Positions 1 to 64,000 of a stretch of DNA of 64,000 bases are shown here, piece by piece. The stretch comes from Antedon mediterranea. Its lineage: Eukaryota; Echinodermata; Crinoidea; Comatulida; Antedonidae. Under the pieces are notes generated by a model. It saw only the letters and a program-made list of their open reading frames with translations, was not told where the DNA came from and did no database searches. Position 1 is the stretch's first letter. Each line of letters opens with the position of its first letter. The position numbers and the translations under genes are program-made. The DNA is taken from positions 1,555,001 to 1,619,000 of the forward strand of contig NC_092677.1 in the NCBI RefSeq assembly GCF_964355755.1, given 5' to 3'.

Positions 1-39
1 CCCTGTCTGTCAGTAGCTAACCTTCACCTTATGCTTATT

Positions 40-228
40 ATTATTATTTTTAACTGTTTTATTCTTTCTGGTGGATCCAGGCTTAAAGCCCCTTGGGGTT
101 TAAATGGTATTCTCCAGGCATAATTCAACTATTATTTACTTAATTTCCAACCATTTGTATCTATTATATTTTTGTATGTGTTTGCATTATGTGAATAAAT
201 TTGAACTTGAACTTGATTGAAACAAGTT
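40..228 (+). mobile_element. Probable LINE 3' end (non-LTR retrotransposon tail)
   Basis: This stretch ends in 'aataaatttgaacttgaact', a short tandem tail after a polyadenylation-like AATAAA, as is usual for CR1/L2-type LINE 3' ends. No coding part is visible, so the element is truncated or begins before the window. Bases 229-581 hold no gene I can recognise. The assignment rests on the tail alone. Confidence 0.35.
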
Positions 229-581
229 GGAAGGGTAGTTTTGTGATTTTGGGGAGCGGTGGTTGTCGAATTGGTCGAAGGGAATTGGGATGTTATGTCT
301 ACATTTAGATACCTTAGGAATTAGTTTAGCTGGTACTATCAATATGTACTGGCCCATACTGGTCAAAAATTAGGGTTAACATAAACAGTTCCAAAACAAC
401 GCGGTCACAGTCGGTAAAAATGACAATTTTAGTTGAGACGTGTTCGTGTTAGCTTACCAGAGGGCGCTCTTAATTCCTAATCCAGATCAAGGAATTTAAC
501 AGTCCTTTGTCAGACTCCAGTGTGGATCATACAGGGCGTTAATACTATTTTTGCTTATTGAGTACTCCGCCGTTATAAATA

Positions 582-621
582 ATGATCGGTTGCTTGCTGC
601 CATTCTTTCTTTCACAATTTA
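582..621 (+). CDS. G1 signal-peptide exon
   Basis: ATG opens MIGCLLPFFLSQF, a short hydrophobic leader, and runs into the strong donor A|GTAAGT in phase 1, which fits the phase-1 Ig exon at 1018. Diverged copies of this exon lie near 3832 and 19172. It would target the protein to the secretory pathway. There are few charged residues before the hydrophobic core, so the call is moderate. Confidence 0.5.
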
Positions 622-1017
622 GTAAGTATACTGAACCATCATATTATATTCACTAGCAGGCCTACATACTATTGAAAACAGTAGGTGCAGAATCAATTAA
701 ATGTAAGGAGAATGGGACTACTCGTGTGAAATGTGCGGGGTACGATTGAGAGTAGGATTTATTTAAATCTTTGTAAGTTTCTCTTATCGAGTATGTTTGT
801 TAATTATTACATAATTGCACTTAAGCCTCAGCGTACAAAATCAAAACTATCTCAAAAGTTACTTCTGACATAAGATTGAGATATTTAATGCACGAATCAC
901 TTATAGCCAGCTATTCCATTTTGGTATTTTCTGAACAGTGACATAAACGTTTTAAAAAAATTACTTTCTTCAGTATATCCCTAATATCTATCTATACAAA
1001 AAAATTAGTACTTTCAG

Positions 1018-1338
1018 ATACAATTGCAGAAACACCAGTGACAGTGGATACTGCAACAGCCAATGAGTTTAACAATGTAACAATGATGTGCACTCCATCA
1101 TTTCTGCAAGGAGATTCATTGGTTCAACTAATTTGGACAAAAGCTGATGAGAATGGTAATCAAGTAGGAACTGCTCTTGTCACTTCTACAGGACTAGCAA
1201 CCAATGGTCGGTTCATTTTATCCAATAATAATCTTATAATAACTGATGTTGAAAGAGGTGATGCAGACAACTATCGTTGTGCTATTAGCACCAGTTTAGG
1301 AAATCCTGGTGAAGACTTTGCAGAACTCACAGTCAATT
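1018..1338 (+). CDS. G1 V-type Ig domain exon
   Basis: The acceptor is ctttcag|AT and the donor T|GTGAGT, phase 1-1, 321 nt. The domain shows the first Cys in TMMC, the core Trp in LIWTKAD, and the DADNYRC motif around the second Cys. It resembles the V-type exons at 7533 and 37583, which share 'GNQ(V/E)G' and 'NGR(F/Y)'. As an extracellular Ig domain it is a candidate ligand-binding module. The exon itself is intact. Confidence 0.75.
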
Positions 1339-1866
1339 GTGAGTAACATTTTGATGAATTTTCAAAATTTGCATTTATTTTTTCTTACAGTTAGTGGAGC
1401 ACTGTGGTGTGTAAAAAGTACTAGGAAGGTAAATCAGACTCGTTTTTGCGGGAGAAGTGGCGTACCCCCTACAAACATACACACTTAGTGGAGTCTGGCC
1501 CAAACGCTAAAAAATGGAGATGGGCACCACGGCCGTTAGCATTAGCTTTGGTTTCGACTTTATTTTTACCTTTTTTACCCTTTCTTACAGTAATACAGTA
1601 AATCTTTTAATAATAATGTTTCTGCACATGTAAATTGCCTGAGTTTTAGCAGAAACATTTTTTCAAACATTTTGAAATTTGCATTGTTGATATTGAAAAT
1701 AAGATAAAAAAATAACAATAATAAAATAATTAAAAACAAGATGTTTTCTGCAAAAAATAAATGATTATCTAATATTTTATGAAAATAGTTACTGAACATG
1801 TAAGGTAATTGCATTTCATAATTAGATATACTTTAACATTGTTAAATATAAATTTTCCATACATAG

Positions 1867-2155
1867 ATCTTGACAAACCAGCTGTAAGTCCAACAAAGTT
1901 GTCTGTCAATATAGATGAAACTGTGCCATTTACATGTTCTCCACTCAATGGTTTGCCAACACCAATTACAATCAGATGGATCAAAGATGGCGAAGAATGT
2001 ATTGTGTCCGATACAGACAAGTATCCAACTTCCGATGCAACATTAAGTATTACTAATGTAAATGATACAGATGCTGGGGATTATTGGTGTGTAGTAGAGA
2101 ATGCTGCTTACAGAAGAAGGAAAACGTAGTGAGCCTGCCACACTCATAGTGGGTT
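1867..2155 (+). pseudogene. G1 C2-type Ig exon with frameshift
   Basis: The exon begins with LDKPAVSPTK and has Cys, Trp (IRWIKDG) and DAGDYWC, so the Ig core is present. After 'AENAAY'-like residues the frame reads into TAG. A one-base shift restores a normal end before the GTAAG donor. The length of 289 nt is not divisible by three, unlike the sister exons at 12812 (303) and 38287 (276). Confidence 0.7.
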
Positions 2156-2327
2156 GTAAGTACAAATTAATAATATTTGATTATTTCTACTATATTATAA
2201 AATATTAAAAATCATGTATTTAGTTTACTAAAATAATTATTATTTGTTTTTTTATTATGATGCAGACGTTTTATAATATGAACGCATGCTAAATTTTGAT
2301 AATAATTCTTTTTTTTTTATTTTTTAG

Positions 2328-2351
2328 CATTGACGACTACTTCTATATCCA
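2328..2351 (+). CDS. G1 Thr/Ser stem mini-exon
   Basis: A 24-nt exon encodes LTTTSIS between ttttag and GTAAGT, phase 1-1. Similar stem exons lie at 30377, 30848 and 53540. A Thr/Ser-rich linker of this kind often carries O-glycans and lifts the domains off the membrane. Confidence 0.5.
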
Positions 2352-2737
2352 GTAAGTCCACTATAAGTACGTTGCATTGTATTATTGTAAATTTTCGGGT
2401 TTGAACGAAATAAAAGTGGAAAAAACCCACAAAAGAAAAAAAAAATCCGTGCTTCGTTCCGAATTAGACAAGCATGAAAATGTTTGTTTTGCTGCGAAAC
2501 GATGCCAAAGGTTTCTTGATTTTGTTTTCTTAAAACCAATCATGTGGCATGAGTACCGAACAGCGACAATTAGTCAAAGAGGACACCAGGTCAGTTGCGA
2601 GAAGCCAAACAAAGAAAATATATACATATGGGTTCCCTGGATCTGTGTCTGCGCTCTGCATGTATCACTAATACACTTTATTATATTTTCATACAATTAT
2701 AAAAACACTGATACAGTACTCTAATAATTGTTTTAAG

Positions 2738-2868
2738 TACAGAAGTTCCAAAGAGCGTGTGTAATTCAACTGGTCTTGTTGTTGGAATGACGTTTGTTGG
2801 TGTGCTCATTGGATTGGATTCTTATGGGTTTTATTATCATCAGAAAAATAAGGAAGTCACATGCACAG
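2738..2868 (+). pseudogene. G1 transmembrane exon, frameshifted
   Basis: The block [14 protein letters not shown] is shared with the TM exons at 18077, 21929, 39021 and 53752. After it, 8 net bases are missing, and the reading becomes LDSYGFYYHQK, so the membrane span is lost in this frame. The donor CAG|GTAAAG is intact. The paralogous acceptor has been lost; a downstream 'tacag' could serve. Confidence 0.65.
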
Positions 2869-3000
2869 GTAAAGTATAATTCAGAAAGTAGAACCAAAAG
2901 CAAAAGTGTATACTTAAAATGACCAAAGGTTTAATGAAATACCGCACACTTAAGTAATGAAAAATATTTTAACATTAAATATGATATTTTATTTTAAAGG

Positions 3001-3033
3001 TACCGACATCGAAAAACACCAACCAATCAGGGG
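3001..3033 (+). CDS. G1 cytoplasmic linker mini-exon
   Basis: A 33-nt phase 0-0 exon (VPTSKNTNQSG) lies between ttttaaag and GTAAGG. Paralogous linker exons are at 18343 (21 nt) and 39269 (30 nt), and a 29-nt frameshifted version lies at 54061. It joins the TM exon to the Tyr-rich tail. Confidence 0.5.
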
Positions 3034-3170
3034 TAAGGATGTTACTTCAACTTTAATTATTCAATTTCACTCGTCGTCGTCGTCACTATTGTCACCAATA
3101 TATCAATAAAGTTTACACGATTTTTATTCTTCTTTTTGCATGCACTAAACTTTTGTAATTTTTTTAGCAG

Positions 3171-3333
3171 CAAGGGTATATGACTTATGTTGGGGAGACA
3201 GATAAAGAAACAAAGCATACATACCAAGATTTACAGAAGAAAGACGGTAATCAAGCTGTATATGTAAATGTTAAAGCCAAAAAAGACAAAAAAATAATAT
3301 ACATGTTTAAAATAAAAATAAAATATATATATT

Positions 3334-3341
<8 letters not shown>
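3171..3341 (+). CDS. G1 Tyr-rich ITAM-like tail exon
   Basis: The tail reads YMTYVGETDKETKHTYQDLQ and later AVYVNVKAK. It has YQDL, nine residues, then YVNV, close to the ITAM pattern YxxL-x(6-12)-Yxx(L/I), with Val at the last position. YVNV also fits the YxN form bound by Grb2-type SH2 domains. The stop used by the sister copy at 4590 has been mutated, so the frame runs on to TAA at 3339. The signalling role is inferred from motif only. Confidence 0.55.
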
Positions 3342-3366
<25 letters not shown>

Positions 3367-4466
3367 CATTGGTTTGAAACTACAATCACATACCTCTTGT
3401 TGATTTTGTTATAAAAATATAGAGAAATCAAAACATTGAGAAAGTGTTTTCTTTCTCTTGATTTAACTCTTTAACGCGTACAAAATGAAAACAAAGAAAT
3501 GTGAATGCTGCAATTTGTATCATCATTAACACAAAAACCCCTATATGTACCTATAGTGACATAATATACCAATGGTATAGCAACATGTGATGTGTAAAGA
3601 TATATGAAAACCATAGGCATACTTGAAAAATGTAAAAACAACGATACATTTATTAAAATTGTATTTCTTGTTTTTATTTGTTGGAATTAAACCTTGCTTG
3701 CATTACACAAACTTTGATTCGTTACTTTGAAATGTATTAGTACATTGACATAATAAATGACTATACCAGGAAAATAAATAAGACAATCAATGCTTTTAAC
3801 ACCAATACGCGTGTAATTTATATTATCGAGATGTGCATTTGGTTGCTTGCTGCCATATTTCTCAAAGAGTTGAGTAATGTTCAAATTTGAAACAGAAAAA
3901 TTAAATTATAGGCCTAGGGAAAAAATAAATTATAGGGACAAATTGGACCAAGGTTTTAAAATTGGGTGCGATTGAGGTTCATTTCTTTTTAAGAAAGACC
4001 ATCAAGAAAGTTTGCACTGTTTGAACGCATTGTATAAATAAGGCCTAAAACCATGTCTTTAAATAATGGTTACTAATTGAAAAGATTAATTTGATCAACT
4101 TGATTTGGACGGAAGTACAGTGCACTATAATTATGAAGAAAGTAAATACAATATATCACAAGTGTGAATGGCAATCATAACAAAGACAGGAACAATCAAT
4201 ATTTCAGTATACGATGTTAGAGTGTGGTAGAGTACAAGACAATAGTGAAATAGTCATCACCTAATAAAGTGGAAAAGATTTCCATATTCTATAGAATTGC
4301 GATAGAGGCGAAAGTTCAGGGGTAAAGATGTTACTTCAACTCTAATTATTCAATTTCACTCATCATAATTATTATTATTATTATCATTGTCACCAATATA
4401 TCAATAAAGGTTTACACGATAATTCTTTTTTTTGCATGCACTAAACTGTTGTATTATTTTTATCAG
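3342..4466. repeat. 3' flank of G1 and duplicated cluster sequence
   Basis: No gene is seen. The 3' flank (about 3020-3900) is repeated at about 4318-4990 and again at about 18350-19300. Within it, 3832-3873 is a diverged signal exon (MCIWLLAAIF..., weak donor GTAATG). About 4080-4260 matches 19400-19580 upstream of G3 and therefore looks like a copied 5' flank. Confidence 0.5.
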
Positions 4467-4592
4467 CAGGCGTATATGACTTATACTGGAGAGACAGATA
4501 AAGAAACAACCCACACATACCAAGATTTACAGAAGAAAGACGATAATCAAGCTGTATATGTAAATGTTAAAGCAAAGAAGGACAACAAATAG
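4467..4592 (+). CDS. Orphan ITAM-like tail exon
   Basis: This is an intact tail: [10 protein letters not shown], then [19 protein letters not shown], then KAKKDNK and TAG at 4590. The acceptor is tatcag. No TM exon lies between it and the G1 tail, so it arose by tandem duplication of the tail and its 3' flank. It could act as an alternative last exon for G1 by splicing over the 3171 exon; that is inference. Confidence 0.5.
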   Translation, partial: QAYMTYTGETDKETTHTYQDLQKKDDNQAVYVNVKAKKDNK

Positions 4593-7185
4593 GCCTAATA
4601 TACATGTTTAAAATAAAAACAAAATAAGTATATTATTATATTAATAGAATCATTGAAATGGTTTGAAACTACAATCACATACCTCTTGTTGATTTTATTA
4701 TAGAAATAACGAGAAATCATAACCTAGAGAAAGTCTTTTATTTTATTTTCTTTAATAAAAATGAAATTTAAATGCTGCAATGTATTATCATTAACAACAC
4801 AACCTATAATAAGAGTAAAGATCAAATGTGTAATGTAAAAATGAAAACCATAAATATACTTGCAAAATATAAAAATAAGATTAATAAAATTGTATTTCTT
4901 GCTTTGATTAAAAATAATATATCAAGAAGTACCACAATCAGTCCACACTCATAATATAACAGTAACAATCAATAGGTACAGTATACAACACGTTATACAA
5001 ATTAGAGTATGGTAGAGAACACTGTACCTTAGGATGCGGAAGTTAAAGATTTCCTGTTCATACTAATTCGCACCCATACATTTTTTGGCCGCAAGAAACA
5101 ATCGCAGGTAGTTAATTTCTCTGGACATTTACCGGCAAAAAGTAAGTTGTACATACTTTTAGATGCAAGATTTTTTATCAAATTATTTTCAATTGTTTTA
5201 CTGAATGTTTGGATAGTTTAAATAATTCGGGATAAACGAACAATAAGCCTACGTTACAGCATGATCTAGAGGAAGTAACAATTGCTATATCAAAATGTAC
5301 AATTCACATTCCTGACACTGTATAGGAAAAATGAATATTTTACGTGAGGTAATTTCCCGACTGTAAAATCAACGATGGGTATGATCAACTTTCCTCATTC
5401 ACATCCTTTTAGAAAGATATAACTGATAAAGAAAGCCTTTAGTGTGATAATGAGTAACTGTTATGACCCTGTATAAGCCAAATTATGATGGGTTGAATAA
5501 TTGCATTCATATTGAAATTCATTCAATACATTATTAAACGTATAATCATACATAACGAAACATTTAATAACGTTATGAATTTCAACAAATAATTTTACAA
5601 AGAGTATAGATATGGAAGAAAAGCAAACATGGACAGAAAATATTGTACAATTTTAATATAACTAATTTTACATCACAATCTAGCCCATATACAAAGATTA
5701 TTATAATAAGACATAAGACATAAGAAAAACTTTACTTGATGAGTGTCGCCATAACAATTATTGTTTATCGAAAGTTGAAGACTGTCGTTCAGATTTTAAA
5801 AATAAGACGCATACGGATCACAACTTTTGAACAGTTTGGACACTTTTGTGAAATTAAAATTTTACACGATATGACTTAAATGAAAAAAACAATCGTTACA
5901 TAAAATCAAACAACATAACATGATGAGTGTATACACGAATCTAATTCGATACGCTAGGCCTATTATAACAAATTTAAATAATGGATTACTAGGCCTATAA
6001 TATAGCATAATAGCGCGTTAAAATATGCCTCGCACCTTTTTGAAATTGTAAACTATTATGCCTCGCACTTTTGTAAATGATAAAATGATGCCTTGCACAC
6101 ATATTTAGCGTGCCCCGCTTACCTCGCTGCTTTCGCACTTTTGTCAACACTCTTCTAATAGTAACCCACACTAAAAAGAATAATAATCCAGGGTTACAAT
6201 TAGAAGATTTACGGTATGTGGGTGGGGTTCTGCCAGGCACACAAAACATTAGAATAGCATATCTCTGGAACCAGGAAGTAGTTAAAGTTTCTATAAAATG
6301 CCACAATTATGAACATTGATTTAATGTAGCAAAAGAAATAACCTACAGTGTATTAGGCCTATAAATAGAATGACTATTTTTTAAGCATAAATTGTACAGT
6401 TTATGCCTAATTGAGTTTTTTTTAATGAATTCAAAGCATTTTTTACTCATGGGTAAGTATGCTAGCTTAATACCAACGATTGTCCCCGCCCTTCTGTTCT
6501 TTAGTTCAGCATTTTTTCTTATGTTCATTTTTCATCTTCTTATTCTGTAAAAGTGGGTGGGGTTCTGTCAATTAGGTCATAGTTCAGGAACCAAGAGTTA
6601 GTTATCTCTAAAATGCCATGATTACGAACATTGATGAAGGTACCAAATCAAGAAATAAAGTGTAGTAACAATGGCTAGATAAGAATGACTAAAGCGTACA
6701 TTTTGATGTTCATGCCTAATTAAATTTTTAGTCGCGTGGTCGCGACTCTATAGTTCACTATATCGGTCGGTCTGTAGGTCTGTCTGTCTGTCGGTCCGGT
6801 ACCACTATGCGTTTTAGCACACGACTTAATGGCTGTTGGCCTTGTTTTTTAAAGAATTCAAAGCATTTGTTAATATAGACTGCCGAGTGTCTCAATAAAT
6901 AAATTCCAAATATTCAAAATATGTCTATTATACTTTTCAACTAAATTAAAGAAAAAATAAGAAGTAAAGAAATTAATAAATGTTTTAAATTCAAAAGTTA
7001 AAACTTAACAATCTATGTCATGCGTCTTTTTCCCAAGATTTTACTAACAAAACCAAGTGTCACATCACTCTTGTACTGTATATACAGTCAAACATTATAT
7101 ATTAACAATCCATGTTGTACACAGGTGTCCAACAATTATTTTTCTTTATTCCCCAGATTTATTTACTAAATTACCAAAGTGAATA
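4593..7185. other. Intergenic stretch, no gene recognised
   Basis: The stretch is A/T-rich. Two diverged copies of a sequence with GTGGGTGGGGTTCTG, about 6215-6330 and 6550-6720, sit close together. A dispersed repeat follows at 6728. Open frames here are short and show no known domain. Sequence just before 7186 should hold the G2 promoter, but I see no clear TATA box. Confidence 0.4.
6728..6858. repeat. Dispersed repeat with GTCGGTCTGTCTGTC core
   Basis: It begins AGTCGCGTGGTCGCGACTC, passes through a (GTCTGTCG)n-like core and ends near CACACGACTTAATGGCTGTT. The same element is seen at about 60087-60890. In that copy the first and last bases (GTCGCGTG and CACGCGAC) are inverted repeats, as in a small DNA element. 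Confidence 0.55.
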
Positions 7186-7240
7186 ATGAAGAATATGAAT
7201 AGTCTTATTAAATTGTTGCTTGTTTTTATGTTTCCATCTA
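7186..7240 (+). CDS. G2 signal-peptide exon
   Basis: [18 protein letters not shown] has a Lys at position 2, a Leu/Val/Phe core and ends at A|GTAAGT in phase 1. It is a classic leader and sets the start of G2. The next exon is 293 bp on. Confidence 0.75.
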
Positions 7241-10200
7241 GTAAGTATTAAAGTGTTCACTCACTCATCTGTTATTTGTTGCCGCTACACCTCACGACTA
7301 TAATTATCTTATCCTGATTGTGTTTGTTCAGCCTATAGGCCTATTCTATTTCAGTTGATTGGAATTAAAAATGTCAAAGCGGGGATGAATTATTATTGAA
7401 CATTCTATATAGTTTATTTATTTATTTCAACTATATTTTATGGTTGTCCATCCAGTCGAGGTTCATTAGGGACTCTCAGAATAACATGTATTTTTGGTCT
7501 GTACTGCAAGTGACTCCCTGACTTTTTTCTAGATGTTTTAATGCAAGTAGTAACTGTTACACCAGCTGTTGTCAAAGAAAGCGAAACAGCTACGATAGAA
7601 TGCAGCTACACAAATCCACCCCCAGCCCTGAACTTAATCAGTTGGTACCGTAGCGACGAACAAGGCAACCAAGAAGGAAATCCACTTGCTATTACTGATA
7701 CTACTCCATCACCAAATAGCCGTTATTCTCTAATAAGTGGTACAAATAGAGGTGATCTTAGGATTTCAGATGTTGTCAAGGCTGATGCAGGGAACTATGA
7801 GTGTAATGTGGTGTTTGCTGGCGGTATTATTATGAACAAGGTTACCAATCTTACCGTTCAATGTATGTATTAAAATTGAATGACATATACGAGATATATA
7901 CAGTCTACATTGTGCCTAGGTTACCTAGACAAACCGAGAGGCCTTTCCAACTCTGTGAGTTGCACCCTCATGTAGATGACCTCACCCATACATCTGTTAG
8001 TGCTTCAGACGATCTGTCCACTGAATTAATCCTTAAGTTATAAATAATAATTAAGAGGAATGTTTATTAATTAATTTAATATTAAAATTACAGACTGCAT
8101 TTTAAGGCATATAGTATTTGCTGTTTGTATGCGAGAACAGTGTTGATTGAGGTAGACACTTAACCTCCCCCAACATACACCCCTCCCCCTCACCTTTGTT
8201 AGGAAATGTTAGTTTGCAGATTTGTAATTATTTTCAAATTAGTGTCTGCATTCAATTTTTACAAATCAGAATGAGCACTAAACCCTAAAACACACAAAGG
8301 AATTTGAGTAAATTTGGAGAATATCTCCTATAAATTAATTAAGTGTGTCAGATGTCTTGGAGACAATTACTGACGGGAGGTGAAGGGCGCCCCCCGTGGA
8401 TTTGAGATGTTGTGTGCGGATGAGGAGAACGCACGAGAGGAGAGATGAACACGACGAAGAGAGTTGGATGGACATTTCCGAGTAATGATGTTTATATTAC
8501 TTGTTAGTTAATAATTTGATGTTTAAGAGGTATAATACGACGTTGGAAATAGAATTCGAGTGTGAAGATGTTTACTGTAGTTTGAACTTACATGGATTGT
8601 AAAGGATTTCATAGATTTAGAGTAGATTACTATACGAAAAGTTTGTTAATTTGTATTCAATGTTATCAACGGATCAAGATTGTTGAAGCTTGCCATGGTT
8701 GAAGTGTTACTGATATTGGAATTGTTTTAGTTCAAGACAAAGAATTGTTGATACTGTTTTGTACTACTTATTAAACTGTTGCAAAATTTTATACTTAATC
8801 GTATTCACTTTATTTGGATTCTTTACGATCTGAGGGGCTATACTTATTGATAACTCCCACACCCCCACATTACGAGAAATGGCGACGAGGATGGGATGTA
8901 GCAGTTTGTAAGTACTGTACAATTACCATAATTGTAAACTTCTAGCATAGGCCTAGATCCCGATTACGATTATTGACATTTCCGAAAGTAAACTAGGAAG
9001 CGGTTTAGCGATTCATTTATAAAGGAAGGATTTTACGACGTGGCGTACGTGTGATATAAACGGATTGTTGTGTTTACCGTTGCAGTGTTTTTGTTTAATG
9101 ACAGTTCGGCGATTGTGAAGTGCGCCACCTAGTTATGATTGAACTATAGTATTAATTCTAATTTGGAATAAGAGATCGAGTTACGTGTGGATATACTTTT
9201 GTGCAGATATTTTGATTGTGAAGGACGCCACCTATCAAGATTTGGACTAGTAATACTGTATTGTTGAAGCTAGAACTATTTTGACTTTTAAGCACTATAT
9301 TTATGAAACATTTTTATTTGTTGATTGATTGGAATTATTTTGATTGATTGATGGTATAAGTGTAATATTTATGGTAGAATAAGGGTAAAAACAAAAATTA
9401 TATACATTACCCAATAGATGTTTTTTAAGATTTTGGTGCATTAGTACATGTTAGAGATAAGCTCAGTAGTATATAAATTGTGTAATAAGAATTTATTTGT
9501 ACTGTAAGAGCTCAGTCTGAAATTATGGCAGAAGAACCAGCTGAAGATCAAGCGTCCATGCAGGGGATGATGCAGGCTTTGACTGATGTCCTACAAGGGT
9601 TAAGAGTTCAGCAAGCTCCACCTCCGGTGAAAATAGCCAAGTATAGAGGGTCTACAAAAGCAGATGGAGATTTGTCACTAAAAGAATGGTTAGATGACTT
9701 TCAGAGTTATGCCAACCACTATAACCTGACAGGAAAAGCAAAAGCGCAGTCATTATTGGATCATCTAGCAGGTTCAGCGAAAGAAGAGATTCTTTGCAGA
9801 GAAGGAAACGTGAGAGAAGACTATGACCAAGTAGTGACAGTGTTAAAGTCTTTGTTCGGACCAATAGAAACAGTACCTTCTCTAACTCGAGAATTCCACA
9901 ACCGGAACCAAAAAGATGTTGAGTCGCTAGCAGATTTTAGCCGTGTTCTAATGAGATTATATACAAAGATGGTAAAGGCAGCTGCAGTAGAAGAAGATAA
10001 GGATGCTTTGAAGAGGCTGAGGGATTATACATTGAAGGAAAGATTTGTTCATGGTGCCAAAGAAGGTTGGGTTAGGAGAGAACTAAGGAGAATAGAAATG
10101 CAGTGTAAAGATAAGACATTTTTGGAAATGCGGGAGGAAGTGTTAGAATTTTTTAAGGATGAAGAGCCAAGGCATCAGGCCAGAGTTTGTGAGGTGTCTA

Positions 10201-13200
10201 TGGAACATTCAGTAGAAGCAAGAAGGGTAGAAGAACCAGCACTAAAAGAAGAAATTGCTGCATTAAAAAATGACGTAGCGATGCTAACGAAGAGTGTACA
10301 GAGCTTGATAAATATTCAGAGTGCTGACATGGAACGAGCTAAAGAGTTAAAGTGTTACAATTGTGGCAAAAAGGGACATGCAAAGACAGACTGTACAGAG
10401 GAGACATTGTGTTTTAATTGTAAAGGAAGAGGGCATTACAGTAGAAACTGTCCGGAGAAACCTAAAGAGAAGGAAGCTAAAGGACCGGGGACAAAGCGGA
10501 TGTCAACCACACCAATGGAAAATACAGAGTTGGTAGATCGACTGGTCGCAAAAAGTCCTTGTGGTGATGTGGAAATCGGAGGCATCATGCTGGGTTGCAT
10601 TTTCGACACGGGTGCAGAAGCATCGATTATACCATCGTCACTGTATCACGATAAACTAAAAAAGAATCTTGGTGAATTACAGCCCGCATCTGGAATATTC
10701 CTAAATGTTATTGGAGTAGGCGGGATTGAAATCCCAATTAAAGGCTACATTGAGGTACCGATTGAAGTGAATGGTCAGAACTTGATGGGAAGTTTTCTAG
10801 TAGTATCAGATCAGTCTTGTACACAGAAGGACACCAAGTATCCTCTTGTAATCGGCTGCAATATTCTTAGACATTTAGTGAATTCGCCAATACAGAGCAG
10901 TAAGGATGTGGTACCAGCTATTCGGAAATACAAAATCATACTTGCGTCAGAGGAGGATAAAATGTTATTAGCGTCGAGCAAAGTGATGAATGATGGTGAT
11001 GTTCATAACAAATGTGCAGATGCACTGAGTCGTTGTCCAAGTAATACCTGTGTTAATTCCTCGGAGTTAAAAAGTGACCTGAACGTGATCGCATCCTGTT
11101 TGATGACAAAAGTTGAAGGTGGTTCCATAGAAGTAAATTCTGTTGTACCAACAGTGTTGCCGTCATTTTCACATGAAGAATTGTCAGATATGCAAAAGAA
11201 TGAAGACGTTTTCTCTAAGGGAATCATAGACGTTGGTAGATGTGCTGTGATTTCTCACCAAATCAAAGTTACAGAAGGACCACTAATTAGATTTCCATAT
11301 AGAAGGATTAATCCATCGTTGATTCCAAGAATCGCGGTACCTTTACACGCGGTAACTACAGGGATGACCAACAAACAAACAGGGAAGGCAGCTGTTTTTA
11401 AGACGGAAGATGAACAAAAAGAGGCAGCAAACCGAGAAGCCGCACGACATGATGGTCGCACTACAGACTTTAAATTGGAGGTTGGGAATAGAGTGTTGTT
11501 GAAACGAAATGCGTTTACTGGACGTCATAAGTTATCAGATAAATTTCAAGAAGTAACTCATGTGATTATAGACATGAATGAAGAACAGGATATTTATGAA
11601 GTTAGACCAGCAATGGGTGGAATTTCCAAATGGGTAAATCGACGTCAATTGCACCTTGATCCACGTGGCCAGGAATCAGATGTCTTGGAAGATCATCTTC
11701 CTATATTTGTATCAGATGAGAATAGTGAGGGTAGTGAAGAAGAAGATGACGAGGGTGATGCTTTGTTACAATTAGTGTTTACTCCTTCTGTAGAAAACAA
11801 AGAGATAGACAATATGATTGTTTCTGTAGAAAACAAAGAGATAGACAATATGATTACTTCTGTAGAGAACAAGGAGATAGAAAATCAAGTTAAGAATATT
11901 GAAGATAGGGATAAAGGGTTGAGACGATCAAGTAGATTGAATAAAGGGAAACATGGAAATCCATGTCATTTGCCGACATCGGCAGTAGGGGTTCATGATT
12001 AAAATTGTATGCTACTCTGTTAATAGAAGATCACTTGAGTATTAGGGATTAGCTTGAATTATCTTTAATAGTTGTTATGTTGATATTGCAGATAATTTAT
12101 GAAGTTTACGTTACATAGATGATAAGTAATTTGAAATTTTTTTAAATTTGTTTTTTTGTTAAGTTTTCAGAGAAATATTTTTTTTATTTGTATTGTACAT
12201 TCGGGGACGAATGTTTTTCAAACAGGGAAATTGACGGGAGGTGAAGGGCGCCCCCCGTGGATTTGAGATGTTGTGTGCGGATGAGGAGAACGCACGAGAG
12301 GAGAGATGAACACGACGAAGAGAGTTGGATGGACATTTCCGAGTAATGATGTTTATATTACTTGTTAGTTAATAATTTGATGTTTAAGAGGTATAATACG
12401 ACGTTGGAAATAGAATTCGAGTGTGAAGATGTTTACTGTAGTTTGAACTTACATGGATTGTAAAGGATTTCATAGATTTAGAGTAGATTACTATACGAAA
12501 AGTTTGTTAATTTGTATTCAATGTTATCAACGGATCAAGATTGTTGAAGCTTGCCATGGTTGAAGTGTTACTGATATTGGAATTGTTTTAGTTCAAGACA
12601 AAGAATTGTTGATACTGTTTTGTACTACTTATTAAACTGTTGCAAAATTTTATACTTAATCGTATTCACTTTATTTGGATTCTTTACGATCTGAGGGGCT
12701 ATACTTATTGATAACTCCCACACCCCCACATTACGAGATTACTACGTACTTACTAGATGCAAACATCTGACCAATTAACAATTAATATGATATATATTTG
12801 TTCTTCATCAGATCTTGATCCTCCATCAGTGAGAGAGTCCTCTATGTCCGTACTAAGTGACAGTACAGCTACGCTTGAATGTACCTTGCCAGATGGAGTA
12901 CCAACTGAAATAAGTTTTTCCTGGTTTATATTCGATGAATTAATTAATATTGATAACAGTGAAAGATTTAGTGGTTCTTTATACAACCAGAACTTGACCA
13001 TTAGTAATGTCATGTCCACTGATGAAGGATCTTATCGTTGTCGAGCCGAGAATTCTGCATATTCTGGTAGTGAAGGAAGATACAGCAGTCGCTTTCTAGA
13101 TTTAACAGTAAATTGTAAGAAATTTCTTTCATTTTTTTAGATTAAATCTGAAAAGAATAAAAAATGTGTGCTGTACATGATTATATTTTGCTTGAAGTTG

Positions 13201-16200
13201 CTTTGTGGTATAAATTTGATTTTTGCCAAATTTGTTATATTCTATTACAGATGTAGCATTAACAACTATGGAATGGATTGGAGGTAAAGTAACATGTAAG
13301 GCAGAGGGGAATCCAACGCCAAGAGTCACCGTTCAACTCGATCAATCTGATCTTGAATCCGGTACTGGTTCGGTGTCTGCTGACATTTCATGCGATACAA
13401 CATCAGTCATAACATGTGTTATTGACAATAACGTCAATCCATCTGTTACAGAAACTTTTAATTCTTGTGATGGTAAGTTGACCTCTACGTTAATCTAATC
13501 ATGTCATATTGTGAAGACAAAATAATATATTTTTATTTAGTTATTATTATTATTATTGTACCTATACATTTCAAAAATTAGAATTTGTCATTGTTCCCAA
13601 AGGTCGTAAATGCTTGTTTGCTATTTTGTTGCCACAGTATACAATAATAATTTTAATTAAAAATCTCTGGATACATTTAATATTGTCAAAATTCAACAAA
13701 GTTTCTGTCCTTAATTCAATATCAGTCTTTTCTTTAAACTTACTTGTTCAACTGGACTGTTTACTATAAATATTTTTCACTCCTGATACAGTATGCCTGT
13801 TCCAATATAGTAACTTCCCGTTGTTACCCAGGCTTTGCATGTTATGTGTTAATATGGACCTATACATTAGGTCTATGGTGTTAATACTCACTTTTAAGCT
13901 CTTAATAACCTTGCAATGTTATGACTTAATGTTAATATTGCTATGCATGTTTGCTTTTATTTCAAGATGCATGTTCTTCAAGTCCTTGTGATAATCAAGG
14001 GACTTGTGAGATTAATGATAATGGTTTTAGTTGTCAATGTACCTCAGGCTTTGAAGGTGTTACATGTAAACAAGGTATGTAGACTAGATGCATTGACACT
14101 CATAATCAAAGGGTTACATGTAAACAAGGTATGTGAACTAGATGCATTGACACTCATAATCAAAGGGTTACATGTAAACAAGGTATGTGAACTAGATGCA
14201 TTGACACTCATAATCAAAGGGTTACATGTAAACAAGGTATGTGAACTAGATGCATTGACACTCATAATCAAAGGGTTACATGTAAACAAGGTATGTGAAC
14301 TAGATGCATTGACACTCATAATCAAAGGGTTACATGTAAACAAGGTATGTAGACTAGATGCATTGACACTCATAATCAAAGGGTTACATGTAAACAAGGT
14401 ATGTAGACTAGATGCATTGACACTCATAATCAAAGGGTTACATGTAAACAAGGTATGTAGACTAGATGCATTGACACTCATAATCAAAGGGTTACATGTA
14501 AACAAGGTATGTAGACTAGATGCATTGACACTCATAATAAAAGGGTTACATGTAAACAAGGTATGTAGACTAGATGCATTGACACTCATAATCAAAGGGT
14601 TACATGTAAACAAGGTATGTAGACTAGATGCATTGACACTCATAATAAAAGGGTTACATGTAAACAAGGTATGTAGACTAGATGCATTGACACTCATAAT
14701 CAAAGGGTTACATGTAAACAAGGTATGTAGACTAGATGCATTGACACTCATAATCAAAGGGTTACATGTAAACAAGGTATGTAGACTAGATGCATTGACA
14801 CCCATAATCAAAGGGTTACATGTAAACAAGGTATGTAGACTAGATACATTGACACTCATAATCAAAGGGTTACATGTAAACAAGGTATGTAGACTAGATG
14901 TATTGACACTCATAATCAAAGGGTTACATGTAAACAAGGTATGTAGACTAGATGCATTGACACTCATAATCAAAGGGTTACATGTAAACAAGGTATGTAG
15001 ACTAGATGCATTGACACTCATAATCAAAGGGTTACATGTAAACAAGGTATGTAGACTAGATGCATTGACACTCATAATCAAAGGGTTACATGTAAACAAG
15101 GTATGTAGACTAGATGTATTGACACTCATAATCAAAGGGTTACATGTAAACAAGGTATGTGAACTAGATGCATTGACACTCATAATCAAAGGGTTACATG
15201 TAAACAAGGTATGTAAACTAAATGCCTTGACACCCATAATCAAAGGGTTACATGTAAACAAGGTATGTAAACTAAATGTATTGACACCCATAATCAAAGG
15301 GTTACATGTAAACAAGGTATGTAGACTAGATGCATTGACACTCATAATCAAAGGGTTACATGTAAACAAGGTATGTAGACTAGATGCATTGACACTCATA
15401 ATCAAAGGGTTACATGTAAACAAGGTATGTAGACTAGATGCATTGACACTCATAATCAAAGGGTTACATGTAAACAAGGTATGTAGACTAGATGCATTGA
15501 CACTCATAATCAAAGGGTTACATGTAAACAAGGTATGTAGACTAGATGTATTGACACTCATAATCAAAGGGTTACATGTAAACAAGGTATGTGAACTAGA
15601 TGCATTGACACTCATAATCAAAGGGTTACATGTAAACAAGGTATGTAAACTAAATGCCTTGACACCCATAATCAAAGGGTTACATGTAAACAAGGTATGT
15701 AGACTAGATGCATTGACACTCATAATCAAAGGGTTACATGTAAACAAGGTATGTAGACTAGATGCATTGACACTCATAATCAAAGGGTTACATGTAAACA
15801 AGGTATGTGAACTAGATGCATTGACACTCATAATCAAAGGGTTACATGTAAACAAGGTATGTGAACTAGATGCATTGACACTCATAATCAAAGGGTTACA
15901 TGTAAACAAGGTATGTGAACTAGATGCATTGACACTCATAATCAAAGGGTTACATGTAAACAAGGTATGTGAACTAGATGCATTGACACTCATAATCAAA
16001 GGGTTACATGTAAACAAGGTATGTAGACTAGATGCATTGACACTCATAATCAAAGGGTTACATGTAAACAAGGTATGTAGACTAGATGCATTGACACTCA
16101 TAATCAAAGGGTTACATGTAAACAAGGTATGTAGACTAGATGCATTGACACTCATAATCAAAGGGTTACATGTAAACAAGGTATGTAGACTAGATGCATT

Positions 16201-18597
16201 GACACTCATAATAAAAGGGTTACATGTAAACAAGGTATGTAGACTAGATGCATTGACACTCATAATCAAAGGGTTACATGTAAACAAGGTATGTAGACTA
16301 GATGCATTGACACTCATAATAAAAGGGTTACATGTAAACAAGGTATGTAGACTAGATGCATTGACACCCATAATCAAAGGGTTACATGTAAACAAGGTAT
16401 GTAGACTAGATGCATTGACACTCATAATCAAAGGGTTACATGTAAACAAGGTATGTAGACTAGATGCATTGACACCCATAATCAAAGGGTTACATGTAAA
16501 CAAGGTATGTAGACTAGATACATTGACACTCATAATCAAAGGGTTACATGTAAACAAGGTATGTAGACTAGATGTATTGACACTCATAATCAAAGGGTTA
16601 CATGTAAACAAGGTATGTAGACTAGATGCATTGACACTCATAATCAAAGGGTTACATGTAAACAAGGTATGTAGACTAGATGCATTGACACTCATAATCA
16701 AAGGGTTACATGTAAACAAGGTATGTAGACTAGATGCATTGACACTCATAATCAAAGGGTTACATGTAAACAAGGTATGTAGACTAGATGTATTGACACT
16801 CATAATCAAAGGGTTACATGTAAACAAGGTATGTGAACTAGATGCATTGACACTCATAATCAAAGGGTTACATGTAAACAAGGTATGTAAACTAAATGCC
16901 TTGACACCCATAATCAAAGGGTTACATGTAAACAAGGTATGTAAACTAAATGCATTGACACCCATAATCAAAGGGTTACATGTAAACAAGGTATGTAGAC
17001 TAGATGCATTGACACTCATAATCAAAGGGTTACATGTAAACAAGGTATGTAGACTAGATGCATTGACACTCATAATCAAAGGGTTACATGTAAACAAGGT
17101 ATGTAGACTAGATGCATTGACACTCATAATCAAAGGGTTACATGTAAACAAGGTATGTAGACTAGATGTATTGACACTCATAATCAAAGGGTTACATGTA
17201 AACAAGGTATGTGAACTAGATGCATTGACACTCATAATCAAAGGGTTACATGTAAACAAGGTATGTAAACTAAATGCCTTGACACCCATAATCAAAGGGT
17301 TACATGTAAACAAGGTATGTAGACTAGATGCCTTGACACTCATAATCAAAGGGTTACATGTAAACAAGGTATGTAGACTAGATGCATTGACACTCATAAT
17401 CAAAGGGTTACATGTAAACAAGGTATGTAGACTAGATGCATTGACACTCATAATCAAAGGGTTACATGTAAACAAGGTATGTAGACTAGATGCATTGACA
17501 CTCATAATCAAAGGGTTACATGTAAACAAGGTATGTAGACTAGATGTATTGACACTCATAATCAAAGGGTTACATGTAAACAAGGTATGTAGACTAGATA
17601 CATTGACACTCATAATCAAAGGGTTACATGTAAACAAGGTATGTAGACTAGATGCATTGACACTCATAATCAAAGGGTTACATGTAAACAAGGTATGTAG
17701 ACTAGATGTATTGACACTCATAATCAAAGGGTTACATGTAAACAAGGTATGTGAACTAGATGTATTGACACTCATAATCGAGGTGTTACTTGTTAACAAG
17801 GAATGATTCTGAAAATATAGATTTGTATTCTTTAAAAAAAATTTGATTTCAGAATATTCATCAAAATAATATTAATAATTAACTTGAAAATTATTACTTT
17901 CATGTTGAACCAAATAATACACAATTGGTATAAATACCTTTAGTCACGTTTCGTTGACATACTGTCAACTTCTTCAAACTAATACCAATTTTGTATGTAT
18001 TTTTTGGTTCAACATCATTATTGTAAACATGTTTAAAACACATGGTAACAGTTAGCCTTCTGTATTAATTGTTTAGTTTTAAGTACAGAGGTTCCAACGA
18101 GTGAGGGTGTATGTAATTCAACTGGTCTTGTTGTTGGAATGACGTTTGTTGGTGTGCTCATTGGATTCATTATCTGTTTGATTGTGGGTTTTATTATCAT
18201 CAGCAAAATAAGAAATTGAAAGTTACAGGTGAAGTATGATTTAGACAGCAAGAGTATAGGAATAAAATGACCAAATGAAATACCGCATACTTTTGGTAAT
18301 GGAAAAGTATATTAATATTTAATATGATGTTTTATTTTAAAGGCACCGACATCGAAAATCAGGGTAAGGATGCTATACATTAATTATTCACTCTACTCAT
18401 CAACATCATCATCATTATTATTTTTACTATTGTCACCAATATCGCCAATAAACGTTTACACTATTTTCATTCTTCATTATCCATGCAATAAACTTCTGTA
18501 TTGTTTTTAGTTGCAAGAGTATATGACTTATACTGGAGAGACAGATAACGAAACAAACCACACATACCAAGATTTACAGAAGAAAGACGATAATTAA
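7186..18597 (+). CDS. G2: Ig-Ig-Ig-EGF transmembrane receptor, tail cut off
   Basis: Exons: 7186-7240, 7533-7862, 12812-13114, 13251-13472, 13967-14074, and 18077 to the TGA at 18217-18219. All extracellular exons are phase 1-1, and the joined length (1161 nt) is divisible by three with no internal stop. The predicted product is 386 residues: signal peptide, V-type Ig, C2-type Ig, a third Ig-like domain, a six-Cys EGF, a TM segment and then a stop four codons past the membrane. Linker (18343-18363) and tail (18511-18597) exons follow but would not be translated. Introns carry an LTR element (8371-12737) and a splice-donor minisatellite (14058-17800). A cell-surface recognition role is inferred from domains. 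Confidence 0.65.
7533..7862 (+). CDS. G2 V-type Ig exon
   Basis: The acceptor is tttttctag|AT and the donor T|GTATGT, 330 nt, phase 1-1. It shows IECSYT (Cys 1), [14 protein letters not shown] (core Trp), SRYSL and DAGNYEC (Cys 2), followed by VTNLTVQ. The pattern is that of a complete V-set domain, closest in the window to 37583-37903. Confidence 0.8.
7863..8365. other. Intron of G2 upstream of the LTR insertion
   Basis: No exon or repeat stands out. The sequence ends in the left copy of the 5-bp target duplication at 8366-8370. Confidence 0.4.
8371..8876 (+). repeat. 5' LTR
   Basis: It starts TGACGGGAGG and ends CACATTACGAG, 506 bp, the same as the right LTR by eye. It should carry the element's promoter; no clear TATA box was picked out. 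Confidence 0.88.
9525..12002 (+). CDS. Gag-protease ORF with rearranged pol remnants
   Basis: 825 codons. In order: a retrotransposon Gag region (about residues 35-220); a Glu-rich linker; two CCHC zinc knuckles ([14 protein letters not shown] and [14 protein letters not shown], about 277-310); an aspartic protease with [10 protein letters not shown] (about 360-367). Then come only scraps of pol: CADALSRC (the end of RNase H) near 503; DVFSKG..DVGRC and PYRRI (the N-terminal edge of reverse transcriptase) near 570-595; and an integrase C-terminal part near 640-725, ending in a charged tail with a repeated [10 protein letters not shown]. The RT catalytic core and the integrase core are missing, and the RNase H piece precedes the RT piece. 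The frame is unbroken. The element must have depended on a full-length relative to move. Confidence 0.85.
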   Translation: MAEEPAEDQASMQGMMQALTDVLQGLRVQQAPPPVKIAKYRGSTKADGDLSLKEWLDDFQSYANHYNLTGKAKAQSLLDHLAGSAKEEILCREGNVREDYDQVVTVLKSLFGPIETVPSLTREFHNRNQKDVESLADFSRVLMRLYTKMVKAAAVEEDKDALKRLRDYTLKERFVHGAKEGWVRRELRRIEMQCKDKTFLEMREEVLEFFKDEEPRHQARVCEVSMEHSVEARRVEEPALKEEIAALKNDVAMLTKSVQSLINIQSADMERAKELKCYNCGKKGHAKTDCTEETLCFNCKGRGHYSRNCPEKPKEKEAKGPGTKRMSTTPMENTELVDRLVAKSPCGDVEIGGIMLGCIFDTGAEASIIPSSLYHDKLKKNLGELQPASGIFLNVIGVGGIEIPIKGYIEVPIEVNGQNLMGSFLVVSDQSCTQKDTKYPLVIGCNILRHLVNSPIQSSKDVVPAIRKYKIILASEEDKMLLASSKVMNDGDVHNKCADALSRCPSNTCVNSSELKSDLNVIASCLMTKVEGGSIEVNSVVPTVLPSFSHEELSDMQKNEDVFSKGIIDVGRCAVISHQIKVTEGPLIRFPYRRINPSLIPRIAVPLHAVTTGMTNKQTGKAAVFKTEDEQKEAANREAARHDGRTTDFKLEVGNRVLLKRNAFTGRHKLSDKFQEVTHVIIDMNEEQDIYEVRPAMGGISKWVNRRQLHLDPRGQESDVLEDHLPIFVSDENSEGSEEEDDEGDALLQLVFTPSVENKEIDNMIVSVENKEIDNMITSVENKEIENQVKNIEDRDKGLRRSSRLNKGKHGNPCHLPTSAVGVHD
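12232..12737 (+). repeat. 3' LTR
   Basis: 506 bp, matching 8371-8876 in length and, by eye, in sequence. It is followed directly by the right target-site copy ATTAC at 12738. Confidence 0.88.
12812..13114 (+). CDS. G2 C2-type Ig exon
   Basis: The acceptor is tcatcag|AT and the donor T|GTAAGA, 303 nt, phase 1-1. The domain starts [10 protein letters not shown] and shows [17 protein letters not shown] (core Trp) and [16 protein letters not shown]. The AENAAY(S/H)G signature is shared with 21088 and 38287. It begins only 70 bp after the LTR element, so the insertion nearly reached the acceptor. Confidence 0.8.
13251..13472 (+). CDS. G2 third Ig-like exon
   Basis: 222 nt, phase 1-1, acceptor attacag and donor G|GTAAGT. 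It begins [19 protein letters not shown] and has several Cys (VTCKAEG, ISCDTT, ITCVID, FNSCD). The first part fits an I-set start with NPTP. The Cys-rich end is unusual and may be a diverged or atypical Ig fold. Confidence 0.65.
13473..13966. other. Intron of G2
   Basis: Only A/T-rich sequence with a short (ATT)n run near 13540 is seen. Confidence 0.4.
13967..14074 (+). CDS. G2 six-Cys EGF exon
   Basis: 108 nt, phase 1-1, reading [20 protein letters not shown] and then [15 protein letters not shown]. It has six cysteines in the canonical EGF order with GFEGVTC at the end. The donor is CAAG|GTATGT. This exon end together with its donor is the seed of the 54-bp minisatellite that follows. Confidence 0.85.
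14058..17800 (+). repeat. 54-bp minisatellite of about 69 units carrying splice donors
   Basis: The unit is 54 bp and includes TTACATGTAAACAAGGTATG, the last codons of the EGF exon plus its donor, followed by intron sequence (AGACTAGATGCATTGACACT and a short spacer). About 69 units run without interruption. Variants (GTATGTAG, GTATGTGA, GTATGTAAAC; TGCATT or TGTATT; CACTC or CACCC; AATCAAAG or AATAAAAG) recur in the same order 1674 bp apart, which is 31 units. Because 54 is a multiple of three, long frames stay open on both strands; they are by-products. Confidence 0.95.
17807..18076. other. Intron of G2 after the minisatellite
   Basis: It holds a local inverted match, TTGAACCAAATAATACACAA against a diverged reverse copy ending TTTTGGTTCAACATC (about 17904-18015), suggesting a small foldback remnant. 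Confidence 0.35.
18077..18228 (+). CDS. G2 transmembrane exon with in-frame stop
   Basis: It reads [20 protein letters not shown], then a hydrophobic stretch and IISKIRN, then TGA at 18217-18219. At this place G7 has TCA. The donor ACAG|GTGAAG follows the stop. The Lys/Arg after the span should hold the protein in the membrane with a cytoplasmic end of only a few residues. Confidence 0.75.
18343..18363 (+). other. G2 linker exon, downstream of the stop
   Basis: A 21-nt copy (APTSKIR) of the linker exon at 3001-3033, between ttttaaag and GTAAGG. It would lie in the 3' UTR if the TGA at 18217 is used. Confidence 0.4.
18511..18597 (+). pseudogene. G2 Tyr-rich tail exon with a second stop
   Basis: It reads [20 protein letters not shown] and then DLQKKDDN, followed by TAA at 18595 where the paralogues have CAA (Gln). 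The second Tyr motif (YVNV) is therefore lost even if the exon were translated. The G2 tail is doubly cut. Confidence 0.65.
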
Positions 18598-19626
18598 GCT
18601 GTATATGTAAATGTTTAAGCAAAGAAGGACAACAAATAATATACATGTTTAAAATAAAATAAGTATATTATTATAATCAATAGAATGATTGCAATGGTTT
18701 GAAACTACAATCACATACCTCTTGTTGATTGTTTTTATAGAAATAGAAGAAGTGTTTTCTTTCATTTTCTATAATAAAAATGAAATGTAAATGCTGCAAT
18801 GTATCATCATTATCAACAACACAACCTATAATAGTGAAATAATCTACCAACGGTATAACGCAACAGTAAAGATCAAATTCGTAATGTAATGTAAAAATTA
18901 AAACCATATATATACTTGCAAAATATAAAAATAAGATTAATATAATTGTATTTCTTGCTTTGATTTTTTGGAAATAAAACGTACTTGGTTGTAGACCGAC
19001 TTTAATTTCTTTCATTTGAATTAAATGTATTAATGCATATATATATATATACGGACTATACCAGCATAAGAAGAAAAATACTACAAAAAAACTATACACA
19101 ATCATTGATTTGAACACCAATACACATTTAATTGTATTATTGTTATCGTTCTTTAAGTTAATTCGCCTTCGCGATATGTATTTGTCGCTTACTGCCATTT
19201 TCAAAGAGTTTAGTAAGTTCAAATTGATTTGACAAGGAAGGATCAAAATATAGGAACAAAGAAGGTTTGGCATTGTTGGGGTAAATTTCTCTTTTAGGGA
19301 AGACATTAGAAAATACCTATAAAAAATAAATAGTAGTTTGAACTACTTTATAAATACAATTTTTAGAAAGTCATGTGTTTTTTACTTTATTTTAAATAAT
19401 TTATACTGTTTAGAAAATTAATTTGATCATCTAGATTTAGAGGGCAGTACAGTGCACTATAATTATGAGGAAGTAAATATAATACATCAGTGTGAACGCC
19501 AATTCATCACAATCATAACAATAGCAGGAACAATCAGTATTTAAGTATACAATACAGTGGAGTATGGTAGAGTGCGATACAATAACAGCGGAATAATCGT
19601 CACCTTACGAAGCGGGACAAGGCGAA
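18598..19626. repeat. 3' flank of G2 and 5' flank of G3
   Basis: 18600-19300 repeats the G1 3' flank (about 3300-3900). 19172-19209 is a diverged signal exon (MYLSLTAIFKEF, donor GTAAGTT). About 19440-19560 matches 4110-4230. No gene is seen on the minus strand; a long open frame there is only an A/T-rich shadow. Confidence 0.5.
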
Positions 19627-19684
19627 ATGGAGGGGAAATGTAAAAGTGCGATGATTCTTCTGATTTTTCAACTTTGTGGTTGTA
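19627..19684 (+). CDS. G3 signal-peptide exon
   Basis: MEGKCKSAMILLIFQLCGC ends at A|GTAAGT in phase 1. The charged start and the hydrophobic core ILLIF make a typical leader, similar to the exon at 51231 (MEAKYTCVLILLILQ). Confidence 0.75.
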
Positions 19685-19818
19685 GTAAGTACACATCTTT
19701 CTATCAACTATAGTGCACTGTACTTCCGTCCACATCAAGTTAACCAAATTAATCTTTAACAATAAATGATGATGATTTATAGTACATTGAACGTTATGTT
19801 ATTTCTTTTTTTTTTCAG

Positions 19819-20154
19819 TGGGCCAAAGTATCAACAAACTCACTGCCGAATCACAAGTTGCACTTGAAGGACAGGACGCCATTACATTACCATGTTACTA
19901 CATACCAACAAACGCCGTGATCGGCAAATACTACTGGAAGAAAAACGAGATGGTAATTGCAACAAAGGACGACTCAGATGCTGCGTCTAGATACTCGCTG
20001 AGTAATCCAAAGCAGGGTGATACTGCAGGATATATTAGCTTGACTATAACAAATGTTAGCAGACGAGACGCAGACTCGTACACGTGTGGAGTAAACGACG
20101 AGTCTACAGGAGCTACTATACTCTTCTAGATGAAATGTACTTTAACTGTATATT
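19819..20154 (+). pseudogene. G3 V-type Ig exon with nonsense codon
   Basis: It has ITLPCYYIP (Cys 1), KYYWKKNEM (core Trp), SRYSLSNPKQGD and RDADSYTCGVND (Cys 2). TAG at 20127-20129 interrupts the last strand, which then continues in the same frame as MKCTLTVY to the T|GTAAGT donor. A single nonsense change is the simplest reading. The 'QGD..YISLTI' part resembles V-set domains of antigen-receptor type. Confidence 0.75.
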
Positions 20155-20297
20155 GTAAGTAATATGATAGTAATACAATTAAATTTATGCAAATATTAAT
20201 GCGTATTCTTTCGGTTCGGTTCTTATTGGAATAAATGTTGTGCAACACCGAATTAATTATATTTCTGCATCAACGACATTGCTTATCTTAATGACAG

Positions 20298-20560
20298 ATT
20301 TTGTTAAGCCATCTCTGTCAGTACTATTTGGAAGTTGTAAGAGTGAGCAAAGTTGCAATGTCTTGCAGCTCGACAGTAGCTTATGAACATGGTTCCATGA
20401 CAATAATATTTTGAAATTTGAAAATAATACACTAGAAATTGAAAATGTTGACAAAGAATGAACGACAGTACAGCTGCAAAGTGGAAAAACTTATTTTTAT
20501 TTGGTGAAAATGGAAAAAATTGTAACTCAATAACACTAATTAGCCTTAGAGGTAAAAATG
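20298..20560 (+). pseudogene. Decayed Ig exon in G3
   Basis: After gacag|AT the frame reads FVKPSLSVLFGSCKSEQSC, later TWFHDNN, then ENNTLEIENVDKE, and after a shift RQYSCKVEK. This has the order of an Ig domain (Cys, Trp, LxIxNVxxxD, YSC) but contains TGA codons and a frameshift. Confidence 0.55.
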
Positions 20561-21087
20561 TTGTACGGTGGTTAGCCCACTGAGGAAAGGAAAATTACCA
20601 CCGGAAATTTAGAAAACATTTTAAAACAAATTTTCGAAATACTATAGGTAAATTGAGAAAATTATACTGCAGTGACAGAGATTTAATTGCTTTTGGTCTT
20701 GTAAATGTAGTTCAGAGAATAAGTATACAAGTTATTTGTATCTTAGACACCAATAAACCAAGAAATATAATTATTATACAATTTGGAATTAGTGTTATTG
20801 AAATATTCAAATAATACTTTTAAAAAGATACAGTATTTCTTGTAAAATAATTGGGTTGTAAAATGTGGATTATAACTCAATTACAATTTTACTAAGACCT
20901 CTAGCACTGGCTATAACAGAAGTGTTGGCCATGTGTCGCTATACAAAAAAGCAATTCATTCGGTAGCTACCCTATAACAACATAATAGGAAAGATGATGC
21001 GAAAACTCTAATATTGTAATCATGCCTTTTCCTATTGTAAATTTTGCAAATGCTATTATCAATCCTATTTTAATTTCGCCATTACAG
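20561..21087. other. Intron of G3, nothing recognised
   Basis: A/T-rich, with no exon, repeat or RNA gene that I can support. Confidence 0.35.
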
Positions 21088-21379
21088 ATCTTGAAAAACC
21101 AATTCTTAATCCAACACAATTGTTTATAAATATTGGTGAAACAGCAACATTCACATGTACTGAACCTGATGGTTTACCACCGATTAACATCACATGGACC
21201 AAAGATGATGTCATCCTTGATTATTCTGATACACAAAAGTATCGGTTTTTTGATGCTACATTAACAATTAATAGAGTAGATGAAGAAGATGAGGGAGTTT
21301 ATCAGTGTAAAGCAGAGAATGCTGCTTATCATGGAATGCAAGGAAAACTAAGCAATTATGTTACTCTCATCACATTAGG
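21088..21379 (+). CDS. G3 C2-type Ig exon
   Basis: It begins LEKPILNPTQLF and shows FTCTEPDG, ITWTKDD and DEGVYQCKAENAAYHG. The end is unclear: the frame stays open past several possible donors (ATTAG|GTTGGT is preferred). It is close to 1867 and 38287. Confidence 0.7.
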
Positions 21380-21928
21380 TTGGTACGGTTGGAATAACAA
21401 TAGTTCTATAACTGTTAACTGATACAGTGAATACATACTATTATATAAACATACATTTCATTCTTTCCTTACCAATTTTTTTTAAATAGTTTTACATGAT
21501 ATGGATAGCAACGGTGAGGTATACAGAGCACAGCTAACACACAGCGAAAGTTTATTTTTTATTATGCATGCGTTTTAAAATATGATAAGTTTCGATAATA
21601 ATGCTTGTTTATTTGTTGTTTTTTTTTACACATTGACGACTAATTATATATCCTAAGTCAACAATAAGAAGTACGTTGCACTTTAAATTGTAAATGTCCG
21701 GGTTTGGTGTCCACATAGACTATCATGAACATGTTTGTTTTGCTGCGAAACGATACCGAATGTTTCTTGATTTTGTTTCCTTAAAACCAATCAATGTCAT
21801 TATCGGTTTTTGTTTTAATAGTAATAGCAAAAATTAGTAATAGAAGCCAAAAAGCTGAAGAGAAAATATACATGTGGATCTGTACTCATACGCTCTTCAT
21901 ATTTATCACTTGTATTTTATTATAAAAG

Positions 21929-22044
21929 GTTCAACTTCGACTGGTCTTGTTGTTGGAATGACGTTTGTTGATGTGCTCATTGGATTCATTATCTGTTTGC
22001 TTGTGGATTTTATCATCAGCAAAATATAGAAGACAAATCCACAG
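21929..22044 (+). pseudogene. G3 transmembrane exon with in-frame stop
   Basis: [20 protein letters not shown] and then VDFIISKI, followed by TAG at 22027-22029 where sister exons have AGG (Arg). Asp replaces Gly inside the hydrophobic stretch twice, which weakens it. The donor CAG|GTAGGG is intact. Confidence 0.65.
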
Positions 22045-22349
22045 GTAGGGCATAATTCTGATTCAGAAAATAGAACCATAAAACAAGAGTAAAATGCTCA
22101 ATAGTTTAGTAAACTACCGCGGTACACCGCACAATTAATGAAATGTATTAACAATAATAAGTGCTTTTTGATGTTTTATGTTTTTTCTACATCGAAAAAC
22201 GACAACCAATCAGGAGTAAGGATGCCATACTTCAACTTTCATTACTCACTTTCAGTTGTCATCATCATTATGAACGTCACCAATAGGTTTACAAGATTGT
22301 ATTTCTTTTCGTTTATGTTCATGCAATGAACTGCTGTATTTTTAAACAG

Positions 22350-22468
22350 GCGTTATTATGACTTATACCAGAGAGACAGATCAAGAAACAAACCACACAT
22401 ACCAATATTTACAGAAGAAAGACGATAATCAAGCTGTATATGTAAATGCAGAGAATGACAACAGATAA
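22350..22468 (+). CDS. G3 Tyr-rich tail exon
   Basis: It reads MTYTRETDQETNHTYQYLQK, then DDNQAVYVNAENDNR and TAA at 22466. The first motif is YQYL; the second, YVNA, has lost the hydrophobic +3 residue. The start of the exon is disturbed (GCGTTATTATG against GCGTATATG), so the incoming phase differs. Probably not translated. Confidence 0.45.
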
Positions 22469-23529
22469 ATGATACATTTAATTATTATATAGAAAAATAC
22501 AATTAGGCCGATTTTAAACATATTGCAGTGGCTTACTGTATTTTGTTCAGATAAATATTGTGAAAAATAAAAACACCTCATCATTATTAAGGTTTCTTAT
22601 GTTGATGGACGTTTCTATTTATATGTTTTAGCTGATATGTTTGAAAGTTGCCTTACTCGAATTAACAGATAACATTTATATAACGAGTTCTTATAGATCA
22701 GACGTAGGCAAATTCCTAATGTAAACCAGAGTTAGCCAGTATTTCATGTACGCGTCGCGGGTTAATGCGGGAAACGCGAATGTTACTTATGATGTCATGA
22801 TATAATATCATATTTGTATAAAAATGATCAGGGTCCATCACTTCAACAACGTTTTATTATTTATTGGCCAACATTCGGTATGTTTATTTATATTCTGACA
22901 TAATGGCGGGAAATATTAATACATCCTGATATCACTAACAATCTTGCGAGTATTGAATCATAACACTAGGAGATATATTTTCTTGGTCCTCATCCTTGAT
23001 TTTATCCAGCGCCGGTTTTTTTTACCTCAGCAATTAAACGTTTGCAATAAGGTAATGGTTTTGTGTTATGTTTTCATTAAATAAACTAATTTTTTTATGT
23101 GGGTATAGTGGCTAGTTCCTTGTATTTTATCATATCCGTATGTTTCAAATTGACATATTGCAATGGATTAAAATATAAGACCAAGGTGAGGCTTAATTAT
23201 TTACCCGCCGAGTAAATTGGCTTTATTTAGTAATCGCTAACTTTAGTGAGTAGGTACAGTATCTGGTCTGATGTCTGATGTGAACACACACTAAAGAATG
23301 TTATTGTAGCTTTTATTGTTCGATAACACTAATAAAAATAACATACAGTGGATGTATTCTGTCTTCAAACCATATTAGGATTGAACTTGTGACTTGTCTG
23401 TGCAGTTGAGCGCATTCTAACAAACACATTGTATATGGATCTACTTTAACAATAAGCCTAACTAGTTACTATATTGAAAGGGATAGGTGTAAGAAATTGA
23501 CGAATGACAACTAGGCCTCCAGCTAGGAA
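22469..23529. promoter_or_regulatory. 5' flank of G4
   Basis: About 23320-23529 is closely repeated before the signal exons of G6 (43130-43335) and G8 (57270-57484). About 22985-23330 is a diverged match to 34200-34580 before G5. Conservation next to each first exon suggests a shared promoter region. No TATA box can be fixed. Confidence 0.5.
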
Positions 23530-23578
23530 ATGTTTCCAGAAAATAAAGATATCTGTTTGGTTAGCATCCTCCTTCAAG
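23530..23578 (+). CDS. G4 signal-peptide exon
   Basis: MFPENKDICLVSILLQ ends at G|GTAAGT in phase 1. The hydrophobic leader is completed by the next exon, which starts VLFCICYGVSV. The same 49-nt exon occurs at 43336 and 57485. Confidence 0.75.
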
Positions 23579-26500
23579 GTAAGTACACAGTGACCAACTA
23601 TACTGCGACAGCACAACCCCCTTAGTTAGCTGTAGCCACTATTCTTTGCCAGATTAATAAATCTTACGACTGTTTGATAACACACTTGGTTAGTTTTAGC
23701 CGAGTCTAGGACTTACTCATTTTCTCCTCTTCTTCCATCTGGACACTATTGAGTAAAAAGTGCGATTTTTAAAGTACTACTCCTCCCTTATTAGTTGTAG
23801 TATTGAGCTGGGATTTGGCATGAATATACTACAGGGACATGTCCTAAAATCTATAGAGCCGGATTTTTAAATTTCAGACCGGATGCAGCCATATGACGTC
23901 TCGAAGATGGTACCATATAGCCGTATTTGGTAGGTGTATGTGACGTCACATCTTGTCTTATGACGTCATTACAGCTTCATTTGATGTACCCCGAGTATCG
24001 CACATTCGTGCTTTTTACTCGGGGTACTTACTCATTTTCTCCTTCTCTTCCTCCATCTGGACACTATTGAGTAAAAAGTGCGATTTTTAAAGTACTACTC
24101 CTCCCTTATTCGTTATAGTATTGAGCTGGGATTTGGCATGAACATACTACAGGGACATGTCCTCAAAGCTATAGAGCCGGATTTTTAATTTTTTGTTAAT
24201 TAATTTGTTTAATTAAGAAGCCACAATGTGTGACACACACCACAGCGTTATGTAGTTATATGGTTATATGCGGATTCTTGGCGTAGTGGTTATCACGTTT
24301 GTTTAACTCGCAGAAGGTACCTGGTTCGATCCCGGACGAAACCTTTTTTTTAAACTTTATGGTGAAAAGTACTGTATACGCAATATGATAATTATACAGA
24401 GTATATCTTATTTTTATTATTTTTTAAAATACTTATTTTGTGTAATCGGTAATTATCACTTTTACACATGTTTATTTTGCTTTGTGCTTATTACCATTTA
24501 TTTGTAATTTAAATGGATTAAAAAACTTTCTGTAACCCACATTTTTAATGTAAGAGGTTTCGTAGTGTAGTGGTTGTCAAGTCTGCTTAACACGCAGAAG
24601 GTCCCGGTTCGAGCCCTGGCGAAACCTATTTTCTTTACTTTCTAACTGTATACGTCTGTATACAGCTTCTTTCGCTGTACCCCGAGTATTGCACATTCGT
24701 GCTTGTTTGTTAATTAATTTGTTTGATTAAGAAGCCACAATGTGTGACACACACCACAGCGTTATGTAGGTACATGCGGCTTTTTGGCGTAGTGGTTATC
24801 ACGTTTGCTCAACACGCAGAAGGTACCTGGTTCGAGCCCTAGCGAAACCTATTTTTCTTTAACTTTATGGTGAAATAACTGTATACGTAATATGATTTAG
24901 AGTATATCTCGTTTAATACGAAAAGATATTACAATTCAGTGACTTATTTCTATATTTACTCGGGGTACCTGAGTCTAGGACTCTCTCATCTTTTCCTCTT
25001 CTTCTTCCATCCGGACACTATTGAGAAAAAAGTGCGATTTATAAAGTACTACTCCTCCCTTATTCGTTGTAGTATTGAGCTCGGATTTAGCATGAATATA
25101 CTACAGGGACATGTCCTCAAAGCTATAGAGCCGGATTTTTTAATTTCAAACCGGATGCAGCCATATCACGTCTCGAAGATGGTACCGTATAGCCGTATTT
25201 GGTAGCGCGGTTATTGATGTGTATGTGACGTTACATCCGGTCTTATGACGTCATTACAGCTTCTTTCGCTGTACCCCGAGTATTGCACATTCGTGCTTGT
25301 TTATGGAAGGTCCATAGTCGACAATTTCACTATTTTTTTCAAAATCTTCAAATAGCTGCCTGAGCATATTCGGCGACACGAATTATTGTAATAAATATAA
25401 CTTTTTTCTTCTCGTTTCAAAATGGTCATGTGAGACTTTCGCTATAAAATTTATCTTTTAGAATTGTCTCTTTTGCTCTCCTAAGTTTCCTGCATTTTAT
25501 TCAAGCTTTCTTCTCTGTAGAAGATGAACGGTTTTTAAAGAGGATGCATTTTTAAATAATAATAATAATAGGCCTACTGATGTGTATTTTTTTTATTTAG
25601 TTTTATTCTGCATTTGTTATGGAGTGTCTGTAAATATCAACAACTTAGATGCTGTACATGAAGGCTCTGACACAAGAATGACATGTACATATACAAGAGA
25701 CAGTAGTACTAGTTCAAGTGATCCTATTGTGACATGGAATAAAATCATAGACGGGGAAGCAGATAGAATATCAGCAACTCAGAATGGATCTATAATCATA
25801 GAACCTTCGTACCAAGAGAGATTTGGCGTTGATAGAGATGATGATAGAATTCTTGTGATTTCTAACACTTTGCGAATTGACAGTGGCACATATCAATGTG
25901 AAGTTGTTATATTTGATGACCCACCAGTGGATGATGATACTGTGACATTAAATGTGATATGTACGTATACGGTTAAATTCAAATATTTGTATACAGATAC
26001 AGACGGTAGTCATAGTATATTTTTTAGTTGTTTATAATATAGTTTTAAAATATTTCAATTTCATAGTACTGTATTTATTTTTGGAATATAAAAATATTGT
26101 TTAGGCCTATATTCACTAGATCGGTACCCAATATATTGCTTTGTTTAATTTCAGTGTCAAATAACTGTTCCAATCACGCTTGTTCTAATGGAGGTGTTTG
26201 TACACCGTCTTCTAGTTCTATGGGATACACATGTTCCTGTCCACCGTGTTTCTTTGGACAATTGTGTGAAACTCGTGAGTTTTCACTACCGGGAAAGTAC
26301 TGTAGATAACAAGCCGAACTATACATTGAGCCTTTTCAATAATAAAGAAAGTATATAAAACTAGATTTTAAGTCGTCGCTTGAGTCATACGTTAGAATAC
26401 AAATAAATGTTTTACTGGAACATTATGTGAAAATACAAATTTAATTCATGTACTTTACAGTATAAAATATTTTTGTTAACTCGAATAAATGTATTTATTA

Positions 26501-29500
26501 TCATCAGCGTCAAATGCTTGCTCCAACAACCTTTGTCAGAATGGAGCTGTTTGTAACACTGTTTCTGGTTCCTGTACAGCATACACGTGTACATGTCCAT
26601 TATGTTTTACTGGATCATTCTGTGAGACTCGTAAGTTCTATGTTTGTCTGCCTGCCTTTAGCACAGTTCAAATACAAATATAATCATATATTTCACAGTA
26701 TAAAATCATTTTTGTAACTCCAATACATTAATTTATTATTACCAGGAATAAATGCTTGTGACGCCCACCTTTGTCAGAATGGAGGTACATGTAACACTAT
26801 TGTTGGTTCCTGTACTTCTTACACGTGTACCTGTTCATCATGTTTTACTGGAACATTCTGTGAAACTGGTAAGTTCTATGTTTTTTCTGCTTTTCTTTAT
26901 CAGAATTCAAATATGTATTTTACAGTCTATAGTTTTCTGAAAACTGTAATGTTCTCTTTTGTATAATATTCACTATCAGCGTCTGATGCTTGCGACGCAA
27001 GTTCTATGTTTGTCTGCTTGTCAGCCCGTGCCGACTGAATCTGCCCTATAATATTCCAGTATAAAATGTAACTAGAATGCATTCATTTTTTATTATCAGG
27101 AAATGCTTGCACTGGCAACATTTGTCAGAATGGAGCTGCTTGTAACACTGTTTCTGGTTCCTGTACAGCATACACATGTACCTGTCCATTATGTTTTACT
27201 GGAACATTCTGTGAGACTCGTAAGTTCTATGTTTGTCTGCTTGCCTTTATCACAGTTCAAATATAAATTTAATCATGTACTTTACAGTATAAAATCATAT
27301 TTGTAACTCAAATAAATGTATTTATTATCATCAGCGTCAAATGGTTGCTCCAACAACCTTTGTCAGAATGGAGCTGCTTGTAACACTGTTTCTGGTTCCT
27401 GTACAGCATACACATGTACCTGTCCATTATGTTTTACTGGAACATTCTGTGAGACTCGTAAGTTCTATGTTTCTCTGCTTCCCTTTATCACAGTTCAAAT
27501 ACAAATTTAATCATGTACATTGCAGTATAAAATCATTTTTTTAACTTGAATAAATGTATTTAACAGCGTTAAATGCTTGCTCCAACAACGCATGTCAGAA
27601 TGGAGGTACATGTAACGCCGTTGCTGGTTCCTGTACAGCATACACGTGTACCTGTTCATCATGTTTTACTGGAATATTCTGTGAAACTGGTAAGTTCTAT
27701 GTTTGTTCTCCTTTTCTTTATCAGAATTCAAATATGTATTTTACAGTCTATAGTTTTCTGAAACTGTAATGTTCTCTTTTGTATAATATTCACTATCAGC
27801 GTCTGATGCTTGCGACGCAAGTTCTATGTTTGTCTGCTTGTCAGCCCGTGCCGACTGAATCTGTCCTATAATATTCCAGTATAAATGTAACTAGAATGCA
27901 TTCATTTTTTATTATCAGGAAATGCTTGCAATGGCAACATTTGTCAGAATGGAGCTGCTTGTAACACTGTTTCTGGTTCCTGTACAGGATACACATGTAC
28001 CTGTCCATTATGTTTTACTGGAACATTCTGTGAGACTCGTAAGTTCTATGTTTCTCTGCTTCCCGTTATCGCAGTTCAAATATAAGTTTAATCATGTACT
28101 TTACAGTATAAAATCATATTTGTAACTCGAATAAATGTATTTATTATCATCAGCGTCAAATGGTTGCTCCAACAACCTTTGTCAGAATGGAGCTGCTTGT
28201 AACACTGTTTCTGGTTCCTGTACAGCATACACATGTACCTGTCCATTATGTTTTACTGGAACATTCTGTGAGACTCGTAAGTTCTATGTTTCTCTGCTTC
28301 CCTTTATCACAGTTCAAATACAAATTTAATCATGTACATTGCAGTATAAAATCATTTTTTTAACTTGAATAAATGTATTTAACAGCGTTAAATGCTTGCT
28401 CCAACAACGCATGTCAGAATGGAGGTACATGTAACGCCGTTGCTGGTTCCTGTACAGCATACACGTGTACCTGTTCATCATGTTTTACTGGAATATTCTG
28501 TGAAACTGGTAAGTTCTATGTTTTTTCTCCTTTTCTTTATCAGAATTCAAATATGTATTTTACAGTCTATAGTTTTCTGAAACTGTAATGTTCTCTTTTG
28601 TATAATATTCACTATCAGCGTCTGATGCTTGCGACGCAAGTTCTATGTTTGTCTGCTTGTCAGCCCGTGCCGACTGAATCTGTCCTATAATATTCCGGTA
28701 TAAATGTAACTAGAATGCATTCATTTTTTATTATCAGGAAATGCTTGCAATGGCAACATTTGTCAGAATGGAGCTGCTTGTAACACTGTTTCTGGTTCCT
28801 GTACAGGATACACATGTACCTGTCCATTATGTTTTACTGGAACATTCTGTGAGACTCGTAAGTTCTATGTTTCTCTGCTTCCCGTTATCGCAGTTCAAAT
28901 ATAAGTTTAATCATGTACTTTACAGTATAAAATCATATTTGTAACTCGAATAAATGTATTTATTATCATCAGCGTCAAATGGTTGCTCCAACAACCTTTG
29001 TCAGAATGGAGCTGCTTGTAACACTGTTTCTGGTTCCTGTACAGCATACACATGTACCTGTCCATTATGTTTTACTGGATCATTCTGTGAGATTCGTAAG
29101 TTATGTTTGTCTGCTTGCTTTTATCACAGTTCAAATACAAATTTAATCATGTACATTGCAGTATAAAATCATTTTTTGTAACTCGAATACATTTATTTAT
29201 TATTAACAGCGTTAAATGCTTGCTCCAATAACGCATGTCAGAATGGAGGTACATGTAACGCCGTTGCTGGTTCCTGTACAGCATACACGTGTACCTGTTC
29301 ATCATGTTTTACTGGATTATTCTGTGAAACTTGTAAGTTATGTTTGTCTGCTTGCTTTTATCACAGTTCAAATACAAATTTAATCATGTACATTGCAGTA
29401 TAAAATCATTTTTTTAACTTGAATAAAATGTATTTAACAGCGTTAAATGCTTGCTCCAACAACGCATGTCAGAATGGAGGTACATGTAACGCCGTTGCTG

Positions 29501-31374
29501 GTTCCTGTACAGCATACACGTGTACCTGTTCATCATGTTTTACTGGAATATTCTGTGAAACTGGTAAGTTCTATGTTTTTTCTGCTTTTCTTTATCAAAA
29601 TTCAAATATGTATTTTACAGTCTATAGTTTTCTGAAAACTGTAATGTTCTCTTTTGTATAATATTCACTATCAGCGTCTGATGCTTGCGACGCAAGTTCT
29701 ATGTTTGTCTGCTTGTCAGCCCGTGCCGACTGAATCTGCCCTATAATATTCCAGTATAAATGTAACTAGAATGCATTCATTTTTTATTATCAGGGATAAA
29801 TGCTTGCTCCAACAACCTTTGTCAGAATGGAGCTGCATGTAACACTGTTTCTGGTTCCTGTACAGCATACACATGTACCTGTCCATCAAGCTTTACTGGA
29901 TCGTTCTGTGAAACCGGTAAGGTCTATGTTTGTCTGCTTGTCTTTAGGATGTGGCGCTCAGGGCATAAAAGTAGTGCAATGAAGTAATAATAATAATTTG
30001 ATGTCCTTTCTTGTCATTACAATCTGTGAAATTTAGAGGGCCGGCTGAACCCGCCCTATAATTGTCCAGTATAAAAGCATTTTGTAATTGCTAAATGCAT
30101 ATGTAGGCCTACAGTATGTTGACTTAATTGCTCATAATAGTTAGGCATACTGATCAAAATTATAAGTCAGATCTACTAGATTAAATAATTAATTTAATAT
30201 TTGTAATATTCTATTTTAGTTATATTCAGTATATGTACTGGTGTGTGGTTGAAGGTTCTGAAACGAGAATGATAATGTAACTACAGTCCTACAACTGGTA
30301 GCACCATTATCATAACATGAATACGCATAATTTTGTTGAACAATAACCTTTTGGTCTTTTTTTATATTTTATGTAGCATTGGCAACAACTTCTCCAACCA
30401 GTAAGTCGACTACACATACGTTGTATTTTTATTTTATTTTCCTCTAGTAAATATTATACAAATAATGAATGAATGTTTATGAGTGTAATGGTACAAATAA
30501 TGGCATGATGTGAATGATGAAAGGTTATAATATATCAACGAGGCGACAGCCTCAAACATTCATTATATGTTTTATATAACATCTATATAGATTCCTGTCA
30601 TTTGAATCAAATAAAAATTGATTCACATTGATTAAAACAGTAACATTTGGTTTTTAATAATTATATTAAATATTATTATTTATATGGATTTTATAAACCT
30701 ACTGTTAGTGTACTGAAACGCCTAGGCCAGGCCTACTACTACTACAGTAAACAATGGAACACAGGAAAGAACTGAAAGGTTTATCATGAATACGCATGAC
30801 TTTGTTGAATAATAATATTTTGTTTATCTTTTTTATATTTTATCTAGCATTGGCAATGACTTCTTCAACCAGTAAGTCGAGATTGTACTTTTATTTTCCT
30901 CTAGTAAATATAATGCAATATGTTGTAGAGTGCTTTTATTGTTTCTCTCAATAGTATTCGAACTCGAGCGTATATGTAGTTTAATAAATGGTCGTACAGA
31001 TAATAACCAAATGAATTCACTTTAGCATTAAATGTATGCAGCTTGAATTGTTTGAATGGAGGAAGGTGTACTAACAATGACGATGGTGATGAAATGTGCC
31101 AATGTCAGAACGGATTCTCGGGAGAAACTTGCCGCACAGGTAGGCCCTATGCAAATATGATTAATGTACCGAAGAAATCTATGTGTTGTATGTTGCATAG
31201 GCTTATTATAGAAACTATTGTTGTGAACAAAAAAAGTTTGTAGACACGAGTAGATAATGTTTAGTTTACACGGCTCCACAGCTTTTGCAGATCACCCGAA
31301 TTTGTAATGCGTTATTTTCTAATTTTACAGTAATTGTACATTGCAAGTGCTACGAAGGGTTAACGAAAAAGTAA
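23530..31374 (+). CDS. G4: Ig plus EGF-array protein, possibly secreted
   Basis: Exons: signal 23530-23578, Ig 25601-25960, EGFs at 26155, 26508, 26746, 27100, 27335, 27567, 27919, 28154, 28386, 28738, 28973, 29210, 29441 and 29794, stems 30377-30400 and 30848-30871, a six-Cys EGF 31026-31139, and a possible last exon 31331-31374. All are phase 1-1. My exon lengths add to 2325 nt, which gives 774 residues with no internal stop. No TM exon was found before the next gene, so the product may be secreted. The terminal exon (VIVHCKCYEGLTKK) is the weakest part. A pattern-recognition role is inferred from architecture only. Confidence 0.6.
24271..24344 (+). tRNA. tRNA-Val-like copy, degenerate
   Basis: It has a good A box (GGCGTAGTGGTTATC), loop TTAACTC with anticodon AAC, and B box GGTTCGATCCC. 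The 5' acceptor arm (near GGATTCT) does not pair with 3' CGAAACC, so it is probably a pseudo-tRNA. Flanking 'gaagccacaatgtgtgacac' is shared with the copy at 24778. Confidence 0.5.
24556..24627 (+). tRNA. tRNA-Val(AAC)-like gene
   Basis: 72 nt. The acceptor GGTTTCG pairs with CGAAACC, the D arm includes GTAGTGG, and the anticodon stem TCTGC/GCAGA closes the loop TTAACAC with anticodon AAC. The T arm CCCGG-TTCGAGC-CCTGG has one mismatch and is one base short before it. A TTTT run follows. This is the best of three copies; it may be active or a recent tRNA-derived repeat. Confidence 0.65.
24778..24850 (+). tRNA. tRNA-Val-like copy, degenerate acceptor
   Basis: Anticodon stem TTTGC/GCAGA closes TCAACAC (anticodon AAC), and the A and B boxes are good. 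The 5' arm (GGCTTTTTGG) fails to pair with CGAAACC. Like 24271, it lies in a duplicated repeat block and is probably not a working tRNA. Confidence 0.5.
25601..25960 (+). CDS. G4 Ig exon
   Basis: 360 nt, phase 1-1, acceptor tttatttag and donor T|GTACGT. It completes the leader (LFCICYG) and then shows VNINNLDAVHEG, RMTCTYTR (Cys 1), IVTWNKII (core Trp) and DSGTYQCEVVI (Cys 2). An acidic DDPPVDDDTV turn precedes the last strand. Paralogues are at 44952 and 57953, with a more distant one at 35150. Confidence 0.85.
26155..26274 (+). CDS. G4 EGF exon 1 (seven Cys)
   Basis: It reads NNCSNHACSNGGVC, a Ser-rich loop, YTCSCPPCFFGQLCET, then C|GTGAGT. It has the extra Cys before the FFG turn but lacks the partner Cys (GSC) found in later repeats. 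Matching exons are at 46974 and 58539. Confidence 0.8.
26508..26630 (+). CDS. G4 EGF exon 2 (eight Cys)
   Basis: NACSNNLCQNGAVCNTVSGS, then CTAYTCTCPLCFTGSFCET: eight cysteines. Phase 1-1, 123 nt, acceptor atcatcag, donor C|GTAAGT. This is the type repeat of the array. Confidence 0.85.
26746..26868 (+). CDS. G4 EGF exon 3 (eight Cys)
   Basis: INACDAHLCQNGGTCNTIVG, SCTSYTCTCSSCFTGTFCET. Its NACDA start is the closest match to the deletion-scar exons (SDACDA), such as the one at 26980. Confidence 0.85.
26980..26998 (+). pseudogene. Deletion-scar EGF exon
   Basis: After actatcag the first bases of an EGF exon (SDACDA) are fused directly to AAGTTCTATGTTTGTCTGC, the sequence that normally follows GT at an intron start. 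About 100 bp of exon and the donor GT are gone. The same scar recurs at 27800, 28619, 29675, about 61203, 63083 and 63667. Confidence 0.7.
27100..27219 (+). CDS. G4 EGF exon 4
   Basis: NACTGNICQNGAACNTVSGS, CTAYTCTCPLCFTGTFCET, 120 nt, eight Cys. It is the first exon of an 819-bp block repeated at 27919 and 28738. Confidence 0.85.
27335..27457 (+). CDS. G4 EGF exon 5
   Basis: SNGCSNNLCQNGAACNTVSG then SCTAYTCTCPLCFTGTFCET, eight Cys. Second exon of the 819-bp block; copies are at 28154 and 28973. Confidence 0.85.
27567..27689 (+). CDS. G4 EGF exon 6
   Basis: LNACSNNACQNGGTCNAVAG, SCTAYTCTCSSCFTGIFCET, eight Cys. Third exon of the 819-bp block; near-identical copies are at 28386, 29210 and 29441. 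A scar exon follows at 27800. Confidence 0.85.
27800..27818 (+). pseudogene. Deletion-scar EGF exon, copy 2
   Basis: Same breakpoint as 26980 (CGTCTGATGCTTGCGACGC joined to AAGTTCTATG). No donor, so it cannot be spliced as an internal exon. Confidence 0.65.
27919..28038 (+). CDS. G4 EGF exon 7
   Basis: NACNGNICQNGAACNTVSGS, CTGYTCTCPLCFTGTFCET. It lies exactly 819 bp after exon 4, with Asn for Thr and Gly for Ala as the changes. Confidence 0.85.
28154..28276 (+). CDS. G4 EGF exon 8
   Basis: Same residues as 27335-27457, 819 bp later. Eight Cys, phase 1-1. Confidence 0.85.
28386..28508 (+). CDS. G4 EGF exon 9
   Basis: Same residues as 27567-27689, 819 bp later. Eight Cys, phase 1-1. Confidence 0.85.
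28619..28637 (+). pseudogene. Deletion-scar EGF exon, copy 3
   Basis: Same breakpoint as 26980 and exactly 819 bp after copy 2. Confidence 0.65.
28738..28857 (+). CDS. G4 EGF exon 10
   Basis: Same residues as 27919-28038, 819 bp later. Eight Cys. Confidence 0.85.
28973..29095 (+). CDS. G4 EGF exon 11
   Basis: As 28154 but ends FTGSFCEI rather than FTGTFCET, so the third block has begun to diverge. Confidence 0.85.
29210..29332 (+). CDS. G4 EGF exon 12
   Basis: LNACSNNACQNGGTC type, ending CFTGLFCET with donor T|GTAAGT. Eight Cys. An extra copy of the block's third exon. Confidence 0.85.
29441..29563 (+). CDS. G4 EGF exon 13
   Basis: Same residues as 27567-27689, with acceptor atttaacag and donor G|GTAAGT. 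A scar exon follows at 29675. Confidence 0.85.
29675..29693 (+). pseudogene. Deletion-scar EGF exon, copy 4
   Basis: Same breakpoint as 26980. Confidence 0.65.
29794..29916 (+). CDS. G4 EGF exon 14 (seven Cys)
   Basis: INACSNNLCQNGAACNTVSG, SCTAYTCTCPSSFTGSFCET: the extra Cys before FTG is Ser, leaving the GSC Cys unpaired. Its paralogue at 63785 has the same PSSFTG and the same downstream intron, so both mark the same point of the array. Confidence 0.8.
30220..30320 (+). pseudogene. Truncated Ig exon remnant in G4
   Basis: TTATATTCAGTATATGTACT and 'ctgaaacga.aatgataatg' match the first third of the G5 exon at 35150, including 'actacagtcctacaactggt'. Much of the first strand is deleted, and TGG has become TGA at the Trp position. 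It shows a G5-type Ig exon once stood here. Confidence 0.6.
30377..30400 (+). CDS. G4 stem mini-exon 1
   Basis: LATTSPT, 24 nt, phase 1-1, between tgtag and GTAAGT. Confidence 0.5.
30401..30847. other. Intron between the G4 stem exons
   Basis: A/T-rich. The sequence before each stem exon ('catgaatacgcat.a.tttgttgaa') is repeated, so the two stem exons arose by local duplication. Confidence 0.4.
30848..30871 (+). CDS. G4 stem mini-exon 2
   Basis: LAMTSST, 24 nt, phase 1-1, between tctag and GTAAGT. Confidence 0.5.
31026..31139 (+). CDS. G4 six-Cys EGF exon
   Basis: LNVCSLNCLNGGRCTNNDDG, DEMCQCQNGFSGETCRT. Canonical six-Cys EGF, unlike the eight-Cys array before it and closer to the G2 EGF at 13967. 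114 nt, phase 1-1, donor G|GTAGGC. Confidence 0.8.
31331..31374 (+). CDS. Possible last exon of G4
   Basis: After ttttacag the phase-1 frame reads VIVHCKCYEGLTKK and TAA at 31372. HCKCYEG resembles the end of an EGF. If used, G4 lacks a membrane anchor. There is no paralogue in the window to support it. Confidence 0.35.
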
Positions 31375-31891
31375 ACGAAAACTTAGAAGACACTATATCG
31401 ACTTTCATCACTGAGAAACAAAACACATAAAAATAGAGAGGTTGTAACCTTACAATTATAAAAAGCTTATGTATTGTTGGCGTTGGTTTATAAATATGCA
31501 TATTAATTTACATATTAATATACTAGTTTTAATTTCAATTATTAAATTGTGACCCCCATTTAAAATTGCCAATGGCCAACCATATAGTGTAGGGAGTAGC
31601 AACATAAGTGTAAAATAGTATAATGTAACAACAATTGATAATAATAAGCAACAATGTAGTTTAGCAAGATTTACCAATCGATTGGTGTTTGGGTATTTTA
31701 TTTTATTTCAGCTATCAGCAAGTAAGTTTGCCTAAAGGTAACCATCACAAGTTTGAAAATTACAACCACGATGAAGAAAACTATGTATAGTATAATGTTT
31801 AACTCCGATTGTGAATAGAGGAGACTAAATTGTGTATAAATGGTACTCTGAACTGGAGATGATGTATCTGTTTCTAACTTTAAATATGATG

Positions 31892-32326
31892 CAGGTGTTC
31901 TCTCCATGGTTAAATGTGTTCTCTCCATGGTTAAATGTGTTCTCTCCATGGTTAAATGTGTTCTCTCCATGGTTAAACGTGTTGTCTCCGTGGTTAAACG
32001 TGTTCTCTCCATGGTTAAACGTGTTGTCTCCGTGGTTAAACGTGTTCTCTCCATGGTTAAACGTGTTCTCTCCGTGGTTAAACGTGTTCTCTCCATGGTT
32101 AAACGTGTTCTCTCCGTGGTTAAACGTATTCTCTCCATGATTAAACGTCTTCTCTCCATTGTTAAACGTGTTCTCTCCATGGTTAAACGTGTTCTCTCCA
32201 TTGTTAAACATGTTCTCTCCATGATTAAACGTCTTCTCTTCATTGTTAAACGTCTTCTCTTCATTGTTAAACGTGTTCTCTCCATGGTTAAACGTGTTCT
32301 CTCCATTGTTAAACGTGTTCTCTCCC
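31892..32326. repeat. 21-bp minisatellite
   Basis: About 20 units of GTGTTCTCTCCATGGTTAAA plus C. The variants CCGTGG, CCATTG and CCATGATT recur in alternation. The 21-bp period leaves several frames open on both strands (FSPWLNV repeats); these are not genes. Confidence 0.9.
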
Positions 32327-33499
32327 AATCCGACCACTCTCTTTATAAAGAATACATTATTTCATCTCAGTCCCCAACCCCATCCAACAGCAAACAAAAA
32401 TCAAACTATTTGTTTTAAATATTTGTCGTGTTTAATCTGAGACACACGCCCGTTGCCACATACGTTGGGAATCCTATTTGCATAACAACACACGCCATAC
32501 CAAGCCGTCTCGTACAACTTCGATGACATATTAATTATCTTCTAAACACGTAACGAATTACTAATTCTCCCATCTAAAAGTATCCGTCAACCTAGTAAGT
32601 TAGTCGTACTAAATAACAAGTATTTTGTCCCTCAATCTATTGCCACTTATAATAAACATTTCTCACGATAATTTGCATACTCATGGAAAGAACACCTGTA
32701 TCATAATAGGAAATATTAAATGAAATAGTTTTTATTTTATAATATAGTGAATCAACAGAGATTTTCTGATTTTTATTTGTATAATAAATTATTATACCAA
32801 TAAAAGATGAATGAATGCCGTTGTAATGAACAAGAAACGCGCTAAGCACATATCAAAAGTAATATTTGGGTTGAGGGAAAATTAATATTAAGTTATCGTA
32901 TTATTGGATAAAATTCTAAAGCCGCACTGTAGTCTGTGACAATAATCAAACATAAAAAAAACCGTTGTATTAAATATAAAATAGGTGTAAACAAAATCTG
33001 TGAACTTGTTTTAATGTTATACGTGCTCACTCTCATACTGATTCTGTATTCCAGCAATCGAGTACCGGTATAGCAAGAAACCAAAATGTGTTGCAGTGGC
33101 GTCGTCAAGGACTGGGGGCCGTCGGGTGCCAACAACCCCCACGTAAATCCAATGTCACTTCTATCATAATTTAGCCTAGACAGTCATTTTATTAGACCTA
33201 CTGAGGAAAAATTCAGTCTGATTTCCGCCTCTACTTTTCTACAATATGCTTGCTTGCGATGTTCTAATTCAGAAAGGAAAGAGGGTCCAGTCTTAGCTAA
33301 ACATATTAACAATGAATTTTCGGATTACTACTCAAATTAATCATTAATATTCCCAAATAATTTATCAAATTAAATCAAAGCCTAATATCCAGATAAAAAA
33401 AACACTTTGTTATTTCATTATTTAGCTAATTACCCGCTGCTGCTTTATAATAATAAAATCACCGGATCATTTTTTTTCCACCAATAATGTCAACAAATC

Positions 33500-33835
33500 T
33501 TGCTAGAAAACTTTTAAAGGGTACCGATTCGGAAAACTTGACCAAGGACCATATTTTAACAACGTATTAGGTATGTAGGCCTACATATGATTTCAGAACA
33601 ATCACGAGATTACTAGAAATGTTCACGATTTGCCAGACTTTGCTAGAAAACTCATGACGTAAATTTTGCGATGCACCTGTGACGTCACAGCAATTAACGG
33701 CGACGGTTGTACGGCGAGCGCGTACGGCGATATCCTTAATCTCGAGATGGTTCTGAAATCATATGTACATCCCTAATACGTGTTGAAATATGGTCCTCTG
33801 CGGTCAAGTTGTCCTTTAAAGAGTTTTAGAAAAGT
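33500..33835. mobile_element. Foldback/MITE element with long inverted arms
   Basis: The left arm (about 33505-33602, with 'ccatattttaacaacgtatt' and 'catatgatttcagaac') is the inverted, diverged copy of the right arm (about 33747-33830). The GC-richer centre has GTGACGTCAC. No coding capacity. Likely a non-autonomous DNA transposon. Confidence 0.7.
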
Positions 33836-34588
33836 AAGATTTCTTTCCTTCAAATTGTTATCAACCATTATATAATTGATCATGTTTGAAAGTATCTTTT
33901 TACTCCATATTGAAGCCCATTTTAATTAAATAATTGTGTATATATTTCGACATAACGGCATCAACAATACCAGGTAATATTGAGGTTTATATTTGCCACG
34001 ACCGAAATACGTCATGTTAATTCATTCATTGTGCAAACACTTCCTGATTTTAACAGCATGCGATCAACAGTTATGTTTTGTGTGTTGTTTTGAAGTCGAG
34101 TCGATGAATATTAATAATGTTTATTGTATTAGTCCGTTGAGTAAACGCGACGACCCAGATAGACAAAATACTTTGGACTTCTCAGAGTGATTTTTTTCTT
34201 GGGCTTATCCAATGCTGGTGTTTAACCACAGTGCAGTTACAGCCACCTAACTCATGCAGTAAGGTAATTGACGGTTTCTATAATAAAGACCGATTATATA
34301 GGCTAGGTTTACCCAGAGAATAACTCTTCCCTGGTTTACTATTTCCTAAATTATATTACAAACATAATCGTGTTTGTATGTTTCAAATTAATATACATCG
34401 ATGAAAGATCAAAGAATTATAAGACCTATTCATGTTGAGGCTTAGTTATTATATCCGTGGCATTATGCTGCATTCAGTTGTTGAACGTTGGTGATAGGTA
34501 ACTAACTTAAACCTGGATCTATAAAAACACATTATAATTAGTTTGGTGAGAAAACACACTTACGAATATTATGTTGGGTTTTATTGTT

Positions 34589-34735
34589 AAGCTCTGTTTA
34601 CACTATCAAACTTTATATGTCAAAACAATGTGATATGCCCATATGAACATGATGATGTCATATCACTACCATATTTGTTGGGCATATCACCATCATATTT
34701 GTCAAACTAGTTTGATAGTGTTTTAGACAGAGCTT
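34589..34735. mobile_element. 147-bp MITE with TTA target duplication
   Basis: The ends AAGCTCTGTTTACACTATCA and TGATAGTGTTTTAGACAGAG+CTT are inverted repeats. TTA flanks both sides. The paralogous G4 flank near 23318 (TTATTGTTCGATAACA) lacks it and represents the empty site. Confidence 0.75.
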
Positions 34736-35149
34736 TAGATAACATGATAAAACCAGTGTATGTCACAGGTACAAAGTAATTTATGTTGTATGTTGCCGTT
34801 TAGGCGTGGGGAGTATAATACGTGTTCATTATTCATTTATTTTTTATTCCAATTTATAGGATGTGTATTTTCAATAGCCTGCCTACAGTATAACAGTATG
34901 TTTACAAAAATAAATGTGTGTTTCATCCTTATTAACGGTACGTTTATTGATGGAGCTACAATATAAACTTGTTCAATGGTTTAAGTAGAATAACATTTCG
35001 AAATACAGGTATATATTTCTTGATTGACAATAGTGGGTTGATTAGTAATAGTTACTGATTTTCATAACTAGACGTAAAGTAAGAGCTTATTAAAATGTGC
35101 ACAATAAATTATTTAAATAATTAAAAATTGATTAATAATTTTCTCCTAG

Positions 35150-35503
35150 TTTTATTTAGCACATGTACTGGTGTTACTGTAACTATTGACAGCTTGGGAG
35201 ATGTGATTGAAGGATCTGAAACGAAAACGATATGTAACTACAGTCCTACAACTGGTAGCACTGTTATCATATCATGGCGAAATGTCACAGGAGGGGCATC
35301 TGAATCTATAGCAACAACTATTGGGGGTGGAACTAAAACAGTGCAGCCTGCCTACAGTTCTATTTTTAGTCTCGATCCAAATGATGATAGACTTCTTGTG
35401 ATTGCTAACACGTTACGTAGTTACAGAGGTGATTATGAATGTGAGGTTAATAATCTTGATAATCCTCCAATTGACACGGATGTAGTTACTCTGAATGTTA
35501 TAT
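35150..35503 (+). CDS. G5 Ig exon 1
   Basis: LFSTCTGVTVTIDSLGDVIE, KTICNYSP (Cys 1), VIISWRNV (core Trp), SYRGDYECEV (Cys 2) and DNPPIDTDVV. Diverged sister of 25601. 354 nt, donor T|GTAAGT. Confidence 0.8.
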
Positions 35504-38500
35504 GTAAGTTCATTTTATTGTGCAGGAACTATAATTATCTATCTTGTGAAATTCAGAAAATTATAAATAGGCATATTAACTGTATTTTGATTACTTTTAT
35601 TGTTTCTTAAAATATATAAAATATAAGCTTCTAATTAAAAGTGAAATGATTAGGCCTAATAGTTTACTTTTTTGTGGTTTAGTTTACGATTGTGGCTATT
35701 AATCCCCTATTAATACGTAATGACTTATGTTGTTAGTTACTTGATATTTTTAGCATATTTAGTTACTTAGTACAACACTAGATATCATCTTTAATCAAAT
35801 GTATGGGGTAGAACCGTTATGTCATCATTTGAGTATCTCATTCTTGACTTACAGATATAGAGGACCCAGTATTAAGTTTTACTACACCTATGAATGAGGG
35901 TGATCCAGTAGCATTGTCATGTGATGTTGTTTCTAAACCAAATTCTCAGTTAACATTTAAGAAGGATGGATCCATTTTACAGGTAGGAGGCTTGTCTACT
36001 TATAACCTCACCGCGGATCGGAACGATCAAGGGAGTTATACATGTGAGGCAAGTAACAGTGCTGGTACTAAAGCCACTGGTGTACAGGTTCTAGAGGTGT
36101 ATTGTAAGTATGCGCCTCTATATCATTCAGATTTAACTAAAATCCTAAAGAACCATTTCTGCATTAAACTTTGTTTAAATTCTAATATAACTGTAATCTG
36201 GATTCTAATTTAACTGTAATCTATATATTATAATATAACTGTAATCTGGATTCTAATTTAACTGTAATCTATATATTATAATATAACTGTAATCTGGATT
36301 CTAATTTAACTGTAATCTATATATTATAATATAACTGTAATCTGGATTCTAATTTAACTGTAATCTATATATTATAATATAACTGTAATCTGGATTCTAA
36401 TTTAACTGTAATCTATATATTATAATATAACTGTAATCTGGATTCTAATTTAACTGTAATCTATATATTATAATCTGTAATCTATAGATTGTAATTTAAA
36501 TGTAATCTAGATTCCAATGTAACTGTTAATTGTATTAGTTTTGAATGTGTACTGTATTATCAAACTATAAAGATATAATGTGTGATGGAGGTGTGCTTGG
36601 GGTAAAAACAGCAATTTACCAAAAATAATAATTAAAGATTTTTTTTTCTAAAAACACAAACTCGAAAAATTATTCGCCATAAATATTTTTTAAAGATTTT
36701 TTTTTATAAATAAATATGCATTTCCAACAATAATTATTTAACGTTTAAATTAGTCGCTCCTGAAATTACACCACTAGAAGACATTGAAGTTTCCCGAGGA
36801 GAAACTGTTGTGATAAGCTTTGTCGTAGAGGCCAGACCAACTGCTAACTATGAATGGTTATCACAAGGAGCAACTGACATTGATAACGACCCAGAAACAT
36901 TCACATTTGTTGCTTCAAACATCATTGGTGATGTGTATACTGTGACGTTGAATGCAAGTAATGAGGTGGCAGCAAGACAGAGTTCAGTACAAGTCACTGT
37001 TGTAGGTAAGATAAGGTATAACTGGTCTCTCAACAATGTATTCAAATACAAAAGTAATGTTTAAATTCAAATCAAATCTATATTTATTTTCATACAACAA
37101 CGACTTTAATAATTATGATATAAGATTTTGTAATAAAACTTCATATTCCTCAATAAAAGTACCTTATTTCAACCATGGAGGAAATCTGTTCACTTTTAAC
37201 GTAACATTAGATTTACTAGACCTAAGAAATGGAACTCACTTCCTAAAAACATCACAGATTTATCTACCAAACGCATTTGTATTTTAAAAAGATTGTCTAT
37301 TTAAACTATAATGTTGGAAACGAATGACAATAAAGAACAGATTTTATTTATTTTTTTAGATTTAGTTTAGGCCTATTTTGTAGTGACGTTTGTGATGTAC
37401 TTTTAGAAAACTGTGCTTCATTCACTATTTAGCAACTTTAATTTCGATATGAGATATGTTTTTAAAAAAATACAAATACTTGGGGAGGTATTAATAGCGA
37501 TGTTAAATGTAGGTTATCCGTTAAAAGCGATAGTTTTGTTACGTTGCCTGTTTCTATAATCAAGTATCCTTTTTTTTTTCAGAAAAGAATACACAAACTG
37601 TAAAAGTAGAACCTGATACAATTAAAGTTGGTGAAAACGCAACGATGACGTGTAACTATACAGTTGATTTAGGAGATTCATTGCATCAACTTGACTGGTA
37701 TAGAGCCGATGGTGACGGCAATCAAGTAGGCAATGTTCTAGTGTCTAAAACAAGAAAAACGGTAAATGGTCGTTATATATTGTCTACCGATAATGATCTT
37801 ATAATAACCAATGTTGAAGTAAATGATGACGGTAACTATCTGTGCAGAATTGAAACAGTTCTAGGACTATATGCCAGTGACAACAATACACTTACAGTAC
37901 AATGTAAGTACTTCAAAATTCGTCAGCTACTAAAACCTCCATATCCGTCAATTGTTTAGGCCCATATTCATGGATTGCCAAGTGAGACAGTCAATGCGTG
38001 TCACAGTACAAACACAAGATGCTCTTATCTGTTGTACAATGTATTAAAAAGTGGAGTTTAAAATGTTGTGAGCAAAATCTTGACATCTGAAAGGATATAA
38101 ACACAGATTTGTGTATGCACAATTGACTATTGTATACTACTGGGTACTACTTGGGTGCTTAGCGTCAAATAATGTACGCTAATTAGACGAATAGTTTAAA
38201 CACAAAAACCATATATTTTTAGACGAATAAGCCGAATTCTATTGACTGTACTAAAATTGTGGTATAAATTTCATTTTGAATTACAGACCTAGAAGAACCT
38301 GTTCTAAATCCAACCGATATATTCGTCAAGAAAACAAAAACGGCAACTTTCACATGTAATTTGCCGTCTGGTATTCCAACACCAATTAACATGACGTGGT
38401 TAAAATATTGCGACATATTAGATGTGTCTGATACAGATAAATATCCGCAATCTAGTACGACATTAATAATTAGTAATGTAAATGAAATAGATGAAGGGAT

Positions 38501-40190
38501 TTATAAGTGTAGAGCTGAGAATGCTGCATACAGCGGAACGGAAGGACAACTTAGCAATACAGGTAAACTCTGTAAGTACAAAATGAAAGTTATCTATTAG
38601 TAATAATAGAACGAGACAATAAGCGAAGGAAATATGAAAGCGAGATAACTTGATTGGTGTTTAGTGGTGTTAGAATTGAGCTAATTTTGAGCTTTCGAAT
38701 TGCGAAGACCGAGCCCTGTAATAGGACCAACAAAATAGACATGCCAATGTTAATTCCTTGTGCGCGGTGCTACACAAGTTTTTGTTTCTAGATCAAATTA
38801 GCCAAATCAATGCGTAGATCGTATTTCTATTTGTAAATTTATATTTTAAGTTAAGGGTGCTACAGATCAAAAACCTTTGCTTGTTTGTGGTTATCCTGTT
38901 TTTCACACTTTTATTTTTACTTTGTTTAATATTATTATATGGTTATGAAATTTTGTGTGAAAAACAAAGAATACTCAGACTGATCTGATGTAATGAAAAC
39001 CACTGAATTTTCTTTCTTAGTTTTAAGCAGAGAAGATGAACATAAGCACTCAACTGGACTTGTTGTTGGAATGACGTTTGTCGGTGTGTTTATTGGCTGT
39101 ATGTTAAGTCTGCTTACATTCTTCGTTATCAAAAAACTATGACCGGCAAAGGTACAAACAAGTTGAGATTAATTTATTTTACACTTTTTAATGTCTAACC
39201 ATCACATTTATTTTATAGTAATTATGTGTGAGTCGCATTTTATAACAGTGTTCATTTGTTTGTTTAAGGTATCTTCAACAAGTGACAACCAATCTGGGGT
39301 AAGGAAAGAGCAAGTGATTGTTTCCATAATTCTTAAAATCACGCTTTAATATCTCATGTTTACCGTGAAATACATCATATTTTAATCTTTCTCTTTATAT
39401 CAAATTACTATAACAACAATAGGAAACAATTACACACTTCATTGATATGTAATGATTGGATATCATTTGTAATTTAATTTACCTTTTATTTTGCTGGTAC
39501 AACAATTCGCAATGCGTGATTTATTTGTAATCGTAATCCATAATGGTATATGCAAATATTCCATGTAAGTCAGGATGTGAATTGGTAGTTTGAATAAATA
39601 AATAACATAATGTCGTCTGCGCATGCCTAGTAGCATTATATATATTATTTGAAGGTTTTTTTTCACTCCTGAGGACGATCAAAGCACATTGATCGAAACG
39701 TGGAAAACTCAACAGTTCTTTTCAGAACTAATATACGTGGTGTACCGCAACATTTATATCAACATTATATATATTATAGTAATGCTATTTTTAAATATCA
39801 ATTAAAATATCGTATAAAATAAAAATAGGAAGCCCATGAAAGAGAAAACAAAGGCATTATCGTTAGAATCGATGTCAGCTTTCAATCACACTCATTATTA
39901 GACCAAGCAGCACTACCATTTATAAAAAAAGACCTTATAAAATATTATTAACGTCATAATCGACACCTTATCGTCATCGATGCAATAAATATAAACCTAA
40001 TGTGAAAACCGTTTAACAATCAGCGCAAAGCAATCAATATTATTTTCTTCCTCAAATTGTTATAATACATGTTATTTTATCCTAGGAATACACAACTTAT
40101 ATTGGTGAGATGAATCAAGGTACCAGTCACACGTACGAAGAGTTGCAGAAAAAGGATAAAAATCAAGTATACGAGAATGTAAAAGCTTAG
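35150..40190 (+). CDS. G5: five-Ig transmembrane receptor, tail cut off
   Basis: Exons: Ig 35150-35503, 35855-36103, 36754-37005, V-type 37583-37903, C2-type 38287-38562, TM 39021 to the TGA at 39140-39142. Linker 39269-39298 and tail 40086-40190 lie beyond the stop. All Ig exons are phase 1-1 and free of stops. The signal-peptide exon was not identified, so the model lacks its 5' end. The last three exons match the G2/G3/G7 type, and the first matches G4/G6/G8, which makes G5 a hybrid of both subfamilies. Confidence 0.65.
35855..36103 (+). CDS. G5 Ig exon 2
   Basis: IEDPVLSFTTPMNEGD, ALSCDVVSKP, LTFKKDG, DQGSYTCEASNSAGT. An I-set pattern with both Cys but Phe in place of the usual core Trp. 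249 nt, phase 1-1. Confidence 0.8.
36104..36753. repeat. G5 intron with 48-bp tandem repeat
   Basis: About six units of 48 bp (CTGTAATCTGGATTCTAATT, then TAACTGTAATCTATATATTA and 8 more bases) occupy about 36187-36495. Each unit holds two diverged 24-bp halves. Confidence 0.85.
36754..37005 (+). CDS. G5 Ig-like exon 3 without the Cys pair
   Basis: APEITPLEDIEVSRGETVVI, SFVVEARP, YEWLSQG, then VYTVTLNASNEVAARQSS. The strand order and core Trp fit an I-set domain, but the two conserved Cys are Phe and Leu. 252 nt, phase 1-1, acceptor aattag, donor G|GTAAGA. Confidence 0.7.
37085..37340 (+). mobile_element. LINE reverse-transcriptase 3' remnant
   Basis: One frame reads KKWNSLPKNITDLSTKRICI, which matches the 'WNSLP..I....' block at the C-terminal end of many LINE ORF2 proteins. 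It ends near 'aatgacaataaagaacag'. Only about 250 bp survive, with a frameshift, inside a G5 intron. Confidence 0.55.
37583..37903 (+). CDS. G5 V-type Ig exon
   Basis: TMTCNYTVDLGDSLHQLDWY, RADGDGNQVGN, NGRYILS and DDGNYLCRIE. A complete V-type pattern, close to 1018 and 7533. 321 nt, phase 1-1. Confidence 0.8.
38287..38562 (+). CDS. G5 C2-type Ig exon
   Basis: LEEPVLNPTD, FTCNLPSGIPTPINMTWLKY, DEGIYKCRAENAAYSG. Donor G|GTAAAC, 276 nt. An extra Cys (KYCDIL) sits after the Trp. Confidence 0.8.
38563..39020. other. G5 intron
   Basis: No stem exon or repeat was recognised here, unlike G1 and G7. Confidence 0.35.
39021..39151 (+). CDS. G5 transmembrane exon with in-frame stop
   Basis: [39 protein letters not shown], then TGA at 39140-39142. 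The Lys-Lys stop-transfer is kept and only one residue follows it. The donor CAAAG|GTACAA lies after the stop. Confidence 0.75.
39269..39298 (+). other. G5 linker exon, downstream of the stop
   Basis: VSTSDNQSG, 30 nt, phase 0-0, between tttaag and GTAAGG. It keeps its frame although it would be untranslated. Confidence 0.45.
39299..40085. other. Last intron of G5
   Basis: No exon seen. 'tcctgaggacgatcaaagca' near 39667 with 'gatcgaaacgtgg' is a small dispersed-repeat-like motif. Confidence 0.3.
40086..40190 (+). CDS. G5 Tyr-rich ITAM-like tail exon
   Basis: EYTTYIGEMNQGTSHTYEEL, QKKDKNQVYENVKA and TAG at 40188. It has YEEL, eight residues, then YENV: an ITAM-like spacing with a Grb2-type YxN in the second motif. 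The frame is clean although the TGA at 39140 should prevent its translation, which argues for recent loss or for splicing that avoids the stop. Confidence 0.6.
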   Translation, partial: EYTTYIGEMNQGTSHTYEELQKKDKNQVYENVKA

Positions 40191-40799
40191 AGAGAGAGAA
40201 AATAAATATAGTTTAATTTAAAATGTACAAAGAGAACATATCCAAACAATTAGACTAAATAGAACAACCTGTATTCAACAGCTTAGAAAACGGAAATCAC
40301 AATGATAACTAACCAAACAACTTAGAAATAACGTATTACTCAGACATGAGTATATTTTGTGGCTACCTAACTGAATAAACCAATAGTCGTAATATTATAG
40401 TTACGATTCTAAAAGATTACATTTTCCTACACGATAATGAACTAGTCCACCCCCGAACCTCGTTCTATGTTTATATGTAGGCTATTGTTACACGTAAGCT
40501 TCCAACTTTAGAAATTGCTTACTGTTAGGCCAAATCATTATGTCTCATGTGCATTTTTTATGTTTTTGCGTTGTTATTAAAATTAATACATGGGACTTTT
40601 GAATGTGCATTAGCTTTGTTTCGTTTCGCCTTTATTTTCGCAATAACTGTATAATAATGAAATGATATAAAATAATAATTCGATATTTTTATTAGTAATA
40701 ATCTTTGACGATGCAGCTAGAATTTTTCTAAAAAGATCATATAAAATAATTCTTAAATAAAAATAATGTTCTTTTAAAGCAAAACAATCTTACCTTCAT

Positions 40800-41345
40800 T
40801 TAAAGGCAAAAAATCCAATCAATATCCAATAGTAATACATTCACAGGCAAACTGGTAAAATAAAATCCAATTAATATATCCACAAGCAAACTGTTAAAAT
40901 AAAATCCAATTAATATCCAATAGTAATACATTCACAGGCAAACTGGTAAAATAAAATCCAAGTAATATATCCACAAGCAAACTGGTTAAATAAAATCCAA
41001 GTAATACATCCATAGGCAAACTGGTAAAATAAAATCCAAGTAATATATCCATAGGCAAACTGGTAAGATAAAATCCAAGTAATATATCCATAGGCAAACT
41101 GGTAAAATAAAATCCAAGTAATATATCCACAAGCAAACTGGTAAAATAAAATCCAAGTAATACATCCATAGGCAAACTGGTAAAATAAAATCCAAGTAAT
41201 ATATCCATAGGCAAACTGGTAAAATAAAATCAAAGTAATATATCCATAGGCAAACTGGTTAAATAAAATCCAATATATCCATTGGGTTCACCGGCAAACT
41301 GGTAAGGTAACATAAAAAGTAGTATATCCACCGGTAAAATGGTAT
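40800..41345. repeat. 39-bp minisatellite
   Basis: About 12 units around AAACTGGTAAAATAAAATCC, then AAGTAATATATCCATAGGC. Its 13-codon period leaves minus-strand frames open (LLGFYFTSL repeats). Related units lie at 51880-51990 and 54640-54870 beyond other genes of the cluster. Confidence 0.9.
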
Positions 41346-41999
41346 AATATTGGCTTCTTGAATCCATTGACAAATCCACATACAAATTGTGAATAAAACA
41401 GACAGGCCGCTTAAATTACTATACCAACACACACAACTGGTAAGTAAATCTTAGTATTTAATTGTAGAAACCCTCACTGCTACAAATCATATTATAATAC
41501 AATCTTACTGAGCATAACTTGAATCGAAGTACTGTACCGCTTGTTGGTCCTCTTGATTATGCTTACTGAAAATAACAAGGTAGACATCTGTTTATGCAAA
41601 TGAACAACGCAGTTCGAATACTATAAAGTATGTTAACCTGAGAAACACTGGATTCTCTGTATATAAACGTTTGATGTGCAATGATCGTTTTCCAGTTTGT
41701 CTGCGGCCTTTTGCGGAAGATCGAAAATTATAGAGAAATCATGGTACACGCAGGATGGTCCACTATGATGAGGAAGGCATCGCCAAGACCTTCAACAATA
41801 ATTAAAAACCTTTCTGACCTTTGATCCGAAATTCATAAACACCCTAGACCCCAAGTAGACATTAACTTATTATTTTAAGGGTATTGTATCTTAAAATAGT
41901 AAACTACACTTTCGGTACCCAATAAATTGTCTGGGGTGTCTCCTGAATTGGGGATGGCCGTAAAATGTATTTGGAGGAAAGTGTCTTGACAGTGTTTGA

Positions 42000-42430
42000 T
42001 AGAGAATAGGGGTGTCCCTATAATAGGATGTCTCTTTAATATAGGTGTCATTTTAATAGGGTGTCCCTTTAATAGGTGTGTGCTTTTATTAGGGTGTCCC
42101 CTTAATCGGGTATCCCTTTAATAGGGGTGTGCCTTTAATATGGGTGTATTTTTAATAAATGTCATTTTAATAGGAGTGTCCCTTTAATAGGAGTGCCCCT
42201 TTAATAGGGGTGTCCCTTTAATAGGGGGTGTCCCTTTAATAAGGGGTGTCCCTTTAATAGAGGGTGTCCCTTTAATAGGGGGTGTTCCTTTAATAAGGGG
42301 TGTCCCTTTAATAAGGGGTGTCCCTTTAATAAGGGGTGTCCCTTTAATAGAGGTGTCCTTTTAATAGGGGGTGTCCCTTTAATAAGGGGTGTCCTTTTAA
42401 TAAGGGGTGTCCCTTTAATAATGGTGTCCC
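42000..42430. repeat. Short G/C-interrupted minisatellite
   Basis: About 22 units of GGGGTGTCCCTTTAATA with 17-20 bp spacing. Irregular lengths indicate an older, slipping array. Confidence 0.85.
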
Positions 42431-43129
42431 AAAGGAGGGCTTCTACTGCACTAGCACATTGGCACTAGAAAGTTCCTGAGTGTTCTCACATTGATACATT
42501 CAAGAAAGTCAGGAGAGTGTACCGACTAGGTACATTTATAAATAAACCAGGAAAGACATTTCAGATAGCACGCGATACCGAATAAGAACTATTTTATTTG
42601 TTATATACGGTTATTTTTGGTTTAGTTGTTATAATTGGCATAAAGTGTCTTTTGTAAATGTGTCAAGGACAACGATCCACATGATACCTTATGAAAACAA
42701 CAACAACAACGTTCATGTTTATTTATCACTAATTTCACAACAGTGTAATGGGGGACCAACTTGAAATGTAACAGTACAGTTGGTGTTTATTATTTCATTT
42801 TGATTATACAAATTTAATTATTCATGGATATTATATAAATATGTCAACGCTTTCATATTTTGCAAGCATAGTCTTGTCTTGTCTTTATTAATCTGAAAAA
42901 AAAAAACAAACAGAAATGCATTTTCACTGGAAAATGTCTTAATAAGTAAACATATATTACTACACAAGTAGTATTCAAGATTGCTTTCTTATGCTATTTT
43001 GTTAACTAAATGGAGTCCGGAACACATTAGCCTAATTCAAATAGTACCACAAATGTCTTGCAAGAGGCACTCAAAACAGACATTATAGCAAAGCAATTTG
43101 TTAGATTGCCGGATTGCCTTGAGCATTGT

Positions 43130-43335
43130 AGCTTGGTTTATAATCGATGTGTACAGTGGATGTATTTTGTCTTACAAATCATATCAGGATTGTGACTTGT
43201 CTGTGCAGTTGAGCGCGTTCTAACAAACACATTGTTGACTATATGAATCTACTTTAACAATAAGCCTAACTAGTTACTATAGAAAGGGATGTGTGTAAGA
43301 AATTGACGTATGACAACTAGGCCTCCAGTTAAGAA
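43130..43335 (+). promoter_or_regulatory. 5' flank conserved before the G6 signal exon
   Basis: About 200 bp ending in 'aggcctccagtta.gaaatg' is repeated before G4 (23320-23529) and G8 (57270-57484) with few changes, including 'ttgacttgtctg.gcagttga'-like blocks. It likely holds the promoter and 5' UTR. Confidence 0.5.
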
Positions 43336-43384
43336 ATGTTTCCAGAAAATAAAGATATCTGTTTGGTTAGCATCCTCCTTCAAG
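43336..43384 (+). CDS. G6 signal-peptide exon
   Basis: MFPENKDICLVSILLQ, donor G|GTAAGT, the same as 23530 and 57485. Confidence 0.75.
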
Positions 43385-46300
43385 GTAAGTACAGAGTGAG
43401 TGACCAACTATACTACGACAACACAACACCTTTAGTTAGCTGTAGCCACTATTCTTTGTTAGATTAATAAATGGGGTAGAATTTTGGAAACTGAGCATTA
43501 CTGTATATTGACACTACTGTTATGCTTTAATTACTCGGTACCGTTCACTTTATTTAACCATCGTCGTGCACAACCTCCTGCCCGGATCTCCCCTACTGTA
43601 CAAATACCTCGTATATTTAAACCAACTCACAGGTGGAAAATATGCAAATATGTCATTGCGTACACAAAGAGTAAACGACGTCACAACATACGCCCACCCT
43701 ACAAAAATTGACGCCTGTCAAATCTACATGTCTAGCATTATATAATTCTAATATACTTTGTTTTTAACATTTTATTATTATTTCAACATACGCATTATCC
43801 AATTCTAATATACTTTGTTTTAACATTTTTTTTTCTCAACATTATAATAAACAATTAGATACCGTACATTTGCGCTAATACATTAATAGTAATTTGATTG
43901 GTCGTCATCTTTACACCACATAATATTATGATCCATTTACATTAAACCTTGTAATTCGGTAATTGTCATCAGTTTTATTTATAGACAATAAATATCACAA
44001 CATACGCCCACCGAGAAATTAAATTACATTAATCAAACCATGATAGAACAATAGTCAGATGGATAATACCACCAATCATAACTCATTTTTAACATGTCAC
44101 ATATTTGTCTTCCACCACTTGTTATGCTTAAGCAATAAATACGCAACACATTTAATTACTCGGTACCGTTCACTTTATTTAACCATCGTGCACAACCTCC
44201 TGTCCGACGATTTTTTTTCGTACATAAGTTGGGGACCCCCTGTGAAAGATAACCGAACTACTTCCTAAATATAACTAAACCTAACCCTCTAAATAATCTC
44301 TCTCACTATAAAGTAAAAGAAGTAGCTCATGGGAGTCGAACCCCATAGCCTACATTGACATGTAAAATCCATAGTCTTATCCACTCGACTACACAGACGG
44401 CTCGACAGAAATCGTTTGTATTAGCGAATTGTAGTTAGCTCAATTCTTACGTCACACCATATGGATATGACTAATAAATATTTATTTATTTTTGTGACGT
44501 TTCACGAGGGGTCCTCAACTTAAAGTACGAAAAGAAATATCGCGCCGGAACTCCCCTACTGTACAAATACCTCGTCTATTTAAACCAACTCACAGGTGGA
44601 AAATATGCAAATATGTCATTGCGTACAAAAAGAGTAAATGACGTCACAACACTACTACTACAGATTACACATCATCTTAATATGTGTATAGGGTTAAATC
44701 TTTCACGGAATGTTCACTATTTTTTGTTATGCAAGACCTGCTATGAAAATCCTCAAATAGCTGCCTAAATATATTCCACGAGTGTTTTTCTACCTTTTTT
44801 TTCAATTTTGCTCCTATAAAATATATCCTTTAGAATTGTTTTTTTTTTTTGCTCTCCTAAGTTTTCTGCGTATTATTATAAAAGTGTTCATCTTTGTGCA
44901 AGATGAATAGTTTTGGATACATTTTGCAATAATATTTTGTTTTTAATTTAGTTTTATTCTGCATTTGTTATGGAGTGTCTGTAAATATCAACAACTTAGA
45001 TGATGTACACGAAGGCCCTGACACAATAATGACATGTGCATATACAAGAGATAGTAGTACTAGTTCAAGTGACCCTATTGTAACATGGAATAAAATCATA
45101 GACGGGGTAGCAGATAAAATATCAGCAACTCAGAGTGGATCTACAATCATAGAACCTTCGTACCAAGATAGATTTGACGTTGATAGAGATGATGATAGAA
45201 TTCTTGTGATTACTAACTCTTTGAAAAATGACAGCGGCATATATCAATGTGAAGTTGTTATACTTGATGATCCACCAGTGGATGATGATACTGTAACATT
45301 AAATGTGATATGTACGTATAGGTAAAATTCAAATATGTATACACAGATCAGACGGTAAAACCTGATTCTTCTTTTGTTATTATTTCTTAATATATTTTGT
45401 TCACATTATATTATTAGTATCTATATATATATATATATTCGGTAAATCGCGCGAAACTTCTAGCATTTTTACACTATGGTATATAAATTGGTACATAATG
45501 TCAATACTGATTTTTAACACCTAATGAAAACCATAATTCACTTATTATGTTAAGTTAGATAATTAGTTATTGACAATTAAAACGAATTTAGGTTCAACGA
45601 TTTGCCCCAATTAGGGGTGTTTTTCAATCTAATAATGGTAAAAAGTAGGGCCTTTTTAAAATGAATATAACTCTTCAGAATGCACGATGACCCCTAAGTT
45701 TTTAAACTTATTCGGGAAGCCATTGAGTTTAAATTGAATTTAAAAATTAGGATTTTTTCCGTTTTGTGTAGGTTATCACATTCAATAGAGTGCATCTCCG
45801 CTATATAAGCTCGATTCTCGCACAAATTTCAGTGTGTGCTTGCTTAATTATTTATCTTTCTCATAAGTTGTAAGTGTTTTCATTTTTGATGACGTCATCA
45901 CGCGTAAAAACTTGAATAACCTAGGTCGTGTAATTTCGCCTTCGCCGTAAATGTGAATATCTTACAGCTCTTCAGAATTGGAGGTTACCTTGATGATTAT
46001 AATTTATTATGAAAGCGGATGAAATGTAGATATGAATTAATATAAAAACCAAGCCTATCGGATGTTGTGACGTTAACATATGGCCAGATGAAGTTAAAAA
46101 GTATTTTTTTCATCTTTTTCGTCAAAGTTATACAAATTTCAAAGAGCGCGCACAGCGCTTCTACGTGCCAGATTCTCTTCCAATTCTTATATTTATTTGC
46201 TCAATTCAATATCTTTCGAAATTGTCATCTTTGAGTTTATTTTGATAATTCCATCATACCAAAAAATTAGAACATGATGTGTGTCCCGTAATTTCACCTA

Positions 46301-49300
46301 TGCTACACTGTATATAGATATACAGTATATACTGTACATATTGTATATGGCATATAGTAGGCACAACTCAGAACTATAAGCGTATGCATCATGTCATATC
46401 ATGGCGTACATCAACTTTTTACGATCGTATGTTAACGTACATGCATGTTTAAAAAGTGTTAATTTCATTAAAATGATAAAAATGATCACCTATAATTCGT
46501 CAAAGTGACGAATTAAATTCTAGTTTAAAATTGTTCCTCTTTGTACCCATCTTCTTCCTCAACCCTCAACCATAATGTTACATACAAAACACAAATTGGG
46601 TTTGTTTAAATGAGCCCAAATGTAGACTAATTGTATGACAAGTTTCTCTTTCGGAAGTAAGACTAATTCCCAGGGTGTTAATTTTAGTTGACTACATAAA
46701 TCATCGTGTCTATTTATTCCTTTCTGTAAACGATAATCTATTATAGTCCTGCGGTACGTACATTTGAAATCGCCATTTTTCTTTACGCTGGAATTACTGT
46801 GTATTCGAGAACCACTAGATGATACGCTCGCTTCGCTCGCGTACCATCTAGTTACAATAAAGTTGTAAAATATTTCAATTTCATAGTACTGTATTTATTT
46901 TTGGAATGGAAAAATATTGTTTAGGCCTATATTCGCAAGAACGGTACCCAATGTATTCCTTGTTTTATTTCAGTGCGGAATGACTGTTCCAATCACGCTT
47001 GTTCTAATGGAGGTGTTTGTACCCCGTCTTCTAGTTCTACAGGATACACGTGTTCTTGTGCAGCATGTTTCTTTGGACAATTTTGTAGATATGCCATTAC
47101 CGGCGGTAAAGTATTGTAGATAACAAGCCGAACTATACATTAAGCCTTTTTAATAATCAATAAAGTATATAAAACTAGATTTGTTTAAGTTTGCTTAAGT
47201 CGTACGTTAGAATACAAATTAAAATGTTTTACTGGAACATTATGTGAAAATACAAGTTTAATTCATGAACCTTACAGTATAAATTCATTTTTGTAACTCA
47301 AATACATTCATTTAATACTACCAGGGTCAAGTCCTTGCTCCAACGACGTATGTCAGAATGGAGGTATATGTACTGGTTTTTCCTGTACTTTCTCCCCATG
47401 TATCTGTAGCCTACAACATGTTTTAGTGGATCATTCTGTGAAACTTGTAAGTTCTATATCTGTCTACTTGCCTTTAAGACAGTTCAAATATAAAATTAAT
47501 GCATTTTCAGTATAAAAACATTTTTTGTAACTCAAAACCCTGGAAATAATTTTCCAACCATGTAGCTAAAATGACGTACATTTTCCTGTTAGTTTAACAT
47601 TGTACATTCAGACATAACATTAACATGAATTATTCCTTATATATATATATATATATATACAGAATATAGAACTGCTAATGCAAAAATAAAATAAATAAAA
47701 ACTTGATAATATATATGTTGCTTATGTTTATGAAATATTTTTATGTTGACATCCAACAATGTACATATTAAATAAATTAATTAAAATTCACACATAACTG
47801 AAAATCAATTGTGATTATACAGGTTTAATTATATCATAGCTAGGCCTACATATTAACGCCGGATTCTGCCAAAATAGGAAAAGACAATTAATTCAGCAAC
47901 GCGACAACGTTCTTTACCAAAACTAAGCCCTAGAAAATGTTCGACGCGAGCTACTTAGGTAGTGCATTGTTTTTTCTTTTTAAATTTTTTAATTATTAAA
48001 AAATAGAACGCACCTTTAAGACAAGAAATGACCTGGTTTAATGTTTTTAAAGTTGTATGCATTATTTTTACAAAACGTCAAAAATTGCAGGTCTCAGTGT
48101 CTTTAACAACATCAAGAGAAAAGAGTACAGTAAATTAGATCTGCACGCCCTCTATAGTTCTTGTCTTAACCTAATAGGAAAAAAATAATTCGTCAAGGCC
48201 AGCTAAATCCTCCAATAATTGTCCAGTATAAATGTAACTCGGATGAATTAATTTATTATTATCAGTGTTAAATGCTTGCTCCAACAACAACGGTTGTCAG
48301 AATGGAGCTGTTTGTGTCCAGGTTTCTGGTTCCTGTACAGAATACACGTGTACCTGTCCATCATGTATTAGTGGAACATTCTGTGAAATTGGTAAGTGTG
48401 TGTCTCCTTGTTTTTTTTTCACAGTTATCATACAAATTCAGGTATTTTACAGAATAAAAGTATTTTTATAACTCCAATAGTGCACATTCATTATTTATCA
48501 TCATTATTGTTATCATTATCATGTTTACTGGAACGTACTGTGAAAAAAAAGTTATATATATGTCTGAGGTCAAATAAATGAAGCATGTTACAGTCTATAC
48601 TTACGACGCCACATTTTTTAACTTTTTTCTGTAATCTGAATATTTTCTTCCTATCTATTATACTAGTAATGGATGCTTGTTCCAGCCATGTTTGTCAGAA
48701 TGGCGCTACTTGCAACCATCTTTCCTGCACAGCATACACATGTATCTGTCCAGCTTACTACATTGGAACATTTTGTGAAACTTGTAAGTTCTATTTTTGT
48801 TTTTTTTACAAATTATTGTTTTGGTACGTTAAAGATGAAAATGTTTTAGATTAACTCTTCATCTTTCCCCTAATTATTTGTACCATTGCAGTCATAAACA
48901 TTCATTATTTATTTTTTAACACAACTATAACTGTTCTAAACTTGTATTCAATTAAGCTATAGCTTGAATCATTCATCGTCCAAGGTTAGGTCGAGAAAAT
49001 AGGTTAAAAAACAGCGCTTCTTTTTATTACATTTCAAAACATTTATTTCTCTTTTATTTCTATGTACAAAGTTTGTGGTGATAGATTAACTATATAAAAG
49101 CCGGGAAACCCAAAAACCGAGAACTTTTTGAGGGCGCCTCGCGGAGTAGAACAGTTATTTGCACAATACATGTGTTAACAGCCTTGTGTGACAAAATATC
49201 GATAGAAAAAGCTGAACGTTCAATATAGTCAGTTGTTGAATCCTAATATTTCCAAACAAGAATTTAAAAATATTCGAGTGTTAGACGGTGATTCCAGCTC

Positions 49301-49993
49301 ATGTATTATAGGTATTAAACACAACTGAAAATAGTTTATTTTTTACCAATATTAAGTCAAATTGCCGTCCAGAACACAGATGTAATGTTTATGGTCTACA
49401 GTAATAATTTATGGATCTATCTAAGAAAAGTAAAGGCAGCAGCAGTAGTTCTCGACAATTTTTTTCTAAACAGATTTAGGTCAGACTTCAGATGACTCAA
49501 CGAGCCTTGTTATAGTATTGGTGGTTATCGGAACAGTCATTGGCATTATTTTCATTTTAATTTGCTATTTGATCAGAAAAATTAAATCAAATTCACAGGT
49601 AAGATACAATAAACAATTAGATTATAGGGAAGATTGTATTGAGATGTATAATATTGAATATAAACTCAATACTGTTTATGTGTAATTGATTTTAATTGAT
49701 AACAATCAAACAGGGGTTATTTTAATGCTATTTTAACTATTTACAAGAGTTTACTTAATGTATACTTATTATCTACCACATGGTATTATCAACATTACAA
49801 ATCATAATTATAAACGATTTTTGTCATACAGGAACATATCCACTACCACCGTCATTTATTAAAACAATTAGGAAGTTCTTGTATAAGCTTTTGAAATGTT
49901 GTTTATTCTTTTTAGGTACCTGCTTCTATCGGTGAGAATCAGGACAGTATTCATGAATACGATGACATAGAGATACCAGTTGTATATTCATGA
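43336..49993 (+). CDS. G6: Ig-EGF transmembrane receptor with short Tyr tail
   Basis: Exons: signal 43336-43384, Ig 44952-45311, EGF 46974-47105, broken EGF 47325-47446, EGF 48266-48391, EGF 48667-48783, TM 49474-49598, tail 49916-49993. Leaving out the broken EGF, which is possible because neighbours are phase 1-1, the rest adds to 987 nt and 328 residues with no stop. The TM and tail differ from the other genes. This is the only gene in the window whose TM and cytoplasmic tail are joined in one open frame. Confidence 0.65.
43385..44951. repeat. First intron of G6 with nested repeats
   Basis: 'actcggtaccgttcacttta' occurs at about 43531 and 44158, and 'aaatacctcgt.tatttaaac' at about 43602 and 44568. 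A tRNA-derived SINE (44325-44400, minus) and its surroundings have split one repeat copy. Confidence 0.6.
44325..44400 (-). mobile_element. tRNA-derived SINE head (pseudo-tRNA)
   Basis: On the minus strand there is an A box TAGTCGAGTGG and a B box GGTTCGACTCC at tRNA-like spacing. The acceptor ends do not pair, so it is not a working tRNA. Confidence 0.55.
44952..45311 (+). CDS. G6 Ig exon
   Basis: VNINNLDDVHEGPDTIMTCA, IVTWNKIIDG (core Trp kept), DSGIYQCEVV, DDPPVDDDTV. 360 nt, phase 1-1, donor T|GTACGT. Sister of 25601 and 57953. Confidence 0.85.
45420..46851 (+). mobile_element. Helitron-like non-autonomous insertion
   Basis: It starts TCTATATATATATATAT, ends in a palindromic hairpin (CTAGATGATACGC...GCGTACCATCTAG) with final CTAG, and sits between A and T. 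The equivalent introns of G4 (194 bp) and G8 (226 bp) lack these 1.43 kb, so the borders are fixed by paralogy. No ORF of note lies inside. Confidence 0.7.
46974..47105 (+). CDS. G6 EGF exon 1 with shifted donor
   Basis: NDCSNHACSNGGVC, then YTCSCAACFFGQFCRYAITG. The usual GAAACTC|GTGAGT end is destroyed; a new in-phase donor GGCG|GTAAAG lies further on, which keeps 132 nt and phase 1-1. Seven Cys, as at 26155. Confidence 0.65.
47325..47446 (+). pseudogene. G6 EGF exon 2, frameshifted
   Basis: SSPCSNDVCQNGGICTGFSC is readable, then an insertion ('agccta') shifts the frame before the last Cys. Length 122 nt instead of 120 or 123. It must be skipped for the gene to stay open. Confidence 0.65.
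47447..48265. other. G6 intron
   Basis: An (AT)n run lies at about 47638-47660; nothing else is recognised. Confidence 0.35.
48266..48391 (+). CDS. G6 EGF exon 3
   Basis: LNACSNNNGCQNGAVCVQVS, GSCTEYTCTCPSCISGTFCE. Eight Cys, with one residue inserted between Cys 1 and Cys 2. 126 nt. Confidence 0.85.
48667..48783 (+). CDS. G6 EGF exon 4
   Basis: MDACSSHVCQNGATCNHLSC, TAYTCICPAYYIGTFCET. Seven Cys: the one before the turn is Tyr, while the LSC Cys remains. 117 nt, phase 1-1. Confidence 0.8.
48784..49473. other. G6 intron
   Basis: No repeat or exon that I can support. Confidence 0.3.
49474..49598 (+). CDS. G6 transmembrane exon
   Basis: LGQTSDDSTS is followed by the span LVIVLVVIGTVIGIIFILIC and YLIRKIKSNSQ. 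It is related to the other TM exons only in its basic end (RKIKSNSQ|GTAAGA). No stop interrupts it. Confidence 0.8.
49916..49993 (+). CDS. G6 tail exon
   Basis: VPASIGENQDSIHEYDDIEI, PVVYS and TGA at 49991. There are two Tyr; YDDI is a single YxxI motif, which could recruit an SH2 domain or an adaptor. The coding end lies in a 37-bp triplication. Confidence 0.7.
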   Translation, partial: VPASIGENQDSIHEYDDIEIPVVYS

Positions 49994-50059
49994 ATACGAT
50001 GACATAGAGATACCAGTTGTATATTCATGAATACGATGACATAGAGATACCAGTTGTAT
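49949..50059. repeat. 37-bp triplication at the G6 stop
   Basis: Three exact-looking units starting ATTCATGAATACGATGACAT with 37-bp spacing (49949, 49986, 50023). As 37 is not a multiple of three, the second unit supplies the TGA through its TTCATGA. Confidence 0.85.
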
Positions 50060-51230
50060 ATTCGAATCAAATTCATCAAATAGAAACCTAAATTGTGTTG
50101 AAATAGACTTTTTAAATGTATTTATTATATTTTATTTATTCATTTAAATGAGATTAAAAGTAGGTTTTGAGATTGTTTATGGGATTCTCAAAACCGGACA
50201 ATCGGCTGGTCAAAATGTATAGTTGGCATAGGTATCACATAATAATAATCTTATTGTATTTATCTATTGTAGTTCGGTTTTTGGTTATCAATTTATTTGT
50301 TGCAATGAATAAAAACAACGTTTTTCAGCGGCCTTTATTAATTATTGTTTAATTGTTTAATATAATACTGTTAATATAAACAGTGATATATGAATCTTGT
50401 CAATATTTTGACAATCATGTTTAGTATACTATTTTTATATTGGCCTACAGTATGATATTTTAATTTAGGTGTTTGGAATTTGTGTCACCGCTGCGGCTGT
50501 TTTGTTTGCTTTTTTCTCGATATTTTTTTAATAAAATATAAAAAAATAACATATAAAAAACAAGAACAAGATACAAATAACGATATTACTATAAACACTT
50601 AATAATTCATTTTTGTTGATTATTTGAACAACGTGGCTATCTCATTTTAAGGACATCACTTAGTAATTTTACATGGCTAACAATCGCTAAAAACAAAAAT
50701 AGAAATGTGCACATTTCTGTTTAGAATATTGTTACGACCAAAATAAATTTGCATGACCTGACGCTTGGAGGGGTTCAGGGCAAGTTTATTGTTGATTGAC
50801 CAATCAGACAGTTTATCAAGTTGGGAATGGATTAAACTCTGATATTTGAGAGACCTAATTTCTCCGAGTGTCAGGTCATCGACATATTTGCAAACATGGA
50901 AGTCATTAATATGATTTTGAATATAATAATAATAAAAAATTTGACTAATTCTTGTACTACATTTGTTAGTTTGTTAATAATTAAACGATAAAAAAGTGTA
51001 TTAATTGATTCAATCAGTTAGAGTACTGTACATATAGCACGAGCGAAGTAAAAATAACAATATCTATCCAATATAAGTCGAAAGGGCAAAATACACTAAA
51101 ACACGAAAAGAGGAACAAACTACATTTCAGCATACAAAAAAGCTAGAGAAAATTGTGAAATAGTTTTAGAATTCGTCTAGTACTACCTTAGGAAAAGTTT
51201 TTTAAAGATTTGCTCATTTACGGATTTGTA
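49994..51230. other. 3' flank of G6 and 5' flank of G7
   Basis: No gene seen. An AATAAA is at about 50305. About 51170-51230 leads to the G7 signal exon. Confidence 0.35.
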
Positions 51231-51285
51231 ATGGAGGCAAAGTATACCTGTGTGTTAATTCTGCTGATTCTTCAACCTTGTAACC
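51231..51285 (+). CDS. G7 signal-peptide exon
   Basis: MEAKYTCVLILLILQPCN ends at C|GTAAGT in phase 1. Clear leader. Confidence 0.75.
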
Positions 51286-51408
51286 GTAAGTAAAAATACT
51301 GAAATTATTTATTTGTCCACAGAAATATTAATAATAATCAAAGGTCAAGAAAATAGTTAATTAATTAATTGATTTAATTTATCAATAAATTGTTTAATTT
51401 AGTTTCAG

Positions 51409-51615
51409 GTACAACTTCCCAAAAACTAGTGAAAGCAAATGCTAGTAGAGTCAACGTTGGTGAAGGTGCAACAATAACGTGTTATACACTTTTCTCACTT
51501 CTACGTGACAAGCAACAAATGGTTGATGCAGTTTGTCCAATGATAATCTGTAATGTAAGACACGATACAGGCAACTATATTTGAGTTAATATTATAGGAG
51601 AGTACATTTGGAATT
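51409..51615 (+). pseudogene. G7 V-type Ig exon, deleted and with stop
   Basis: TTSQKLVKANASRVNVGEGA, TITCYT (Cys 1), then a jump to IICNVRHDTGNYI and TGA in place of the second Cys codon. About 100 bp around the Trp are missing compared with 1018. Confidence 0.7.
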
Positions 51616-52260
51616 GTAAGTATTAGTAGCTGTGATAATTTGTTTTCTCATTTGTTTTAATTTATTACAAATTCGTTTATAATTAGGAAATCCATGACAA
51701 AACCGTGAGATTTGATTTACATAAAACATTTTTGTGCGATGTGTTTGTTGTTTATTTATATTGATAATGTGATATATTTTTTAATGTATTACATTTCTCA
51801 CTAATTATTTTTTAATTTATTTTTTTTTTTTTTAAGCGAAAACTTCGTTTTCTGTCTGTCTGACAATATCCAGAGACAAACTGATAAGTCAATCCGATAG
51901 ATAGGTCCAAATCCAAATAATATATCCATAAACTGATCCAAACAATACATCAATGGACAATCTTGTTCAACACGCCTCAATCCAACAACAAAACTCATCA
52001 TTGTCGATTAACATAAATCTGTAGCCACACAAAACTGGTTAATACATCCAAGAAAATTGTGAAATCTTGATCTCTTGTGTTTTAATTCACATAGGCCTAG
52101 TATTAATCTTATATACTGAACAAACTAACGTATTTCTCTTTTCTATTACAATTTAGAAGAACAGATTAAACCAAGCACCTGTTTATGCAAATTAGCGTAG
52201 TTAGAATTCTATACAATATGTGGCGTGTTCTGTAGATATTTCCTCAATGTGATTGATTAC
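51616..52260. repeat. G7 intron with minisatellite relative and duplicated block
   Basis: 51840-52260 matches 54590-55220, and about 52170-52240 also matches 41590-41650. The shared 'tttatgcaaat' contains an octamer-like ATGCAAAT at about 41598 and 52183. Confidence 0.55.
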
Positions 52261-52264
52261 AATC

Positions 52265-53150
52265 TTAATAATAATAATAATAATAAATAATATATTTATA
52301 CAGGATAAAACAATCAGATAACAGTGTATCTGTTTTACATTGTGGTCCTATCTTAATCAAAATATACAAAAGAGAAACTTAATTAAATATAATACAGTTT
52401 TTATGAAAAGAAATGAGATTTGTATCTAGCCTTAAAGGACGTAATTGTTGGTGCCGATTTAATATTAATTGGTAAACTGTTCCATATTTTTGCGCCTGCA
52501 ACTTTAAAGGACGAATTCATTTTACTAAGGGTGTATTTAGGTATTGTTACATTCAAATTTCCTACTCCACGTGTTAAGTGGGTGTGAATATCGCGAATCA
52601 ATTCAATTTCATTTACTAATCTAATTGGTGCAAGGCCGTAAACACATTTATACATATAGACATGCTAGGGAGAAATCTCATTTCTCTTCAAGAGTTTGCC
52701 ACGATAGGTTCTGGATGATGTTGTCACCCCTTACATTAATATAATTGAAGTTGTTAGTTACAATTCGAGCAGCTCTTTTTTGATGTCTGATATTTTTGTT
52801 TAACTCTGTCGTATTTCCCCAGACTGTTATAGCATAATCACTACAAGGCTGAATTGTACTTATATATAGAGTTTCAAGTAACGGTTTACTTAAACTACTA
52901 GCCATTTTACCTAGCATTGTTATTTTATATCCAATATTTTTAATAATACGTTGATTATTGAGTATTATAATAACTGATGTTACAAAGGAAGATGAAGGCA
53001 CCCATTGTTGTAACGTTAGCACTGTATAAATCACGATTTGTATTTTTATCGATTAGCTCAACTTGGCCGAATGGAAGATTAGTGAACATACATTTAAAAG
53101 TTAAGTCTTTAAATTTGATTGAACCTGAGGTGCATTTTATCAACTTCAAT
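52265..53150 (-). mobile_element. LINE fragment (reverse-transcriptase C-terminal part)
   Basis: On the minus strand, segments read ETLYISTIQPCSDYAITVWG, QKRAARIVTN and, further on, FKVAGAKIWNSLPINIKSAP. These are the conserved post-catalytic blocks of a jockey/CR1-like ORF2. An (ATT)n run at about 52266-52290 is the 3' tail. Several frameshifts; dead and 5'-truncated. Confidence 0.75.
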
Positions 53151-53539
53151 TTCAGAAACTTTATGACAATCCATCTATGAAATATCCTAATGATTTAATC
53201 ATATTCGATACTATGCCAAATACAAAATCTTATGAATGATCTTATGAAAATTATAAGTTTGTAAAATGTATTTAATTATAAATGAAGAAAGAATAAATGA
53301 CACACACACTAAAAATGCAACAACAAAAAATGTTTCGTGCCTTTTGACAATTAATAGGCAAGTATAAAAAGAAAAAAAATGGCATGTCATTCTCGCAAAT
53401 GTTCTCAATGTACTTATATAAAGTACAAGATTACGTAGGGCAAATATCTGACCAATTACTCCAATTGCTGACGCAAAGCTAGCCACAATAGTTAAATAGA
53501 ATTATATTACTATTCCTTGTTTATTTTCTACTTATTTAG

Positions 53540-53581
53540 CTTTGACGACGACAACTTCAATATCCAGCAAGTCAACTAAAG
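53540..53581 (+). CDS. G7 Thr/Ser stem exon
   Basis: LTTTTSISSKSTK, 42 nt, phase 1-1, from atttag to G|GTACGT. Longer version of the G1 stem. Confidence 0.6.
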
Positions 53582-53751
53582 GTACGTTTTGCCAACCTAG
53601 TCATTGTTCATTATATTATTTCATTGTTTGTATGCAAAAATATTAGAATGATAATTATAGGTGAAAACGTTTAAATTATTATTAAGTTTGGGGCTCAAAT
53701 GATAAATCGCCATGACAACACTGATACTAAACAAGAACAATTATTGTTCAG

Positions 53752-53903
53752 TTTTAAGTTCTACAGAAGTTCCAAAGATTGAGGGCGTTTGTAATTCAGC
53801 AGGTCTTGTTGTTGGAATGACGTTTGTTGGTGTGCTCATTGGATTCATTGTTGGTTTGCTTATGGGTTTTATTATCAGCAAAATAAGGAAGTCAAATGCA
53901 CAG
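53752..53903 (+). CDS. G7 transmembrane exon, intact
   Basis: [50 protein letters not shown]. Acceptor tgttcag, donor CAG|GTAAAC. Gly/Phe-rich span with a basic stop-transfer. It is the reference against which the stops at 18217, 22027 and 39140 are read. Confidence 0.8.
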
Positions 53904-54060
53904 GTAAACAAAGTTTCACAAATAAATTTAATCAACTGAAAAGCAAATTATTGAAAAAACACTGGATATGACTGGATAGCGTGACAACATTATTATCATT
54001 GCCAGCACGATATGAATTGACATTAAATTATTATTGGACTTTTTTTCTGATTTTCTAAAG

Positions 54061-54089
54061 GTAGGCCTACCTAAACCAAAAAATCAGGG
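54061..54089 (+). pseudogene. G7 linker exon, one base short
   Basis: 29 nt (VGLPKPKNQ) between tctaaag and GTAAGA. Other linkers are 21, 30 or 33 nt. Joining to the tail exon gives TGA within a few codons. Confidence 0.5.
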
Positions 54090-54228
54090 GTAAGAAAATA
54101 TATATCATATAGTTTCACCATTAATATCGTTTAGTATTCTTAACATCATCTTCGTCTTTAAGAATTATTATAATCATTACTATGTTATTGTTTCTGCAAT
54201 TAAATAACTTTTGTATATTCATCATGCA

Positions 54229-54330
54229 GTCGTATATGACATATCGGACAAGACGAAATAGACCATACGTACCAAGATTTGCAGAAGAAAGCCAACAATG
54301 AAGTTAAAAAATAAATATATATTCACATTT
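54229..54330 (+). pseudogene. G7 Tyr-rich tail exon, out of frame
   Basis: SYMTYRTRRNRPYVPRFAEE in one frame; the expected HTYQDLQKK is in another, so an internal shift has also occurred. The second motif (YVNV) is missing. Confidence 0.55.
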
Positions 54331-57269
54331 AATAATAACAAAATAAACTATTTTCTCCTCTTTTATAATGTCTTTATCTTTCACATTCAGTGTTTTAATA
54401 TTTAGCATGAGCTTCATGTTATTGCTTTCCGTATTTCTTAATGTAATAGGAATAATTTCAAATCTATATTTTGCAATGTGAATAAAATCGATTGATTTTT
54501 AATGCGATATATATTTTTTTTTTTTTTTTATTTTTTATTAGTAATTCTTTTTTCTTTAATCTATTATTTTTTAAAAAAGAAGCAAAAACTTACGTTTTCT
54601 GTCAGGAAATATATCCAGATACTTGAAACTGATAAGTCAATCCGATAGATTTGTTAACAGGTTGAAATCCAATAATATATCCAGAGACAAACTGATAGTC
54701 AATCCGATAGATTTGTCAACAGGTTGAAATCCAAATAATATATCCAGAGACAAACTGATAGTCAATCCGATAGATTTGTCAACAGGTTGAAATCCAAATA
54801 ATATATCCAGAGAAAAACTGATAGTCAATCCGATAGATTTGTCAACAGGTTGAAATCCAAATAATATATCCATAAACTGATCCAAACAATACATCAATGG
54901 ACAATCTTGTACAACACGCCTCAAACCAACAACAAAACTCATCATTGTCGATAAACCCAAATCTATAGCCACACATAAACATGGTTAATAAATCCAAGAA
55001 AATTGTAGACCTGTAGAATCTTGATCTTTGGTGTGTTAATTCACATAGTACTAGTCTTAAAAACTGAACAAGACGAAACAAACTACCGTAATGGTCTTTT
55101 TTTACTAATAATAAGAACAAAGTAAACCAAGCTCCTGTGGTGGACACCTGCTTATGCAAAGTAGCGTAGTTAGAATTCTATGAAGTATGTGGCGTGTTCT
55201 GTAGATATTTTCTCAATATGATTGATTACACTCTTACACTAAAATGTTTTAATAAATAATATATTTTGCACAAGGTTATTTATATGTTGGTGTTTTTTTT
55301 TATAAATATGGTTCTCAAAAAGTTTAAGATTGAAATTATAAGGGTTAGTATATATGTAGGCCTATTTAATTAAGTTAGTGGTATGATTGCACACGTGAGC
55401 ATTCGTTTTAGGTGACAGTACACTTAAACTATATCCAACTATTACCAAACAGTACTGTAGTACATTTTTGTTGTACTTTTTATTGTTAAAATGATGTAAT
55501 CCATCTCCTTCTTCTTTTGTTTATTGCTCAAGATAGATACTGATAACATAAAATTATCACAAAATCTAAATCTAATCCACTGATACTGATTTTAGAGCTA
55601 TATTAATTTACTTATCTCTCATATTTTCTTGTAATTTCGTTTGGACGGATAACGCGTATATGGATGTAATTTCGTTATGATTTTCTTGAAGGAATATTTT
55701 TGTCAAGGAAACAATCCATGCGATAAACTTTGTATTTTTACATACAGTAATATATGATTTCATATTGTTTTACTTTTACAACCCATATGACTAGGTAGTA
55801 TGTCGGATGGCGCCTCGTTTCACAAAATTAACGTATCTACAATTGATAAATCTAGGCCTACACTTAAAAACATTTTCAGAAGTTTGTATAAGGTCCTAAT
55901 ACAGTATTATATAAATTCGATAGGCCTATTTGGAATTAGTTATAACGTATTCGAGCATTGACTTTATGTTGCGTTAAAAGAAGTATTGTTACGGTAACCT
56001 GATAAATGTAACTTGAGAAGATGTGAGCGCGTTTCAACAAAATGTATTGTTGATTTACTTTATAAAAGAAACACCACTACAATATTGATAAAGTGACGTC
56101 AATGTGAACGTATTGAAGATGACGGTCTTTATAATGTCGATGATAAACCTATGTCAACTCAATACTGGATAATAATAATGGAAAAGACATTGTATAGCAA
56201 TGTAGGCTTATTGTATATGTTTTGTGAATGGATTGACCAATTTTAATAGAATATACAATTAGAGATACATATTTTGAAGTACAGTAAACATAACTACACA
56301 ATTTTGGTTATCAATTTATTTTGTGGAATTAAAAACATTTTTATAATGGTCTGCCAAAAGAGGGGTTCTATGCCCTAGAATGGTGGCACTATACAGTTCC
56401 TGGGTGTTCTTACATTGATACAAGTCAGGGATTGTTCCGACTAGGTACATTTATAAATAAACCTAATAAAAACTATTTTATTTGTTATATAACGTTTTGG
56501 TTTCGTTTGGTTGATATAAAGTGTCTTTTGTAAATGTGTCAAAGAAAACAATCCGCATGATATACTGTGAAAACAACAACAAAAACGGTTATTTTTACAT
56601 ATCATTGATTTTACCAAAAAGTGGTATTAGGGGACCAACTTAAAATATAACAGTACAGTTGGTGTTTATTTTTTTAATTTTTATTATACAAATTTAATAA
56701 TTCATGGATATTGTAGAAAGCGTCAAAGCTACCATACTTTGAGAGCATAATCTTGCCTTGTCTTTAAATATACAAGAAAGATAGATTTTAGAAAAAATTA
56801 GAAATGCCTTTTCACAATTACAACTCCCTTGTACATGTTTGTGTACAGGGTTTAGTGGTGAGTATTCAGATTACTTCCTTATACTATTTCGTTGTAAAGA
56901 CTAAATGGAGTCCCAAAAACGGCACCCAAAACAGAGATGATAGCAAGGCAATCTAAGCTGTTAGATTGCCTTGAGCATTGTAATAATAATAATAATAATA
57001 GATAGATAGATAGATAGATATAGCGCAAATAAACGATGTATCTATGCGCTCGACAATAAAGAGAAAAAGTGGAAAACAAAGGAAGAGAACAAAAACACTA
57101 AGCTAGCACCCAAACCGGAGTATGGTGATACACCATCACCGATAACTGGGGATCAGTGTGTAAGTACCCCAGTTAGCATCGGTTAAGTCTTGATCTTTTC
57201 GGGGATCCGGTGCCTTCTAGCCTAAAACAACAATAATAGGTAAGAAGGGAACAAAAGCAAACATAAGTG
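54331..57269. other. G7-G8 intergenic region
   Basis: It contains a 63-bp minisatellite (54640-54870) and copies of the G7 intron block to about 55260. About 56346-56880 matches 42425-43000. No gene seen. 56980-57270 is an insertion not found before G6. Confidence 0.5.
54640..54870. repeat. 63-bp minisatellite
   Basis: About 3.7 units with AATATATCCAGAGACAAACT and GATAGATTTGTCAACAGGTT. Minus-strand frames stay open because 63 is a multiple of three. Confidence 0.85.
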
Positions 57270-57270
57270 T
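56980..57270. mobile_element. SINE-like insertion before G8
   Basis: The G6 flank reads 'gagcattgtagcttgg' without a break; here about 290 bp intervene, starting with (AAT)n and (GATA)n runs and ending 'aacataagt'. The inner part has 'gatacaccatcaccgataac' and no ORF. Confidence 0.5.
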
Positions 57271-57484
57271 AGCTTGGTTTATAATCGATGTGTACAGTAG
57301 ATGTATTTTGTCTTACAAATCATATCAGGATTGAACTTGTGACTTGTCTGCGCAGTTGAGCGCGTTCTAACAAACACATTGTTGACTATATGGATCTACT
57401 TTAACAATAAGACTAACTAGTTACTATATTGAAATGGATGTGTGTAGGAAATTGACGTATAACAACTAGGCCTCCAGTTAGGAA

Positions 57485-57533
57485 ATGTTTCCAGAAAATA
57501 AAGATATCTGTTTGGTTAGCATCCTCCTTCAAG
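57485..57533 (+). CDS. G8 signal-peptide exon
   Basis: MFPENKDICLVSILLQ, the same 49 nt as in G4 and G6, donor G|GTAAGT. Confidence 0.75.
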
Positions 57534-57952
57534 GTAAGTACAGAGTGACCAATTGCACTATCTTACGACTGTTTGATAACACCCATGGTTAGTTATAGCC
57601 ACTCGATGCTAGATTAATAATGGGCAGGACTACTAACTAGGGTTAGATTTTTTATGGAAGGTCCATATTCGACGATTTCTCTATTTTTTTCAAATTTTTT
57701 AAATAGCTGCCAGAGCATATTCGGTGACACGAATTATTGTAATAATGTTTAATTATAACTTTCTTCTTCTCGTTTCAATATGGTCATGTCAGACTTTCGC
57801 TATGAAATTTATATTTTAGAATTGTCTTTTTTGTTCTCCTAAGTTTCCTGCATATTATACAATTTTTCTTCTCTGTAGAAAATGAACGGTTTTGTATAGA
57901 GGATATATTTTCTAATAATAATTATACTGATATGTGTATTTTTTATATTTAG

Positions 57953-58312
57953 TTTTATTCTGCATTTGTTATGGAGTGTCTGTAAATATCAACAACTTAG
58001 ATGATGTACACGAAGGCTCTGACACAAGAATGACATGTACATATACAAGAGACAGTAGTACTAGTTCAAGTGACCCTATTGTGACATGAAATAAAATCAT
58101 AGACGGGGTAGCAGATAAAATATCAGCAACTCATAGTGGATCTACAATCATAGAATCTTCGTACCAAGATAGATTTGGCGTTGATAGAGATGATGATAGA
58201 ATTCTTGTGATTACTAACACTTTGCGAATTGACAGTGGCACATATCAATGTGAAGTTGTTATATTTGATGACCCACCTGTTGATGATGGTACTGTGACAT
58301 TGAATGTGATAT
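57953..58312 (+). pseudogene. G8 Ig exon with Trp-to-stop change
   Basis: Closely matches 25601 and 44952, but the core Trp codon of IVTW is TGA at 58087-58089. The rest (DSGTYQCEVV) is preserved. Confidence 0.8.
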
Positions 58313-58538
58313 GTACGTTAAATTCAAATATTTGTATATAAATAGAGACGGTATAAAGCTTGATTCTTCTTCTGTTATTACTTCACATTACAGTCATTAG
58401 TATAGTTTTTAATTGTTTATAATACAGTTTTAAAATATTTCAATTTTATAGTACTGTATTTATTTTTAGAATGGAAAAACATTGTTTAGGCCTATATTCG
58501 CTAGATTGGTACCCAATATATTTCCTGTATTATTTCAG

Positions 58539-58658
58539 TGCAGAATGACTGTATCAATCACGCTTGTTCTAATGGAGGTGTTTGTACCCAGTCTTCTAGT
58601 TCTATGGGATACACGTGTTCCTGTCCAGAGTGTTTCTTTGGACAATTGTGTGAAACTC
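58539..58658 (+). CDS. G8 EGF exon 1 (seven Cys)
   Basis: NDCINHACSNGGVC, YTCSCPECFFGQLCET, donor C|GTGAGT. Sister of 26155. Confidence 0.8.
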
Positions 58659-59574
58659 GTGAGTTTTTTTATGTTCTATTATTGGAAAGTACTGTACAAG
58701 CCAAATTATTCCTTTAAATTTTTTTAATTAAATAATTAAGAAAGTATAGAAAATCTAGAAATGATCTTGGCGGGGTAGGTTATCCTCACAAGCGAGGTTT
58801 ACACGTTGTACGTTAGAATATTCGCCCATAAATTGATAATGCTATCCTGAAATAAATATTATCTTTTTGTTTTGCATAATTTCTATTTTTGTGCCATATG
58901 ATCCATATCCAGTACATATTTTATAACTACATACAGTGTAGCATAGAGGAAATTACCGGACCTACCTACATAGATGAAATTACTAGTTTTGTCTGCAAAA
59001 GTTGGTCCGGGAGACCATTTAATGGCTTCAAAATCGGCCCGGCCGAACACATTTTTGCCGCAAAAAGCTGGTCCGGCCTGGATAAAATCGGTCCAGGCAG
59101 TAGGACATTTTTGGCTACCAAAAGTGGTACCGTCTTAAAAATATATGGTGCTATAATGTAAAAAATATTCAAAAAAGCCCATAGGCCAGAGATGTCAGGG
59201 TAATGTATACCAGGAGGAATTTTATAAAAAATGATATTAGTAAAAATGTTATTACATATTAATTGTCTAATAGATGCAGATCCGTTTCAATTCCGTTCAA
59301 CTTAATGTTGATGCTTTTAACCTCATCTTCCAGTGAGGAATAGTTAGTGTTAAACTGCTTCACTTCAGTGTTGATTGTGACACAGTCATTTTGAAATGTG
59401 GCTGTTACCATGGTTACGGATGTCGTAAAAATGTGTTACCTAACATTTTGGTAACAACAGCAGCAACAGCAACAACAACAATAACAACAACAATAACAAT
59501 AAAAATAATATTAATAATAAGTGGAAACAAAACTGCATTAGCGCCTAAATGAGTTACTCCCTGTTAAAATTGAA
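58659..59574. other. G8 intron with inserted sequence
   Basis: About 58930-59160 contains 'gttggtccgg', 'ctggtccggcctggat' and similar GC-rich words of a dispersed repeat. A (CAA)n run is at 59450-59500. No exon. Confidence 0.4.
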
Positions 59575-59680
59575 CTCCAACAACCTTTGCCAGAATCAAG
59601 CTCGGCTTGTGACCATTCTCTTGTGGTTCTTGATCTTGTAAAATATTACAGCCTGTCCATCATGCTATACTGGACAATAA
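59575..59680 (+). pseudogene. Decayed EGF exon in G8
   Basis: 'ctccaacaacctttgccaga' and 'cctgtccatcatgctatact' match an EGF exon base for base in parts, but stops, deletions and no splice sites remain. Confidence 0.6.
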
Positions 59681-59932
59681 ATGTCTTTGTACTGTGATTT
59701 GAAGGTGTTATTGTAAGATTTCAATGTCTTTTATGAATGTTTTTAATCTATTACTAAAAAAATCAGGACCATTTATCCTCTCCAAATAATGTTATAAATA
59801 AATTAAATATGTTTTAAATAAATTAAATATATGCATGGTAAGATCTAATGTGTGTCTGCTTGTCTTTTTTCCATATCCCAGTTCAAATTACAGTAAAAAC
59901 AAGTAACTTGAACATTCATTTATTATTATCAG

Positions 59933-60055
59933 TGTTAAATGCTTGCACCAACAATGCTTGTCAGAATGGAGGTGGTTGTGTCCAGGTTTCTGGTTCCTGT
60001 ACAGCATACACATGTTCTTGTCCATCATGTTATACTGGACAATTCTGTGAGACTT
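59933..60055 (+). CDS. G8 EGF exon 2
   Basis: LNACTNNACQNGGGCVQVSG, SCTAYTCSCPSCYTGQFCET. Eight Cys. VQVSG instead of NTVSG marks the G6/G8 type. Confidence 0.85.
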
Positions 60056-60086
60056 GTAAGTTCTATGTTTTTCTGTTTGTTTTTAG

Positions 60087-60890
60087 TCGCGTGGAAGCGA
60101 CTCTATAGTTCACTATGTCGGTCGGTTGGTCGGTCTGTCTGTCTGTCGGTCTGTCTGTCGGTCTGTCTGTCTGTCTGTCTGTTGGTCCGGTATCACTATG
60201 CGTTTTATCGCTTTATGACCTTATCTTGATATCAGTTTAATCTAGCTAAGTCAATTGTTCACAGAATATTCCTTATGGCCAGGAATCGATGTGGTTATGT
60301 TTTCACGGTGCGCAATAAAAAATTACGCGGTCTGCGCACAATTTAACGAAATCACGTTTCTAATCATATCTTCACAACCATGAATCACAATTAAATAAAA
60401 TTTGGTACTCATAAATTTCAGGGCATAAATCATCATATGGCAATACAATTACGTGCGTAGCGTATGTAACGCATGCGTACGCGCGCTTAAAATTTTCAAA
60501 ATTTATTTTCGATGAAATAAGAGTACGTTTCAGGCAATTTTAAGCGTTTACAAAATTTCCATGAGTGCGCATATTTTTGCGTGCGCACTGCGCGTTAAAT
60601 GTTATTGCGAACTCTTTTTGCCCGATTTCTGTTTTCTTGACTTACTTTTCAACTCGAAATTACGTTATACGAGCACGTCAAAAGTGACAGGCTACGCACG
60701 TGTAAATTAAAAAAATATAAATGTTTTTAAACATTTCAACATTTTTAAACATGTTCAGTAATTTCGGTCAGTATAGTTCACTATGTCGGTCGGTCGGTCT
60801 GTCTGTCGGTCTGTCGGTCTGTCTGTCGGTCCGGTATCACTATGCATTGTAGCACGCGACTTAATGGCTGTTGGCCTTGTTATTTACAGT
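60087..60890. mobile_element. Dispersed element in a G8 intron
   Basis: It begins GTCGCGTGGAAGCGAC and ends CACGCGACTTAATGGCTGTT, so the outer 8 bp are inverted repeats. Two (GTCTGTCG)n cores (about 60117-60186 and 60785-60830) flank about 600 bp. A short form is at 6728. Confidence 0.55.
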
Positions 60891-60974
60891 TGAAATACAA
60901 ATTTAATTCATGTATTTTACAGTAAAAAGCATGTTTGTTACTCAAATACATTTATTTATTATTATTATTATCAG

Positions 60975-61097
60975 TATTGAATGCTTGTGATAACAGTGCT
61001 TGTCAGAATGGAGCTGCTTGTGTCCAGGTTTCTGGTTCCTGTACAGCATACACCTGTACCTGTCCAACATGTTATACTGGAACATTCTGTGAAACTG
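60975..61097 (+). CDS. G8 EGF exon 3
   Basis: LNACDNSACQNGAACVQVSG, SCTAYTCTCPTCYTGTFCET. Eight Cys, phase 1-1. Confidence 0.85.
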
Positions 61098-61202
61098 GTA
61101 AGTTCTATGTTTTTTCTGCTTGTCTTTATCAGAAATGCATTTTACGGTCTATAGTTTTCTGAAACTGTAATTTTTTCTTTTGTATAATATTCACTATCAG
61201 AG

Positions 61203-61220
61203 CGTCTGATGCTTCGACGC
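61203..61220 (+). pseudogene. Deletion-scar EGF exon, copy 5
   Basis: CGTCTGATGCTTCGACGC joined to AAGTTCTATG, the same breakpoint as 26980 with one base lost and 'ag' doubled before it. Confidence 0.6.
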
Positions 61221-61320
61221 AAGTTCTATGTTTGTCTGCTTGTCAGCCCGTGCCGACTGAATCTGCCCTATAATATTCCAGTATAAATGTAACTAGAATG
61301 CATTCATTTTTTATTATCAG

Positions 61321-61443
61321 GAAATGCTTGCACTGGCAACATTTGTCAGAATGGAGCTACTAGTTGTGTCCAGGTTTCTGGTTCCTGTACAGCATACACC
61401 TGTACCTGTCCAACATGTTTTACTGGAACATTCTGTGAGACTT
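61321..61443 (+). CDS. G8 EGF exon 4
   Basis: NACTGNICQNGATSCVQVSG, SCTAYTCTCPTCFTGTFCET. Eight Cys. Confidence 0.85.
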
Positions 61444-61564
61444 GTAAGTTCTATGTTTTTCTGTTTGCTTTATTTACAGTTCAAATAAAAATTTAATTCA
61501 TGTATTTTACAGTAAAAAGCATGTTTGTTACTCAAATACATTTATTAATTATTATTATTATCAG

Positions 61565-61687
61565 TATTGAATGCATGCTCCAACAATGCTGGTCAGAATG
61601 GAGGTGGTTGTGTCCAGGTTTCTGGTTCCTGTACAGCATACACCTGTACCTGTCCATCATGTTTTACTGGATCATTCTGTGAAACTT
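61565..61687 (+). CDS. G8 EGF exon 5, one Cys lost
   Basis: LNACSNNAGQNGGGCVQVSG: the second Cys codon TGT is GGT (Gly), so one disulfide cannot form. The rest is intact. Confidence 0.8.
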
Positions 61688-61800
61688 GTAAGTTATGTTT
61701 GTCTGCTTGCTTTTATCACAGTTGAAATACAAATTTAATCATGTACATTGCAGTATAAAATCATTTTTTTAACTCGACTAAATGTATTTATTATCATCAG

Positions 61801-61923
61801 CGTCAAATGGTTGCTCCTACTACATTTGTCTGAATGGAGGTACATGTAACACTGTTGCTGGTTCCTGTACAGCATACACATGTACCTGTCCATCATGTTT
61901 TACTGGAACATTCTGTGAAACTG
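61801..61923 (+). CDS. G8 EGF exon 6
   Basis: SNGCSYYICLNGGTCNTVAG, SCTAYTCTCPSCFTGTFCET. Eight Cys, with a G4-like NTVAG loop. Confidence 0.85.
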
Positions 61924-62031
61924 GTAAGTTCTATGTTTTTTCTGCTTTTCTTTATCAGAATTCAAATATGTATTTTACAGTCTATAGTTTTCTGACACTG
62001 TAATTTTCTCTTTTGTATATATATATTGCAG

Positions 62032-63062
62032 ATCTTTCTACCTTCATCTCATCCCACGTGCCACAATATGCTGACGACACTGTTCTCTATAGAGTAATCA
62101 AATCCCCAGTTGATTGTGACTTTTTACAGGCTGACCTCAACTCTATCAATAAATGGGGTAAAACAAATCGTATGTCTCTCAATTCTGGTAAATGTAAAGT
62201 CATTGAAATAACCCGCTCAAAAAACCACAACTCTTTCCAATAGTTCATCCTTAATAATCAAATCGAAACAGTGTCTCACTATAAGTACCTTGGAGTTACT
62301 TTAACGTCGGATTTAACATGGAACCAGCATATATCCCAATCTGTTATTAAATGTAACCGACTTGTGGGTTTTATTAAACGTTTTGTTAAGACCAATGACC
62401 ACCTTGTTCTTTTAAAACTTTTCACAACTATAGTAAGGCCAATCGTTGAATATGCAGCTCCCGTGTGGTTACCACATCAACAATGCAACATCAACCAAAT
62501 CGAATCTATCCAAAGACGTTTCACTAGATCATGTTTTCCAGGCTATTTCCAAACTATATATTCCCTACGTCCATCTTACGAAGCCCGACTTACCTTCCTC
62601 AAACTACCCCGGTTGACCATAGACTTAAATTTCTTCATGTTAAATTTGTTATTAAGTGTCTCTACGTAGATTTTCTGGTTGATGGTGCATTGTTGCCCAC
62701 ACCAGTTTCTCGTAAAAATTATAAACAAGTTTTTAGGCATAAGGGTTCTCGTACCAATACATTTTACCACTCTGTTTTTATTTCCTTTCCAAGGTTGTTG
62801 GATACCCTCCCTATTGAAGTGACTAATTTGTGCCTTTTTGGTTCCTCTAAGTTTTTCCCTGCCTTTTTTAATGTAGTTTGCTGTTAACTTGTTTTTGTCT
62901 GCACCAGAGGGAGAGTCGTCGCATAGTGACTTGTCACTTTTCTACAATCCGCCAGACTGGTGTTAGTTTTCTTGTCTGTATTTTGTATTGCTTTATATGT
63001 TTTATATATATATTATCTGAATCTGAATCTGAAAAAAATAAATGAATTGAATTGAATTGAAT
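62032..63062 (+). mobile_element. LINE fragment (reverse transcriptase, 5'-truncated)
   Basis: It reads VPQYADDTVLY, with the YADD catalytic motif, then HYKYLGVTLTSDLTWNQHIS and TTIVRPIVEYAAPVW, followed by frameshifted C-terminal parts to about 62885. The 3' end is (TGAATC)n and (GAATT)n. A CR1/jockey-like LINE, broken by stops, inserted in a G8 intron. Confidence 0.8.
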
Positions 63063-63082
63063 TGTATAATATTCACTATCAG

Positions 63083-63100
63083 CGTCTGATGCTTCGACGC
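63083..63100 (+). pseudogene. Deletion-scar EGF exon, copy 6
   Basis: Same as the 61203 copy (GCTTCGACGC form). Confidence 0.6.
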
Positions 63101-63196
63101 AAGTTCAATATTTGTCTGCTTGTCAGCCCGTGCCGAATCTGCCGTATAATTTTCCAGTATAAATGTAACTAGAATGCATTCATTTTTTATTATCAG

Positions 63197-63316
63197 GAAA
63201 TGCTTGCACTGGCAACATTTGTCAGAATGGAGCTAGTTGTGTCCAGGTTTCTGGTTCCTGTACAGCATACATCTGTACCTGTCCATCATGTTTTACTGGA
63301 ATATTCTGTGAAACTT
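63197..63316 (+). CDS. G8 EGF exon 7
   Basis: NACTGNICQNGASCVQVSGS, CTAYICTCPSCFTGIFCET. Eight Cys, 120 nt. Confidence 0.85.
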
Positions 63317-63432
63317 GTAAGTTCTATGTTTGTCTGTTTGCTTTTATCAGAGTTCAAATACAAATTTAATTCATGTACATTGCAGTATAAAATCATTTTT
63401 TTAACTCCAATAAATGTATTTATTATCATCAG

Positions 63433-63555
63433 CGTCAAATGCTTGCTCCAACAATTTTTGTCAGAATGGAGCTGTATGTGTCCAGTTTTCTGGTTCCTGT
63501 ACAGCATACACATGTACCTGTTCATCATGTTTTACTGGAATATTCTGAGAAACTG
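63433..63555 (+). pseudogene. G8 EGF exon 8 with Cys-to-stop change
   Basis: SNACSNNFCQNGAVCVQFSG, SCTAYTCTCSSCFTGIF, then TGA at 63546-63548 where the last Cys (TGT) belongs. Donor intact. Confidence 0.8.
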
Positions 63556-63666
63556 GTAAGTTCTATGATTTTTCTGCTTGTCTTTATCAGAATTCAAATA
63601 TGTATTTTACAGTCTATAGTTTTCTGAAAACTGTAATGCTCTCTTTTGTATAATATTCACTATCAG

Positions 63667-63685
63667 CGTCTGATGCTTGGGACGC
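63667..63685 (+). pseudogene. Deletion-scar EGF exon, copy 7
   Basis: CGTCTGATGCTTGGGACGC joined to AAGTTCTATG, the same breakpoint as 26980. Confidence 0.6.
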
Positions 63686-63784
63686 AAGTTCTATGTTTGT
63701 CTGCTTGTCAGCCCGTGCCGACTGAATCTGCCCTATAATTTTCCAGTATAAATGTAACTAGAATGCATTCATTTTTATTATCAT

Positions 63785-63907
63785 GGATAAATGCTTGCTC
63801 TGGCAACCTTTGTCAGAATGGAGCTGAATGTGTCACGGTTGTTGGTTCTTGTACAGCATACACGTGTACCTGTCCATCAAGCTTTACTGGATTTTTCTGT
63901 GAAACTT
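63785..63907 (+). pseudogene. G8 EGF exon 9, splice acceptor lost
   Basis: INACSGNLCQNGAECVTVVG, SCTAYTCTCPSSFTGFFCET. The reading is intact, but the base pair before it is AT (ttatcat|GG), where the 29794 paralogue has ttatcag|GG. Confidence 0.7.
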
Positions 63908-64000
63908 GTAAGTTCTATGTTTGTCTGCTTGTCTTTAGGATGTGGGGCTCAGGGCATAAAAGTAGTGAAATGAAGTAATAATAATAATTTGATGTCCTTT

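Follow-up and report, generated by a model that had tools for sequence, protein, structure and literature searches.

Intronic minisatellites, that of TERT intron 6 among them, are said to affect splicing; the TERT unit, to our knowledge, lacks a donor site. A closer system is the VNTR of human ABCA7 intron 18, which starts at the exon-18 donor such that the first two bases of its unit are the donor GT (PMC5954066). In the part of that report used here, retention of one unit amounts to 2 ± 1%, is unchanged with VNTR length and causes a premature stop, and longer VNTRs are associated with more skipping of the downstream exon and lower expression, long alleles raising disease risk (PMC5954066). 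Tandem splice-site copies also figure in the Rogers model, in which introns are gained via tandem duplication of an AGGT segment, and for which 24-bp AGGT repeats of fission yeast are cited (PMC4974935). Here we describe an array of 69 donor-bearing units in an immune-type receptor gene of the feather star (crinoid) Antedon mediterranea, for which a literature search (titles and abstract starts, open-licence PMC articles) gave no earlier description among the papers listed. The window analyzed is 64,000 nucleotides long and corresponds to positions 1555001-1619000 of contig C8 in an assembly of 354,431,138 bases and 18 contigs (G000); positions without a contig name refer to this window.

Structure and distribution of the array

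The original prediction, a 54-bp array made of an EGF exon end and its GTATGT donor, describes a real structure with 69 donors in exact register. The motif CAAGGNATG is present at 70 sites in the window and 69 of 69 spacings are exactly 54; the sequence AAG/GTATGT (the slash marks the exon-intron boundary) accompanies 69 of the 70 sites, at 14075 + 54k for k = 0-68, the last at 17747, and the 70th slot at 17801 reads AAG/GAATGA, without a GT. TRF calls the region 14054-17805 with a period of 54, 69.5 copies, 97% match and 0% indels. The seed of the repeat is the final bases of the EGF exon: each unit consists of about 33 bp of intron start (from GTATGT to ATAATC) followed by a copy of about 21 bp of exon end (AAAGGGTTACATGTAAACAAG), and the array thus comprises one real donor and 68 copies, all AAACAAG/GTATGT and free of indels. 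The designation of 14075 as the real donor is based on the NCBI protein model. The exon-end copies read AAAGGGTTACATG and the real EGF exon reads AAGGTGTTACATG, so that positions -16 to +6 are common to all 69 donors and -21 to +6 to the 68 copies. From -27 to +6, 64 of the 69 donors are identical and four, those following D-type units, are one base off; the first donor matches the copies from -16 on only. In this one assembly, the head-to-tail units, of a size within the 10-100 bp or so of minisatellites and VNTRs, carry ordered variants, and the array begins at the real donor of an exon and has a donor in each unit, as in an ABCA7-like donor-site VNTR.

Table 1 Features of the array-bearing gene (window positions).
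Feature	Position	Strand	Remarks
Signal-peptide exon	7186..7239	+	P0001 residues 1-18; ends approximate
V-set Ig exon	7533..7862	+	P0001 mapping, Pfam
I-set Ig exon	12812..13114	+	P0001 mapping, Pfam
Third extracellular exon, I-set to EGF	13251..13472	+	translation as in P0001
EGF exon	13967..14074	+	108 nt, phase 1-1; Pfam PF00008, E 4e-05; residues as in P0001
Real 5' splice site GTATGT	14075..14080	+	implied by NCBI protein model P0001
Minisatellite	14075..17800	+	69 units of 54 bp
AATAAA in D-type unit	14536..14541	+	one of 4 such units; others start at 14644, 16210, 16318
Last, diverged unit	17747..17800	+	5 changes, in exon-derived half; retains GGTGTTAC like real exon
Imperfect inverted repeat	17902..18015	.	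between array and transmembrane exon; 20-nt arms 95% complementary; MITE-like by eye
Transmembrane exon	18077..18228	+	acceptor TTGTTTAG/TTTTAAG; TGA 18217-18219 right after transmembrane segment; donor GT 18229
Cytoplasmic-tail exon, decayed	18511..18636	+	2 in-frame stops

The AATAAA of the D-type units arises by one C to A change, and these four are the only AATAAA or ATTAAA hexamers within the array-bearing intron. The predicted RNA fold of the EGF-exon end and first units (14020-14300) is no better than that of shuffled sequences (z 0.20; 111 of 200 shuffles as good).

Calling the donors near-perfect, as had been done originally, overstates their strength. In the pairing model for U1, 56 array donors score -8.4 kcal/mol and 13 score -7.6. 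A set of 34 donor rows from the vicinity, compiled by motif and including one duplicated entry and one or more doubtful ones, has 10 donors stronger than -8.4, two equal to it (the donor itself and its paralog) and 22 weaker, so AAG/GTATGT is simply a good donor. Outside the array, array strength is reached by 139 GTs out of 17,227 (one strand). Within the array gene, also outside the array, 2 of 493 GTs are this strong (13473 and 18229), both of which are real or likely donors.

The array is not a chance accumulation, as indicated by the excess of AAACAAGGTATGT: 117 occurrences genome-wide (354 Mb; 91 on the forward and 26 on the reverse strand) compared with 7 + 11 for the backwards-pattern control, the array accounting for 69 of the 117 (at least 63 among the matches listed). 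A dispersed satellite was considered and rejected, because a 190-base whole-genome query found two candidate places, namely this array and a single-copy paralog, and no further locus (these counts being lower bounds). Within 286.9 kb surrounding the gene, all runs of three donors derive from the array (67 of 67 at gaps of 41-71 and 65 of 65 at gaps of 72-100), with none at gaps of 2-9 or 10-40 and none on the opposite strand. An exact IMG/VR search with a 24-base piece of the unit gave 0 matches.

In the same 286.9 kb, TRF reports 32 rows (period of at least 10, at least 4 copies, overlaps counted), of which the array is the largest. A U1 site of array strength on either strand is found in 2 of the 32 consensus units, against about 0.8 expected by arithmetic (periods adding up to about 784 bp, with about 1 site per kb on both strands); capture of a donor-like site is therefore unremarkable, and the unusual part is the capture of a real donor and growth to 69 copies. 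Other large minisatellites are present nearby, e.g. a 24-bp unit repeated 45 times with 99% matches in the paralogous gene; this array (C8:1653547-1654626) lies just past the transmembrane exon of the P0002 gene, probably in its next intron. Separately, tandem duplications of about 238 bp at 26431-29608 and 61337-61968, each including a whole EGF exon and intron, have produced runs of near-identical EGF exons.

Host gene, paralog and growth of the array

A search with the joined-exon protein gave 344 candidates, of which 6 had E <= 10; these 6 proteins all belong to Antedon mediterranea, and the species assignment rests on them. The best match, P0001 (NCBI 'lachesin-like', 386 aa), is 98% identical over 100% of the query and is the product of the array-bearing gene. 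Pieces of P0001 map to 7186-7239, 7523-7861, 12814-13113 and 18076-18216; this mapping (97% or more) does not list the third extracellular and EGF exons, the translations of which do occur in P0001. The protein joins the EGF exon to the transmembrane exon with the array skipped. Pfam identifies two Ig stretches and one EGF domain, after which come a transmembrane segment and the C-terminus KIRN. A search of solved structures gave 93 distinct chains at E <= 0.001; among the best 60, Ig cell-surface and Notch-type EGF proteins rank at the top, and none of these 60 explains the array.

The transmembrane exon ends early and the tail exon has two stops at places where the tail exon of relatives is open, suggesting a receptor that would not signal via the tail of its relatives. 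The reading frame of the ectodomain is open. Comparison with the paralog gives a dN/dS of 0.57 (15 synonymous and 30 nonsynonymous changes in 321 codons, both branches together), which fits relaxed or diversifying evolution of a gene that does not appear plainly dead.

Within the 286.9 kb (C8:1445001-1731900), 21 other places match the transmembrane exon; two of these matches are short (47-49 bp), and seven of the 21 extend 44-87 bp into the preceding intron. Judged by its sequence, this region is a large receptor cluster. By eye, tails encoded in the cluster contain possible tyrosine signalling motifs. The paralogous transmembrane exon of the first gene in the window (2730-2860) has an 8-base gap relative to the array gene and its match splits into two frames; it is likely a decaying copy. 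In an intron of the array gene, an LTR-type element (8371-12531) that is not present in the paralog has two 300-nt direct repeats, 100% identical, and one long open frame, gag-like by eye; from these sequence features it is a recent insertion.

The paralog (protein P0002; C8:1656981, minus), located on the opposite strand at a distance of about 87 kb, is array-free and differs from the array gene at 45 of 963 sites over four compared exons (15 + 14 + 14 + 2). Its junction has one exon end followed by GTATGTAGACTAGAT, an insert of about 0.83 kb, TAGAT again and GCATTGACACCCATAATCAAATGTG. The insert looks LINE-like, with a reverse-transcriptase-like reading in a raw frame; the sequence after it is TAGATGCATTGACACCCATAATCAAATGTG, and there is no second exon end. 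From this single-copy junction the unit can be read as about 21 bp from the end of the exon plus about 33 bp from the beginning of the intron, which in the array runs to about ATAATC(AAA) and then returns to the exon end. Because the paralog is free of the array, the duplication would postdate the paralog split, and the single copy is presumably the ancestral state, which bears out the proposed expansion from the exon-intron junction. The paralog state ACACCC is seen in 9 of 68 array units and, being common to both, is probably the older one. Gain of an intron by AGGT tandem duplication was rejected as the origin, since P0002 has an intron after the matching exon. The transmembrane segment of the paralog differs from that of the array gene; given that the transmembrane exon of the latter belongs to another group, that of the 21 matches, the array gene looks chimeric, with the join seemingly in or near the array.

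With units coded by type, the array becomes a 69-letter string that, when shifted by 31 units, aligns with itself over a run of 26 units with at most 2 mismatches; 0 of 500 shuffled strings reached this length and the best reached 14. The run is a trace of recent block duplication, typical of minisatellite growth, the mechanism of which was presumably exchange or slippage.

Predicted transcripts and competing explanations

Most units were originally thought to contain a stop just after the donor in the EGF frame. This is true for all of them: a stop follows the donor as the second full codon in 69 of 69 units (TAG in 50, TGA in 13 and TAA in 6). We modelled the isoforms from all 69 donors (the EGF exon, k-1 units and the transmembrane exon), and a single one encodes a transmembrane receptor, which supports the view that only the first donor leads to the full protein. 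The 68 later donors all predict one truncated protein, consisting of the EGF domain, Gly-Met and a stop (VTCKQGM) and lacking the transmembrane segment; since the length of the unit is divisible by 3 and each unit has its own stop after the donor, the product is identical whichever later donor is used. Nonsense-mediated decay follows a distance rule of 50-55 nt. In RNA retaining one unit, the stop would precede the new junction by about 46 nt, so decay would require a junction further downstream; if more than one unit is retained, the stop would lie about 100 nt or more upstream of the new junction. By analogy with ABCA7, skipping of the transmembrane exon could be a further route to a form without this segment.

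The explanation that we favor, with a probability of about 0.7, is that a minisatellite arose by chance at a splice junction, lies within an intron and grew by block duplication, with mild and largely tolerated effects. A tandem duplication would have spanned the junction between the EGF exon and the next intron of a tail-less Ig-Ig-EGF receptor gene, and the array would then have expanded by block duplication, in minisatellite fashion. Being intronic, the array is removed with the intron when donor 14075 is used, and no other donor would lead to the membrane receptor. If a later donor were occasionally chosen, or the intron retained, the outcome would be the same truncated, secreted form (ending in VTCKQGM), or alternatively a transcript exposed to nonsense-mediated decay. 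That the effect is mild, largely tolerated and not selected is probable by analogy with the low next-donor use of ABCA7 and in view of the decayed tail; nevertheless, long ABCA7 arrays did matter, so this part may fail for 69 units.

The sole result that sits uncomfortably with drift alone is the distribution of changes within the unit. In 68 units (the count omits the last one, with its changes in the exon-derived half), 8 positions vary (7, 8, 13, 16, 17, 18, 26 and 33), all of them intron-derived, whereas positions 34-54 and 1-6, the 27 of the exon end and donor, are invariant. This resembles constraint (hypergeometric p = 0.0021, post hoc and with sites taken as independent), although an equally long invariant gap anywhere on the circular unit has a p of about 0.06. 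The value of about 0.002 keeps in consideration a selected splice decoy, in which 68 competing donors would be maintained and would set the share of transcripts leading to a soluble EGF-ending receptor or to decay; the single product shared by every later donor and the identity of the donors over -16 to +6 (-21 to +6 for the copies) would also suit such a role. We nevertheless consider it unlikely: the p-value is post hoc and based on 8 sites, the protein set has a single form of the array gene (P0001, one member sequence), the signalling tail of the gene has decayed, and the one-unit isoform of ABCA7, in the portion of that work drawn on here, is no higher with VNTR length. Equally doubtful, if not slightly more so, is the more specific proposal that the balance between membrane and soluble receptor is set by the length of the array, with the exon-end and donor half kept by selection.

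The array had further been proposed to sponge U1, to block premature polyadenylation or to tune splicing. U1 snRNP is present at about 10^6 copies per vertebrate cell, and action in trans is unlikely and was rejected by reasoning, as 69 ordinary sites at one locus are tiny relative to this pool. Tuning of splicing, in contrast, is credible by analogy with human ABCA7. Protection in cis, with U1 along the array silencing intronic AATAAA and preventing premature polyadenylation in the 4-kb intron, is made possible by the four AATAAA-bearing units, each with donors on both sides, and by the density of sites pairing at -8.4 or better (56 in 3.7 kb of array vs about 0.49 per kb elsewhere, one strand); U1 silencing of proximal polyadenylation sites is described in vertebrates, according to the portion of the source used (PMC6946686). 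However, these signals were made by the array itself, which would mostly guard its own signals, and the intron without the array would be shorter than 0.3 kb, making this role very improbable. Recursive splicing, in which each AAG/GT would act as a fused acceptor and donor for stepwise removal of the array, is the least probable reading: the unit does begin with GT and end with AG, as ..AAACAAG/GTATGT, but by eye it has no pyrimidine tract before the AG, for which reason an identity as ratchet sites was rejected, and introns of 54 nt would be very short. It is also very improbable that the array is an assembly artefact or a haplotype-specific error in length. Tandem arrays are error-prone, and the C8 contig measures 28,582,174 bp compared with 28,587,047 for the contig behind P0001; on the other hand, the unit variants are ordered and non-random, with block structure, and ordinary long reads exceed 3.7 kb in length. 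The junction minisatellite is thus real and striking, and a tolerated one is the most likely reading.

Comparison with known systems

The locus offers a natural experiment on the choice of the spliceosome among 69 evenly spaced donors, identical over positions -16 to +6, and splicing at any later donor would show as one defined truncated product. Since the host gene belongs to a receptor cluster, a soluble form could matter there.

The Antedon array is comparable to the TERT intron-6 VNTR in being a minisatellite that lies in an intron close to an exon and could affect splicing. It resembles AGGT intron gain in that tandem AG/GT-containing copies create extra splice sites, but the duplication spans an existing junction within an existing intron, and the gene model implies no new intron or exon. 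The likeness to ABCA7, as far as the excerpted account extends, is closer: in both cases a minisatellite begins at a real donor and has a GT in each unit. The ABCA7 unit is 25 bp and intronic from the GT on, whereas the Antedon unit of 54 bp adds about 21 bp of exon; retention shifts the frame in ABCA7, whereas the Antedon unit is in frame with its own stop. ABCA7 alleles range from about 12 to 427 units and are polymorphic, compared with one 69-unit assembly here, and next-donor use is reported for ABCA7. In summary, the donor-site minisatellite is a class already known from ABCA7, to which the array described here adds a member from an echinoderm, one whose unit also includes exonic context.
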